From contig RPFO01000356.1 in NCBI GenBank assembly GCA_009746045.1, positions 52,528 to 116,527 on the forward strand: a stretch of 64,000 nucleotides of DNA, read 5' to 3'. This DNA comes from Mesostigma viride. Lineage: Eukaryota; Streptophyta; Mesostigmatophyceae; Mesostigmatales; Mesostigmataceae. Both the position numbers and the translations under genes were made by a program. The notes under the pieces are model-generated. The model made no database searches, was not told the origin of the DNA, and worked only from the letters and a program-made list of their open reading frames with translations. This document shows, in pieces, positions 1 to 64,000 of the stretch. The first letter of the stretch is position 1; every line of letters begins with the position of its first letter.

Positions 1-1560
1 CATTCACGTATGCAAGGCGTCAAGCCACATCGAAGTTGAGTATTTGTCCATTCCGGCATCGCACGATATCCAACTTGCGTGATACAAATAAAGAAATTTT
101 GCGTTGCTGCTTGTGCACATGCGCATGCTGCCAATGGCGTCCAGCCTTAGCAAAACTCACAATTGCTTAAAGGGACAGGACATGACCAAATTTTTTGGCG
201 CCGAAAAATTCGCGGCACCGTCCGAGGTACCGTCCGTGACCATGAAAAGTGGGTGCACGGTGCGCGCACCCCTTGCGGAAGTGGCCATGGCGACTGCGTT
301 CAGGCGACATTACCACAATATGGCAAGCGAAATGCAAAATATTTACTCAAATGCTTAAGATGATGATTTTGTGATGTTGGTTTGTGGCGGAAATCAGCTG
401 GTTTACAATATCGCTGTTGTTTTTATATGCCATCAGCATTGGGGGTAATCTGAATTTTTTGGTTGCGCGGAATGAAGTAGAATTCTTGATAGCGGCAGTA
501 AAATCGCGGTTTTGGTGCTTGTTCTGACCGTAAAGCAGTCATTGATATCGGTGGCATCGAATTATAAACCGAGCGGGTGCTTTTTGCCACATTTTCGGCC
601 ATTCTCGGTAAGTAATTGTTCAAGCCTGTGCAGTGCGTGTCTGACCTGTCCATGGAAGAACGGCTGTTGTTGCGCGCCTGGGCAAGGGATTTACGAGGGC
701 AAGGTACAGATTTGTTGCGAATGCTATCTGCTATCAGTGCTTTCTTCTATGAGCTCATTTTCAAAGTTTTTTGCGTTCTTTTTGGGCAGTTACCGCCAGC
801 TAGCTCGCCATTTCTTGCCGTCGTGTTGTCGAATACCTGGCAGCTTTAGATTGTTTTCGTTGATGTTTTTATCAGGAACGCTTCAGTCGCAGCCTATGGC
901 TTCTCGGGAAGGTTTAAGGCATTTCATGAAACGTGTTCTGGCAAGGATGTTGTGCTTATGGACGCTTCTTGTTGTGTGAGAGTGACGCACCCTCTCTTCG
1001 CAGCGGCATCACAGCGCTCATGCGCTGAATTAAGGGCCGCCAGCGGTTTCTTTGCATTTTATCGTGCAGGGATGGAAGTGTTTATTGACGATCATGTTGG
1101 AGATATTTGTGTGACTGCATGTAGATAGCTGCCACTAAAGGTTTAATTTGAGCTTTCCCTTGTTATGATGATGTGACAAGACTACAATGTGCTGAGCCAA
1201 CCATGGTTGACATGGTTGACTGCATGCAAGCTATGCATACTATGATCCTACTTGGTTCCTTGCCCTCCATAGTCCCTGCTTGTTGCCCATGCCGGGTAGG
1301 GAGTTAAGGAAGTGTTGTAGTGTTGATGAGCTTGGTTGGCATCAACCTTACACTCTATAACATGCCCCGGAGAAACATAGAAAATGCTGGTTAGGCATGT
1401 TAGTGCTACCATCGTTATTGCTATGCACATAGTTACAAGGCTGGCCACGCTCGAGGGGCCGTGAAGGCGTATGAGGTGCGTGGCCACCCCATTGTACTTT
1501 CTAAACATATTCAGCATGGTTTTGGTGCATGTTGGATGGCATACGAGGTGTCATTGTGCT

Positions 1561-1625
1561 GAATGCTCCGTGACTCCCCAACGGGGGCACGAGTTTAATC
1601 AATTAATTAATTAATTAATTGTGCT
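1561..1625 (-). repeat. copy of the host repeat that also flanks the virus
   Basis: The reverse complement reads (ATTA)n, then GACTCGTGC-like sequence, CCCGTTGGGGAGTCACGG and GAGCATT. The same series appears right of the provirus (48292-48352) and, more diverged, left of it (27090-27190). It contains a short hairpin around CTCCCCAACGGGGG. It is probably a small mobile or degenerate repeat; the type is unknown. Confidence 0.6.
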
Positions 1626-2282
1626 TACCTGCTTACTGAGTGGTCCTTAGCGCCTTGTCAGGTGGTCACATACAGTGTTCAAAGCCCATCAACCTGAGCA
1701 TGGTTCTTGTCATAATGACCCCCAACCTTGAGCACGCGTTGTTGTCAGCGTGCAAGAGCTAGTTATATGTGCTTTCGCTCATTAGCTCTACAAACAGGTC
1801 ATGGACCGGCTGGATCGCGTAGTCTCTCCGCACATCTGAACCCTGTGATGCCAGATCTCATTTGCGGCCGTTCCGGGCTTGGCACTGGATTTGTTGTCCA
1901 CACCGTCGCGTCGCTGCAGCAACACGATGTTTTCTGGCATACGCGGGCTTTTGGTTCCTGCCGCACATTTGAAAGTGCTGTCCTCCGGATTTTTGCATTT
2001 GCACCGTGTGCAGTTCTTCCAAGGACGTTTGGAAACATGGCATGGCTAACGTAATGACTGACTCGCTAGACCTTCTCAGTGGTTTTTCATTTGCGGGTAT
2101 TTCCTCGTAAATGGTGCATGCATGGGAGAGCGACTAGAGTATCGCGTAGGTCCATGCGTAGTACTCCTGCGCACTCAGGTCGAGTGGTGAGTCATCTTCT
2201 ATATAGATTCAGCAATATCGGACATTTTGGCACCCCTCTCCGCTAAAGAGGGTTTTCACAGTTGGGCTGTTTCGAAACGTTA

Positions 2283-2735
2283 AGTGAGATGCCTTCGGAT
2301 CAGGAGACTCACACAGGGCTCCGCGAAATCATGCCAAAGGCCCTATGTTCGATTCCTTGCTGGTAGCTTCTAGGCTTTCTTACTTTCTGTGTTCCGCGGA
2401 ATCTCAGATTTGGGCAGCTAGCTTTTTCACGTCTGTTGCTTCCTGACGACAATGCATGGGAGAGCGATCGCAGCAATGGTGCTCACCATTAGACACTCCC
2501 GGCCAGTTAGGCTCGAAACACACGCCCTGATCAAGCAAGCTGTTTCCGGCCCCACCGTCTAGGTCATCTAGTCACTCTACACGTAACTGACGTAAGCCAG
2601 CCATAATTTCAATGCACAAGGCTACACATGTCCATCTCCATTCATATTCATCATCCTGAACGACTCGAAAACACGGACAAGATAACGGCAGGCTTGAGCT
2701 ACCATGAATGAATGAATGAATGAATTAATCAATCA
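2283..2735 (+). mobile_element. SINE-like retroelement copy
   Basis: The segment at about 2563-2705 is clearly homologous to the insertion at 11568-11748: both run from GGTCATCTAGTC through CAGCCATAATTTCAATGCAC and GATAACGGCAGGCT to GCTACCATG. Upstream, TGTTCGATTCC (2346-2356) matches the polymerase III B-box at 10 of 11 positions, which suggests a tRNA-related head. The end is a run of GAAT/ATTA repeats instead of the CTGGTTGTCTCCTTG tail seen elsewhere. The boundaries and the SINE assignment are inferred. Confidence 0.45.
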
Positions 2736-3315
2736 ATTAATTAATTAGTTAACACATGGTCGGAAGAAGTAAACCATTCCTGTGAGGCCCTGCCTGGGCT
2801 CACTCGCCACTCAAGTGCAGTCATGTGCAAAGAAAACAGCACTACCAACAACCGGTGGTGTAGGTTGCCGGCGCCATGCATCTGCAGGACGTCCTTTGTT
2901 TCATTTCTGTGGCGTAGCACGTCCGGGCCAGTCTGCCCTGGTGACGAATGCCAGTGCCTGGATTGCCCCTGTGACATTTGCCAGTCCACTTCCCACCCTC
3001 CAGCCACTGACGCGCGAGCCACTGACGGCCAGGCATCCCCTCCTCCCGAAGCAAGGTACGTGCCAATGTTTGCCAGGCCTGAGCTAAGGCGCTACGGCTT
3101 GAGTAAAATACCGCAACAACCGTCGCCACGGTAATTCTAAATGCATGTCCAACGTGGACGCATGGTAATGCCAGTGCAAAGCATAAAGCTTGTGCATGCC
3201 CTAACGCCAGGCAGCAACCGAACTATCATAGTGACGCCATGATGCAATCCTTCGGAATAACGAAACCATGACCGCAGATCCGCTTCCCACACCTGCCTAG
3301 ATATAGCGCATGATC

Positions 3316-3362
3316 AGATATACCATTTCTGGCCTGCACTGGTTGTTTCCTTGAGATAAACC
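3316..3362 (+). mobile_element. 29-bp SINE-tail insertion
   Basis: The insert at 3325-3353 ends in CTGGTTGTTTCCTTG and carries TTTCTGGCCTGCACTGG, the 3' tail shared by other insertions in this window. It is flanked by AGATATACC (3316-3324) and AGATAAACC (3354-3362), a 9-bp target duplication with one mismatch. Confidence 0.5.
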
Positions 3363-3793
3363 ATGATGCATCTTTGTCCCGCCACATGTTGCCTGCATCG
3401 CGTGAATACAAATATCTGCCCTGCAGCCCTTTGTGCAGGCACTTGCACCATTCCCGGAACGGTTCAGCGCGCGACACCGTCTAGGTACCTAGTTCGATCC
3501 TCCTCCTGTGGTGCTCCACGCTTCGTTCTCTCAGTGAGCCTAATGCTGCTAAGAAAATTTCATGGCCAGCAGTCAGCCCGATCCGGACTCCTGGGATAAT
3601 TCCTGGGGGTGATTCTGGCCACATGGCGGGACCCATGGATGCGGTCTACTGGTGGGACTACTACTGGCATGCCTCACACGACAAGCGCATGCGGCCGCTA
3701 CCCCACAGCATCATGCCAGAAAGCGATCTGCCGGCTTTTGCCACTAGCGAAGATGCAGCCCGCAGGGACATTGTGCCTTGCTGCAACGATCTC

Positions 3794-6700
3794 TCAAACG
3801 AAGATGACGAACTTGACCGCCAGCGCCGTGACCACAGCCAGCATTCCCAGGGCCACCCAGTCCCTCCAGTGGAACGCAAAGCCCTCCATCAGGTACAGCT
3901 GGTGGTGGTCCACCCCTTGAAACCCGCGCACGACCATGGCCTGGGACGCGCGAGAAGCAGCCCATATGTGCCACGCAAGATGAGACCCACCGGCCGCACG
4001 TAGCAGATGGTCGTCCACAAGGCACCCGACGTTGGACAACCCACAGTTAGTGCGATGGACAAGGGTGCTGCAAGATGTGACAGAAAGCAGAAGCAGAATG
4101 CGAACGGTAGCATCCAGTGCACCATGCTGTGCATGCTGCGCGAGGGCCACAGGGACACACAAGAGCCATTGCACATGCCCGCACACCCCCATGCCCGCAC
4201 ACACACGTACGCGCGGCCATACCTGCGAGATCTGGTCGGCGTGCGCAAACAAATTGCGGAAGAGCTGCGTTGATAGTGCCGACAGCACTGCCATGAAGAC
4301 GTGAGGAGCCCAGCAGCGTGAAAGGGGCGGCAGGGGGGGTGACGATCACAGGACCAACCCACACAGAGGCTGTGAGTACATGCCAGGTGGCCACGCGAGG
4401 GATGTTCATGCATGTGCTGTGGCGGGAGCCAGCAGATGGCTGGCCGCACAGCAGTGGGGAGATCTGCGATGGATCCAGTCGCGCTGGCCACTGCGCGTCC
4501 GGTAGGGCACGCGCACACCCTTGGCGCTGGAGTACAGGGGAACCCTGGACTATGGCGGCCCAACGCGGCGTCTTGAAGAGAAGCAAACGTGCATGAACAT
4601 GCATGAAGAGAGCAAGCATGCCATTCCAGGAGAGCCCAGCAACGATGGGGTACCAAGGGGCATGCAAGCCGACGTAGGTGTCAGCAGCATGGTGCGAACA
4701 TCTTTGGTGCGGTACAGCAAGGCACGGCGTTCGCAGGCCGCCGCCTTATGGAGGAAGGGAGAGCATCGCAGGAGGCAGGAAGCCACGAAGCGCGCGCCTC
4801 GGGGGACGCGGGAATCCACCAGCGCGGGTGCCAGCACAGGTGCTGCATGATTGCCGAGGGGAGGCATGCGCGCGCTGGCATGCGCCCAGAAGACACCGCA
4901 TCATGGGTTCATCGGCCCTGAACACTTGACTGCCACTTAGCACGCACACAAGCGTGGGGCAGGTGCGCTCACCGTTCATGGTGCCAGACGAGCCGAGTGC
5001 CTTCCAGTCCACGCCGCGCGCCACCAGTCCCAGCGCCAGGTTGCGGACCTGGGGGGGGGGGGGGGGAGGAATGATGCCACGTGCAGAGGGCAGGTCCGCT
5101 GGACATGATTTTGTAAGGACTCACCAACTCGCCGGCCCACCTGTTTGCCTACCGTTGCCATCTCTTTTGCTGGCACACACCCACAGAGAAGGCCTTGCTG
5201 CAAGGGGAGTGGCACAGAGTGTGCGTAATTATTGCATCTGGACGGCATGCATCGCTGACCATAGTGCAGGCGGATAGAGTCAGGCAACCAGGGAGTTGGG
5301 CGCGAGGTTGCACACGGAGAGGGCTAGGTCCAAGCCACCAACATTGGAGTGAGGGCCTGGGGCAGACCCACAAGCGCCCATGGAATGTTGCCAGCAGCCC
5401 GCACGAGGGCATACGGGCGGTTATGGGCGTGGAATGTTTATGGGATGTCACGGCCCCCCTTGAGCGGAGTCGGTCCACACGCGCTCACCTCCTCAAAGAC
5501 GAGCGCCATGAAGCGCAGCGCCAGCAGCAGCAGCAGCACCATCTGATTCACGCCCACACCCAGCAGGCGCAGCGGCTGCAGGAACCAGCGCAGGGAGGCC
5601 GCCAGGGACTCGGCGCGCGTTGTGTTCAGGGTGAGGTTGGCGGCTTGCAACACCTGCGGGGGATCGGGGGCATGGGGGCATGGGGGCATGGGGGCATGGG
5701 GGCATGGGGGCATGGGGGCATGGGGGCATGGGGGGCATGGGCTTTGTGGGGGGATGGGGGGGGGGAGCCAGGGGGAGCAACCAGCGCGGGAGAGCACGCG
5801 CACGGTGGAGGGGGATGCTGAGGTAGTCATCCCATGCTGTGCAACCAGCGGCAGCAGCTGCCCACAGTACATCACTGCCCCATGCACCGCACAGGGGGCA
5901 GTGCTGGCGTGATGCTGCACCCCCGTGGTGGTCCAGCTGCCAGGGTGGTGCCCGGCGCGAATATGCGGGGTGTCCGGCGCGAAGTTGCGTGGTGTCCGAC
6001 GACACAGCACCAAAACATAATGGTTCGGCCACACCTGGTTTTCCCCAGGGGAGGGCCAGGGAGCCCCATCTACTATTGCCTACTCACGCAGGGATGGATG
6101 TGGTGGGTGGTAACGCGGGGGGGGGCGCGTGGTGGGGGACGCCACAGGGGGTGGGGTGGGTGGGGGGGTCGGGCGTTGGGGTTGGTGACAGGGCCGGTGA
6201 CCAAGGGCTCCACAGAGGGGTGCTAGCATCTGCCGCACACCAAGGGTGCTAGCAACCGCCACACACAAAGGGTGCTAGCATCTGACACACACAGAGGGGT
6301 GCTAGCAACCGCCACACACAAAGGGTGCTAGCATCTGACACACCCAGACGGGTGCTAGCATCTGCCGCACACAAAGGGTGCTAGCAACCGCCACACACAC
6401 AGGCCTACCAAGATAAAAACTGCCAGCCAACATCCGGCGCTCAGCATGCGCGTTTATGGCTAGGCTGGTCGCCCTACTGGGTGCATGGTGCTTTGGGTGC
6501 TGCATGGGGTGTGCGTCCTGCTGCTGTCGCTGCAACACCCACCCACCGTGAAGGTGAGGCTGGTGACCGTCGCCGCAAGGTTCAGCCCGCGCCGCGTCAC
6601 CTGCAGCGGTCCCAACCGGAAGACCACGTATGCGTACTTGTGCCAGGGGGTGGTCAGCGCGGCGGCCGCCTCCCCCTCCCAAGCCATGGGCGCGCCGCGG

Positions 6701-7509
6701 GTCTGGTACACGGGCGGTACGCCGTCGGAGCCCAGCGCGCTGCCCATGAAGACGAGCCAGCAGAGGAAGGCGAGGGGGAGCAGCTGCTGCGGCCACGAGC
6801 GCCGCGGCTGCGTGGCCACCGTCACAAGCAAGGTGAACGCTGCCGCGCCCAGCCGGACCGACAGCGGGGCACGCGCAGGGAGGAAGACTAGGGCTAGCAG
6901 CCACGCCTGGCATTGGGGAGGGGGCCAACAATGCCGACCAATGCCACATCAAAGGAGAAGCCATGCTCAGAATGTGGCATGGTCTGGAAGAGCGAACGTT
7001 TTCTAGGTTAAGACTTGGATGCCTCGAAGTTCGTGCTGCGACTGCCAGCATGGCAGTACACCACACACGCGAGTTTCGTCGACATGATGGCATGCCCCGC
7101 CAAGGTACCTAACTACGATTAATGCAGAGCAAAGGGGTGCCATACTTACCTGCTTCACACGGGGGTCCAGCTTGTGGAGCAGCGTCACTGGCTCTGCCAC
7201 GAAGGTGCCGATGGGAGCCGATGTGGTCTTCACAAGGATACTCAGGATGTCAGGGCCGGCTGACATTCTCGATTTAACCCAGTCAGCCACTCTGCCTCGA
7301 CCAGCCGTCTTCTCAGAATCATCCTTGGCCATACAACGCACGCAAGCCAAGCCTCGAAGATACTTTTTTTGCGGATTTGTGACACGCTGGAGCGAAGGGA
7401 GGGCTTGGCGTTGTGCATGTCTCTTAGGTATCACTCCCACAGAAAGCTTTATAGATCTATGCCGAAGCAATGGGCAAGCAGGCGCCGCACAGGAAATTAG
7501 CATGTCCAT
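3794..7509 (-). CDS. ABCI12/CbiQ-like ECF transporter T subunit, plastid-targeted (6 exons)
   Basis: This is a predicted membrane-embedded T component of an energy-coupling-factor transporter, the family of bacterial CbiQ and plant chloroplast ABCI12, which couples ABC ATPases to vitamin or metal uptake. I read exons on the minus strand at 7509-7150, 6906-6547, 5653-5489, 5048-4973, 4287-4223 and 3940-3794. All introns are GT-AG and all phases match, giving 390 aa. The first ~90 residues are basic and Ser/Ala-rich, as in a transit peptide. They are followed by LLHKLDPRVKQ (family N-terminal motif), hydrophobic segments in exon 2, ALRFMALVFEE at the end of exon 3, VRNLALGLVARGVDW in exon 4, LFRNLFAHADQIS in exon 5 and the conserved AMVVRGF motif at the start of exon 6. 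A weak TATA-like stretch lies ~35 bp upstream of the start. The second ATG (7503) is an alternative start. Assignment rests on remembered family motifs. Confidence 0.82.
5671..5742 (+). repeat. octamer microsatellite (CATGGGGG)n
   Basis: About nine consecutive CATGGGGG units lie in intron 2 of the ABCI12-like gene, only ~20 bp upstream of the exon 3 acceptor on the minus strand. In transcript sense this gives a C-rich run before the acceptor. Confidence 0.9.
6217..6402 (+). repeat. 26-28 bp minisatellite in an intron
   Basis: Seven tandem units begin with GGGTGCTAGCA and alternate between an AACCGCCACACACA and a TCTGCCGCACACA/TCTGACACACAC ending. They lie inside intron 2 of the ABCI12-like gene. 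The alternating two-type order suggests expansion of a dimer. Confidence 0.9.
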
Positions 7510-8362
7510 TATCTCTCGTTCTGTCGCTCGCCAGGATCGGCTAATATAAATTGCTGCTACCCATAGGCAAAAGCTGAAAAGGGTTGCCTGGTGACTCCCT
7601 TCACCACATCAAAGCAGCTTGCCATGAGACCAGAAACAGGAATACCTTTGCACAAATTTCCCAGCTAGCTCTAACACACAACAGCAGGAATTTTCTTCAG
7701 CATTGCAGGTAGAAGTAAGTTGTCTTCTAGGTACTGCCATCTCAGTTTTAGAGGTAATAATAAGACGGAAGCCATAGACCAAGAAATTGGATCACTGCGG
7801 TTAGCAGTGGCTGGGGGGTGCGGGTGGCAGCACTCACCGCATAAGACCAGTATATCGACACGTGGCCGGCGCTTGCCATAACTTGCCACAACTGATTTTG
7901 TACAGTACAGACGCCGCGCCACCCCGTATCCAACGCGCACGTGATTCAAGTTTGGCCCGATACCATTTCCCGCCATGAGAGGTACGCACTGCGCACCCAA
8001 TTGGGCTCGACGATGCCTGCCTGCAATCGACATTGCCAAGCGGGGAACGCAGCCACTGGGTAACCAACTTGCCATCAAATCCGGCAAAGATAGCGGAAAA
8101 AAGGTCTTAGGCAGCATACAATTCACGCCAAGCCTTCCCTTCTGAGATAGCAGGGCATTGGCCTTTTTAGCGCGAGTTGGAGTGAAGGACCAAGTCGCGT
8201 GCGCTCATCAGGATACACATTTCATTCCGATATAACGGATTTTGCCCGTTTGAATGTTTGGGGAAGGTAAGGCTTTTGCTGTCGCTTTCATTTTTGTCCA
8301 ATTTCGGTTGGGGCCGTTGCCGGCGCTTCCTCTGCATTCGCGCTGGTTGTCTGAAGGTGAAA
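7510..8362. other. shared upstream region of two divergent host genes
   Basis: The ABCI12-like gene reads left from 7509 and the Siva-like gene reads right from about 8363. A minus-strand frame at 7671-8126 is open for 151 codons but shows no recognisable motif or codon pattern, so I do not call it. I see no other feature. Confidence 0.4.
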
Positions 8363-10252
8363 ATGTCTGGTCGGTTTGAGGCGTCCTTGCAGGAAAACGC
8401 CGGGCGCCGTTCGGTGGCCACGACACTGGGAGCGGGCTGAGCTCCAAGTGTTTAAAAGATAATCCGCAGTCAATTTATGGTGGGTTTTATTCGCTGGGTT
8501 GTCCTCCCTGTATGAAACTGCAAGCAGACTCGGTTATTACTTGACATTCTAGCTTGCTCTTCAGCCCACCGATGGAATGGCTTTGGCGGTAAGCCGTAAC
8601 CGTTTGCCTGATGCTGTGTTTATGGTGATGACCGTCCCCGCCCGTGTCGGCCAGAGGAAACGCTAAAAAAGATGATGGAGGCGAGCATGCGGCTCAACGC
8701 CAGGAAGCAGGAGGCGGGCTGGGGTTCTGCGTCCTGCCCTTCGGGGGAGGCCATCTGCTGCGTTCGCTGCAGCGATGGGGAGGCGGTGTCGGAGTGCTCA
8801 TATTGCGGGTACGTTTAAGCTATTAAAAATCAGCTTTGAGCCGTGGCTGTCTTCAACCAATCACTTTCCCTGCCTGCTTTGCATCGGGTTGATTTCCTTT
8901 GTAGCCCATGCTCTATTGGCTTGGGGTGGGTCTCGTCCCCCCTGGCCCACCCACCTGCCACACAGCTCCTGTGTTGCTTTGCCTTCAGCCTTGCCGTGAC
9001 TACTTGTTGTCTAAAGCATGGGTCTGCCTCCTTCTGTTGCACGTGTGCTCGCCCTCGCAGACACAAGCTGTGTGAGATGTGCTGCCGGCAGTGTGACATG
9101 TGCCAAGACGTGTTCTGCACTACCTGCTCCACACCCAAGTAAGCCATGGCGGCCAGGGTGGCTGGGGGCCCATGAGGCAGGACCATGGGTGGTGTTGGTG
9201 GCAACCGTGGCGGGGGGCGGGGATCATATTCTCAGGACGGGCGGCCACGGGAAGATGGGGAGCGAAGAAGGAGACGGGAGGGCGAGGAAGGGAATGGGAT
9301 GGGGCGCGGTAGAGGGCAGGAGAAGGCGCGGGGTTCTTTAATTGCAGTGCTGGGAAATCCCAAATGTCCACTGTGCAATTCCAATGCCCGCAAGGGCTGT
9401 GACGCTAGTGGGTCATGGCAGAGATGCTTCCACCGTCCACGTCCTGTATGCATCCCGTTACTGGGATAGGTCCTTGGCTAGCCATATACCCCTGCTAGCC
9501 ATATACCCCCGCTAGCCATATACCCCTGCTAGCCATATACCCCCGCTAGCCATATACCCCCGCTAGCCATATACCCCCGCTAGCCATATACCCCCGCTTT
9601 TCCTCCTCTCACAACACTATTGCCCCCCCCACCCCCCTCGCGCACACGCAAAGCCATCCAGCCAACAGGCACGCACGCATGCGTGCATTTTATATGAAGG
9701 TTGCTGCCCTTGCGGGATCGCCCACACAGCTGGGTGCCTGGGTTCTGCGCGCTGGGTGTACCGTTCCCGCTGGCAACCAGGTGACGACGCGTCGATGTGT
9801 CACGGTGCATGGGAACGTGGGGCGTGGGGGTGCCGGGATGCCGCCGTGCCGAAGAGGCGTGATGGTGTGCGTGTCGATGTGCGTCTTTATGTGCGTGTTG
9901 ATGTGTGTGTGTGTGTGTGTGTGGGCGTGTCCGCGCGCGCAATGCCACCCACTTGCCCCATGCTTGGACCTTTGCTGTGCGCGCGCTGCGTGCGGGTCTT
10001 GTGTGTGTGGGGGGGAGCAGCTACGACCTGCGCGAAGATCGCACGTTTTGCCTCGAGTGCAACGTGGAGGTGCGGCGGCAAGTACACAGCGCGGGTGAGG
10101 CGCGTGACGCGTACGGCCGCCCCTTGCACACGCAGCGCTGCCCCGCGCCCCGCCCCTTAGAGGTGGAGGCGCAGCTGATGCGGCAGCAGGCGTGTGGGGT
10201 GCTCCCGCCCACCCTGGGGATGGCCACGCCCCACCTGGCGCACATGGGGTGA
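8363..10252 (+). CDS. Siva-like cysteine-rich zinc-binding protein (4 exons)
   Basis: The small predicted zinc-binding protein resembles the C-terminal region of the Siva family (known in animals as an apoptosis regulator; role in algae unknown). Exons 2-4 are well supported: 8657-8808, 9061-9138 and 10021-10252, with GT-AG introns and matching phases. Paired cysteines run through all three: ICCVRC…CSYCG, LCEMCCRQCDMCQ, VFCTTCSTPN and finally YDLREDRTFCLECN, the signature ending. Exon 1 (8363-8413, starting MSGRFEASLQ) is tentative: its donor TCG|GTGGCC is weak, but it keeps the frame and gives 170 aa in total. An alternative acceptor at 8655 would need a different exon 1. The tail after the last Cys pair is low-complexity. 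Intron 3 carries a minisatellite and a GT run. Confidence 0.65.
9477..9598 (+). repeat. 17-18 bp minisatellite (GCTAGCCATATACCCC)
   Basis: About seven near-identical units of GCTAGCCATATACCCCC/T lie in intron 3 of the Siva-like gene. Units vary only at one or two positions near the end. Confidence 0.92.
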
Positions 10253-11089
10253 TCCGCGTGACACATCATCGATGTAGCGGCGGGCGCGAGCCAGCAAATC
10301 CTTACTGTACACCCGCGCTGCGCGGCATTTCTGCCATCAGAGCATACCCACGTGGAAACTTCGGCCTCTTCCAACCTGCGTCCTCGTGCGGGGGACCACG
10401 CCCTTGCTCGCCGCCCATGGCAAGGGGACGCACACCCTTGTCTTTCTTTTGAATTCAGGCAGGTCATTGCCGATGGTGCTGAAGTTTCCTCGTGGGGAAG
10501 CATGGTAGCTGATGCACCTTGGTAGGCCTCTTGGATGGGACGTGCAGATGCTTCTTGATTTAGCCAGGTTGTGGCGTGAGTTCCACGTACATGGCAGTAA
10601 AGTTAAGCAGCTGGGCAGACCGCATAAGTAGATTGCCAAGATGGCAACTCTGTATGCTGCATGCTGCATCGCCAAGCAGCCTGGCTAGGCGCTCTGCCAT
10701 TTCAGCTCAAAGGCCTGTATTGGAACGTCACGTGCCACATTTCGTACTGTACAGAAGAATTTTTACCATGCCTGCTAGGCTGGCTGATCAGGTCTGCAGC
10801 ATAGCCTAGTCGTAGGCTGGTCCGGAACGTGATAAGTTGCTTCCACATTGATAGGACAACTATGTATACTCAGCACAGCTGTGCTCAGATGTGTGTTGCT
10901 GTGCGCCTTGCGGTAGATGTGGTTCTCTACACCTGCCCGTGTGGAATGAGTACCACTGAACAGATTGTTGAATTACATTAGACATGAAACTACGGTTCAT
11001 ATTAATTCGTGACTGATCGATCAATGGACTAGCCGGTGAAAAAATGGCTCCGAGTTTGGAGTGGAGTTGGAGTTGGAGAGAGACATGCG

Positions 11090-11480
11090 GAGATTAATTG
11101 AGAGGTATGCCTCCAGCGGTATCTGTGATTAATTAATCTGTGATTGATATGGTAGTGCATTGGTGAGTACTGCACGGCGGTATAGGACGGAATTGCCGGT
11201 ACGCAGGGAAGCGGATTTTACATCTCACGATACATGGAAAAGGCGCGGGTACACGACGCGGGGCGCGTGGAAAATTAAGGGCTTGGGTACGCGACGTGGC
11301 GCGGCGTCGTAAAATGGCTCGTAACAAAGGAACTGATCGAGGCGATTTGGCGCCGCGTCGGTCGTGACGCGTGTTTGCACCGTTGGATCTTCATCTACGG
11401 CGCTCGTGCATACCGCATCCAGGAATAGTTGTCTAGCTCACTTATAGTTGTTACAAAACCCGGTTGATGAGAATTTTGCA
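11090..11480 (+). repeat. dispersed repeat family R1, copy 1
   Basis: It is similar over most of its length to 50975-51310 and partly to 17125-17260 and 50335-50530. Shared blocks include GGACGGAGTTCCCGGT-like sequence, GGTACACGACGCGGCGCG, AAAATGGCTCG, TTTGGCGCCGCGTCGGTCG and CCGTTGGATCTGCATCTACG. Near 11405-11445 this copy carries ~35 bp absent from the others, just before the shared ACCCGGTTGATGAGA block. The type is unknown; the TATA-like sequence in other copies hints at an LTR or promoter-bearing element. Confidence 0.7.
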
Positions 11481-11551
11481 ACTAAATTTCCCCTAATAAC
11501 AAGTTTCAATAATTACTGCATACATTCGCATGCATGCCAGGCCGGCCATGC

Positions 11552-11764
11552 ATAGTATTCAGTGAGAAGGTCATCTAGTCGCTCCACACGTAAGCCAGCC
11601 ATAATTTCAATGCACAAGGATACACATTTCCATCACCATTCATCTTCATCATCCTGAACGACTCGAAAACGCGGAAAAGATAACGGCAGGCTCGAGCTAC
11701 CATGGTCCGGATTCTCCCGATTTCTGGCCTGCGCTGGTTGTCTCTTTGATAGTATTCAGTGAGA
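11552..11764 (+). mobile_element. 181-bp SINE-like insertion with 16-bp target duplication
   Basis: The insert (11568-11748) is flanked by perfect copies of ATAGTATTCAGTGAGA (11552-11567 and 11749-11764). Its first part matches 2563-2705, and its last ~50 bp (ACCATGGTCCGGATTCTCCC… to …GGTTGTCTCTTTG) matches the insertion at 26808-26857. It appears to be the longest copy in the window that ends in the shared tail. Confidence 0.8.
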
Positions 11765-12248
11765 CATAATATAGAATGTTGCTGTAAAGAGCAAAAAGTA
11801 AAAGGGGGATAAAGAAGTGTTATTAATTAAGTTAATTGATAGGTTGCATAATATGCAGATGAAGGTCATGTTCATTAAATTAATAGCAGTATGAATATAG
11901 TTCCGGAATTTGACAGACACTCCGTCACATGCGCAGGCCCAGGAATGTCCAAACTGCTTTCGTGTACTGCTTTCTTTCGAAAGATGAACAGCTGGACATG
12001 TCACCTTTCGTTCTTGTCATCTAACGGAATATCCAAAATGGACATGCTACATGGAAGACTACTGTAGTATAAAAGTGAGAAAAAGTCAATGACAAGCTCT
12101 AGTTGTGAAGACACCGACCTTTCCCCCCCAGTCCTCCTCGCCAGTTTAATTCAAAGAGATGGCATTACCAGGATGTCTGGCGACATAAACAGAAAGACAG
12201 GGGTTGTGGTCAAGGCGCATGGTTGATGGACGGACTGATAGTGGGATC

Positions 12249-12250
12249 GT

Positions 12251-12301
<51 letters not shown>

Positions 12302-12320
12302 TGTGTGTGTGTGTGTGTGT
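12249..12320 (+). repeat. (GT)n microsatellite
   Basis: A nearly pure GT run of about 70 bp, interrupted by two GTAT variants. The open frames across it (poly-CV or TH) are repeat artefacts. Confidence 0.97.
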
Positions 12321-12556
12321 AGAAGTGGATACACTGAGGCACACGGGTAAAAAACAGGCCTCGGAAACAGGGGTAGCTATGCTTGCTGGTGGCCTAATGC
12401 TATTTCATGGGTAATGTTTTTCCTTGACAGTACGTGCCCTCCAGAACCAGGCATGAACTGATAAAGACACCACGTGCGCAAAATAATACATGGCTGAAGA
12501 ATCAGGCCCTCAAGCGGTGGGGCATAAACAATCAAACTTGACACCGCGCAATCTGT

Positions 12557-15500
12557 CTACGCAAGCACCGCCTGACTGCCCCCCTTGGGGGACGCATACG
12601 TGGGTGGCTGCACGGGCTGCATCCTGCGCACAAACTCCCACGCCGAGTCGGTGCCCACGTCCGCCAGCACGCGGTGCGTGGCCGCGGCCGTGGCTTCACC
12701 AAACAGCGCCAAGTCCTCAGGTGCCGACAGCGCCATGTCGCCCGCCATCTCAAACGCGCCCATCTGGCCCTTCTTGCCAGCCGCACAGCCCCGCCGCTTG
12801 TCGCGCGGGAACACGTACACAAACACCTCGTCGAGCGCGCTGGCCCCCTCGCCCGCACCCTCCCTGCGGCTGCCAGGAGCCACCAGCAGGTTCACCGTGT
12901 GGTTGACTGGGTCGGCCGCCAGCCATGCCTCGATGGCTGCATGCGCCTCCATGCGCCCCGCCGAGGCGGCGCCCGCGTCCATGTGCCAGTCGTGCAGCGT
13001 GCCCAGGGAGAAGCGCAGCAACGGCGCAGGGTAGCTGCAGCTGCCGTCACGCTCCGGCACCAGGTGCTCGACAGGCAAGGGGACAGTGGTGATGTGGAAG
13101 TGCTGGTGCCAGGGGACAGACGCGCCCGCGCCATCACCATTATAAAGGGAGCGGAACATGCCACCTGTCTGCACATGTAGGTCCACCATCGACTCCAGCA
13201 ATTGCTGCGAGTAGACCTGCGCGCACACAGATAGGCCGGTAGAACACAGATAGGCCGGTAGAACACGGACGAGGGAACAGGTTGGTCAGGGTACGAGCCA
13301 GGGAGGGAGGGCACTCCCCTGCCAGCAGCGCCACCGTGCTGGCTATGAGGCCGCGTGTCGGCGATGGAGGGTTGAGTATACGCTGACAAGACGGGCGTCC
13401 TGGTGGACACTGCCCTCCTACCCGCTAGCACACATCCCAAACATTGGACAATTCTTACGAACACAGCATATTTCCCGCTTTCTTTACAGCCCTGACCAGG
13501 ATAAACGGGCAAAGCAGAGAAAGCACCATGGCCCACCAAGTGGCACTGATAAGCCCCCCTAGCAACACTGCAACAAGCTCCACACGCTCCCAGGCTGCCA
13601 CACATATCGGGCAGGAGGGGGGGGGGGGGGGAAGGGGAAAAAACCTCTTTGCCTTGTCTGCATGGCCAGTGCATTGGTTACCAGATGGCCTTTAACTGCC
13701 CCCCCATGCCCCCCCATGCCTTCAAACGTTGGCTAATGCCCCAAATGTTGCCAATGCCCCCTTTACCAAAGCCCCCTTTTGTGCACATTGACATCGCCGC
13801 TGGCTCCTTCCAACAACTGTGCGGCTCCCCTCACCCCATCCCACCCACCCCCCACACACCTGAACTACCCAGGCCCACACCCACACCCACAGCTCCGCCC
13901 ACATCCTCGCTTGCACGCGCTGCCCCCCCACCTGATCCCTGTGCTGGGCGTCACACACGGTGAAGTGGTGCTGCGTGATCCACGCAAAGTTGGCGCCCGC
14001 GATGTACTCGCGCCCGGCGAGCGTCATCGGGATGAGCCGCTCCAGCGGGTTGCACTCGGCGATGTTGGCCGCGCACAGGAAGCAGTGCCGGTGGTGGGGG
14101 TCGCGTGGGTCGCGGAATAAGCTGCACTCGCAAGCGTGGGTGCACAGGGCGAGCAACGGGGGCGCCCAAGGGGGGCAGTGCCATCAGGTGCCATGCCAGC
14201 ACGCGGCCCAGTGCAACGTAACAAGTGACTGGTGGCAGCGTGGCACGTTGCCAGGGTGGTCAGTGGCCATCAATGCATCTGCGCTTCCTAAAGGAGCTTG
14301 CCGATGTTTCACCCGTATTTGCCCGGCACTCACATACGCGGCCAGCTGACATGACATTAGACGCCACCATGCATCCACCCCCACCCCCCCACCCCCAAAG
14401 CGACCAGTGGGGTGGTTGTTGGGCCACCCTTCAAAGGCGCACACTGTATCTTCCTGCCCCCCCCCTCCCCCCCCTTCCCCCCTCCGTCATCCCCCCCCTT
14501 ACATCGTCTCGCGGCGGTGGGGGTTGATGATCCCGCGGCGCTCGAGCTCCTTGACATCACCTCGCACCTCGCGGTGGGGCATCCACGTGAAGCGGAACGG
14601 CAGGCCGCCACCTGGCGCGCCGGGGTCGCTAGTCACCTTCACCTTGTGCACGGTGGGGTCATCCACGGGGGCCGGCCCGTTGGACGCCAGTGCGGCCGAG
14701 GCGGCTAGCTCCTTGGCATTGGACGCGACGTCGGAGGAGGAGAGGATGAAGCCCTCTTGCACTTGCATCTCCCACGTGTCCAGCAGCAGGTGCAGCAAGC
14801 CTGCGTGGCCAGGCAATGCCTCGGCTTCACTGGGCAACACGTCGCCTTGGCTGGCTGGCTCGTCGGCATTATAGGGGATGTCTACCTCCCGGAACGGGAC
14901 CTTACCAGGCGCGGTGACAGTTGCTTGCTCCGTGAAGACTCCCACCCTGTCCACCGAAGCCGGGCCGGGCAGACAAGGCAGGCGTTGCCGTTTACACATT
15001 AGAACGTGCTACGTAGTTCAGACAGCATGGCAAATTGTCGGCAACCACATGTCTGTGCAGGAATAGAAGGAAGGAGGGCTGGGGCAGGGATCCCTCCAGC
15101 CGTGCGAGATGTGCATCCCTATGCGTACGCATGCACTGAACAGAGTGCAGGGCGACGTGGCAAGATTCATTGGCTCAACGTGCCCAGAAGGCCAGCTAAT
15201 TGATTAAAGGCGTTACCGTTACGGACCCAAAGAGGGAGCAAGAGCTAAGACATACTGTGGTGAATCGCTAGCAGTCCTGTTGAATACTAGGGGTGACGAA
15301 AGGTATGATAATTTGAGGACACATAGGGAGCGTTCGAATGCAGCCAAGGGAAACGGTGGCATTGCGAAGCAAGGCCAGCTATACATTACAAGAGGAAGCA
15401 TACCGGTCTGAAATGTAGTACGAAGAAGTCCTGAGATACCCACCTGGCATCCTCCGCGATCTTCGTGGCCTCGAGCTTGGTTTTATTTCCTCCTTGTCGT

Positions 15501-15715
15501 CGAGGAGAGGAGACGACATCAAAGTGATGAGGGGATGCCAATCCTGGCATATATCCCGGAACAGCCGACGGGGACGGATGCCTGGGTACCATGCCGGACG
15601 CGCCATGGTGAACGGACCCCGATGGCGTCGAGTGCGAGGAATGAGACGAGTGTGTCGTGCTGACGTGAAGAGCATCTGCAAATGCCACTTGTTCGGTAGC
15701 AGTGGCCGTCTGCAT
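12557..15715 (-). CDS. HIT-superfamily DUF4922/GDP-sugar phosphorylase-like protein (4 exons)
   Basis: I read minus-strand exons at 15715-15444, 14946-14503, 14121-13932 and 13216-12557. All introns are GT-AG and the phases agree, giving 521 aa. Residues 1-90 are low-complexity (His/Ser-rich). Exon 3 holds HHRHCFLC (C252, C255), then ERLIPMTLAGREYIAGANF and HHFTVCDAQHRDQ. Exon 4 opens with a helix and YNGDGAGASVPWHQHFHI, whose HxHxH (about H339/H341/H343) is a histidine-triad-type nucleotidyl-transfer motif. This order (CxxC, then a 'hold/anchor' strand, then GAGAS…HxHFH) is what I know from DUF4922 and GDP-galactose phosphorylase-like proteins, which break nucleotide-sugar or dinucleotide phosphates. 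The substrate cannot be told from sequence. The ATG at 15715 is the first in frame; the start exon is the least certain part. Confidence 0.7.
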
Positions 15716-16424
15716 TTTTACAGAGACAACGTCGCGCTTCCTTGCAACGTTGCCTACTGCGAATCTAGGAGATTAAAGGATCCCTTACAATGGTAAGTAA
15801 ATTCCTAAAATTAGCAAGTAAATGGCCACCGGTTAATGATGCTGCCGGCGACTTTCCGTAAATCGTGCTCCGTAACGTTTGCGCGTGGGGTTAATATTGC
15901 TTTTCGCAACGGAATCAGGAATCGGCAATAATTGTGGCATTCAGGCGGCACCCCCATGACGTATGTAGTGGAAGCTGATGTGCCAGCGGAGCGCGCAAAG
16001 TTTTCTGACCGAGAGCGTAGCCGTGTGCGTATTTAATGTCATCAGCGTACGTACGGGCTGTACCGGCCAGTTGCCACCCGAACACGGTATTGGAAAGAGA
16101 CAAAATAATTGGTTTGTAGTCTAGCTACGTAGTACGAGCTGTATTATGCAGCTATATATTTCTTGCAATTTTTTAACGCCGTCAGGAAGCCGTACTACTT
16201 TTGTACGTCAGAAACGTGTACCAACACAGACGACATGAACGTACGTGGCTCATACGCGGACAATCCATACGCACACGAAAGGTTTTCCTCGCGCAACGGC
16301 TTCTCGCGGCACGTGCTGCCGTTTCTCCAGATTGCCAGTTGGCCGTACACTGTTTTGGCAATTAGTCCCAATTACCTCGATTAGCTGTGGCTCAACAGTA
16401 GCTGCTTGGCAAAGAGGCGATGAA

Positions 16425-16560
16425 CAGTGAACCATGAACACCCTCACCTGAACCATGAACCATGAACCATGCCTCACCCTCACCTCGATGAACCATGAAC
16501 GTGAGGGTGAACCTGGGTGAACTTTCACCCTGGACGACATGAACACCCTCACCTGAAAAC
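16425..16560 (+). repeat. short tandem repeat of GAACCATGAACC/CCTCACC units
   Basis: Irregular repeats of ATGAACCATGAACC and CACCCTCACC occur, including the inverted form GTGAGGGTGAACCTGGGTGAA, so the block can fold on itself. A CAACAA-rich run follows at 16719-16770. Confidence 0.75.
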
Positions 16561-17009
16561 TGGTGGCTGACAAGTGACAACTGACAACTGACAGGAATCG
16601 ACAGTAAAATTTCCGGAAAAATCGGGTACATTGTAAAGTCTACTATAGATTCTCTGCTGCTCATGTGCGGCGCAACATTGTTGTACAGTGGAAATCTGCT
16701 GCCCATGTGCGGCGTGGGCAACAACAACAACACCAACAACAAGTCAACAACAACAACAACAACAACAACTGTAGAAATAATGCCACAGAACTAACACCCA
16801 TTTCACCGGAAATGCCACAGAACAAGCACGCGCACCTGCCAAGCGCCGCGTCCGGCTCAGTTGTCAGTAATAACGGTAATTCAGCCAAGCAAAGAGGCAC
16901 AATCGTTCGGAATTCAGGATCGTGCCAAACAGGAGGAAAAAATGGTTTCGACTTAGGACTTAGGTTTTTGGAAAACTTAGCCCTGACCGGGAGAAGACAA
17001 GTCTGCGGC

Positions 17010-17480
17010 CTGCGGGGGCTGAGATTAAATAAGAGGTACCTTGAAATTAAATAAGAGGCGTGCATCTATGAATATATAGTTTTGGAGGCGAGTTTCTGTT
17101 GGCGTTAAGTCGTAGTATTGTACGATTGATAGATTGGTAGTGCACTGGTGGTACTGCACGACGGTATTGGACGGAGTTCCCGGAATCCCGGTCTGGCAAG
17201 CGGATTTTGCATCTCACGGGTACATCTCACGGGTACATCTCACGGGGGTTTTTGGAAATCGCACCCGGTGCTGGGCGCACCCGATGACAGATGACAATGA
17301 CGAGAGGCCGCTACGGTACGCGTCGATAAATACGGGTAACGCTTGTGAAAGGAACGGTGTGGGCTGATAAATACGGGTAACGCTTGCAGACGCGGCGGCA
17401 TGAGCCGGAAACATTGTGATCAGGGACGAAACGAACTGACGGAAAGCGCAGCCTACTGGCTCATACTCGTGGGTCAAGAT
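17010..17480 (+). repeat. composite dispersed repeat, also present at 50.1-51.3 kb
   Basis: The part at 17013-17110 (GAGATTAAATAAGAGGTACC then TTGAAATTAAATAAGAGG) recurs at 50820-50920 and inverted at 50660-50720. The part at 17125-17260 is an R1 copy. The part at 17320-17465, with two GATAAATACGGGTAACGCTTG units and CATGAGCCGGAAACATTGTG, recurs inverted at 50130-50275. The same blocks are joined in a different order at the two loci, as expected from nested or rearranged insertions. Confidence 0.75.
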
Positions 17481-18428
17481 GGCGGCCTATGGGCCATACC
17501 ATGCCAAGGCGGCCGCGTAAAGTGTTTATGAACGGTGATTTTGAACGTGGCGTAAGAAAGAACCTGGCCACCACGCCGTTGAGGCATGAAAATTGTAAGT
17601 TGGTGCGTTTCCTCGGCCATAAAACTTCGTATCAACATTGAACATCTTCTTGCCGTAGTGTAATGTGAGTATCTCAAACATATGTGCCGGGCCATTGTCT
17701 TGCTCCCGAACATTTTTCGGTGTTTGGCTTTAAGCACTATAATGGAATGTTGGAGTTGTGGTGTCCATTGTAGTGCTTGTTGGCTGCCTCCATGATCGTG
17801 AGATGTGGCCTTGAATCTCATGTGTGTATTTTGTTTCAACGATGGACTTGAGTTCTTGGTTTCTTTGCGTTACTTATACATGTGGCGCCAACTCCTCCCA
17901 AATGTACAAGGCCACCCCCAGACATGTAACCATGCCCTAGTCTCCACACTTGCAGGTGCGGCGCATGGTGGACGGACCTACGTGGCGCTGCATGCGACAT
18001 ATCTTCTTGCTGCTGCGGCCCGGCTACTATTGCTACACTTATCATCAAGGATGTGGCATATCAGTGGTGCCATCATCATAATTCTTGGCAACGTTTGAAG
18101 CTCAATCAGCCATCATGGTGTGGACAGTAGGTCTAGTGGCCCTTGCTTGCGATGGAGCCGTGGTGCCATCACTTCCCCCGGTGGACATGTGTGCTTCCCA
18201 TCAGTTCCAACGTTCACTACATGTGTTGAGCCGCTCATATTGACGGTGGTTCAACCATGGTTGAAGCTAGCCTGAAGTGGCTGGTTTGGCATGTGCCGAT
18301 TTAGTGGCTAGACGAGTAGTGGGCTCTCAACCCACTCGGGTGCAAAAAGCGAATCTTCACTGGTAGTTTGACATGTCCGGCTTTGTTGGTGAAAGCTCGT
18401 GTAGGCTGTCCAACTGAGTGGTGGTTTC

Positions 18429-18496
18429 AATGGCCGCCGCCGCCTCCTCCGGGCCGCTGCCGCCTCCGGGCCGCCGCTGCCGCCGCCGCCTCCGGG
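18429..18496 (+). repeat. CCG-rich triplet repeat, the target of the LTR element
   Basis: GCCGCCGCC/CCTCC runs lie just left of the LTR retrotransposon and continue right of it at 25956-26060. The two halves therefore formed one low-complexity tract before insertion. Confidence 0.88.
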
Positions 18497-19188
18497 TGTA
18501 ACGACTAAAAATGTTGTGTTTGCAACAGCCTCAGTATCAACATTAGCGTGAAAAGATCTTTATACCTGGGTTGGAGTCGCGACAGATAACTTCACGTCCA
18601 GAGAAGCAATGAAGATGGATCTTCAACAGTTAAGGGAATGAGTCCCCACCCTTGTTAGACACAACAGACAAGTTATATCCAAGTCGACTATCTGTTGAAG
18701 TTATAGTTGACTTTTGGCAAGGGTTGTTTGATTGATGAAACAAGGAAACCCTTGAATTACACCATAGCTTTAGCTCTCACGTACGCATGCACGGCCGCCA
18801 CAATCAGTATAAAAGTCATCGTGCACGCAGAGTCGGCTCAACCCTAACCCGAAAGAACCAATCAAAAGTGAGGATCACTCAAGGTAAGATCCTGTCCTCA
18901 GAATCCACAACACAGCACAAGGCCAGCACTACAGAATCTCCGTGACCTGGAACCAGATCCACCAGGTACGACAGTCTTAAAGAGAATCTATGACTGGCTG
19001 AACTAAACCATACAAAGTACCCCACGTGGATCAGGCCACGACCAATGAGGGTAGAACAATAATTCGACAGATCTCAGCAGGCCTATACTCATACGTCGAA
19101 GCCTCCTAACTATCCAAATAATTGTCCCCAAGAACTCATGATAAGGTCACCAGTAGGAAAACTTTGGATGTAACATTTGGTTGTTACA
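18497..19188 (-). repeat. LTR (3' LTR of the minus-strand element)
   Basis: It begins TGTAACGACT and ends GGTTGTTACA on the plus strand. Read on the minus strand it starts TGTAACAACC and contains GGTATAAAGATC, a TATA-like box, in its distal part. Confidence 0.92.
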
Positions 19189-19206
19189 TATCTCCCCCTC
19201 AAGACA
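19189..19206 (-). other. retrotransposon polypurine tract
   Basis: The minus strand reads GTCTTGAGGGGGAGATA immediately before the 3' LTR. This purine-rich run is the expected plus-strand primer and fixes the element's orientation. Confidence 0.75.
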
Positions 19207-20800
19207 GGAACTCCCAGTTCCTAGAAGCCAAGAAGAATAAACAACAACCTACACAAGAACAACACAACAATAAACAGGAAGTCCACCATCTCTTGGGACA
19301 AGCAGATGGGTTTTTACATCCCTGAAGCCAGGGCCTCCTATCTCATAAACATCTAGTCACAGGTGCTTAAGGAAGACAAGTCACATCCTTATCCACTACA
19401 AGCCCAGATAATCACAGCAATACGGGAAGTCATCCCGTCATCATTCTGGAATTCTGGAACTCCGGACTGGAACATCAGAACTGGAATGGAGCCCCCCCAT
19501 CATCCATCCTGGAATCCCCCCCCTCACACCACAATCCAAAGCCCCCCTTTCCTTCTCAGCCCTGTTCCTCACAGGCTATACCAATCCCCATTCAGGCCAC
19601 CTTGCCATTGGGTCCACACATGGGAAACTGCCCCACCACGTGGGCCAACTCTGGCCAGTTCCTGCTGACCTTCAGCACCATGCAAGTCTCAGTAGCCCCT
19701 GCCACCATCTGGACAGCATAGCGGAAGCATGCCCCAGGAGAGGAGCACCACAGACTGACTCGCCGGGTCCATCACCAAGTAGAGGACGTCTTGTGCCTGC
19801 TCACCCCTGATCTGTACGCTCACCAGAACTGCAGAAAGGTCTTGACCACAGACCACTTAGCACCTATCAGGGCACCAGCACCCATAGTGGCATCAGACGG
19901 ACCCTAAGTTCCACAGTGTACTTGGGCAACCCGGCATTGCAAAAGAGGTAGAAGTCTCCAAAGGAAAACACCTTCTGGCTGAGCTGGAGAAAGAAGGAAC
20001 CAAATCAAAGTCACCCTTCTGAACTGAAACTCCAACAGCTCCCTGTAGGAAGCCTCTCCCATACTCACTGGCTGCAACTGAGTAAATGCCTCCTTCAAGG
20101 CCTCAGGTAAGGCTGCTAGCATGTCCTGCCCCTCAGTAGGCCTCATATCAAACTCAGGTCCTGGTGACAATGCATACATCCTATGCAGCAGATGAGCCAC
20201 AAAAAGGGGAGCCACTCTCATACAGGCTGGTGTGCATACATGAACCACGTCTTAATCATACCAGGCATCAAGCCCTAGGTGAACAACTCCATATGTCATA
20301 TGTCGGGGTACAACACAGAAGTCACTCTCCATGTGCCATCCAGGCTCAGATCCCCTCAACTATCCTCAGAAGCTGGTCACCAAGATCTGGATGTCATCTC
20401 AGCTTAGTCCCACCAAACTCCCCCAAGAGTCCATCCCACTCAACTCAGATCCCAGTCAGATTCGATGAGTCCACATGAATCCAGGAAGGAGTCAACAGGG
20501 TCAAGGCACCTAAGCCAAACAAGGTGAGGCCACTCCAGGTTCTGGGACACCACCCTCCCTCAGCTAGAGTCCACGGGTGAAGGACAAGCCTGACATTCCC
20601 AGGGATAACGGGTCATCCACAGGGATCCATGCCATGAATACTGACAGCTCTCACTGCTTGATCAGGGCAGGAAGCAGAGTGTCATGTAGCAAGGCTAACC
20701 CTCTATACAGCCAACCCCCCATAATTAACTTGGGCTGCCATGCAGGGTCCAAGGCTCATCAGGTCATAGCAGGCTGGATGGATGCCAAGAATGCTCAATC

Positions 20801-21112
20801 CTAACACAGGGCTGGCATGAGCTTCTGCTGCAGCAAGTCCAAGGCCCGCTGACACCCGGCAGTCCACGCAAACTGGAACGAGGAAACGTCAACAGCGCCC
20901 CAGGTGGAAGTGCAGTCACCAAGAGACAGGAGCAATCCAGCAGGAAGACGTCGCCAACAGGGTCGCCTCATGAAGAGCAAGGTTATCTCAGAAGTACGCC
21001 CATGAGGCCGTGGACAGGGTTGTCTCCAGTGGGTACCCGTCAGCAGGTTGGGGAGATGCAACAAAGCACAGCCAAAATAGCCCACCGATGGCCAGCGAAA
21101 CCAGGATACCAT
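20801..21112 (-). pseudogene. reverse transcriptase remnant (Ty3/Gypsy-like)
   Basis: A 103-codon frame ends in FQFAWTAGCQRALDLLQQKL, which resembles the F.W…C..A...L...L segment between reverse transcriptase and RNase H of Gypsy polyproteins. The neighbouring sequence is not open in the same frame and I could find no YVDD-type motif or integrase. It is therefore decayed or a fragment, and the family call is tentative. Confidence 0.4.
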
Positions 21113-23667
21113 CAGGTTCTATGAGGATAGTCAGGGATCTATGAGGAGACCCAGAAAAGATGAACTGAAATCCCAAGGTGTCTCCACGCTATGATCCTCA
21201 TAGATCTCCTCCCCACCAGAACAAAATTTCCCCCCCTCCAGTCGCACCCACAGGAGTAAGAGTGAGGTAAAGCCACATCTCCTTAGTAGCTAGTACTCTC
21301 AACCCATAGCCAGTGGCTTTTTATGAGCCAAGGCACACTATTTCTCCATAAGATGCCTGGGAAACCATCCACAGCCTTGATAGGGATAGCAAAAGATCCG
21401 TAATGCCTCACCAGCATTATGAACGGTATGCCCCAACTGGTAAAGCGTAGCACACGCTACCCCATGCAAGGTTTAGACGCAGCCCAATCCCCTGCACGCC
21501 CTGCTCCCCACACAAATCCCCCTCAGCATAACTGGTAAACTGGAGACTACCAGCATGCCTAATAATTCCACCCCTCTGCGTAGAATAAGCTGTAATAATC
21601 CTGGTATCAACTTCCCAAGATTGACAGCATAACCTAGCAGGAACAAACGCCATGGAATACGCATAAGGACAGAGGCCCAGCCAACCATAGAAGGGTGGGG
21701 GAGGCCTGTCTCTCAGCCCACTGACCCACTGGTGGCCTGCAGGGTCTCTCTATAACGGCGTCCTATGCACCTCATGACTAAAGATGGGATGGGCACTACA
21801 GCAAAGTGTCCAAGACGGAGTTGCATACAGGGCAGCTTGAGAGCAAACTGAAAGCAATCACCAATCAGGCAACTGATGTGCTCAAGCTTGGCAGGGCCCC
21901 CAGCAACAACATCACTCCCCGCAACCATCCAGGTGGCACTACCATGCAAGGTAATGTGGGCATTAGGATCGAAGGAGCCCAAGACAAGGTTGCACAAGTA
22001 GGGCAGCATAAGGGTATGCTGGATGAGGCCATCAGTCATCAAACAGATACACCCTCAGCTTGGCAGGGCCCTAGCAAGTAGACTGAACAATGTCCCCCTA
22101 GTCAAAGCATGGAAGGTAGTATCCATGTTCGTGAACCACGTAGACTGCCAAATAGTATTAATGTCAGTGTACCACGGATACTGATGCATATGAGGCAGGT
22201 TGTAAGGGTGGTAAAGGGCTGAATGGGTCCCTCAACAAACCCACACCTCTAAGCTCATGTGAGCCCCCGCCCAGCACCCAGTAGTCCAACTCCTCAATTA
22301 AGAGGCAACGGAGTGGGCACCATTGTCATCACTGTCATGCCAAAGATTCCAGCCGGCCCCACAGTTGTAGCTCCGTTGATCCCGCCCATCATCCAACCCA
22401 CAAGGACATCCTACCCATGCAAACATGATGCCAGACCCCCCGTGCAAGCAGTCCTATTCATACAACCATCATGCTGTGCAAGCAATCAGCTCAAGGGCGG
22501 ATGGTGTACTATCAAGACAACAAGCCATCCTGGCACCATGCAAGCAAGGATAAGTCCATAGCAGGGCAAAGCAAGGGTAGGAGGTTACTCATCTGCACAC
22601 GGCTGGCTTGATGTCCACCAGCAGGCAGGACCCAACACAGCGTCAGGAGCAAGCACCAGCATTACAGATACGCGTCACTTGGGCGTCCCCAAGTCACCAG
22701 AGTCCCAGCGGCCACCATGCAGTGCTTGATGAAGTCTCCACCATTGAGTGCTTGCAGTCACCACCAACAGCACTAGTCAACCACCAGGATACTCTCCAGC
22801 GTCGCCTCCATGCACCATGTCCGCCATTGACAAGTTACCAATCCCCCACTGGCCTCAAGTCCCCAATAGGCTACTGCCACCACGCCCAATCAGCGTTGGA
22901 CCACCCCCACATGTGGGTAGTCAACACAGCGGTTGCCTGACTGGACAACCAAGACTAGCTGCTTGCGCCGGTCACGCGATGGGGAAGTGACTAAGCTGCT
23001 TTAAGGAGGCCTGGAACGGACACCAATGAGCCTGGCTCCAGAAGCTGCTTGGAAGAATGACCACATGCTGTCAACTTCCCGGACTGAACGTCAATCAGCT
23101 GCCAGAAGGAGCCAGCAACCTTCACTATGGCACTCAGAAAAACTGCCTAGTAGGCAAACCACAGACTGCCAACCTGTCAAGACAGCTGACTCTAACATGG
23201 CTACTACCAAGTGCCAGGTAGCCAGAACTCCTAAGCCTAAGGAGTGACAAGGGCCTGAGGTGGTCCAACAGCCCGCACAACTGCCCAAAAGTCAAGAGAA
23301 TGGGCCTAAAAGCGCCTTGCCCAGTGTCAAAAATTCTGATCTGAGAACTATATCAGATATATTCACAGATAAGAACTATGACAGCAGCCCTGGTGTCCAT
23401 ACTTGCTGTCCTAGTGCACCTCCTAGGCCCAACAGGGGCCATCTGCCAACAAGCAGTGGTAACCATCATGTCCTCGGAGAAGTAAATGTGTGGTCACAAT
23501 GGTCTGGCGCAGGTAAGGGCCCCAACTGGCAAGTGACCCACACCCCACTTGTAAGGGGACGTTGTCAAGCAAGTGGTCCACCCCCTCTGGGAACGTGTGT
23601 CAAAGGACACCGTCTGGCAAGTGGGCAACCCATGCAAGAGACCCCTGGCAACTCATGGGTGCCCGTG

Positions 23668-23925
23668 TGATACCCTCCGGGGGACAACCTACTGCAGGTA
23701 TCCCGATGTCCCCTGATGTGGTGGCATCTACCATGCCATATGCCTCCATGATAGCATCTGGCAACCCTTTGGCAGACCTGGGATATCCAACTCATGTGAT
23801 ACCCTTTTGGGGACAACCCACTGCAGGTATCCCGATGTCCCCTGATGTGGTGGCATCTACCATGCCATGTGCCTCCATGATAGCATCTGGCAACCCCTTT
23901 GGCAGACCTGTGATATCCACTCCCC
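23668..23925 (+). repeat. 129-bp direct duplication in the retrotransposon interior
   Basis: TGATACCCT…GACAACC…CTGCAGGTATCCCGATGTC repeats with a 129-bp period (starts 23668 and 23797). A more distant pair (CCACTCCCCCGCA…AAATT…CTCAGGGTAAC) occurs at 23918-23950 and 24055-24085. They explain the repetitive minus-strand frame at 23565-24299, which is unlikely to be a real gene. Confidence 0.85.
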
Positions 23926-25245
23926 CGCAGAAATTTTCTCAGGGTAACTAGACACAGCTGTCCAAGTATGATAGTGGAAACCCCGTACCTGCTGTTGTTC
24001 TGCCCTGGCATGTGTGATGCCGTCTGGAAATTACATTGCAGACAGCCAGGATGTCCACTCCCCCGCAAAAAATTGCTCAGGGTAACCAGACGTAGCTGCC
24101 ACCAATCTGGACCACTCTGGACAACTCCTAGGGAGCTCGCCCTTTCCATAGTACCATGTTGATAGTGGGAACAACTCAGATGCCGTTGTTCTCCTCCCCA
24201 CCAAAACCAAACCACCATCCACGTGGGAGGAACCAAAGCTCCACCTAGAACGCCTCCACTGTCATGTTGCTCAACAAGAAAAGGAAGAGTTTCCCTCACA
24301 ACTGAAATAAATGTTTGGCGACGCGTGAATTAAGAACGTGCCACAGTCCTTAAACAGCTAGGGTAGGCTGCCCATGCAAAAAGAAAGGCAGCCATGAATC
24401 CCTACTGTCCGCTCATCCGGAGCCACCCTCAAAAGACACGAGGTGTAACCTGAGCCACACCGTAACAATGTCGTCAAAGAAAAGCAGCACCGGGAAAAAA
24501 ACAACCTGAGACAGCGACGTAGTCAGGCGGTCGCGGTGGTGGTCGTGCGTGCAGCCGCAACCCGGAAGCCGGGTGATAGGTGCCGTCGGCAGCAACAGTG
24601 CGTCGGCTCAGCCATAACCCGTAGCGCCATGTCAGCCTGGCGGAAAACAGAGCCGGCAGGAAAAAAAAACAGCTCCTAGCAGGATTCTGGAGCCGGACCT
24701 GCTGAGCTACTGGACCAACACTCCGCATTGCCCTGCTCGAAACGTAGCAACACTTGCGTAATGCTAATATATAAAGATGTTTGGAGCTAGGAGGAGACTG
24801 CGGCGTCAGCAGCCACGACAGACAGGGCGGTGGTCGGACTTCAGCACGATGCGGCCAGCCAGCCGACAGCCCGTAAGTAAGTACGCTTGTCTATGAAATA
24901 TTGCACGAATCCAAATAGTTGACGTCTGGGAGTAGATGAAAAAACCCTTTCATCACCGGTCGTCCGTTGAGCTGCTAAAGATGTGGTTGCATCTTCAACT
25001 CTCTTACTTCATAACGGTGGTTGTGTCTCCGGGTTACTCATCACTCCATGGGTCGCGCATGCCGGACTGGGAAGACGTTAGAGACTTGTGAGCTCAAAGC
25101 AGCTCTCAGAGCAAGACTGTCACATAAGGATGAGTCACACTCTAAAAACTGTCCGAACACACAGCATAACGTACCCTCTCTGGGTCGGGCATGACTTTCA
25201 TTGTTAACCGTGAACTAATACTATCAAGATCACCAACACCTAGGT

Positions 25246-25263
25246 AGAAACCTCCGATACCAA
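25246..25263 (-). other. retrotransposon primer-binding site
   Basis: On the minus strand, TTGGTATCGGAGGTTTC follows the 5' LTR immediately. It resembles the TGGTATCAGAGC site complementary to initiator tRNA-Met used by many plant LTR elements, with one difference in the core. Confidence 0.7.
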
Positions 25264-25955
25264 TGTAACGACTAAAAATGTTGTGTTTGCAACAGCCTCA
25301 GTATCAACATTAGCGTGAAAAGATCTTTATACCTGGGTTGGAGTCGCGACAGATAACTTCACGTCCAGAGAAGCAATGAAGATGGATCTTCAACAGTTAA
25401 GGGAATGAGTCCCCACCCTTGTTAGACACAACAGACAAGTTATATCCAAGTCGACTATCTGTTGAAGTTATAGTTGACTTTTGGCAAGGGTTGTTTGATT
25501 GATGAAACAAGGAAACCCTTGAATTACACCATAGCTTTAGCTCTCACGTACGCATGCACGGCCGCCACAATCAGTATAAAAGTCATCGTGCACGCAGAGT
25601 CGGCTCAACCCTAACCCGAAAGAACCAATCAAAAGTGAGGATCACTCAAGGTAAGATCCTGTCCTCAGAATCCACAACACAGCACAAGGCCAGCACTACA
25701 GAATCTCCGTGACCTGGAACCAGATCCACCAGGTACGACAGTCTTAAAGAGAATCTATGACTGGCTGAACTAAACCATACAAAGTACCCCACGTGGATCA
25801 GGCCACGACCAATGAGGGTAGAACAATAATTCTACAGATCTCAGCAGGCCTATACTCATACGTCGAAGCCTCCTAACTATCCAAATAATTGTCCCCAAGA
25901 ACTCATGATAAGGTCACCAGTAGGAAAACTTTGGATGTAACATTTGGTTGTTACA
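25264..25955 (-). repeat. LTR (5' LTR of the minus-strand element)
   Basis: Same length and almost the same sequence as the copy at 18497-19188. It is the 5' LTR because the primer-binding site lies directly inside it at 25246-25263. Confidence 0.92.
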
Positions 25956-25960
25956 CCGGG

Positions 25961-26062
25961 CCGCCGCCGCCGCCTCCTCCTCCGGGCCGCCGCTGCCGCC
26001 GCCGCCTCCTTTGGGCCGCCACCGCCTTAGCCGGGCCGCCGCCGCCGCTGGCGTTGGGTAGT
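25961..26062 (+). repeat. CCG-rich triplet repeat, right half
   Basis: It continues the GCCGCCGCC/CCTCC tract of 18429-18496 interrupted by the LTR element. Confidence 0.85.
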
Positions 26063-26223
26063 GCCATGCATTGTGGTACCAACCCAAGGTTGCTGTGGGA
26101 GTTCCCTTAAACCCTGAGTGCCCCCCCCTCAGGATAACATTACTGGATGTTCCCTAGCAACCGCCACCATTAGGGAGGACAGTCAATACTTGCTGACCCA
26201 CATTTGCTTGACATGTCAATTTA

Positions 26224-26790
26224 TGTAACAACCAAATCTGACTTGTTGTTACATCCTGAGTTTTGTAATAGTTTGGGATTTGATTTGAGGCCTTTTGGAT
26301 GAGTATTGAGCTAGTTATGAGGTTTCCCACGTGCAGAGATATTTCGAGACCTGGACTTTGTCAACTGACTTGTTTAGACCCTCATTGGTCGTGGCCTGAT
26401 CCACGTGGGGTTATTAGTTGGTCGGTTCTGCCAAGTCTTGCCTAGATATTTTAGGACTCCAATGCTTATCAAGATTCGGTGATTCCACGTCTGGATTATG
26501 CCAGGCTGGTTTGTGTGCTCTTGTGTTACGTGTCTAGTTAGAGGGACGAAAGAATCTTACCTTGTGATGCTGTAACCTGATTGGTGCATTTCAGGCTAAC
26601 GGTGGAGCATGCTCGACATGCACGTTGAGATTAGGACGTATGGGTTGCCATTGCTGGAACGTTTGTTGTGATCTAATCTAACATGGTATAATGTTAGTTC
26701 GCATAATTCATCCATCCTCAAAGCCTCTTGCTCGTTGACCACTTTCAGTTCCACAGAAGTAGTCAAGGATATTACTTGTCTAACTTACTG
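26224..26790 (-). mobile_element. diverged LTR or solo-LTR fragment of a related retrotransposon
   Basis: It starts TGTAACAACCAAATC like the minus-strand LTR above. It shares the order TTACATCC…GTTTTG…, then ACCCTCATTGGTCGTGGCC and TGATCCACGTGGGG. No internal region or second LTR follows. The right boundary is uncertain because similarity fades past ~26450. Confidence 0.6.
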
Positions 26791-26792
26791 AG

Positions 26793-26963
26793 ATAACTAG
26801 ACACAATACCATGGTCCGGATTCTCCCGATTTCTGGCCTGCGCTGGTTGTCTCTTTGATAACTAGACACAATTATCAAGGAGACAATTATATTTCTTGAT
26901 CAACGCATCTCTCGATTTCTGGCCTGCGCTGGTTGTCTCCTTGATATTTCTTGATCAACGCAT
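26793..26963 (+). mobile_element. three nested SINE-tail insertions
   Basis: (a) A 50-bp insert (26808-26857) lies between copies of ATAACTAGACACAAT. (b) A 9-bp insert CAAGGAGAC (26876-26884; the tail on the minus strand) lies between copies of AATTAT. (c) A 35-bp insert (26909-26943) lies between 20-bp copies of ATATTTCTTGATCAACGCAT. Inserts (a) and (c) both end with CTGGCCTGCGCTGGTTGTCT and CTTTG or CCTTG. The repeated use of one 170-bp spot and one shared 3' end points to target-primed reverse transcription with severe 5' truncation. Confidence 0.75.
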
Positions 26964-27089
26964 TGCGGTCCAATGTGGTGTGATCAATTGTTTCTTAAGC
27001 CGCGGTATGATTGTGTGCACGAGTTCAATTCGTCAACCCCGATGGATTCGATTGACTAGATTAAGTGAGACAACTATGCATGCCTGAGA

Positions 27090-27190
27090 TGGATTAATTA
27101 ATTTACTAATTAAAATCGTGCTAGCTCCCGTTTGGGAGCTAGTCATGGAGCATTAATCGCGACGGATGGATGGATGGATGGATGGATGGA
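27090..27190 (+). repeat. left host flank repeat, direct copy of 48292-48360
   Basis: The order is ATTA run, TCGTGCTAGCTCCCG hairpin, GGAGCATTA and (GGAT)n. It matches in direct orientation the sequence right of the virus (ATTA run, CTCGTGCTCCCGTTGGGGAG, GGAGCATTA, GATGGATGG). The left copy is more diverged and has extra bases in the hairpin. Confidence 0.65.
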
Positions 27191-27327
27191 TTAATTAATT
27201 AAGTAGCTTCCATCATCATTCCGTCATCATTCCGTCATCGCGACTAGGAGAAGTGCACCACCCTTATGCTGGCATCTGCCACCCCTATAGTGACCCTATA
27301 GTGACCGCGGCCTAGGATGGGTCTCAC

Positions 27328-27357
27328 CCTAAGCCCTAAACCCTAAAACCCTAAACC
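27328..27357 (+). repeat. telomere-like repeats inside the left TIR
   Basis: CCCTAAGCCCTAAACCCTAA then AACCCTAAACC: units of CCCTAAA with CCCTAAAA and CCCTAAG variants, on the strand orientation of a left chromosome end. The mirror copy is at 48131-48161. Confidence 0.85.
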
Positions 27358-27472
27358 ACTTGCAAAAACAGAAGTGCCCCCCTGCCACCACTGCTCACCA
27401 GGTTGCGACATTTAGGCTGGCATCTGTCACCACCCCGGCAGTTGTGATGGTGTGTTTGGGGTGTGACAAGGA

Positions 27473-27851
27473 TGGCGAAAAATTGTCCTTAGTTACTCTT
27501 AAGAGAAAGAACGGACAATTTTTCGCCACCCGCCACCCCTTGGCGCGGGTCATGGGAGGTGTTTTGTCAAGGTGTGAGAGTGATGGCGAAAAATTGTCCT
27601 TAGTTACTCTTAAGAGAAAGAACGGACAATTTTTCGCCACCCTGCCACCCCTTGGCGCGGGTCATAGGAGGTGTTTTGTCAAGGTGTGAGAGTGATGGCG
27701 AAAAATTGTCCTTAGTTACTCTTAAGAGAAAGAACGGACAATTTTTCGCCCCCCCCCCACTGGCCGGCGCTGAGGTGGCGTGGGTTGTTGGATGTGGCGA
27801 AAAATTGCACGTACTTACTCTTAAGAAAAGACCGCCCAATTTTTCGCCATG
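27473..27851 (+). repeat. palindromic 55-bp units in the left TIR
   Basis: Three copies of GGCGAAAAATTGTCC … GGACAATTTTTCGCC (15-bp inverted arms around TTAGTTACTCTTAAGAGAAA-type cores) start near 27474, 27583 and 27695, about 110 bp apart. A fourth, diverged copy (GCACG… core) starts near 27797. They are mirrored at 47637-48016. Hairpin-forming iterated units at both termini could be replication or packaging signals. Confidence 0.85.
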
Positions 27852-27897
27852 TCCTCGCAGGGTGAGGGAGCCGGCGAGGGCCGCGCGGCGGGGTGTG

Positions 27898-28168
27898 CAG
27901 AGTGTTAGGGTTTATTAATCTGGAAACTCAGACGACCTATGCAAGAATCCCACACGACCTGTGTCGATGCATAAGAGGTTTACTCTGGATGTTTAACCCA
28001 TAGTTAGAACTGCAATTCGAGACGAAATGAAAATTGTTTTCAGCATACATTGACGCGTTTTATACTGCATAAACGAATTCATTAAAAAATATAACACGTT
28101 TACATTCGTTATCAGCTCGACAAGAGCGAAAATGGCAAGCTCGTTGCCGTCGTCAACAAGACGACAAT
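27898..28168. other. PLV left-end spacer
   Basis: No gene seen between the left TIR and the first minus-strand gene. It is AT-rich and should contain the 3' end of the gene at 28169. Confidence 0.5.
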
Positions 28169-28741
28169 CTACTCCTTGTCCTTGGAGTGTCCAGTCAGGC
28201 TCTTCACGTACGAGGCGGAGTTCTTCTTGTCGCCATGGCCGTGGGAGCTTGACGCTCCCTCGCGGCTCCTCTTCCTGCCATTGGAAGTGGCGGTCTTTGC
28301 GTCCTCGAAACCCTTCTTTACCTCCTCCCATGCCCTGTAGAGCGCAATGGGGGAAATGCCTGGCTGGCGCTTGGACTTGGAGAAGCCATTGAGGAAATCG
28401 TCAACCATCTTAACGCACCCGTCGGCTTGGTCGAGGCGAATCCACTCGCAGCGGTCCTCGACCTTCCTCGGCTTTGCCGCATTCTTCTCGTAGACCCACT
28501 CGACGCAAATTTTTGGCGTCTTGCGGTCGACATCGTCATATCCGGCGTCGTGAATCTTGAAGACCTCGCAGGTAGGTCCGGTGCCTCCAACAGCACCTTC
28601 GTTTCCGGAAAGAAGGGAGACCTTGTGCGTCAGGTGTGCGAGCTGGTCGGATATCTTTGTCTGGCCGTCCTCGAGACCATCGAGGATTTTTCCAAGCATT
28701 GCCAACGCCTTCTCGCAAGGCCCTGCGTTTCGGGAAGCCAT
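28169..28741 (-). CDS. PLV hypothetical protein with coiled-coil start and basic tail
   Basis: The frame is open from 28840, but the ATG at 28741 (MASRNAGPCEKALAMLG) is the more likely start, giving 190 aa. Residues ~8-40 look like an amphipathic helix or coiled coil (LAMLGKILDGLEDGQTKISD). The middle is mixed (KICVEWVYEKN, EWIRLDQADGC) and the C-terminal ~45 residues are Lys/Arg/Ser-rich (GRKRSREGASSS), as in a nucleic-acid-binding tail. I do not recognise the family. It is the outermost gene of the virion arm. Confidence 0.65.
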   Translation of the reverse strand: MASRNAGPCEKALAMLGKILDGLEDGQTKISDQLAHLTHKVSLLSGNEGAVGGTGPTCEVFKIHDAGYDDVDRKTPKICVEWVYEKNAAKPRKVEDRCEWIRLDQADGCVKMVDDFLNGFSKSKRQPGISPIALYRAWEEVKKGFEDAKTATSNGRKRSREGASSSHGHGDKKNSASYVKSLTGHSKDKE

Positions 28742-28891
28742 GGCTACCGGCAGAGAGCTTGGCAACGTGAGATGCGTGACTTGCACGTGATTTTGCCTAT
28801 TTGTGCACAATGTGCCAAGGTCCGTTACGTCTGCTGGCACGGCCTGGACAGGACGCGAAGGTGGCTGGACTTGTACAAGTGTCGAACTTGG

Positions 28892-29095
28892 CTAAATTTC
28901 GGAGCGATGCAAGTCTAAGGTGGCCTCTACCACGTGGCGAGTTCTGGGACGTGAATTTAGGTAAAAAGACTCGTAAGCGTGCGAGTAATCAACTGGGTCA
29001 CTTGTCAAGCGCCTGAACGAAGATTCTAGAGTGTCCACGAGAGTGAATTTTCCGAAGCAACCACCCATATATGATGCGCAGAAATTACTTGCCAT
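28892..29095 (-). CDS. PLV small hypothetical protein (67 aa)
   Basis: The proposed start at 29095 overlaps the stop of the upstream gene (29085) by 11 bp as ATGGCAAGTAA. The same 11-bp overlap style occurs at 33513/33503, which supports real compact gene spacing. The product starts MASNFCASYMGGC and ends with an acidic/basic mix (HVVEATLDLHRSEI). No family recognised. Without it, 28742-29084 would be empty. Confidence 0.45.
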   Translation of the reverse strand: MASNFCASYMGGCFGKFTLVDTLESSFRRLTSDPVDYSHAYESFYLNSRPRTRHVVEATLDLHRSEI

Positions 29096-29594
29096 GACAT
29101 TTGCATTTATTAAAACCTCGCACCCTCTCAAATTGTAACACGCAGACGAAAGAATCGTATGCAGCAACGTTTTGATATTCCGTGTCTCCTACGTCCCTAT
29201 CTATGTGGGCCAACCTTATCTCCAGAATGCCCCCGTTCCTAAAGAGATGTGGATTCCTCAAATTGAAATATGCGTGATCATTGATCAAAGAATAGTCGAA
29301 AGTGGTCGTTGTTGCTGTTGCTTTTTTGCATATTTCTGATCCCAACACAACCCCCTGGTCCAAATTGTGCTCGCCACCCAAGAAACTGGGGGATACCAAG
29401 CCAATGAGCACGTGGGGGGTGCTTTCGATTCCTGCAATGGACGCAAAGTGAAGCCCGCCTCTCCAATCCCCGTCAATGATGGGAGCACTTGGATCTGGCT
29501 TAATTTTAAAACGAAATGCCGCATTGTCAACGTCACTGTCACTCGATGAAGCCTCGCTGTCAAGTACTATCTGGTAATAATTTGGATAGTCCAT
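29085..29594 (-). CDS. PLV hypothetical virion protein (169 aa)
   Basis: It starts MDYPNYYQIVLDSEASSSDS. It contains beta-strand-like segments (NAAFRFKIKP, HVLIGLVSPSF, GGILEIRLAHI, SFVCVLQFERV) and few charged helices, consistent with a small jelly-roll or capsid-associated protein. It lies in the virion gene cluster on the same strand as the capsid gene. The style (YY.IVLDS near the start, N.AFRF) resembles proteins found beside PLV capsid genes, but I cannot name a family. Confidence 0.65.
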   Translation of the reverse strand: MDYPNYYQIVLDSEASSSDSDVDNAAFRFKIKPDPSAPIIDGDWRGGLHFASIAGIESTPHVLIGLVSPSFLGGEHNLDQGVVLGSEICKKATATTTTFDYSLINDHAYFNLRNPHLFRNGGILEIRLAHIDRDVGDTEYQNVAAYDSFVCVLQFERVRGFNKCKCHGK

Positions 29595-29632
29595 TGCTTA
29601 CATGATATGGATAGATATTTAGTTATAGAGGC

Positions 29633-31615
29633 CTATGCTGGAGGAGTTAACGGTGCCCCCCACTTGGCTGCGAGGTAGCCGCGGATCACCTCAAGCTCCG
29701 CTGACGTTTTGGCGGTGTTGTAGATAAGGATCTCGCCAATCCACCCATCAAAAGCACGACTCGCGTTGGCCGAGTCTCCTCCAATAGAAAGATTCCCTGA
29801 ACCAAGTATAGGATCCGATCCCACTCTGCCATAGCCGGGTCGTCCGTCGAAGCGGGTGAGAAAGGCGTTTGTACTGCTGTTGCATGAAAGCGCCAGAACG
29901 TGTGTATTATTATCAAAGAACTGAGCCCTGGTGCTCACGGTTTCGTATACAGAACCGGGAGCGAATAGCATAACGATCTGTTCCTGTGACTGATAAGACA
30001 TGAGATAACAATTGCCGTTCGACGATCCAAGCATATAACCTCTAATACCCGTAAAACTCCCTATTTCTGGATACGTTGCAGTCGTTAGCTGTTTGGCGAC
30101 TAGAAAAACACTCGCACTTACCCCGACCGCGTTCCAGAAATTGTTCACGGACTCCAACAAGCCAGACCGCGAGTTAATAAAACGGAGGGACCGTTTCGAG
30201 TTCAGCTCCGCCGTATCCAGTGTCGGGCACTTGGCGGAAGTTGCCTGCGTCACGTGGTACCCGTTCGGCCCCTTGTCGTTCACGCGCATCACGTTCCCAC
30301 CTGTCGTGTTTTGCTGGGTTGTGCCCGACGTGTCGCTGAACACCGTGGCGCTGTCGGACGGATCGTACCACGCGAACAGATTGGGGTCTGTTGCGGGGTT
30401 GTAAACTGGCGTATACGTAAAAGTAAGCGAGTTAGACGCCGAGTTCCCATGGCCCGACACGGAGTCTGTCGCCGCGTTGGCACCCACGCTGACGGTCGTC
30501 AATGTGTTCGAGGTTCCTGACACGTCGAACGTGTAAAACGCCGCGTTTACCTGCACCAAGTTGGACGCCGTCCCGTTGGTAACGACGATGTCCCCGAGCG
30601 CAAAACCAGTGACTGACCGGCTGAAGGTAGCCGTCACGCCGACTGGGCTCGCGGACGGTGTTGCCCCGGCCGAAGTCGCGAGGGTGACGGTAGGCGGCGG
30701 GGAGTAGGTGAACGCGACCGTGTTAGACTCGGCGTTTGTGACCCCGAATTCGCCTACCGTCAAGCCATCGACCACCCTCACGATCGTCTGGGAATATGGA
30801 GTGGTTGGTGTCACTGCGAACTGGTACGATGCCCCGGTACCTGTTACCGACGACGCTGTTCCGTTGTTCACGTAGATGTCCCCGCTACCAAACCCAGTCA
30901 CGGGCTTGTCAAATGTGACATCCATTGTGACGGGGCTTGTGGTTGGATACGTCCCTGCCGCTGTAGATAGAGCGACCGTGATAGGTGGAGGGCTCAATGT
31001 GAATGTTAGAGTATTGGATGCGTCGTTTCCACCGTCCACCACATCCACTCCCACGCTAACAGTGGTGGGGGTGTATGCCGCGACGGGAGTGACCGAGAAT
31101 GTATAAGATGAACCACTGCCTGTCAACGAGGAAGCGGTCCCATTGGTAACTACTATGTCGTCTATGGAAAAACCAGCTATGGACTTACTGAAAGTGGCAG
31201 CCACTGCGATAGGGCTCGCAGTAGGATTAGCGCCTGCCGTTGTAGCAAGTGTGACGGTGGTGGAAGGAGGGGTGTAGGTAAATGATAACAGGTTGGATTC
31301 GTCGTTATATGCCCCAGAAACCCCTGTTACCTTATTTTCTTTCACGGAAACCGTGGTTGGGATCGAACCTGTGATATTTGTTATATCAAAAAAATACGTC
31401 GCCGGTGCACCTAAAAAGAGGTCGACTGCCGTTCCGTTTGTCACGTCAATGTCTGATAGATCAAAACCAGTGACGTCTTCATTAAATGTCGCCATCACGA
31501 AAACGGGGACATTCGATGGTGTAAGGTCCACTGTTGATAACCCAACCGTGACCGAGGTACTAGGAACGCGTCGTTTATATAAAAGAGCGGGGCATATACC
31601 ACTATCCAGCAACAT
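29633..31615 (-). CDS. PLV adhesin-like protein: four Ig-like repeats and a LamG-type lectin domain
   Basis: 660 aa. After a short start, residues ~20-405 hold four ~95-residue repeats, each with a signature like VTGF..(S/G)DI.VTNGT, then YTF.VTP or equivalent, PTTVSV and N.L.FTY.PP. This is the pattern of bacterial Ig-like (Big-type) domains in surface proteins. Residues ~410-660 look like a concanavalin/LamG lectin fold: NLFAWYDPSDSATVF, then SLRFINSRSGLLESV and finally FDGWIGEILIYN with ELEVIRGYLAAKWG. I infer a host-attachment or fibre protein. The repeats are Thr/Ser/Val-rich and Cys-poor. The first codons are uncertain: the ATG at 31615 gives a short hydrophobic leader (MLLDSGICPALLY), and the next in-frame Met is far inside repeat 1. 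Confidence 0.8.
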   Translation of the reverse strand: MLLDSGICPALLYKRRVPSTSVTVGLSTVDLTPSNVPVFVMATFNEDVTGFDLSDIDVTNGTAVDLFLGAPATYFFDITNITGSIPTTVSVKENKVTGVSGAYNDESNLLSFTYTPPSTTVTLATTAGANPTASPIAVAATFSKSIAGFSIDDIVVTNGTASSLTGSGSSYTFSVTPVAAYTPTTVSVGVDVVDGGNDASNTLTFTLSPPPITVALSTAAGTYPTTSPVTMDVTFDKPVTGFGSGDIYVNNGTASSVTGTGASYQFAVTPTTPYSQTIVRVVDGLTVGEFGVTNAESNTVAFTYSPPPTVTLATSAGATPSASPVGVTATFSRSVTGFALGDIVVTNGTASNLVQVNAAFYTFDVSGTSNTLTTVSVGANAATDSVSGHGNSASNSLTFTYTPVYNPATDPNLFAWYDPSDSATVFSDTSGTTQQNTTGGNVMRVNDKGPNGYHVTQATSAKCPTLDTAELNSKRSLRFINSRSGLLESVNNFWNAVGVSASVFLVAKQLTTATYPEIGSFTGIRGYMLGSSNGNCYLMSYQSQEQIVMLFAPGSVYETVSTRAQFFDNNTHVLALSCNSSTNAFLTRFDGRPGYGRVGSDPILGSGNLSIGGDSANASRAFDGWIGEILIYNTAKTSAELEVIRGYLAAKWGAPLTPPA

Positions 31616-31634
31616 TTGTATAGACTAATCGTCG

Positions 31635-31805
31635 TTATTTTTTTTGGTTTGGTAGCGGATACTTGAAGGTGGGGAGAAGGGGCAATGCTCGTCTAGCTGG
31701 CATTGTCATGGACAGACCAGAATCTGCCATTTCAGGAATGTCAAAAATCAACTTCAACCTGTTAAACGGATTAGCTGTGATGCTAGGGTCTCGAAAGTAG
31801 TCCAT
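31635..31805 (-). CDS. PLV small hypothetical protein (56 aa)
   Basis: The short frame lies between the adhesin-like gene and the capsid gene on the same strand: MDYFRDPSITANPFNRLK…, ending PLPNQKK. It is Pro-rich and basic. It fills an otherwise empty 218-bp gap, and its ATG lies 29 bp after the capsid stop, as expected in a compact operon-like array. No family recognised. Confidence 0.5.
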   Translation of the reverse strand: MDYFRDPSITANPFNRLKLIFDIPEMADSGLSMTMPARRALPLLPTFKYPLPNQKK

Positions 31806-31833
31806 CGTTTGTCATTACACACGTATATATTTT

Positions 31834-33141
31834 TTAGAGGTACACGGCTGCCTGCCTGCCTGCAGCGATGTCCATCTTTGATTCGCACTCCGTGAAGATG
31901 TAGGAAATGCAGTCCGTCGCTCCCTTCTCGACTCGCAGCGTGACCACCGATGCCGTGCCACGAAGGTCAAGGCCGCTCATGTACTCTGGACCGGCACACG
32001 GCATATTAAGGTGACACGCCATCGTGAAGTTGTTGTTTAGCCACGTGGTAGGAGTCATGCCCTCCCGGACACAGGACAAGACATTCCCCTGGTCACCGAA
32101 CGCGGACAACAGATTGATCCACGCCTCGGTTGCGTTCGTACGGTATCCAGGCGCTAGGTTGGATCCGTTGATGTCGTATTGGTAGGAAGTCATACCATCC
32201 GCGATGTGATTGAACATCGTATTGCCAGATGCGTTGGTCACGTCCGCGCCGGCAGCAACCTGAATCGCCAGGAGTTTGCTGGCGGACGCGGAAGACAGCG
32301 ACGCCTTGATGGCATAGGGAGTGCGAGTCCCGAGCGACTGTTTGGTGGACTGCCACGTCCGCCACTTGAAGGAGAGAGTTCCACCCTCGGCAAGCCTGGA
32401 CGAGAAAATCTGGCCCACGATATCTTCTTGGAACCTGTACGTGTCGATGCTAAAGTGGATGTTGCTCAGTTCGAAACCAACCCCCGTTCCTGCGTCAACG
32501 GCCACGATGCCACCAGCAGCAGCTGCTTGCGCCACGCTAGGAAGCATCACCCCTCCGTCCATGAGTGTGATTCGGATCTCGATGGGGGGGAAGAGACTCA
32601 GATCCACGATCCGAGGCTCGCCACTCAGGAATCCCAAAAAGTGGTCAATGACGCCGTCCACTGCGGTGTTTGCCTTCACGTTGTTTGTGAGAGCGCCAGC
32701 CGCATCAGCAATGACGATGTTGTTATTCTTCGACCAACCAGCGGGAGCCTGCGCGAGATTGTACTCGACACCGCCGTGCACCGAGAGCAGCGTATGGAAC
32801 AGCTGGGAGTAGTCGTTGATGCTGTCGACGGTCTGACCTCCTGCCAGTACCTCGAGGCGCCTGATGATGGAGGACGTGTACGCGGGGAACTTTGCGAACC
32901 CCGCCGTGGTCGTGGGGGTCCCCGTGAAAAACATTGCGAAGGAGTGCAAGTCCACGAACCCGGACGTGGGGAGGCGGACCGCGACCACAGACCCTTGTTT
33001 GATGCCGTCGCTTGCTGAGAGGGTGCTGAGATGGACTCGTTGAGTCGTGTGCTGACCCAGCGCCTTCACGAGGTATTGCATGGACTTGGGGATAGCGCGC
33101 GAGTACCAGGAATTGTCCGAAGCCATAGATTGTGTATACAT
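31834..33141 (-). CDS. MCP: PLV major capsid protein
   Basis: 435 aa. The N-terminal third has the layout I know from PLV/virophage-like capsid proteins: TTQRVHLSTLSASDGIKQGS, then VVAVRLPTSGFVDLHSFAMF and SSIIRRLEVLAGGQTVDSIN followed by DYSQLF. This is the 'soft strand, FVDL.S..M.F.G, I.RLEV..GG..V…Y..L' series of double jelly-roll capsids. It forms the icosahedral shell. Gly/Ala-rich loops (AQAAAAGGIVAVDAGTG) sit in the middle. At 435 aa it is short for such proteins (often 450-600). An alternative start at the second Met (MASDNSW, 33126) is equally plausible. It is flanked on both sides by small virion genes on the same strand. Confidence 0.75.
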   Translation of the reverse strand: MYTQSMASDNSWYSRAIPKSMQYLVKALGQHTTQRVHLSTLSASDGIKQGSVVAVRLPTSGFVDLHSFAMFFTGTPTTTAGFAKFPAYTSSIIRRLEVLAGGQTVDSINDYSQLFHTLLSVHGGVEYNLAQAPAGWSKNNNIVIADAAGALTNNVKANTAVDGVIDHFLGFLSGEPRIVDLSLFPPIEIRITLMDGGVMLPSVAQAAAAGGIVAVDAGTGVGFELSNIHFSIDTYRFQEDIVGQIFSSRLAEGGTLSFKWRTWQSTKQSLGTRTPYAIKASLSSASASKLLAIQVAAGADVTNASGNTMFNHIADGMTSYQYDINGSNLAPGYRTNATEAWINLLSAFGDQGNVLSCVREGMTPTTWLNNNFTMACHLNMPCAGPEYMSGLDLRGTASVVTLRVEKGATDCISYIFTECESKMDIAAGRQAAVYL

Positions 33142-33156
33142 TCGAATGAGATATTT

Positions 33157-33513
33157 TTACTGAAGAAGCTGGCCGAGTATGGGATTTTTTACCTTCGCTC
33201 CATCAACCCGTCTTTCGAGGTTGGACAAGGCGCTCAGACCAGTGTTTGCGACCGAGTACGCTTTCCCGAGCAGCGTACTCTTCGCGATCATGTTGGATGG
33301 GATGTGTCCGAGCGCGGAATCGACAATGCCCGCCGCCTGTTTGGCAGCCCGCGCCCCGTCGCCAATTTTTGAGATGACTTCGCCAGCGACGTGCCCGGCT
33401 TTCTTGACAGCTGACACGATGGCCGCCCCGTCGCCGACCCTCTTGATAGCGTTGCCGGCAAACTCTCCCACGCGTCTAGCCACGTTTCCGATTGCTCCAA
33501 AATTAACTTTCAT
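33157..33513 (-). CDS. PLV small amphipathic virion protein
   Basis: I choose the ATG at 33513 (MKVNFGAIGNVARRVGEF), which overlaps the previous gene's stop by 11 bp (ATGAAAGTTAA); 118 aa. It is Ala/Gly/Lys-rich with repeated amphipathic helices (NAIKRVGDGAAIVSAVKKAG, EVISKIGDGARAAKQAAG), reminiscent in composition of small capsid-interior or membrane-active proteins such as those of adenovirus-like capsids. That comparison is by composition only. It lies immediately upstream of the capsid gene. Confidence 0.6.
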   Translation of the reverse strand: MKVNFGAIGNVARRVGEFAGNAIKRVGDGAAIVSAVKKAGHVAGEVISKIGDGARAAKQAAGIVDSALGHIPSNMIAKSTLLGKAYSVANTGLSALSNLERRVDGAKVKNPILGQLLQ

Positions 33514-34366
33514 CGTCCTCGATAGTACTAGATGGCTGAGAAATAAATCTGGTTTGTGGCTGGACGGTCCTGTCAAGGGCCATATACTTCAAAACGCTCC
33601 CGATCTTCCTCGCCTCTATTCCCATCGCCTTCTGAGGGCTTATGCGGAAGGAGAGCTGAAGAGCCCAATCCGAGTAGACAGTTATAGGAGCGTCGTCCTC
33701 GTCGAGCAGTCGGATCGTGATGTTGCTGGGAGAGTCCTTGAGATGCTGCCACAAAGGGGTCGCTGCCTGCCAAACAATGGGTTCTAAGAACTGCGACATG
33801 TTGGGACAGACGGCCAAAAGGCCTCCATATCCCGTGCCTGTCGACGATGATATCACGTTTCCTCGAACGATGTCGCTGTATACATACACCATTCTCAGTC
33901 TCCCATTCGTTGCTGGCCGGTTGCTAGCGAGGACACCTGTGAAAGGATATGATCCTTCCATGAGCCCCAACACCCGGCCCGTGGGCTCATCCACCGCGAC
34001 AGAGAACTCGGTGGCATTTGTCACGGTAAAAAGACTAGTCGCCCTGTTGTACGTGACCGAGAACCCAGGATCTACCGCCTTCAAAGCTTCCTCTATGTTT
34101 TTTCGGTTTTCGATAGTCGTGTACGAGCCGAGCGGCAAGGTCACCTTCGTAGGGGACTCGCTGCCAGACAAACGGACAGTGAAGTATCGGTTTCCTTCGC
34201 TGATGTGAGTCTGTTCAAACGGGATGGTCATGAGGGTAAGCCCGACGTCGTGATAATCGTCAAGGAGTCCCGCCGGGATGTCCCATACCGGATCCACTAG
34301 CGTCCCGCGAGTTCGGTTCTCCGTGCGAAGAGTGAGTGTCAGCGTTTCCTGGATGAACTCCTTCAT
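33503..34366 (-). CDS. PLV candidate penton/minor capsid protein
   Basis: 287 aa from the ATG at 34366 (MKEFIQETLTLTLRTEN); the frame is open to 34438. Predicted beta-rich with few Cys. The centre reads RLRMVYVYSDIVRGNVISSS…GGLLAVCPNM, matching the '.YVY.DIV....VG…LL.V.P' series I associate with a conserved PLV virion protein often proposed as the penton or minor capsid subunit. The C-terminal part (ITIRLLDEDDAPITVYSDWA, LQLSFR) would be late jelly-roll strands. Position next to the capsid gene agrees. The exact structural role is inferred. Confidence 0.55.
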   Translation of the reverse strand: MKEFIQETLTLTLRTENRTRGTLVDPVWDIPAGLLDDYHDVGLTLMTIPFEQTHISEGNRYFTVRLSGSESPTKVTLPLGSYTTIENRKNIEEALKAVDPGFSVTYNRATSLFTVTNATEFSVAVDEPTGRVLGLMEGSYPFTGVLASNRPATNGRLRMVYVYSDIVRGNVISSSTGTGYGGLLAVCPNMSQFLEPIVWQAATPLWQHLKDSPSNITIRLLDEDDAPITVYSDWALQLSFRISPQKAMGIEARKIGSVLKYMALDRTVQPQTRFISQPSSTIEDDES

Positions 34367-34604
34367 CGGCCACTTCTTCTGACAATAGCTCAGAAGTAAT
34401 TTCGTTTGTCCCAAAAACCTTGACGACGCCTTCCTCAATTTTCGCCGATGCCCTTTTCATGGCGCGCCTTGTCTTCCCTGTGAGTGGCTTCTTCTTACAG
34501 TAGAGCATGGCTGCCTCAATGAACTCTCGTGGGACATTTGGATGGAGGGTCATCCATTGAGAGATCTCGAGCATCTCGGCGTCAGTGAACAGCGGGCTGC
34601 TCAT
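34260..34604 (-). CDS. PLV hypothetical protein (114 aa), overlapping the next gene
   Basis: It starts MSSPLFTDAEMLEISQWMTL, has a helical first half with a basic stretch (CKKKPLTGKTRRAMKRASAK), and ends in a Gly/Ser/His-rich tail that overlaps the start of the penton candidate by ~107 bp in another frame. The overlap is larger than elsewhere in the element. Either the tail is real or the penton candidate starts further in. No family recognised. Confidence 0.55.
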   Translation of the reverse strand: MSSPLFTDAEMLEISQWMTLHPNVPREFIEAAMLYCKKKPLTGKTRRAMKRASAKIEEGVVKVFGTNEITSELLSEEVADEGVHPGNADTHSSHGEPNSRDASGSGMGHPGGTP

Positions 34605-34606
34605 GT

Positions 34607-35110
34607 TTACTCTTCTGTGAGATTTTTTTCAGCGCCTTCTTTTGGAATTCCCACGACCGTGTTGTGGACCCTCCTGAGATGCAGCAGGAGGTTTTTTTCG
34701 TTTGCGAACGTGCTCTTACACCCGGGTTGTGGGCATTTCCACCTCGCGCCTCCCACCTGGACTCGTTTCCCGACAGGTACACCCGCAGGCTCCGGGGGTG
34801 CCGCCACTGCTTCATCGACGACAACAGGTTCGGGAGCCGGCGCGACAGGGGCCGGTTGGGCATACGCGGACAATGGGGGGTACGCGACCGGTCTAGAGTT
34901 CGCCATCACTGACGCCATGAGAAGGGCATCCTTGAACCCTCGCGCCTCTGCGACCTTCCCTTTGTTCACCGCTCTTCGGACCGGCGCGCTGTGGATGACA
35001 ATGGTGTTGGTCGATGAAGCGGTCACCTGCGACTGGGGTGCGACCTTACGCTTCGGTTTTCCCCTTTTACTTGAAGGACGGCGCCGTGCTGATTTCTGAC
35101 GCCTTGCCAT
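34607..35110 (-). CDS. PLV C2H2 zinc-finger protein with basic N-terminus
   Basis: 167 aa. Residues 1-25 are strongly basic (MARRQKSARRRPSSKRGKPK), as in a nuclear-localisation or DNA-packing arm. The middle is Ala/Pro-rich. The C-terminal part holds one classical C2H2 finger: CPQPGC, then a 12-residue spacer (KSTFANEKNLLL) and HLRRVH. It lies between the fibre-like gene and the virion operon on the same strand. It could be a transcription factor for late genes or a DNA-binding virion protein; the sequence does not decide. Confidence 0.75.
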   Translation of the reverse strand: MARRQKSARRRPSSKRGKPKRKVAPQSQVTASSTNTIVIHSAPVRRAVNKGKVAEARGFKDALLMASVMANSRPVAYPPLSAYAQPAPVAPAPEPVVVDEAVAAPPEPAGVPVGKRVQVGGARWKCPQPGCKSTFANEKNLLLHLRRVHNTVVGIPKEGAEKNLTEE

Positions 35111-35132
35111 TTCTGCATATAATCATAGATTT

Positions 35133-38100
35133 TTATAACGTCCAAGTGAGGGTCTTGTTAGTCGACACGGCCATTTTTCCAGCGCGCGACTTGCAAAACG
35201 CCGTAGAGAGTGCTATGTTTGTTGACGTGTCAGTGGTGATGCGAGGAATCCGCAATGCGATTTCAAACACCCCGTCATCCTCCTCGTATCCTGAAACAAC
35301 ATTCCAGTTGCTGCCAATTATAACGTTTACCGGCCAGACGGACAGGCCGCTAGCCGTTAAGCGATATGGGTTTGATATGTCGAGAATCGTTGGTGGGTTG
35401 TTATCAAATGTTAACCTGACAAGGATATTGGTCAACGCGGTCGGAAGAGTTAGTTCCGATTGTGTGGCCGGGTCGTGGAAAGACATCACGGCCACAGGGG
35501 CGCCGTGCCAAAATTGCGGAAGCGGGTAGTCGTATAAGTTATTATAAATAGTGACGGAACCTTTTTGCCACTTGGGCAATTAGGTCCGTCACTATTTATC
35601 CGGCGAAAACCACTCGCCGGCATCTATTCCGCGTTAAGTTCACGTGAACTTAACGCGGAATAGATGCCGGCGAGTGGTTTTCGCCGGATAAATAGTGACG
35701 GACCTAATTGCCCAAGTGGCAAAAAGGTTCCGTCACTATTTATAATAACTAAAACGTCGTAGTGTGGGGGCCGATATCTATCGTACCGCTGATGCCTACT
35801 GCAGTACCGAATCTCGCCTTAACGATATTCCAACCGGGCATATTTTCCCTTCTGGCACTTTCGTTTGGCCTTCTGGTATCAATTCCTTCCGGTATTCGGA
35901 AATACCCGTGTCACCACAGGGATTCGAACCCCCGACTTACGAGGTCTTAGTTATTATAAATAGTGACGGAACCTTTTTGCCACTTGGCAATTAGGTCCGT
36001 CACTATTTATCCGGCGAAAACCACTCGCCGGCATCTATTCCGCGTTAAGTTCACGTGAACGTGGCGCGGAATTGATGCCGGCGAGTGGTTTTCGCCGGAT
36101 AAATAGTGACGGACCTAATTGCCAAGTGGCAAAAAAAAGGTTCCGTCACTATTTATAATAACTAAGACCTCGTAAGTCGGGGGTTCGAATCCCTGTGGTG
36201 ACACGGGTATTTCCGAATACCGGAAGGAATTGATACCAGAAGGCCAAACGAAAGTGCCAGAAGGGAAAATATGCCCGGTTGGAATATCGTTAAGGCGAGA
36301 TTCGGTACTGCAGTAGGCATCAGCGGTACGATAGATATCGGCCCCCACACTACGACGTTTTAGTTATTATAAATAGTGACGGAACCTTTTTGCCACTTGG
36401 GCAATTAGGTCCGTCACTATTTATCCGGCGAAAACCACTCGCCGGCATCTATTCCGCGTTAAGTTCACGTGAACTTAACGCGGAATAGATGCCGGCGAGT
36501 GGTTTTCGCCGGATAAATAGTGACGGACCTAATTGCCCAAGTGGCAAAAAGGTTCCGTCACTATTTATAATAACTGTATATGGGCTGCCTCAGACCGACC
36601 AAAGAATCTGCTTCCAATATCGTGTGCGATATACGCCTAGTTTCTCGGACATCTTCATACAGGGCCACGTCCATCCCGTGATTGCCGCCAATTGACGACA
36701 GGCTTGAACCATAATAGTAGCTTAGGCTAGAAGCAAATAAAAGCGGGGTCGGGCCAGATACTGTTGGATCTAATACCTGGAACGTCACGGTCGCCAAATG
36801 GATCATACCAGTAACTGGAGGATCAACCAGTGAAATATGATCACAGGTTATGTCAACGTACGACGAGGATTTTGATATTGTCGTTGTAGAAAAACCGCCA
36901 GTCCACGCTTCTCCAACGACTACGCTGATAAGCAACGGATCATTGCTCAACTTGGTGTTTGAAAATCCAAGTCTTACATAAAACTTCCTTACCGACTGAC
37001 GAGCTGGTAGAATCCCATATATTTTGGCAGTATATTGGTTCATTTGCACGCCGTATTGAACATCGGGACACTTAACAACCGTGCGGATGACACTCTCATT
37101 CGTGAGTGTTAGCTCCTTAAACCAAGTATCCGCCACACCCGGTACGGGTTTTGTGACGCTATATTTGCCAAAAATGCTACAATTCCTCGACGAGGTGGAC
37201 CTGTGACGCAGCTCCAACACGTCTCCGACGGCTGTGTACGATCCGGATGGGTTGTTGGTTTTTAGAGAGTCGAACTCTATGTCTTGTAGGTCATCTTTGA
37301 TTGGCCAGACATACGCGCCGTGGTACTCTCCGCTCAAGTGGAAGACTGGTCGGAGGGGCATCGGAATGTACGGGTCAAGAATGTCTGTAGGAGTGGTTGT
37401 AAATATACCGGACGAGTTTGAGATTTTAGTCATGTCACTAAGTTCTTGAGGAGTTGTTTTGGATATATAACGCTCCACCTTCCCATCCGATTTTCTTCGA
37501 AATGCCACCCAGTAGCTGTTTTGTTGTCTCCATGATGAGTTTAACGTGTATCGAACCTTCGACTTCAGATTGTCAAACAGGTCGAGTGCATAGTCACTAT
37601 GGTGCAGATTGATACCCAGCATACCCCAATGCGTCGTAGCCGCATTTCTCCAATTCTGATGGGCATCTGTCGTGGCCGGGTGATATTTATTCGTCAAAGA
37701 CATAGTATTTTCTGCAAACGAGACGAAAGCATCGTTGCTGCCCAAATATAGCCGAAAACACAATAGAAATGGGCCGTCGATGAGCTGCTCTGAAAAAACA
37801 ACACATTTGCTTGGTGCCGGAGTGGCTGTTTTTACAAAAAAGAATTTTTCGGGAGACCCTTCAAAGTAGTATTTCGAAGCTTCTGCTTGCAGCGTGGTCA
37901 CGGAGTGGCGCGAGAATGATTCTAGAGAATGGAGCGTCGTAGCGGGGCCGTCTATCTCCACGGTCTCTCCTGACAGGTTTGGCGAGTCCTTTACGGTTAC
38001 GATCCTGTATCTGAGTTCTACATCATCGCCTTCGGATGGATTTTGAAACGTCGTTGTCTTCAACGTCCCATCCAAGGCCCCTTGAGATACTCCGTTCGCC

Positions 38101-39488
38101 AACAGATGAAAACCGGTGAGAGGAGGCAACGACTTTCCCCACCCCACATCATGGTCCGCGTAGACGCCGTTGATCGCGATTTTTACAGGATTTAGATATG
38201 AAATGTAGGAACTTGGTGTCCGGATGCCGGAGTGCAGTTGGCTCATTTTTGAAACGCATACCATCACCCCTCCTTTGTGGGTGGTGTAGGAGGTGAGGGT
38301 CGAGTCGTTGTAGACGTCTATCTCGTAGTTCATATACTTGTTACTATCTGCCGCGACTGGCGCGGTGATTACGGCGTCTTCCCCGCGCAGTCCCCCGTTT
38401 TGCGAGAGGGAGACTCCGCCGATGGTCGGAGTGGTCGGCGTGAGCTGGGTGGAATTCATGTACCACCTGATGGGGAGTTTGCGTTGGTATGCGAAGGGGG
38501 TCGTCATCTTTATGCCCTGTTTGAGGGTCGTTCCCTCTACGACCTCCCAATTAGCGGTGGTTGGATTGGTGCTCCAGTAGAGTGCGTTCACAGGGTCAAT
38601 CGGACCCATTCGCCAGTCCGTCAGTGGCGAGTAAGTACGCGTGATGGTGAAGGATCTCCCAGTTAGTGGAAGGCGGCGGTTGTCGTCGCGAATCGTGGCG
38701 AAAGACAACAACTCCACGCGGAGAGGGAGGCCGTTAAATCGAGATCCGCCGAGACCATAGAAAGAGTCGGAAAAGTACGGATATCCTACCTCTCCGTCCA
38801 CAACGCTCTCCCCCGTGCGCGCCTGGGTCGTGTGGTAGTCGCGATAGGTAAACTTACAGATTCCACTCGCGTCGCCATTCGTAACGTTGTAGGGCAGCTG
38901 GACTCGCACATCCTGGTCATTGATGACGTTGAACGCGTTTTGGTGCGACACGGTCGTCCCGTCTTCGAGATGGAGGACGAAATCCCCGTTCAAGTTAGCT
39001 ATCGACGTTTTGCCTACCCCGTGTTGGTCAAAAAGGTAGTCCAATTGCGCGCGGGTCAGGACTCTGCCACCAGGGTCTAGCAACGTATCAGGGCTAAAGT
39101 CGAAGACGTGGTACTGGGTCGCTCCCACTTTCGCCGTAAGGTAAGGTTCATTTAGAGTGAGATCGTCGACTAAAGTAGTCCCTGATTTAAAATAGGAATA
39201 CCCATTCACGACGAGACTGTAAGCAAGTTCCGATGGGTCGCTTGCGGTCTCGTCGTCGTAATTGTCTCCGAGTCGCACATTTGTCGGCTGGCTCGGGTAG
39301 AAAATTTTGAATCCGTCGACAACGAGTGACTCATCGAATGGATGTGAAATGCCAAGAAGTAACGTCACGCTAGCTTGAAGCCCATCTATGTCTGTTTCGA
39401 TGTTAGAAACACGCTCCTCCATTTCAGGGTCGAGCGTTAACCCGGTGGCGAGATTGGTCGGTCTGCTCAATGTTGTTAGAACGACCAT
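35133..39488 (-). pseudogene. PLV fibre-like virion protein, interrupted by a foldback element
   Basis: One gene is split into 39488-36576 and 35531-35133 by the element at 35537-36575 plus one copy of the 5-bp GTATA duplication. Frame and codon phase match exactly across the break; without the insert the product is 1,103 aa. The N-terminus has a short coiled coil (EERVSNIETDIDGLQASVTL), typical of trimeric fibres. The rest is beta-rich, Thr/Ser/Tyr-rich and Cys-poor without a domain I can name. The last 133 codons past the break (…PLPQFWHGAPVAVMSFHD…) end in KTLTWTL. With the insert in place, translation stops five codons into the element. It is the largest virion gene and diverges from the replication arm. 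I infer a tail/fibre or receptor-binding function. Confidence 0.75.
35537..36575. mobile_element. foldback element FB1 (1,039 bp) in the fibre-like gene
   Basis: Five blocks: palindrome 35537-35750 (214 bp), spacer 35751-35948 (198), palindrome 35949-36163 (215), inverted spacer 36164-36361 (198), palindrome 36362-36575 (214). Ends are AGTTATTATAAATAGTGACG and its inverse. The target duplication is GTATA (35532-35536, 36576-36580). Each palindrome folds around GTTCACGTGAAC (outer copies). Each spacer contains the exact B-box GGTTCGAATCC (36182-36192, and inverted near 35921-35931) followed by CCTGTGGTGACA, like a tRNA T arm and acceptor strand. No protein gene. The middle palindrome carries small differences, so it is not a mere assembly copy. 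Confidence 0.92.
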
Positions 39489-39512
39489 TTATTATCTACC
39501 TAGAATATAAAC
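39489..39512. promoter_or_regulatory. divergent promoter region between the PLV arms
   Basis: Only 24 bp separate the fibre-like gene (minus) and the coiled-coil gene (plus). It is AT-rich, with ATTATCTAC and GAATATAAAC. Both promoters must lie here or extend into the coding regions. No motif shared with other PLV upstream regions was confirmed. Confidence 0.4.
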
Positions 39513-40040
39513 ATGGCCTCTGAGGCTTCAGAGACCCCAACGAGCTACCAAGACGAAACCTTCGCCGAGACGCGGGAAGAGCAGGTTGACCTGGTCAAGA
39601 CAATTCGAAAGGGACAACCGCTGAATGATGAACAGAAAAAAGCCCTTCGCGACAAAATGAGGGTTTACCAGCAACGCGCAAAAGCCGAGAGGGAGAAGAG
39701 ACGAAACGAAGAAAAGGAGGCAGAGATAACGAAACGAAAGGTCCTTGCAAAGGAATTGGAGATTCAGCGGCAAAGGCTAGTCGAACTCGAGCTGCAAGAA
39801 GCCCGCAACAAATCGCGGATTGAACGCCTTCTCGCTGAAGATTCCGTCGCCTCAACCCCCGCCGACACGCCAAAACCAAGACGGGGTCGAAAGCCCAAGG
39901 AGACAGAGCCGGACTCTCCGCCACCCCCGATCAAGACCCGACAGCTCCCACCTCCACCACCGCCACCTGTCGCGATGACGCCATACGAGATGCGCATGGC
40001 CGCCATCCGCGCGTCTCTCCTTGCTAGTCTGGACGATTAA
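39513..40040 (+). CDS. PLV coiled-coil protein with AT-hook and polyproline
   Basis: 175 aa. Residues ~45-105 form a long charged coiled coil (RAKAEREKRRNEEKEAEITK…RQRLVELELQEARNKSRIER). Then follow PKPRRGRKPKE, an AT-hook-like DNA-binding motif, a run of prolines (RQLPPPPPPP) and a short helical end (MTPYEMRMAAIRASLLASL). First gene of the plus-strand arm, directly before the packaging ATPase. I do not recognise a family; a scaffold or DNA-organising function is a guess. Confidence 0.7.
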   Translation: MASEASETPTSYQDETFAETREEQVDLVKTIRKGQPLNDEQKKALRDKMRVYQQRAKAEREKRRNEEKEAEITKRKVLAKELEIQRQRLVELELQEARNKSRIERLLAEDSVASTPADTPKPRRGRKPKETEPDSPPPPIKTRQLPPPPPPPVAMTPYEMRMAAIRASLLASLDD

Positions 40041-40052
40041 AATGTCTTCAGA

Positions 40053-40937
40053 ATGATAATGGCTATCATCGAAGAGCGACGAATTCATTCACTTGAGAAC
40101 AAAGACATAAAGCAACGATACGCCCCACAGCGTCCTGCTCCACCGAATATGCCGAGTCTTCATTTCATCGCAAACTTCTGCGGAGCTCGACGGTCTGGGA
40201 AAACTACATCGGCAGTCAACATGGCGAAGGCTTACTTTGCTAACAACTCATTCGACAAGCTGTACCTCATTTCAGGGAGTGCCCACACGGAGCCGAAATA
40301 CAAGGAGCTCCCGGAACCAGCTATGACGATGGAAGTCTACTCTAACCTGGCATTCGATGGGATGATAGATCATATAAAGTCTGACCTCCACGAATACGAG
40401 AGGTACAAGGACGATCTCAAGGTCTGGGAAACGTTTAAACGCGAATACGTGGACGGGAATAAAAACGCAGAACTCATGGACCTCTCCATGTACCTACGCC
40501 TTGATGCAATGAACTGGGATAAACCTGCGACAAGGTTCGAGCACGGTCCTCCTTCGTCGCTCATTCTGATAGACGACATGCAAGGCAGTGCCCTCTATCA
40601 GAGCTCTAGCAAAAACGCTGTTGCGGCTTTCGCGTTCAAACACAGACACTTCCTCACGAGCATGATTTTCCTGACACAGGCGTACACGAGCGGTGGCGTA
40701 CCACGAGCAGTGCGAGCGAATATATCGTTTCTTGCGCTGTTCAGAACGAAGGACCATCGAGCCGCGCGACAGATCGCGGAAGAGAGCGCGGGGGCTGTGG
40801 CGCCGGACGAGTTTCTCGCGCTATGGGACCACGCCGTCAAGGACGATCCTCACGACTTCTTCGCTGTCGACTTCGACCAGCGCGACCCGAAAAAAATGTT
40901 TCGTCGAAACTTCAATACATTTCTCTCGATAAAATAA
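40053..40937 (+). CDS. PLV genome-packaging ATPase (A32/FtsK-HerA-like)
   Basis: 294 aa. Walker A is GARRSGKT (residues 44-51) just after a short strand (LHFIANFC). Walker B is SSLILIDDM at about residues 168-176. The spacing and the small size match the A32-like packaging ATPases of PLVs, virophages and large DNA viruses, which pump the genome into the capsid. The end (MFRRNFNTFLSIK) is a typical short tail. Twelve bases separate it from the previous stop. A second Met (residue 3) is an alternative start. Confidence 0.88.
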   Translation: MIMAIIEERRIHSLENKDIKQRYAPQRPAPPNMPSLHFIANFCGARRSGKTTSAVNMAKAYFANNSFDKLYLISGSAHTEPKYKELPEPAMTMEVYSNLAFDGMIDHIKSDLHEYERYKDDLKVWETFKREYVDGNKNAELMDLSMYLRLDAMNWDKPATRFEHGPPSSLILIDDMQGSALYQSSSKNAVAAFAFKHRHFLTSMIFLTQAYTSGGVPRAVRANISFLALFRTKDHRAARQIAEESAGAVAPDEFLALWDHAVKDDPHDFFAVDFDQRDPKKMFRRNFNTFLSIK

Positions 40938-40959
40938 TTTTCTCTGAACATGATATACT

Positions 40960-41454
40960 ATGGATATTCCGTCCATCAAACGATACGCAGGCGCCGAGAA
41001 GGAGTACGTGTTGGACACCCAAGCACTCCTCCGATATTGTTCGGGTTCTCGACTGGGGCAGAAAACTCTAGAACGTGTCGTCAGGATCCTTCAAGAAGCA
41101 GGCCACAACGACACGATTCCGTCCACCTGTCACGACATGAGCCCCGAAATCCGATTGGCCATCCTCGCCTTGGTGGGCGATCGCAGGCGTCCACGTGGGC
41201 GCTCACCCTCCAAAACGGAAAAACGACACGAACCGAAACGGCCTCGAGGGCGCCCAAGGATCCACCCCGTAGGGTATAAAAAGCCTCGAGCCAAAAAATT
41301 GTCTCATGTTCAGTCATCAGATGACGGTGACCGTAGAGGAGCGTCGCGAGCAATGGCGACGGGCCCAGGCGAAGAGGCGAGCAATCGCCCGCGACCAGAC
41401 GAACTGCATCTCGGCGAAAAGCAAGGTCAAGAAGGGCGTCTGGAATCCCAGTGA
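40960..41454 (+). CDS. PLV AT-hook DNA-binding protein
   Basis: 164 aa. The N-terminal ~75 residues look globular and helical (TQALLRYCSGSRLGQKTLER, EIRLAILALVGD). The next part is a basic linker with a good AT-hook core (KRPRGRPRIHPV, about residues 92-103). The last ~50 residues overlap the recombinase start (41306) in another frame and are low-complexity. DNA binding is supported by the AT-hook; the target and role are unknown. Confidence 0.65.
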   Translation: MDIPSIKRYAGAEKEYVLDTQALLRYCSGSRLGQKTLERVVRILQEAGHNDTIPSTCHDMSPEIRLAILALVGDRRRPRGRSPSKTEKRHEPKRPRGRPRIHPVGYKKPRAKKLSHVQSSDDGDRRGASRAMATGPGEEASNRPRPDELHLGEKQGQEGRLESQ

Positions 41455-42589
41455 CCGATGGATCGCAAATAACCCCGAGTGCGCTGAAAAAATCGGCTTG
41501 CAGGCGACCTCTCCACCCTCGCCGGAGCCACCGCACCACGAGGAACCGCCTGCGCGACCTACTGATGGACGATACTGGACCTTCGACGAGGCCGTCGCCG
41601 CAGCGGATGCCCGGCCAGAGCATCACGAGCCTGGCAGGCCCTCGAGAGAGCGCGGGGCGACGCGCAAAACCGCGAAGGGGTACATCGGCAGGCTCCGAGT
41701 TCTCCTCGACAGGCTGGGGTGCTCGCAGGACGAATCAGTCGACTGCCTCGCCGACACCGCCCGTGTCCTGCGCGTCGTCCACGAAACCTCGGAACCCAAA
41801 CGCAAGCTCGCACACTCGAAAGAGGATGCGTGGAGGGAGAACGAGAAGAACTTGCTCGGAGTGATAAACGGGGTGAATCGAATGATGCCACCTGAAAAGA
41901 GGCTCCCACGCGACGTGACGGACGCGTACGCTGCTCGAGTCAATGAGCTGAAGGTCGGCGACCTCGACAGGAAATTCGACAGGGCCGAGAGCAAGCCACT
42001 GAGGTATACGTACGAGCAGCTCCAGCGGATCGCCGCCGCCGAGTACAAAAAGGACCCTACGTCTGACGCCGCTTTGATGGGTCTTATTTACCTGTCCGGC
42101 GAGAAACTGCCACCAACCAGGTACGACCACGACAAAATGCGCGTTGTCAGTTCTATCAGCGAGCTCGAGCCACACGAGAACGGATACATTCCGAGCGAGC
42201 GCCGCATGATAATTCAACGTTTTAAGACGGCAGAGACGTACGGCACGTACGACTACCAAATTCCAGACGGGTACAAGAAGCTGATTAACGCGTTGCAGGC
42301 TCGAGCTCATCAGAAGTACGTGTTCGAGGACCCAAAAAATCCAGGCGAATACATGAAGCACGAGTATTATTCTGCGAAGTACAACCGCATCTACCACGGC
42401 ATTGATGCAACGAGGCAGGCGTACATCACCCGTTTCCTGAAGGGCGCTTCGTGGAAAAAGCGAAAATGGGCTGGTGACTTGATGGGGCACGACGTACTTA
42501 CAGGAGCCGTTTACGAGCGGCAGGCGGGGGGCCCCTCTCCTCAGGGCGGCGAGACTGGCGGACGTCGGCTGAGGCCGAGGAAAAAGTAG
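41306..42589 (+). CDS. PLV tyrosine recombinase (integrase)
   Basis: 427 aa. The catalytic set of tyrosine recombinases can be placed: first Arg in PPTRYDH (R272), Lys in QRFKTAETYG (about K307), second Arg in DATRQAYIT (about R370), His in MGHD (about H395) and the nucleophile Tyr in AVYER (about Y403). The middle third (residues ~125-250) would be the helical core-binding domain. This family carries out site-specific strand exchange and is the integrase of many PLVs and Ngaro/Crypton-like elements. The first ~110 residues are basic and Pro-rich without a domain; the true start may be at MTVTVEERRE (residue 6). It probably inserted this element into the host. Confidence 0.85.
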   Translation: MFSHQMTVTVEERREQWRRAQAKRRAIARDQTNCISAKSKVKKGVWNPSDRWIANNPECAEKIGLQATSPPSPEPPHHEEPPARPTDGRYWTFDEAVAAADARPEHHEPGRPSRERGATRKTAKGYIGRLRVLLDRLGCSQDESVDCLADTARVLRVVHETSEPKRKLAHSKEDAWRENEKNLLGVINGVNRMMPPEKRLPRDVTDAYAARVNELKVGDLDRKFDRAESKPLRYTYEQLQRIAAAEYKKDPTSDAALMGLIYLSGEKLPPTRYDHDKMRVVSSISELEPHENGYIPSERRMIIQRFKTAETYGTYDYQIPDGYKKLINALQARAHQKYVFEDPKNPGEYMKHEYYSAKYNRIYHGIDATRQAYITRFLKGASWKKRKWAGDLMGHDVLTGAVYERQAGGPSPQGGETGGRRLRPRKK

Positions 42590-42787
42590 ACAGTTTTCCC
42601 GTGGGAAATTTTCATGAATGTCGAAAATGATATCCTAAACCGCATGCATTATACAGGAAATAAAAAAGTTCCATGGGACCATTTTTCTTGAGGGTCGAGG
42701 TTCGAGGGTTTATGTGGTTTTTAAACGAACTGAAATTTTTTAATCGAAACTTTTTTTTTCTAAGCATACGGTATACAACCTTCCAGA
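42590..42787. other. PLV intergenic spacer before the primase-helicase
   Basis: 198 bp, the longest gap between plus-strand PLV genes. It contains a T-run (42752-42762) and TAAGCATACGGTATACAACC just before the start. It may hold the promoter or terminator; no element is certain. Confidence 0.4.
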
Positions 42788-45700
42788 ATGGTCTCGAACT
42801 TCAACCTGCATGACGACACGGTCGACCGACACGACGTAACCGACAAGCCGACACGATTCGATTCCTCGTGGGAGATCTCCCACGGGAATAAAGGCGGACT
42901 CTCCCACGACAATCCACACTCTTGCGCTCACACAACCTCTAAGATGTCGACCGCCGCGGAATTTGTTCCTCTGTGGTTCGCGTCGAAAGATACGCCTTTC
43001 TTTGCTCGGACGCCAGGGGTGATGTACTCGTACGAAGAGGAAAAACCCCAAGACGCTTCGGAGGCGTATGGTCGCTCTCGTGGGATGAAGTACATCATGG
43101 CGCTGAACACGTACAAAAAAACGAACATGTATGCCGCTTTCGGGTGCAGGGAGGACTTGATCAAGACCCATGCGGAGTTATCAACAAGCGATCCGCATTT
43201 GCTAGAAATTCTATCCCCCGACGTGAGCGTCGTCCCATATTTCGATTTTGACTGGGAAACGGAAGAACCCATCGACTACCAGCTGGAGAAGTACGCAAAA
43301 GCGGCCATATCCATGTTCTTCAACGACGTGTACGAGATAAATGTCGAGGAAGAGCGAGATATGCGGGTCCTTATTGGCCATCGCGTCAGGAGCGGCATTT
43401 TCAAGAACTCTGTTCATGTCACGGTGCCGACGATCTACATCCCGACAATGGAGGATCGTGTCAAGATGGGAGAGCTTTTTCAGTCGTTTCTTCTTCAGTG
43501 CGCGATGGATTTATCTTCAGGATATCAGTCTGAGGTGTGCCAGAGACTCGTCAAGTCCCAGCACTCGAAAGAGGATTGGGAGGACATGCACGCGAACGGG
43601 AACCCGATTGTGGAGAAAACAACTGGCGTTTGGGCGCCTAAACACGACATCAAGTTTTGCTACGATAGAATGATCTATTCGAGGTACCGGGCCTTTCGCA
43701 TGATAGGGATGAAGAAGCGCGGAGACAGCGGCGAGGACGCGTACCTCCGCCCAGTCCCAGGGGGTAGTTCCGACGTCGGCGAATATTTGGTGACTGTCTT
43801 CAACGAAGAGGGACTGACCCGGCTCCCCCATGTCGATGATGCGGAACTATCCGAAACGAGCCATACAGTGTTTCGAGGGTATGGGAAGACTATCCCACCA
43901 CCTCGGGGCCTGGACATCTCGCCATCCATCGAAGCAATGAAAAAGTTTTCGCCTGGATGCAAGTATATGCGCACAACCTGTAAAGAATCCGATCGAGGTG
44001 TCGCAACGTTCGTCAAGTACTCCGTCGACTCTGTGGATCCGTTATGCAGGATCTGCCTCAAGATACACGACAACAACGGGCCTTATAACCTGCTACTCCC
44101 TAATGGCGCTGTACAGTACAGATGCCACCAGGACTCACAGCACCGATTCATCGAGATCTCCCCGCCCGTGATGAAGCTCGCGGACTCGGACAAAGTGCCG
44201 TTCACTCACACGTACTCGTCCGAGAAAATCAGGCCTTTCAGCTGGGATGCGCTATTTAGAGGCCCGCACAAGAGCACCATCCTCGTCCAGTCCAACTGCG
44301 GGACAGGTAAATCTGAGAGGATTCGTGAACTCGTCAACGAGGCGGTGAGGAGGGATCCAGGTATCCGCGTGTGCTGCATGGTGGCTAACATCAGCCTGTC
44401 CAAGGAGGAGGATCGCAACTACAAGTCTCTTGGCGAGCGCGGGAGGACGATTGCATGGGAGGACAACGCGTTCCATATCTTGTCCAATGACCCGAATTTC
44501 CGTCACTACCTCAGCGGTCCGAAGGGAATGATGTCTGATGACAGGGTGCTGGTCGTTCTTAACAGCATCTTGCGCGTCACAGACCAACCGTTCGATCTCC
44601 TCATCCTAGACGAAATATATAACACCCTCACCGCGATTTCGCAGGGCCACATGAAATACAAGCGCGAGGTGTTGAGGAAGTTCATCAGGCTCATTGAGAT
44701 GTCCAAGGTCGTGATTGCGCTAGACGCTACCGTTACTCGAAAGGTATACGAGTTCATAGCGGCCTATCGCGCGGCGGATACTATGGAGGTGGATTGCAAC
44801 ACCTTCCGGCGCCCTACCAACAGGACTCTGCGATGGGTGGATGTGACATCAGAAAAGAACTGGCGAAAGGTCTGCGTGGACAGGTTTGTTACTGAGTGTG
44901 AGAGGAGGATAGAGGCCGGAGAGAGGATTTTCTGCCCAATGTCTGGCAAAAAAGAGGCCGCCATGGCGTATGAGGCACTCAAACCCTTCATCGACAAGCG
45001 CAAGAACGGGCGTCTCTACACTAGTCTGACGAGCAAGGAGGATCTGGAGTTTGGCGCGAATGCTGCGTGGGCTGACTTGGACTTTTTGATCTTCAGCCCC
45101 ACGATCACGGTTGGAGTCAGCTACACGGAGCACACGTTCGACAGCATGGTGGGACTCTTCATCAACGGGGACCACTACGCGAGCTACACGACAACCCTCC
45201 AGCAAATTTTCAGGGTGCGCCACTTAGTCAAGGGAGAGATGGTCATCAGTTAGGTTAATATTGTGCGGAAACCTTTTTGCCACTTGGGCTACTCAGGTTC
45301 CGCACAATATTACCGGCGATAACCACTCGCCGGACACTCAAGTTCACGACGTCGTGAACTTGAGTGTCCGGCGAGTGGTTATCGCCGGTAATATTGTGCG
45401 GAACCTGAGTAGCCCAAGTGGCAAAAAGGTTTCCGCACAATATTAACCTAACTAAAACCTAGCCTCTTGGGGCGAGGACGAATCACTAGGCTCGGAACAC
45501 CCGTATGCATGAATATGATCGAATATAAGCATCTCGTTGGTGCAAATATCGATATGAATATGATCGAATATGAGCATCTCCTTGGTGCGCATATGATTAG
45601 AGCCGGGTGCCAAATCGGAACGAATTATTCCCCCAAATAATCCGCTTCCGAGTGGATTCGAACCTGCGCCCCGCAAGGATCCAGGTCTTAGTTAGGTTAA

Positions 45701-47470
45701 TATTGTGCGGAAACCTTTTTGCCACTTGGGCTACTCAGGTTCCGCACAATATTACCGGCGATAACCACTCGCCGGACACTCAAGTTCACGACGTCGTGAA
45801 CTTGAGTGTCCGGCGAGTGGTTATCGCCGGTAATATTGTGCGGAACCTGAGTAGCCCAAGTGGCAAAAAGGTTTCCGCACAATATTAACCTAACTAAGAC
45901 CTGGATCCTTGCGGGGCGCAGGTTCGAATCCACTCGGAAGCGGATTATTTGGGGGAATAATTCGTTCCGATTTGGCACCCGGCTCTAATCATATGCGCAC
46001 CAAGGAGATGCTCATATTCGATCATATTCATATCGATATTTGCACCAACGAGATGCTTATATTCGATCATATTCATGCATACGGGTGTTCCGAGCCTAGT
46101 GATTCGTCCTCGCCCCAAGAGGCTAGGTTTTAGTTAGGTTAATATTGTGCGGAAACCTTTTTGCCACTTGGGCTACTCAGGTTCCGCACAATATTACCGG
46201 CGATAACCACTCGCCGGACACTCAAGTTCACGACGTCGTGAACTTGAGTGTCCGGCGAGTGGTTATCGCCGGTAATATTGTGCGGAACCTGAGTAGCCCA
46301 AGTGGCAAAAAGGTTTCCGCACAATATTAACCTAACTTCATCTTCTATCGAGACACGACTTCGCTTCTTGACAGGCCTCCAACGGACTACGGTACGATCG
46401 TCGAGAACATGATCGCGGGGGACACTGCGCTCATCCAGCTGCTGTTCGACAACGCCGACGTAGTCTGCGACTGGAGCGCGGACAAGTCGCGTATCTATGA
46501 CAGAAACTGTCCCAAATTCCGCCTCTTCTGCCGGAACCAGCAAGATCTCGCGGTGTCGAGGTCCCATTACAAGGGAAATCTCATCAAGATACTGACGGAG
46601 GACTACGGCGTGGAGGTGTCGGCAGTGGAGGAGTTGGGGGACATCGACGCCCCCCAGCTTCCGGTACTAGAAGATCCAGACAAGGACAGGGAGGTGGTGC
46701 TTCTGAGCGAGGAGGAGTACAAGGATCTAGAGGGGAGAATCGGCGGCACGGTTCCACTTTCACCGTACGAAATGCGTCTGAAGGCGGTGTACGAATTGAC
46801 TCATCGGTTGTACGAGATTCCGTATGATCTCATCGACGACGAGCTCCCTCAAATTCTGGACAAGGAGATGGGGAGGAAGGCGTACGTTGGCGTTCGGCAA
46901 TATTCGAAGTTGACGGGACTAGGAACCAAGGAGCATTTTAGAGACAATCTGTTGATTCTGCAGAAGTCAGAGTCCTTGTTTGATTTGAAGGCGTATTCTC
47001 GTTTTGGACTAGCACAGTCTCTGGCCATTACGCTCAAGCTACTAGAAGGGACGCCTATCATCGACTTCATCACGACGGCTGATCCGTCCAATCTCACAAT
47101 GAAGTTGACGCGCGACGAGACGATTGCACTAGGGAATAAAATTGATAGCGAAATTGCCGACAAGGCCTGGTTCATGCGCTCAACATTTGGATACCGGCGG
47201 AGGGCAGGCGAGGCTGGTAGTTTGTCTTTTGCGCAATGCAGCGGTCTCATCAACAGCTTGTTGAACCCGACTCTAGGAATTTATGCCAAGGGGGCGAAGG
47301 GCAATAGCCGTGGCGGTGGTTGCTTGGAAATTTCGAAGGCGGACATGCATGCGTTTCTTGATAGGTATAAACCCTCGTGGTGGGGCGATGAGAAGGATTA
47401 TTCGATCACGTCGTTGTCTGGCCTGTCGATGGATGAAATCGCTCCTTTCCTGCAGGGAGCGGATAAGTAG
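42788..47470 (+). pseudogene. PLV primase-helicase, interrupted by a foldback element
   Basis: One gene is split into 42788-45247 and 46343-47470 by the element at 45248-46337 plus one TCATC copy. Phase and frame match; without the insert it is 1,195 aa. N-terminal archaeo-eukaryotic primase: catalytic VPYFDFDWE (about residues 147-155), KNSVHVTV (about 205), DIKFCYDRMIYSRYRAFR (about 285). A Cys/His cluster follows (CKYMRTTC, CRIC…C..D..H). Then a superfamily 2-type helicase like the herpesvirus origin-binding group: Walker A CGTGKS (about 504), LLILDEIY (about 607), VVIALDATV, and motif VI QQIFRVRHL (about 804-812). The insertion lies only ~8 residues past motif VI. The last 375 residues have no named domain (…PYEMRLKAVYELTHRLYEIP…). 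The start may be at the internal MSTAAEF (42944). As it stands the protein stops at the second codon of the insert. Confidence 0.82.
45248..46337. mobile_element. foldback element FB2 (1,090 bp) in the primase-helicase gene
   Basis: Five blocks: palindrome 45248-45453 (206 bp), spacer 45454-45689 (236), palindrome 45690-45895 (206), inverted spacer 45896-46131 (236), palindrome 46132-46337 (206). Ends are AGTTAGGTTAATATTGTGCG and its inverse. The target duplication is TCATC (45243-45247, 46338-46342). The palindromes fold around GTTCACGACGTCGTGAAC and appear identical. GGTTCGAATCC, the exact pol III B-box, is at 45921-45931 and inverted at 45655-45665. TAGCCCAAGTGG, a full match to the A-box pattern TRGYNNARNNG, lies in the palindrome ~70 bp upstream. 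It shares CTTTTTGCCACTTGGGC and ACCACTCGCCGG with FB1. No protein gene; the open frames across the palindromes are artefacts of the symmetry. Confidence 0.92.
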
Positions 47471-47588
47471 TTTTAATATTAAAGCCTGTTTTTCTGCCAT
47501 GCATTTCTTTGTAAAAACGGTTTACAACCTCCAAGACGTCGCGCTCACTGTCTCCTCGTCTTCGAGTAGACGTCGATCCGGTTCCGGT

Positions 47589-48298
47589 CACACCCCGCCG
47601 CGCGGCCCTCGCCGGCTCCCTCACCCTGCGAGGACATGGCGAAAAATTGGGCGGTCTTTTCTTAAGAGTAAGTACGTGCAATTTTTCGCCACATCCAACA
47701 ACCCACGCCACCTCAGCGCCGGCCAGTGGGGGGGGTGGCAAAAAATTGTCCGTTCTTTCTCTTAAGAGTAACTAAGGACAATTTTTCGCCATCACTCTCA
47801 CACCTTGACAAAACACCTCCTATGACCCGCGCCAAGGGGTGGCAGGGTGGCGAAAAATTGTCCGTTCTTTCTCTTAAGAGTAACTAAGGACAATTTTTCG
47901 CCATCACTCTCACACCTTGACAAAACACCTCCCATGACCCGCGCCAAGGGGTGGCGGGTGGCGAAAAATTGTCCGTTCTTTCTCTTAAGAGTAACTAAGG
48001 ACAATTTTTCGCCATCCTTGTCACACCCCAAACACACCATCACACCTGCCGGGGTGGTGACAGATGCCAGCCTAAATGTCATAACCTGGTGAGCAGTGGT
48101 GGCAGGGTGGCACTTCTGTTTTTGCAAGTGGTTTAGGGTTTTAGGGTTTAGGGCTTAGGGTGAGACCCATCCTAGGCCGCGGTCACTATAGGGTCACTAT
48201 AGGGGTGGCAGATGCCAGCATAAGGGTGGTGCACTTCTCCTAGTCGCGATGACGGAATGATGACGGAATGATGATGGAAGCTACTTAATTAATTAATT
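47589..48298 (-). repeat. right terminal inverted repeat of the PLV
   Basis: Mirror copy of 27191-27897 with a few substitutions (for example TTATGACATTT against TTGCGACATTT in the left arm). Such near-identity suggests recent integration or repair between the arms. Confidence 0.93.
48131..48161 (-). repeat. telomere-like repeats inside the right TIR
   Basis: GGTTTAGGGTTTTAGGGTTT then AGGGCTTAGGG, the inverted copy of 27328-27357. Confidence 0.85.
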
Positions 48299-48360
48299 AG
48301 ACTCGTGCTCCCGTTGGGGAGTCACGGAGCATTACCCCCGATGGATGGATGGATGGGTGC
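48292..48360 (+). repeat. right host flank repeat, direct copy of 27090-27190
   Basis: See the left copy. This copy is closer to the third copy at 1561-1625, so the family pre-exists in the host and is not created by the virus. Confidence 0.65.
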
Positions 48361-48480
48361 AAACATTCCTACCGGTCTAAGCTATCTACGTTGGCGGCAT
48401 ACTACATCTATCTAACGGCATTCTAACGACAACATCTATCTAGGCAGCCGCACGCTGCCCGAGGGGGAGCTATCTGGCGA

Positions 48481-48838
48481 TGGATGGATGGATGGATGGA
48501 TGGATGGATGGATGGATGGATGGATGGATATGGATGGATGGATGGATGGATGGATGGATGGATGGATGGATGGATGGATGGATGGATGGATGGATGGATG
48601 GATGGATGGATGGATGGATGGATGGATGGATGGATGGATGGTGGGTGGGTGGGTGGGTGGGTGGGTGGGTGGGTGGGTGGGTGGGTGGGTGGGTGGGTGG
48701 GTGGGTGGGTGGGTGGGTGGGTGGGTGGGTGGGTGGGTGGGTGGGTGGGTGGGTGGGTGGGTGGGTGGGTGGGTGGGTGGGTGGGTGGGTGGGTGGGTGG
48801 ATGGATGGATGGATGGATGGATGGATGGATGGATGGGT
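48481..48838 (+). repeat. (GGAT)n-(GGGT)n-(GGAT)n microsatellite
   Basis: A run of GGAT units (about 48481-48640) turns sharply into GGGT units (about 48641-48800) and returns to GGAT (to 48838). The nested order suggests a point change that then expanded inside the original repeat. All long frames here ([12 protein letters not shown]) are artefacts. Confidence 0.97.
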
Positions 48839-49106
48839 GCACACAATCCAACCCGTCTATTCTATCTAGTAACAAACAATCCTACTAGTCTATCTTATCT
48901 AGCTAGAGTGTGCCAGACCCTAGGAGTCTTGCCTAGATATATACTCACTAGTAGATATGCTCTAGTTGTCTCACATCATTGTCTCACTTAATAATTAATA
49001 TGTGTGAATGCACGTAGTTTCACAATAATGACCAACTAGTGGCCGGGAGTACCTGTTCACGTGCCCCATTGAGGGCTTATATATATCGTCGAGGCAAGAA
49101 GCAACC

Positions 49107-49154
49107 ATTTATCAAGGAGACAATGCACCAACCAGCGCAGGCCAGATAATTTAT
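49107..49154 (-). mobile_element. 36-bp SINE-tail insertion
   Basis: The insert 49113-49148, read on the minus strand, holds CTGGCCTGCGCTGGTTGGTG and ends GTCTCCTTG. It lies between two ATTTAT copies (49107-49112, 49149-49154). It carries a short extra segment (GTGCATT) inside the tail compared with the other copies. Confidence 0.55.
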
Positions 49155-50109
49155 ACCAAGTCCTCAATTTGCATGATTTTTCAATTGCTCCTTATCCAAT
49201 TACAATTTACAACACATACGCATGAATCATAGAGCTTTGTGTGCTACAACGCAGACAGTTCTGGCGCTCCCGGTCGTCATCTTGCCGACACCGGGCCACT
49301 GCGGTTGTCACCCGGCACCCCTCACCCCACCCCACTGCACAGCAAAAACCTGCTTCCTAGAATTGGCCTGCAGCCGAGAAGGGCGCCAATGCCGTGTAGA
49401 AACTCATGATGTGAACGGCATGTGGTGAGTGGTCACAAGCGCCAAGGACACCTAGTGGCCTTTACCTGCCCCAAACCACAACATCCCAAGCATGCCTTTA
49501 TCTGCGGAGCAGCTGATCCTGAAGTGGCAACCCCGCCCTTACGACACATAACACCGACCATGCCACCATGGGACCTGCGTCCTGCAATAAAATATTTGCC
49601 TAAATATCGTCGTCTTGTGCCCGCACGTCCATGGAGGTTGAAATTACTTATAAACATGCGAATATAATCAATGAGGCATGAAAATTGTTGCGCACAACCC
49701 GCCGGATTCCCTCCACAGCACAGCCGAAGGAACCAATCTAACAGCCCTGTTTTCTTGACTAGTTTGTCCTACCAGCTAGCACCGCAACGCAATACTAATT
49801 CGGCCGTTGATCGACATTTCCCCAGCGTACTTGACTGGAACAGATGCCGCTAAATTCTTTCGGTCCGTCAATTCTTTTGGTGTGGAGTTGAATTTATTCT
49901 ACTAGGCCCAAGTCCCCCCGCGGCTCGCGCCCTGGCCATGGTGAAATTGGTGATGGACTTATAAGTTTTCTGCCTTCCATCCTGCGGCGAGGCTCCGCTT
50001 GGCAGTTGACGCGCCAGCATTTTCTTCTGTCATTTGTACTTACGCACCATAAGTTTACGCGCCGGGGCGCGTGCGATCGATACAGTAGACTTGGCAGTTC
50101 GCACAGGCA

Positions 50110-51327
50110 TGTGCGTCGGCGCCCTCCGTAGTATGAGCCAGTAGGCTGCGCTTTTCGTTCGTTTCGTCCCTGATCACAATGTTTCCGGCTCATGCCGCCG
50201 CGTCTGCAAGCGTTACCCGTATTTATCGGCCCACACCGTTCCTTTCGCAAGCGTTACCCGTATTTATCGACGCGTACCGTAGCCTCTCGTCATTGTCATC
50301 TGTCATCGGGTGCGCCCAGCACCGGGTGCGATTTCCAAAAACCCCATCTCACGGGTACACGACGCGGCACGAAAATGGCTCGCAGAAAAGCTAGGAACCT
50401 AGGCGACTACCTATTTGGCGCCGCGTCGGTCGTGACGTTGTTTACTCCGTTGGATCTGCATCTACGGCGTTCGTGGGTTGTTTCGAAACCCGGTCGATGA
50501 GATTTAACGGAGAAGTCGGGTATAAAAATGATCCTTTTTTGTCAACTACGAGAAAATGTAAAAGTCGAAAGGAATTAAACGGCTTGACATGTTGTCGGCT
50601 TGCCGTCCACTACTACAGGTTAACGCCAATCGAAACTCGCGTCCTAAAATATATTTGGATAGAGGCATGTCTCTTATTTAATTTCAAGGTACCTCTTAAT
50701 TAATCTCGGGCCCCGCCTCGGGCTATAAGTTTGCAAAAAAAAAGTCTGTAAGTGAGTATGGGTAAAGTCGGGGTAAAATTGGCTCCAGAGTTCTCAATTC
50801 TCGAATTCTCACAGGGCGGGGGCCGAGATTAATTAAGAGGTACCTTGAAATTAAATAAGAGGCATGGCTCTATCGAGATATATGTTCGGAGGCGAATTTC
50901 TATTGGCGTGAGTTTGTAGTATTGTACGAAAACATGTCAAGGGTGACGGAAAGAAGGACTTATGTTCCAATTCAATTCAATGCACGACGGTATTGGACGG
51001 AGTTCCCGGTCTGGCAAGCGGATTTTGGATCTCACGTTCAGAAAAGGGCTTGGGTACACGACGCGGCGCGACGTACGTTGTAAAATGGCTCGCAGAAAAG
51101 GAACCGTGGCGACTATTTGGCGCCGCGTCGGTCTTGACGTTGTTTGCTCCGTTGGATCTGCATCTACGGCGTTCGTGGGTTGTTTCGAAACCCGGTCGAT
51201 GAGATTTTACGGAGAAGTAGGGTATATAAGTGATCTTTGTTGTTTCCTTGATATAAGTGATCCTTTTTTGACCAAGCGGTGAACTGAATGTAGAAGTCGG
51301 AATAAATTATACGGTCTGACACGTCCC
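50110..51327. repeat. composite dispersed repeats, two R1 copies and an inverted pair
   Basis: 50130-50275 is the inverted copy of 17320-17465. 50335-50530 and 50975-51310 are R1 copies (see 11090-11480); both lead into GGAGAAGT(C/A)GGGTATA(T/A)AA, a TATA-like box. 50660-50720 and 50812-50870 are inverted repeats (CTCTTATTTAATTTCAAGGT arms, GGGCCCCGCC / GGCGGGGGCC) that can fold into a ~60-bp stem. No protein gene. Confidence 0.7.
51224..51262 (+). mobile_element. 15-bp SINE-tail insertion with 12-bp target duplication
   Basis: TTTGTTGTTTCCTTG (51236-51250) lies between two perfect copies of ATATAAGTGATC. The related R1 copy at 50518-50540 (GGGTATAAAAATGATCCTTTT) lacks the insert and has a single copy of the target. 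Confidence 0.6.
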
Positions 51328-51579
51328 CCTCTAGTAACTACGATTAACCCCAACGAAAAGATTGGGCAAACCGTGAGGCCCGAAAAGTGGCCCGTACGAA
51401 AACCGCGAGCGCAGGGCGGCCGATAGTCAGGGCGATCCGGGGATCCGCGGTGGCGCCCAATCGGAGCAGTTGCCCGAAAAGTGGCAAACTAGGGTGATCG
51501 AGTCTCAGGAGTTCTGAACGGGTGCTGAAACGGCAGTTACGTCCAGATCCGGTTCAGCAATTTTGCGGGCAGGTGGGAG

Positions 51580-51612
51580 GCCAGCCAATGGCCGCGGCCA
51601 GATATAAATACG
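51580..51612 (+). promoter_or_regulatory. CCAAT/TATA-like promoter in array copy A
   Basis: GCCAGCCAATGGCCGCGGCC is followed by AGATATAAATACGG, a CCAAT box ~15 bp before a TATA box. Copies B (about 55679) and C (about 59702) have the same CCAAT with AGATAAAAATACGG. It suggests each unit could be transcribed by RNA polymerase II; no start site can be fixed from sequence. Confidence 0.4.
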
Positions 51613-52986
51613 GAACCCGGCACGATGTCGTCTTCTTTGCGGCCGTCAAACTCTCGGTCGCGAACCAAACAACCCGCCCGCGGTTACAGGATGTGGGACG
51701 CAGAAGTACAACAACTTCAGAGTATCGAGCCCGCCGTCCTCAATTTTAGGAGCGTTCAGTGCGGCCAGTCGACGGCATGTCCAGAAATTGTTTTGAAACC
51801 GTAACATTTTGGCCGTTACGGCCGTTTTCCTGTCCGCATTTCGTTCAGAAAGCGTTTTACTGAGCGTTTCCGTATAACTTTTCGATTCAGACTGAAGTTA
51901 TAGTCTGAACGTGATCTGAATGATATTTATTCTTAAATTATACGCAAATTTTTAGTTGGAGGAGTGGAGAGTAGTATGATGCTTGCTGGACGAATTTCTG
52001 CCACATTCCGTACTTACCAAGCTGGGAAAAAATGACTTGGGAGGATTTTCAAGTGGGTAGTACGCGGTGCTGGACCGCCTGGACGCGCCCAAGCAATCGA
52101 ACGTGCAAAACCAGGACTGCGAGGGGGTGAGGGGGCGACATGCTGCGACAGCACTTAATGTCCTGCTGGCTGGGGATGGCGGTCAACGCTGCCTGGAAAA
52201 TTGGGGATGGACAATGCGTGGGCATTGCTTTTATAGCGTTCAATGTTCCATTTCGATGCGTACCTTTGAATTGTTTCTGATCTGGCTGGCCGTCGGTGGG
52301 CAGTCTCGTGCGTGGGAGAGATTCGGGGCGCTATGGCCTGCTGCGATAGCTAGCGACCTGGAAATGGAATGTCGTTGTAGATTTAGGTATTATGTTATCG
52401 TGCTTCTTTGCTTGACGTATTGGGTGCCTAGTGAAATCAGTTTGCTGTTCGTGGAAGGCGTGGGGTGTGGCCGACGAGTTTCTGTTGTCGTCACACAATA
52501 TTGGAATGAACGCTGGAATCATTTGTTGCCACGGGACGTACGCTGGCGATGCCGATGGTGAGTCGTTTGTTTCGATGACCGGGCTAGTGCCTGCTCTCTT
52601 TCTGATGCGTTTCCTCGGTTGCGTTGTTTCCATTTGGCCGACTTCACCTAGTCGCAGCGAAGACATAGCGTAGCAAGGGTCTGCGTTTCATTTTCTTAGC
52701 CGTGCAGGACGCCATCTTCATGGTCCTTCGGGTTTCCCGTGTCAACGTCCGTTGCCAGAGGATCTGTGATGATTTTTTCTGGAATATACTGGGCGGTGAA
52801 AGCCCCTGTGGATGCTTGCCTGGTCATGAGTTTAGGGCGTCATTTACTGCTGTACTCGCTGACATTCATGGTGCTTACTGCGTAAGATAATCTGCCTTGC
52901 TTCGCGCGTGGATTTTCACTGGGCTGAAGAGAGCGTCTGGTAACATGTTTACGTGGTGTATAAGGTGATCAATCAACCATTTGTTC

Positions 52987-53013
52987 ATAGAACTGGTTGT
53001 CTCCTTGATAGAA
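52987..53013 (+). mobile_element. 15-bp SINE-tail insertion with an empty site in copies B and C
   Basis: CTGGTTGTCTCCTTG (52993-53007) lies between two ATAGAA copies. Array copies B (57090 region) and C (61113 region) read TTCATAGAAGGTGTGAC with one ATAGAA and no insert. This pair shows both the event and its ancestral state. Confidence 0.78.
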
Positions 53014-53461
53014 GGTGTGACAATAGAAGGTGTTTTATATTTCTGCATCAAGCAAGTCAAAAGTAATCTCCACTGGCTTACAACCTGAATCTTGCTTTGC
53101 TGGGTCTGCTGTGTTCGTGTCTCATTGTGCAGGCTATCCCCTTGGTTGACCAACCAGGTGATTTGTGGTGCCAGCGGGGCCATATTGGTTTTCTTCTCAT
53201 TTTCCATCCGTCGCAACGGACCGCATGGGCGGGCGGGAGGGCAGAGAGGGCAGGGCAGGGCAGGCCAGGCGAGGCAGGAAAGGCTGCAAGGGTATGCAGC
53301 ACAGGTAGGCTGGCAGGCAAGGGTCATGGGGCATGAGCCATGGGGCTTGAGCCACGAGCCTTGCGGCATGAGGTTTGGGGATGGGGCAAACAGGAGGGCA
53401 GCCAGCCAGCCACATCCACATGATTAGGGGCCAGACAGCAATCAGGGGCACCGCGGGCCCA

Positions 53462-54840
53462 CTTATGCATGCCAGGCACCCCACCAACCCACGCACGCAT
53501 GCCAGCCACCCCCATGCCCACGCACACAAACCCACTTATGCATGCCAGCCACCCCCCACACCCACGTACGCATGCCAGCCACCCCCCACACCCACGCACG
53601 CATGGCAGCCACCCCACGAACCCAGGCACGCATGCCAGCCCCCCCTCAAGCCACGCATGCATGTCAGCCCCCCACCACACCCACGCATGCATGCCACTCC
53701 CCCCCACACCCACGCACGCATGCCAGCCACCCCCCACACCCACGCACGCCCCCCGCCACACCCACGCACGCATGCCAGCCCCCCCCTCATGTACGCATGC
53801 ATGCCAGCCACCCCACAAACCCACGCTTGGATGCCAGCCCCCCCACATGCATGCATGCATGCCAGCCCCCCCCACATCCACGCACGCATGGCAGCCGCCC
53901 GCCCAACCCACGCACGCATGCCAGCCAACCCCCACATGCACGCATGCTTGCCAGCCACCCCACATGCAAACAAGCCCCCCCCACATGCATGCTTGCATTC
54001 CAGCCACCCCACAAACCCATGCACGCATGCCAGCCACCCCCACACCCACGCACGCATGTCAGCCACCCCACGAGCCCACGCATGCATGCCAGCCACCCCC
54101 ACAAACCCACGCATGCATTCCAGCCACCCCCCACATGCACGTGCATGCCAGCCACCCCCCACACCCACGTACGCATGCCAGCCACCCCCCACACCCACGC
54201 ACGCATGGCAGCCCACCCCACGAACCCAGGCACGCATGCCAGCCCCCCCTAAACCCACGCACGCATGGCAGCCCACCCCCAAACCCAGGCACGCATGCCA
54301 GCCAACCCCACACCCACGCACTTATGTAAGCCCCCCCCCACACACGCATGCATGCCAGCCCCCCCACAAACCCACACACGCGTGCCAGCCCCCCCCACAT
54401 GCACGCATGCATGCCAGCCACCCCATAAACCCATGCATGCATGCCAGCCACCCCCGTCACCAACGTACGCATGCCGTCCCCCCCCCACACACGCATGCAT
54501 GCCAGCCTGCCCCGCCCCACATGCAACCATGGCAGCTCCCTTCCACACCCACGCATGCATGCTAGCCACCCCACAAACCCATGCACGCATGCCACCCCCC
54601 CACAAACCCACGCATGCATGCCAGCCACCCCCCACATGCATGTGCATGCCAGCCACCCCCCACACCCACGTACGCATGCCAGCCGTCCCCCCGCATGCAT
54701 GGCAGCTGCCCACCACACCCACGCAGGTATGGCATCCCGCCCCGCCCCACATGCATGCATGGCAGCTCCCCTCCACACCCACGCTCGAATCCCAGCCCCC
54801 CCCACGCATGCATGGTAGCTCCCCACCACACCCACAAATG
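53462..54840 (+). repeat. minisatellite of CCCACGCACGCATGCCAGCC units, array copy A
   Basis: Degenerate 27-30 bp units of ACCCACGCACGCATGCCAGCC followed by ACCCC(C)CAC fill about 1.4 kb. Variants include CATGCATGCATGC and GGCAGCC. Long frames in all six directions (HACQPPP, MRAWVWG) come from the repeat and are not genes. Confidence 0.93.
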
Positions 54841-57543
54841 GACAGGGCTGGCCTGCGACGCCCCACGGTCGCGCGCAAGGGCACTGTCGAGTCATGTACA
54901 AAACATTGTCTACATGAAGTCATAGTGGGCATGACCGATGGTGCATGTGTTTACAAAGGATTGCCACTCAATGAATATTGATGAATGATGAACATTTGAG
55001 TTTGCATGGAAGTGTTTGGTCGTTATGGCTGCCGCTAAAGCGGTACCCACATATGCATGGCATAGCTGCATTGTGAGTTTCAGTTGTTAGGAAGTAATGA
55101 GTAAGGAAATACTTGCATGCAATGAACGGCGACGTCTCACAATGTACGGTACTATTCGGACTGGGTTTATGTACTAGTAGTATGACGCGTGCTGGACGTG
55201 CCCGTGAGGGACGGAGCGTGGGATCGACGGTGCGGCGGGCCGGCGCGAGCGCGCGCGATGGGAAGCCCCCAAAGGAAGGCCGCCGAGCGTTCGCCCCCGG
55301 CGTAGGGGCCGGGCCGGTCGGCGGGCTCAACCCGGCGGGTCGAAGCTTTCGGCGGGGGCCTCAGGGCCCCTGGTGGCGTAGTGCGTCCGAAAAAGTGGGG
55401 GGCCTTGGCCCCCCCACTAGTCCCCTTCTAGTGACTACGATTAACCCCAACGCAAAAGTTTGGCGAACCGTGAGGCCCGAAAAGTGGCCCGTACGAAAAC
55501 CGCGAGCGCAGGGCGGCCGATAGTCAGGGCGATCCGGGGATCCGCGGTGGCGCCCAATCGGAGCAGTTGCCCGAAAAGTGGCAAACTGGGGAGATCGAGT
55601 GTCCACCTTTCCTGAACGGGCCTGAAACGGCCGTTACGTCCAGATCCGGTTCAGCACTTTTGCGGGCAGGTGGGAGGCCAGCCAATGGCCGCGGCCAGAT
55701 AAAAATACGGAACCCGGCACGATGTCGGCTTGTTGCGAGGCCGTCAAACTCTTCGCACGAAGCATCTCTAACCAAACAAGCCGGCGTAGGTTAACGCTTC
55801 TGTGACGCGGAAGTACAACAACTCGGAGTATAGAACCCGCCGTCCTCGAGTTTCGTAGCGTTCAGTGAGACAAGTCGACGGAACGTCCAGAAAATGTTTT
55901 GAAACCGTAAGACGTTGGCCGTTATGGCCGTTTTCCTGTCCGCATTTCGTTCAGAAACCGTTTCACTGAGTTGTTCCGCATCACTTTTCGATTCAGACCG
56001 AAGGTATAGTCTGAACATGATGTGACTGATATTTATTCTAAAATTATACGCAAATGTTTAGTTGGAGGAGTGGAGAGTAGTATGATGCTTGCTGGACGAA
56101 TTTCTGCCACATTCCGTACTTACCAAGCTGGAAACAAAGGACTTGGGAGGATTTTCAAGTGGGTAGTACGCGGTGCTGGACCGCCTGGACGCGCCCAAGC
56201 AATCGAACGTGCATAAACCAGGACTGCGAGGGGGCGAGGGGGCGACATGCTGCGACAGCACTTAATTTCCTGCTGGCTGGGGATGGCGTCCAACGCTGCC
56301 TGGAAAATTGGGGATGGACAATGCGTGGGCATTGCTTTTATAGCGTTCAATGTTCCATTTCGATGCGTACCTTTGAATTGTTTCTGATCTGGCTGGCCGT
56401 CGGTGGGCAGTCACGTGCGTGGGAGAGGTTCGGGGCGCTATGGCCTGCTGCGATAGCTAGCGACCTGGAAATGGAATGTCGTTGTAGATTTAGGTATTAT
56501 GTTATCGTGCTTCTTTGCTTGACGTATTGGGTGCCTAGTGAAATCAGTTTGCTGTTCGTGGAAGGCGTGGGTGTGGCCGACGAGTTTCTGTTGTCGTCAC
56601 ACAATATTGGAATGAACGCTGGATTTGTTGCCACGGGACGTACGCTGGCGATGCCGATGGTGAGTCGTTTGTTTCGATGGCCGGGCTAGTGCCTGCCCTC
56701 TTTCTGATGCGTTTCCTCGGTTGCGTTGTTTCCATTTGGCCGAATTCACGTAGTCGCAGCGAAGACATAGCGTAGCAAGGGTCTGCGTTTCATTTTCTTA
56801 GCCGTGCAGGACGCCATCTTCATGGTCCTTCGGGTTTCCCGTGTCAACGTCCGTTGCCAGAGGATCTGTGATGATTTTTTTCTGGAATATACTGGGCGGT
56901 GAAAGCCCCTGTGGATGCTTGCCTGGTCATGAGTTTAGGGCGTCATTTACTGCTGTACTCGCTGATATTCATGGTGCTTACTGCGTAAGATAATCCGCCT
57001 TGCTTCGCGCGTGGATTTTCACTGGGCTGAAGAGCGCGTCTGGTAACATGTTTACGTGGTGTATAAGGTGATCAATCAACCATTTGTTCATAGAAGGTGT
57101 GACCGTAGAAGGTGTTTTATATTTCTTCATCAAGCAAGTCAAAAGTAATCTCCACTGGCTTACAACCTGAATCTTGCTTTGCTGGGTCTGCTGTGTTCCT
57201 GTCTCATTGTGCAGGCTATCCCCTTGGTTGACCAACCAGGTGATTTGTGGTGCCAGCGGGGCCATATTGGTTTTCTTCTCATTTTCCATCCGTGGCAACG
57301 GACCGCATGGGCGGGCGGGAGGGCAGAGAGGGCAGGGCAGGGCAGGCCAGGCGAGGCAGGAAAGGCTGCAAGGGTATGCAGCACAGGTAGGCTGGCAGGC
57401 AAGGGCCATGGGGCATGAGACATGGCGCTTGAGCTACGAGCCTTGCGGCATGGGGTTTGGGGATGGGGAAAACAGGAGGGCAGGCAGCCAGCCACATCCA
57501 CATGATTAGGGGCCAGACAGCAATCAGGGGCACCGCGGGCCCA

Positions 57544-58840
57544 CTTATGCATGCCAGGCACCCCACCAACCCACGCACGCATGCCAGCCACCCCCATGCC
57601 CACGCACGCATGCCAGCCCCCCCCCCCCCACACAAACCCACTTATGCATGCCAGCCACCCCCCACACCCACGTACGCATGCCAGCCACCCCCCACACCCA
57701 CGCACGCATGGCAGCCACCCCACGAACCCAGGCACGCATGCCAGCCCCCCCTCAAGCCACGCATGCATGGCAGCCCACCACCACACCCACGCATGCATGC
57801 CACCCCCCCCACACCCACGCACGCATGCCAGCCACCCCCCATACCCACGTACGCCCCCCCCACACCCACGCACGCATGCCAGCCCCCCCCTCATGCACGC
57901 ATGCATGCCAGCCACCCCACAAACCCACGCATGGATGCCAGCCCCCCCACATGCATGCATGCTTGCCAGCCACCCCACATGCAAACAAGCCCCCCCCACA
58001 TGCATGCTTGCATTCCAGCCACCCCCACACCCACGCACGCATGCCAGCCACCCCACGAGCCCACGCATGCATGCCAGCCACCCCCCACATGCACGCATGG
58101 ATGCCAGCCACCCGCCACATGCACATGCATGCCAGCCACCCCCCACACCCACGTACGCATGCCAGCCACCCCCCACACCCACGCACGCATGGCAGCCCAC
58201 CCCACGAACCCAGGCACGCATGCCAGCCCCCCCCTAAACCCACGCACGCATGGCAGCCCACCCCCAAACCCAGGCACGCATGCCAGCCACCCCCATACCC
58301 ACGCACTTATGTCAGCCCCCCCCACACACACGCATGCATGCCAGCCCCCCCCAAACCCACACACGCGTGCCAGCCCCCCCCCACATGCACGCATGCATGC
58401 CAGCCACCCCACAAACCCACTTATGCATGCCAGCCACCCCCGTCACCAACGTACGCATGCCGTCCCCCCCCACACCCACGCATGCATGCCAGCCTGCCCC
58501 GCCCCACATGCGTCCATGGCAGCTCCCCCCACACCCACGCATGCATGCTAGCCACCCCACAAACCCATGCACGCATGCCAGCCACCCCCAGACCCACGCA
58601 CGCATGCCACCCCCCCACAAACCCACGCATGCATGCCAGCCACCCCCCACATGCACGCATGCATGACAGCCACCCCCCACATGCACGTGCATGCCAGCCA
58701 CCCCCCACACCCACATACGCATGCCAGCCACCCCCCACACCCACGCACGCATGGCAGCCACCCCCCACAGCCACGCACGCATGCCAGCCCCCCCCTCAAG
58801 CCACGCATGCATGGCAGCTCCCCACCACACCCACGAATGG
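57544..58840 (+). repeat. same minisatellite, array copy B
   Basis: Same unit type as 53462-54840 with a different number and order of variants, so the minisatellite evolves faster than the rest of the unit. Confidence 0.93.
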
Positions 58841-61566
58841 ACAGGGCTGGCCTGCCGCACCCCACGGTCGCGCACAAGGGCACTGTCGAGTCATGTACAA
58901 AACTTTGTCTACATGAAGTCATAGTGGGCATTACCGATGGTGCCTGTGTTTACAAAGGATTGCCACTCAATGAATATTAATGAATGATGAACATGGGAGT
59001 TTGCATGGAAGTGTTTGGTCGTTATGGCTGCCGCTTGCAAAAAGCGGTACCCACATTGTGTCCTGCATGGCATAGCTTCATAGTTGTTATTGCATAGCAT
59101 AGTTGTTAGGAAGTAATGAGTAAGGAAATACTTGCATGCAATGAACGGCGACGTCTCACAATATACGGTACTGTTCGGACTGGGTTGATGTACTAGTAGT
59201 AGTAGGACGCGTGCTGGACGTGCCCGTGAGGGACGGAGCGTGGGATCGACGGAGCGGCGGGCCGGCGCGAGCGCGCACGATGGGAAGCCCCCAAAGGAAG
59301 GCCGCCGAGCGTTCGCCCCCCGGCGTAGTGACCGGGCCGGTCGGCGGGCTCAACCCGGCGGGTCGAAGCTTTCGGCGGAGGCCTCAGGGCCCCTGGTGGC
59401 GTAGTGCGTCCGAATAAGTGGGGGGCCTTGGCCCCCCCACTAGTCCCCTTCTAGTGACTACGATTAACCCCAACGCAAAAGTTTGGCGAACCGTGAGGCC
59501 CGAAAAGTGGCCCGTACGAAAACCGCGAGCGCAGGGCGGCCGATAGTCAGGGCGATCCGGGGATCCGCGGTGGCGCCCAATCGGAGCAGTTGCCCGAAAA
59601 GTGGCAAACTGGGGAGATCGAGTGTCCACCTTTCCTGAACGGGCCTGAAACGGCCGTTACGTCCAGATCCGGTTCAGCACTTTTGCGGGCAGGTGGGAGG
59701 CCAGCCAATGGCCGCGGCCAGATAAAAATACGGAACCCGGCACGATGTCGGCTTGTTGCGAGGCCGTCAAACTCTTCGCACGAAGCATCTCTAACCAAAC
59801 AAGCCGGCGTAGGTTAACGCTTCTGTGACGCGGAAGTACAACAACTCGGAGTATAGAACCCGCCGTCCTCGAGTTTCGTAGCGTTCAGTGAGACAAGTCG
59901 ACGGAACGTCCAGAAAATGTTTTGAAACCGTAAGACGTTGGCCGTTATGGCCGTTTTCCTGTCCGCATTTCGTTCAGAAACCGTTTCACTGAGTTGTTCC
60001 GCATCACTTTTCGATTCAGACCGAAGGTATAGTCTGAACATGATGTGACTGATATTTATTCTAAAATTATACGCAAATGTTTAGTTGGAGGAGTGGAGAG
60101 TAGTATGATGCTTGCTGGACGAATTTCTGCCACATTCCGTACTTACCAAGCTGGAAACAAAGGACTTGGGAGGATTTTCAAGTGGGTAGTACGCGGTGCT
60201 GGACCGCCTGGACGCGCCCAAGCAATCGAACGTGCATAAACCAGGACTGCGAGGGGGCGAGGGGGCGACATGCTGCGACAGCACTTAATTTCCTGCTGGC
60301 TGGGGATGGCGTCCAACGCTGCCTGGAAAATTGGGGATGGACAATGCGTGGGCATTGCTTTTATAGCGTTCAATGTTCCATTTCGATGCGTACCTTTGAA
60401 TTGTTTCTGATCTGGCTGGCCGTCGGTGGGCAGTCACGTGCGTGGGAGAGGTTCGGGGCGCTATGGCCTGCTGCGATAGCTAGCGACCTGGAAATGGAAT
60501 GTCGTTGTAGATTTAGGTATTATGTTATCGTGCTTCTTTGCTTGACGTATTGGGTGCCTAGTGAAATCAGTTTGCTGTTCGTGGAAGGCGTGGGTGTGGC
60601 CGACGAGTTTCTGTTGTCGTCACACAATATTGGAATGAACGCTGGATTTGTTGCCACGGGACGTACGCTGGCGATGCCGATGGTGAGTCGTTTGTTTCGA
60701 TGGCCGGGCTAGTGCCTGCCCTCTTTCTGATGCGTTTCCTCGGTTGCGTTGTTTCCATTTGGCCGAATTCACGTAGTCGCAGCGAAGACATAGCGTAGCA
60801 AGGGTCTGCGTTTCATTTTCTTAGCCGTGCAGGACGCCATCTTCATGGTCCTTCGGGTTTCCCGTGTCAACGTCCGTTGCCAGAGGATCTGTGATGATTT
60901 TTTTCTGGAATATACTGGGCGGTGAAAGCCCCTGTGGATGCTTGCCTGGTCATGAGTTTAGGGCGTCATTTACTGCTGTACTCGCTGATATTCATGGTGC
61001 TTACTGCGTAAGATAATCCGCCTTGCTTCGCGCGTGGATTTTCACTGGGCTGAAGAGCGCGTCTGGTAACATGTTTACGTGGTGTATAAGGTGATCAATC
61101 AACCATTTGTTCATAGAAGGTGTGACCGTAGAAGGTGTTTTATATTTCTTCATCAAGCAAGTCAAAAGTAATCTCCACTGGCTTACAACCTGAATCTTGC
61201 TTTGCTGGGTCTGCTGTGTTCCTGTCTCATTGTGCAGGCTATCCCCTTGGTTGACCAACCAGGTGATTTGTGGTGCCAGCGGGGCCATATTGGTTTTCTT
61301 CTCATTTTCCATCCGTGGCAACGGACCGCATGGGCGGGCGGGAGGGCAGAGAGGGCAGGGCAGGGCAGGCCAGGCGAGGCAGGAAAGGCTGCAAGGGTAT
61401 GCAGCACAGGTAGGCTGGCAGGCAAGGGCCATGGGGCATGAGACATGGCGCTTGAGCTACGAGCCTTGCGGCATGGGGTTTGGGGATGGGGAAAACAGGA
61501 GGGCAGGCAGCCAGCCACATCCACATGATTAGGGGCCAGACAGCAATCAGGGGCACCGCGGGCCCA

Positions 61567-62830
61567 CTTATGCATGCCAGGCACCCCACCAACCCACGCA
61601 CGCATGCCAGCCACCCCATGCCCACGCACGCATGCCAGCCACCCCCCCCCCCCACACAAACCCACTTATGCATGCCAGCCACCCCCCACACCCACGTACG
61701 CATGCAGCCACCCCCCACACCACGCACGCATGGCAGCCACCCCACGAACCCAGGCACGCATGCCAGCCCCCCCTCAAGCCACGCATGCATGGCAGCCCAC
61801 CACCACACCCACGCATGCATGCCACTCCCCCCCCACCCACGCACGCATGCCAGCCACCCCCATACCCACGTACGCCCCCCCCACACCACGCACGCATGCC
61901 AGCCCCCCCCTCATGCACGCATGCATGCCAGCCACCCCACAAACCCACGCATGGATGCCAGCCCCCCCCACATGCATGCTGCTTGCCAGCCACCCACATG
62001 CAAACAAGCCCCCCCCCACATGCATGCTTGCATTCCAGCCACCCCCACACCCACGCACGCATGCCGCCACCCCACGAGCCCACGCATGCATGCCAGCCAC
62101 CCCCCACATGCACGCATGGATGCCAGCCACCCGCCACATGCACATGCATGCCAGCCACCCCCACACCCACGTACGCATGCCAGCCACCCCCCACACCCAC
62201 GCACGCATGGCAGCCCCCCACGAACCCAGGCACGCATGCCAGCCCCCCCTAAACCCACGCACGCATGGCAGCCCACCCCCAAACCCAGGCACGCATGCCA
62301 GCCCCCCATACCCACGCACTTATGTCAGCCCCCCCACACACACGCATGCATGCCAGCCCCCCCCAAACCCACACACGCGTGCCAGCCCCCCCCCACATGC
62401 ACGCATGCATGCCAGCCACCCACAAACCCACTTATGCATGCCAGCCACCCCCGTCACCAACGTACGCATGCCGTCCCCCCCACACCCACGCATGCATGCC
62501 AGCCTGCCCCGCCCACATGCGTCCATGGCAGCTCCCCCCACACCCACGCATGCATGCTAGCCACCCCACAAACCATGCACGCATGCAGCCCCCCAGCCAC
62601 GCACGCATGCCACCCCCCCACAACCCACGCATGCATGCCAGCCACCCCCACATGCACGCATGCATGACAGCCACCCCCACATGCACGTGCATGCCAGCCA
62701 CCCCCACACCCACATACGCATGCCAGCCACCCCCACACCCACGCACGCATGGCAGCACCCCCACAGCCACGCACGCATGCCAGCCCCCCCCTCAAGCCAC
62801 GCATGCATGGCAGCTCCCCACCACACCCAC
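61567..62830 (+). repeat. same minisatellite, array copy C
   Basis: Nearly the same unit order as copy B, but with many single-base losses (for example CACACCACGC for CACACCCACGC), part of the quality drop described in the findings. Confidence 0.9.
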
Positions 62831-64000
62831 GAATGGACAGGGCGGCCTGCCGCACCCCACGGTCGCGCACAAGGGCACGTCGAGTCATGTACAAAACTTT
62901 GTCTACATGAAGTCATAGTGGCATTACCGATGGTGCCTGTGTTTACAAAGGATTGCCACTCAATGAATATTAATGAATGATGACATGGGAGTTTGCATGG
63001 AAGTGTTTGGTCGTTATGGCTGCCGCTTGCAAAAAGCGGTACCCACATTGTGTCCTGCATGGCATAGCTTCATAGTTGTTATTGCATAGCATAGTTGTTA
63101 GGAAGTAATGATAAGGAATACTTGCATGCAATGAACGGCGACGTCTCACAATATCGTACTGTTCGGACTGGGTTGATGTACTAGTAGTAGTAGGACGCGT
63201 GCTGGACGTGCCCGTGAGGGAGGAGCGTGGGATCGACGGAGCGGCGGGCCGGCGCGAGCGCGCACGATGGAAGCCCCCAAAGGAAGGCCGCCGAGCGTTC
63301 GCCCCCGGCGTAGTGACCGGGCCGGTCGGCGGGCTCACCCGGCGGGTCGAAGCTTTCGGCGGAGGCCTCAGGGCCCTGGTGGCGTAGTGCGTCCGAATAA
63401 GTGGGGCCTTGGCCCCCCACTAGTCCCCTTCTAGTGACTACGATTAACCCCAACGCAAAAGTTTGGCGAACCGTGAGGCCCGAAAAGTGGCCCGTACGAA
63501 AACCGCGAGCGCAGGGCGGCCGATAGTCAGGGCGATCCGGGGATCCGCGGTGGCGCCCAATCGGAGCAGTTGCCCGAAAAGTGGCAAACTGGGAATCGAG
63601 TGTCCACCTTTCCTGAACGGGCCTGAACGGCCGTTACGTCCAGATCCGGTTCAGCACTTTTGCGGGCAGGTGGGAGGCCAGCCAATGGCCCGGCAGATAA
63701 AAATACGGAACCCGGCACGACGGCTTGTTGCGAGGCCGTCAACTCTTCGCACGAAGCATCTCTAACCAAACAAGCCGGCGTGTTAACGCTTCTGTGACGC
63801 GGAGTACAACAACTCGGAGTATAGAACCCGCCGTCCTCGAGTTTCCGTAGCGTTCAGTGAGACAAGTCGACGGAACGTCCAGAAATGTTTTGAAACCGTA
63901 AGACGTTTGGCGTTATGGCCGTTTTCCTGTCCCGCATTTCGTTCAGAAACCGTTTCACTGAGTTGTTCCGCATCACTTTTCGATTCAGACCGAAGGTATA

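Follow-up and report, generated by a model that had tools for sequence, protein, structure and literature searches.

In the sections of the published account that we draw on, the M1 and M2 repeats of Pithovirus form (M1-M2)n-M1 arrays, in which a palindromic MITE-like unit alternates with a second unit and often stands at both ends; no linked transposon is reported in those sections, and copies from the same region are more alike than copies elsewhere (PMC10664404). Both Pithovirus units are palindromic and MITE-like, have a putative TA duplication and belong to virus genomes. Rice MITEs, as cited in the same part of that work, also exist and move as multimers (PMC10664404). The Foldback-type elements Galileo, Tetris and Tm1 are characterised, in the excerpts used here, by inverted repeats of great length and by a dynamic structure. 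Polintons and polinton-like viruses (PLVs) with a retroviral-type integrase have terminal inverted repeats and 5–6 bp target duplications, according to the available portion of the source (PMC12220804).

The window, i.e., the whole 64-kb stretch of Mesostigma viride DNA analysed here, holds two elements, FB1 and FB2, which consist of a palindrome (P), a spacer (S), a second P, the inverted spacer (S') and a third P. Alternating arrays bounded by P are found here as in Pithovirus, but the P ends are AGTTA, the target duplications are of 5 bp and not TA, S is inverted about the middle P, and the copies reside in a host genome. Compared with the rice multimers as cited there, the inverted dimer is the form most frequently met and makes one long near-perfect palindrome. 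Unlike Galileo, Tetris and Tm1 as outlined in those excerpts, the elements combine three palindromes and two inverted spacers with 5-bp duplications, and no coding core was seen in them; unlike the Polintons and PLVs of the source portion used, they are about 1 kb long, lack recognisable genes and differ in their ends from the PLV in the window. With a fixed 5-bp duplication, terminal inverted repeats (the whole P is inverted), short length and no transposase gene, the family behaves like a known kind of element, namely non-autonomous transposons and MITE arrays. The sequence-only reading that preceded this analysis knew of no named family with this plan; our literature searches likewise matched none, and no earlier description of a triple-palindrome family was found in them.

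Results

The five-block plan, the AGTTA/TAACT ends and the 5-bp duplications proposed by that reading were exact in block size and coordinates on recheck (Table 1). FB1 (35537–36575, blocks of 214-198-215-198-214 bp) has AGTTA...TAACT termini and an exact target duplication and is nearly its own reverse complement; the two halves of its middle P are unequal in length by 3 bases and are further distinguished by a few substitutions, and one G of the outer P's is missing from both. FB2 (45248–46337, blocks of 206-236-206-236-206 bp), with the same termini and likewise an exact duplication, is a perfect palindrome identical to its own reverse complement across all 1,090 bp, and it interrupts the helicase reading frame of the PLV. 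No ORF of at least 80 aa lies wholly inside FB1, and two of 93 aa are the only ones inside FB2; the claim that neither encodes a protein therefore holds by ORF length (none above 93 aa).

Table 1. Positions of FB1 and FB2 components, counted from the first base of the window
Feature	Position	Strand
FB1 left target-site duplication, GTATA	35532..35536	.
FB1 left P, perfect palindrome of 214 bp, AGTTA...TAACT	35537..35750	.
FB1 spacer S, 198 bp; AAAAC at the left, facing left P, and GGTCTT at the right, facing middle P	35751..35948	+
FB1 middle P, 215 bp, two half types (alpha, beta)	35949..36163	.
FB1 inverted spacer S', 198 bp, without difference from S	36164..36361	-
B-box-like motif GGTTCGAATCC in FB1 S', adjoining middle P; mirror copy in S	36182..36192	+
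FB1 right P, 214 bp	36362..36575	.
FB1 right target-site duplication, GTATA	36576..36580	.
FB2 left target-site duplication, TCATC	45243..45247	.
FB2 left P, perfect palindrome of 206 bp	45248..45453	.
FB2 spacer S, 236 bp	45454..45689	+
FB2 middle P, 206 bp, on which the perfect 1,090-bp palindrome is centred	45690..45895	.
FB2 inverted spacer S', 236 bp	45896..46131	-
FB2 right P, 206 bp	46132..46337	.
FB2 right target-site duplication, TCATC	46338..46342	.

P is about 206–215 bp long, and in FB1 and FB2 it reads AGTTA...GTTCAC/GTGAAC...TAACT. All 12 exact occurrences of TTTTTGCCACTTGG in the 64-kb window fall within FB1 or FB2, with one additional 2-mismatch match elsewhere in the window, while shuffles (up to 2 mismatches) average 0.72. 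The very centre of P varies mostly symmetrically (CACGACGTCGTG, CACACCGGTGTG, CACGTG, CACGTACGTG), with a few asymmetric exceptions. Among two-arm FB1 elements, 12 have outer P's that could both be typed, and 11 of these have an asymmetric middle P; one of the 12, L016, has one outer P in reverse half order, and in L054 the outer P's are mixed and are mirror images of each other. S is an imperfect inverted repeat in itself, a feature that the sequence-only reading did not mention, its ends being alike in inverted orientation to a degree reached by 0/500 shuffles in three families and 15/500 in FB1. The right end of S carries GGTTCGA in 5/5 families compared (family E having been found via a pattern that already contains the motif), and the left end carries it in none. 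The 2-kb spacer at C2 (L079) apparently holds a further inserted repeat, and its ORFs do not exceed 170 aa.

In the 440-Mb genome of M. viride, one spacer-end motif gave 1,531 matches (reversed control 0), and CCTTTTTGCCACTTGG gave 727 forward and 728 reverse (reversed control 0 and 0). The copies are spread over many host contigs and comprise at least five sequence families, with at least seven identical copies of FB2, that of the window included. The family is large, recently active and without recognisable genes. The proposed search of the host genome thus returned many further copies with AGTTA...TAACT termini and 5-bp duplications, and the suspicion that the middle palindrome and second spacer are assembly artefacts became unlikely, because the same plan recurs in many copies whose flanks differ and which each have a target duplication of their own. 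In the viral collections, CCTTTTTGCCACTTGG had one match per stretch in 10 IMG/VR stretches, which we take to be chance matches; a longer core pattern gave 0 matches in the collections searched.

An exact 5-bp target duplication, varying in sequence between insertions, flanks every distinct insertion for which both ends could be placed (47/47). These range from 212 bp to about 1.5 kb and include solo P, P-S-P, dimers, trimers and one FB1/FB2 hybrid; trimers exist with neighbouring spacers in direct orientation. The count leaves out loci with missing, decayed or cut ends (L032, L033, L034, L056, L059, L068, L069, L070 in two pieces, and L071) and repeats of counted sites (L017–L021, L028, L046, L048 and L049). 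Outside it, 5-bp duplications were seen by eye at L080 (TACAT) and L076 (GTTTA), and an exact one was not seen at L075. Uninterrupted paralogous sites with a single target copy cross the junction for 7/37 insertions tested (e.g., 240/240 bp at 98.8% and 99.2%); the seven exclude L065 and L052, which lie in tandem repeats and have spanning matches too, and the weak spanning matches (71–84%) of L030, L051, L054 and L055. A weak target preference, at positions chosen after inspection of the 47 insertions, consists of G three bases before the duplication (21/47) and C three bases after it (27/47). The three-palindrome plan on which the sequence-only reading was built is the most frequently met form but not the sole one: 5-bp duplications also flank the solo P, the P-S-P form and arrays of greater length. 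The form counts are biased, since the queries were full dimers or end motifs and the matches listed were the first 100 places. In the hybrid (L073), one half is of FB1 and the other of FB2, and the two meet at GTTCAC, the core of the middle P. GTCTT stands on both of its flanks, and this duplication is less certain because GTCTT is also the end of these spacers beside P.

Spacer arms of the same element are more alike than expected: the mean difference is 2.0 in FB1 (19 elements; 4.69 shuffled) and 0.36 in FB2 (14 elements; 4.04 shuffled), with 0/5,000 shuffles as low in either case. Differences remain in 11/19 FB1 and 5/14 FB2 elements, which suggests that arms become homogenised slowly or in connection with duplication events. 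The variant 147T>G affects a single arm in L016, both in L022 and all three in L027; 171A>G affects a single arm in L045 and both in L050. Among the first 100 right-end junctions listed, 30 have a neighbour within 900 bp, and 30/30 are paired by their right ends. The corresponding first 100 listed junctions of the left end gave 31 right-to-right, 1 left-to-left and 4 direct pairs, so that inverted neighbours join at the right end in 31/32; the two lists overlap in elements, and a few spacings deviate from the standard.

An autonomous element sharing the AGTTA ends was not found in the genome searches made. An E-type P at L074 (C1513) is separated by about 170 bp from an ORF which, by its motifs, looks to us like a hAT transposase; this ORF matched no Pfam family and no PDB entry, and a neighbouring ORF had one weak unrelated Pfam match (E 0.3). 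As an autonomous partner this element was rejected: it appears nested, since copies elsewhere in the genome lack P and align with L074 only from base 317 onwards, and a CAGGGTGG stretch, typical of hAT ends, follows at about 326. A second hAT-like element has 41 equal-scoring places, 38 of them with 657-aa open frames, and an AGTTA-ended P was not seen in two 1.1-kb flank pieces, one per side.

Discussion

We consider it likely that these elements form a large non-autonomous DNA transposon family, in which P-bounded arrays are mobile and dimers arise by inverted duplication with homogenisation of arms. The 5-bp duplications and uninterrupted sites indicate that P acts as a pair of transposon ends set back to back, and that arrays with P at their start and end, from the solo P through P-S-P, dimer and trimer to the hybrid, move as units. 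S is a non-coding spacer, and the resemblance between its two ends looks like the trace of an old inverted repeat. The enzyme, probably of the DDE/integrase type and acting in trans, would cut at AGTTA/TAACT and insert through a 5-bp staggered cut. The dimer would stem from P-S-P by inverted duplication, with the P next to the GTTCGA-bearing end of S as the pivot; the simplest routes would be snap-back copying at the P hairpin or a template switch there. It would then be amplified by transposition, its arms probably being kept alike through further templated correction or conversion. Against this scheme, no autonomous partner emerged from the searches made, simple snap-back alone would not yield the asymmetric middle P of 11/12 typed FB1 elements, one of these 12 (L016) has an outer P in reverse half order, and some arm differences remain.

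Mobilisation in trans, for which the sequence-only reading named a viral tyrosine recombinase or a host transposase as candidates, is still presumed, but the former enzyme is unlikely, because tyrosine recombinases make no target duplications in the part of the literature used (PMC12220804) and the outer ends of the PLV terminal repeats (27190–27897 and 47589–48297) are without AGTTA. Staggered-cut duplications throughout (5 bp, 47/47) and single-copy uninterrupted sites do not agree with a Crypton-like or PLV tyrosine recombinase.

Another explanation, which we hold to be rather improbable, is that dimers date from one or a few chance events and that chromosomal conversion of long palindromes in situ keeps the arms alike. 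The occurrence of 147T>G and 171A>G in both one-arm and all-arm states fits conversion, whereas the hybrid, trimer and P-S-P forms suggest repeated rebuilding of arrays.

It is doubtful, though worth stating, that self-duplication through a hairpin intermediate is part of the cycle: one-sided snap-back at the P beside the GTTCGA-bearing end would turn one arm into two, every new dimer would start out as a perfect palindrome, and the same mechanism, acting on smaller scales, would have nested palindromes within one another (half-P hairpin, P, S and whole element). If this is true, the family would be a DNA transposon with programmed inverted duplication in its normal life cycle.

We regard as unlikely a hairpin-ended replicon, in which each P would be a fused hairpin telomere and the dimer would be rebuilt from one arm per cycle by extrachromosomal snap-back (rolling-hairpin-like) replication before integration. 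The perfect 1,090-bp palindromes, the likeness of arms within elements, the nearly constant use of one particular spacer end beside the middle P among the junctions listed, the hybrid joined at the P centre and the variation of that centre, which is symmetric but for a few exceptions, are consistent with such a cycle. However, the solo P and P-S-P with 5-bp duplications indicate that ordinary transposition of any array suffices, and the asymmetric middle P in 11/12 typed FB1 dimers, the remaining arm differences and the trimers with direct-orientation spacers argue against it.

The view of the family as a satellite of the polinton-like virus, mobilised by a viral integrase, appears very doubtful. 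Polintons end in AG...CT, which the termini described here resemble, and two copies lie within one PLV. The 5-bp duplications fit the 5–6 bp given for PLVs in the source portion used (PMC12220804). Nevertheless, the copies occur on many host contigs, this PLV has different terminal-repeat ends, and no integrase family was matched among the PLV ORFs tested. Besides the window's two copies (L011, L038), a PLV-like flank was met at only one fetched locus (L043; 76 aa, 32% identity, a weak stretch), in a test limited by many loci with flanks of only about 100 bp. The tie of the family to the virus is thus not supported.

A Pol III-transcribed SINE-like element, with GGTTCGAATCC beside the middle P as a putative B box and GCCCAAGTGG in P as a putative A box, is highly improbable: GGTTCGA at the right end of S alone suits it, but the A-box match fails in FB3 and FB4 by inspection, the best Rfam tRNA match (RF00005; L070, L072, L073) scores 17.4 bits where the threshold is 29, the right end of FB4 is also AAAAC, so that a one-end-only terminator does not hold, and fixed DNA ends with 5-bp duplications are foreign to LINE-mobilised SINEs. 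Within 35401–46500 no RF00005 match had an E value up to 1, and the Rfam miRNA matches, each below its family threshold, were taken as hairpin look-alikes. A retrozyme or LTR reading, prompted by the 5-bp duplication and tRNA-like spacer ends, was rejected because the tRNA-like stretch by P has the tRNA's own sense and, by inspection, could not pair as a primer site.

As the FB2 copy in the PLV helicase demonstrates, the elements also insert into genes of resident viruses. Although long perfect palindromes tend to be unstable, the genome contains the 1,090-bp one in at least seven identical copies, along with many that are nearly perfect, and their insertion sites are well defined. This makes testable the eukaryotic tolerance and copying of perfect palindromes, the formation of MITE multimers and the coupling of inverted duplication to transposition.

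Palindromic structure of the elements

FB1 and FB2 are built of palindromes (P, about 206-215 bp), a spacer (S) and its inverted copy (S') in the order P-S-P-S'-P. The palindromic plan with 5-bp duplications proposed from sequence alone is borne out: an inverted-repeat search returned two 545-nt arms for FB2 (gap 0, complementarity 100%) and two 442-nt arms flanking the middle P for FB1, the reverse complement of FB2 is FB2 itself and that of FB1 is nearly FB1 in a direct test, and the duplications GTATA (FB1) and TCATC (FB2) lie immediately outside AGTTA/TAACT. The window contains 12 exact matches to the core TTTTTGCCACTTGG; shuffled sequences average 0.72 when up to 2 mismatches are allowed.

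The nesting of inverted repeats spans four scales (half-P hairpins, P, S, whole element), of which the S level is the least sure. Half a P forms a 15-bp stem, whose loop is conserved, and a second hairpin (CCGGCGA..TCGCCGG); the first stem is nearly fully paired in FB1 and FB2 despite their differing sequence, while it is less regular in the related family FB3. The two halves of P meet at a core, which in FB1 and FB2 reads GTTCAC/GTGAAC; variation of the bases at its very centre is mostly symmetric. When shuffled by dinucleotides, the inverted likeness of the S ends was reached in 0/500 shuffles for the spacers of FB2, FB3 and family E (S2, S3, SE) and in 15/500 for that of FB1 (S1); likeness over the whole spacer is weaker (11/200 for S1, 9/200 for S2, 0 for S3, 1 for SE). 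By eye, the right S ends look to us like a tRNA 3' half, a likeness without support from the Rfam tRNA model.

Genomic surroundings and family

Both elements lie inside a stretch resembling a polinton-like virus (PLV), whose terminal repeats carry several imperfect palindromes GGCGAAAAATTG...CAATTTTTCGCC and, at ~27331-27360, telomere-like CCCTAAA runs. The left piece of its helicase matches the homologue P0002 up to residue 771, from which the right piece resumes; three homologues were found, two of them named Mesostigma viride, with a best identity of 61%. FB1 may truncate the 975-aa ORF, for which no Pfam or PHROG match was found. ORF and composition tables also reveal an apparent tandem repeat with strong GC skew.

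Features in the window and uninterrupted paralogous (empty) sites
Feature	Location	Strand	Remarks
PLV-like provirus	27190-48297		terminal repeats ~700 bp
FB1	35537-36575
975-aa ORF	36561-39488	-	3' end 15 nt inside FB1
Helicase frame, Herpes_ori_bp-type	42788-47470		split by FB2
FB2	45248-46337
Apparent tandem repeat	53000-64000		~4 kb, ~three copies
Empty site of L013	in L024		240/240 bp, 98.8%
Empty site of L015	in L014		99.2%
Empty site of L026	in L047		197 bp, 97.5%
Empty site of L063	in L050		94%
Empty site of L053	window 830-1071		91.7%
Empty sites of L022, L044	in neighbouring tandem repeats

The assembly to which the window belongs (440 Mb, 2,243 contigs) holds at least 86 matches to FB1 (40 of 296 candidates scored) and at least 92 to FB2 (40 of 685 scored), FB2 being identical across 1,090 bp at seven places on both strands, the window's copy counted. 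Genome-wide, the P core has 727 forward and 728 reverse matches (reversed control 0), the right spacer junction TAACTAAGACC-N12-40-GGTTCGAANCC has 278 and 294 (control 0; the 100 matches listed include several sequence types), and the left junction TAACTRAAACCTRGCCYC, with up to one mismatch, has 769 and 762 (control 0). One common type of left-junction match led to a further family, FB4. Among the five families read (FB1, FB2, FB3, FB4, E), some are strongly different in P and S, but all three of the following recur: termini with AGTTA, a spacer beginning with AAAC or AARAC, and GGTTCGA where the spacer ends on the right; E was found via a pattern containing GGTTCGA, FB3 and FB4 without one.

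MITE multimers have reportedly been described in rice (cited in PMC10664404). Together with the alternating palindromic MITE arrays (M1-M2)n-M1 of pithovirus, published in PMC10664404, they are a precedent for the FB1/FB2 arrays. For the FB1/FB2 family itself, the searches made of open-licence PMC papers found no earlier description, in line with the sequence-only reading, which knew of no named family with this plan; the retrieved part of the M. viride genome paper (PMC6947507) mentions MITE-Hunter and no FB1/FB2-like element.

Insertion and mobilisation

All 47 distinct insertions whose two ends could be located are flanked by an exact 5-bp duplication; decayed copies are left out of this set since AGTTA and TAACT were needed to locate the ends. 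Two of the duplications are CCCCC inside C-rich flanks and little informative. The 47 comprise a solo P (L052), P-S-P forms (L060 with one P shortened, L062, L067+L040), dimers (P-S-P-S'-P), trimers (L027, L029 with one P shortened, L061, L063), P-27bp-P (L053) and a hybrid (L073). For 7 of the 37 insertions tested, the retrieved DNA also contains a paralogous empty site that bridges the junction and has one target copy. A weak target preference falls at corresponding positions on the two sides: the third base before the duplication is G in 21/47 insertions, and the third base after it is C in 27/47 (binomial tails 0.007 and 0.0004, given the base composition of the sites). These positions were chosen after viewing the 47 sites, in a both-strand table that is symmetric by construction. 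A terminal P is shortened to ~69 bp in L029 (1516-1584), L035 and L060, where both AGTTA/TAACT ends are kept; these elements are still flanked by 5-bp duplications.

No mobilising enzyme of the family was found in this analysis. The viral tyrosine recombinase proposed earlier as a candidate is unlikely, as a 5-bp target duplication speaks against such an enzyme (PMC12220804). A hAT-like gene adjoining an E-type P was rejected as partner, since it appears nested and unrelated. The host assembly also contains a protein family, presumably hAT-like (e.g. C2:4980615-4981508), with 41 equal-scoring places, 38 of them with 657-aa open frames, which is apparently a recent burst.

Array formation

Of the right-end junctions, the first 100 listed comprise 30 neighbour pairs facing outward from a common middle P (60 junctions) and 40 without a partner. 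The first 100 left-end junctions, from a list overlapping the former in elements, give 31 pairs of right-to-right layout, 4 direct ones, one left-to-left pair inside a longer array and 34 unpaired junctions. Off-standard spacings between paired junctions occur (e.g. 157, 163, 331; 232, 338, 700, 800). Spacer arms are far more alike within one element than across elements (0/5,000 shuffles for both FB1 and FB2; in L057, one of the 19 FB1 elements, the two counted arms are in direct orientation), and S variants are seen in a single arm or in all arms. A 9-bp S deletion affects both arms in L031 and one in L036, one S arm of L032 carries a 5-bp TACTG insertion that duplicates adjacent bases like an excision footprint, and a D-type spacer in L079 (~215-1935) holds another inserted repeat with GTTATACG-rich ends.

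Among 12 two-arm FB1 elements with both outer P's typable (up to 3 mismatches), 10 have mixed outer P's of the half-P types alpha and beta, mirror images with alpha outward at both ends; the outer P's of L016 are not mirror images, and the middle P is symmetric only in L054. The window's FB1 is alpha/alpha at both ends. In the hybrid L073, an FB1 half and an FB2 half are fused within the middle P, at its GTTCAC core. L073 is flanked on both sides by GTCTT, which is also the S end adjoining P, and the left copy could conceivably be a spacer remnant instead of a duplication. In L053, the two P's are separated by a 15-bp spacer start and 12 bp resembling the left flank.

The arrays may be copied either in a process coupled to transposition or within the chromosome; arm differences remain in 5/14 FB2 and 11/19 FB1 elements. 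Taken together, the junction layout, arm likeness, mirror-image outer P's, L073 and L053 suggest that the centres of P are where units become joined and copied, and that the arrays move as wholes.
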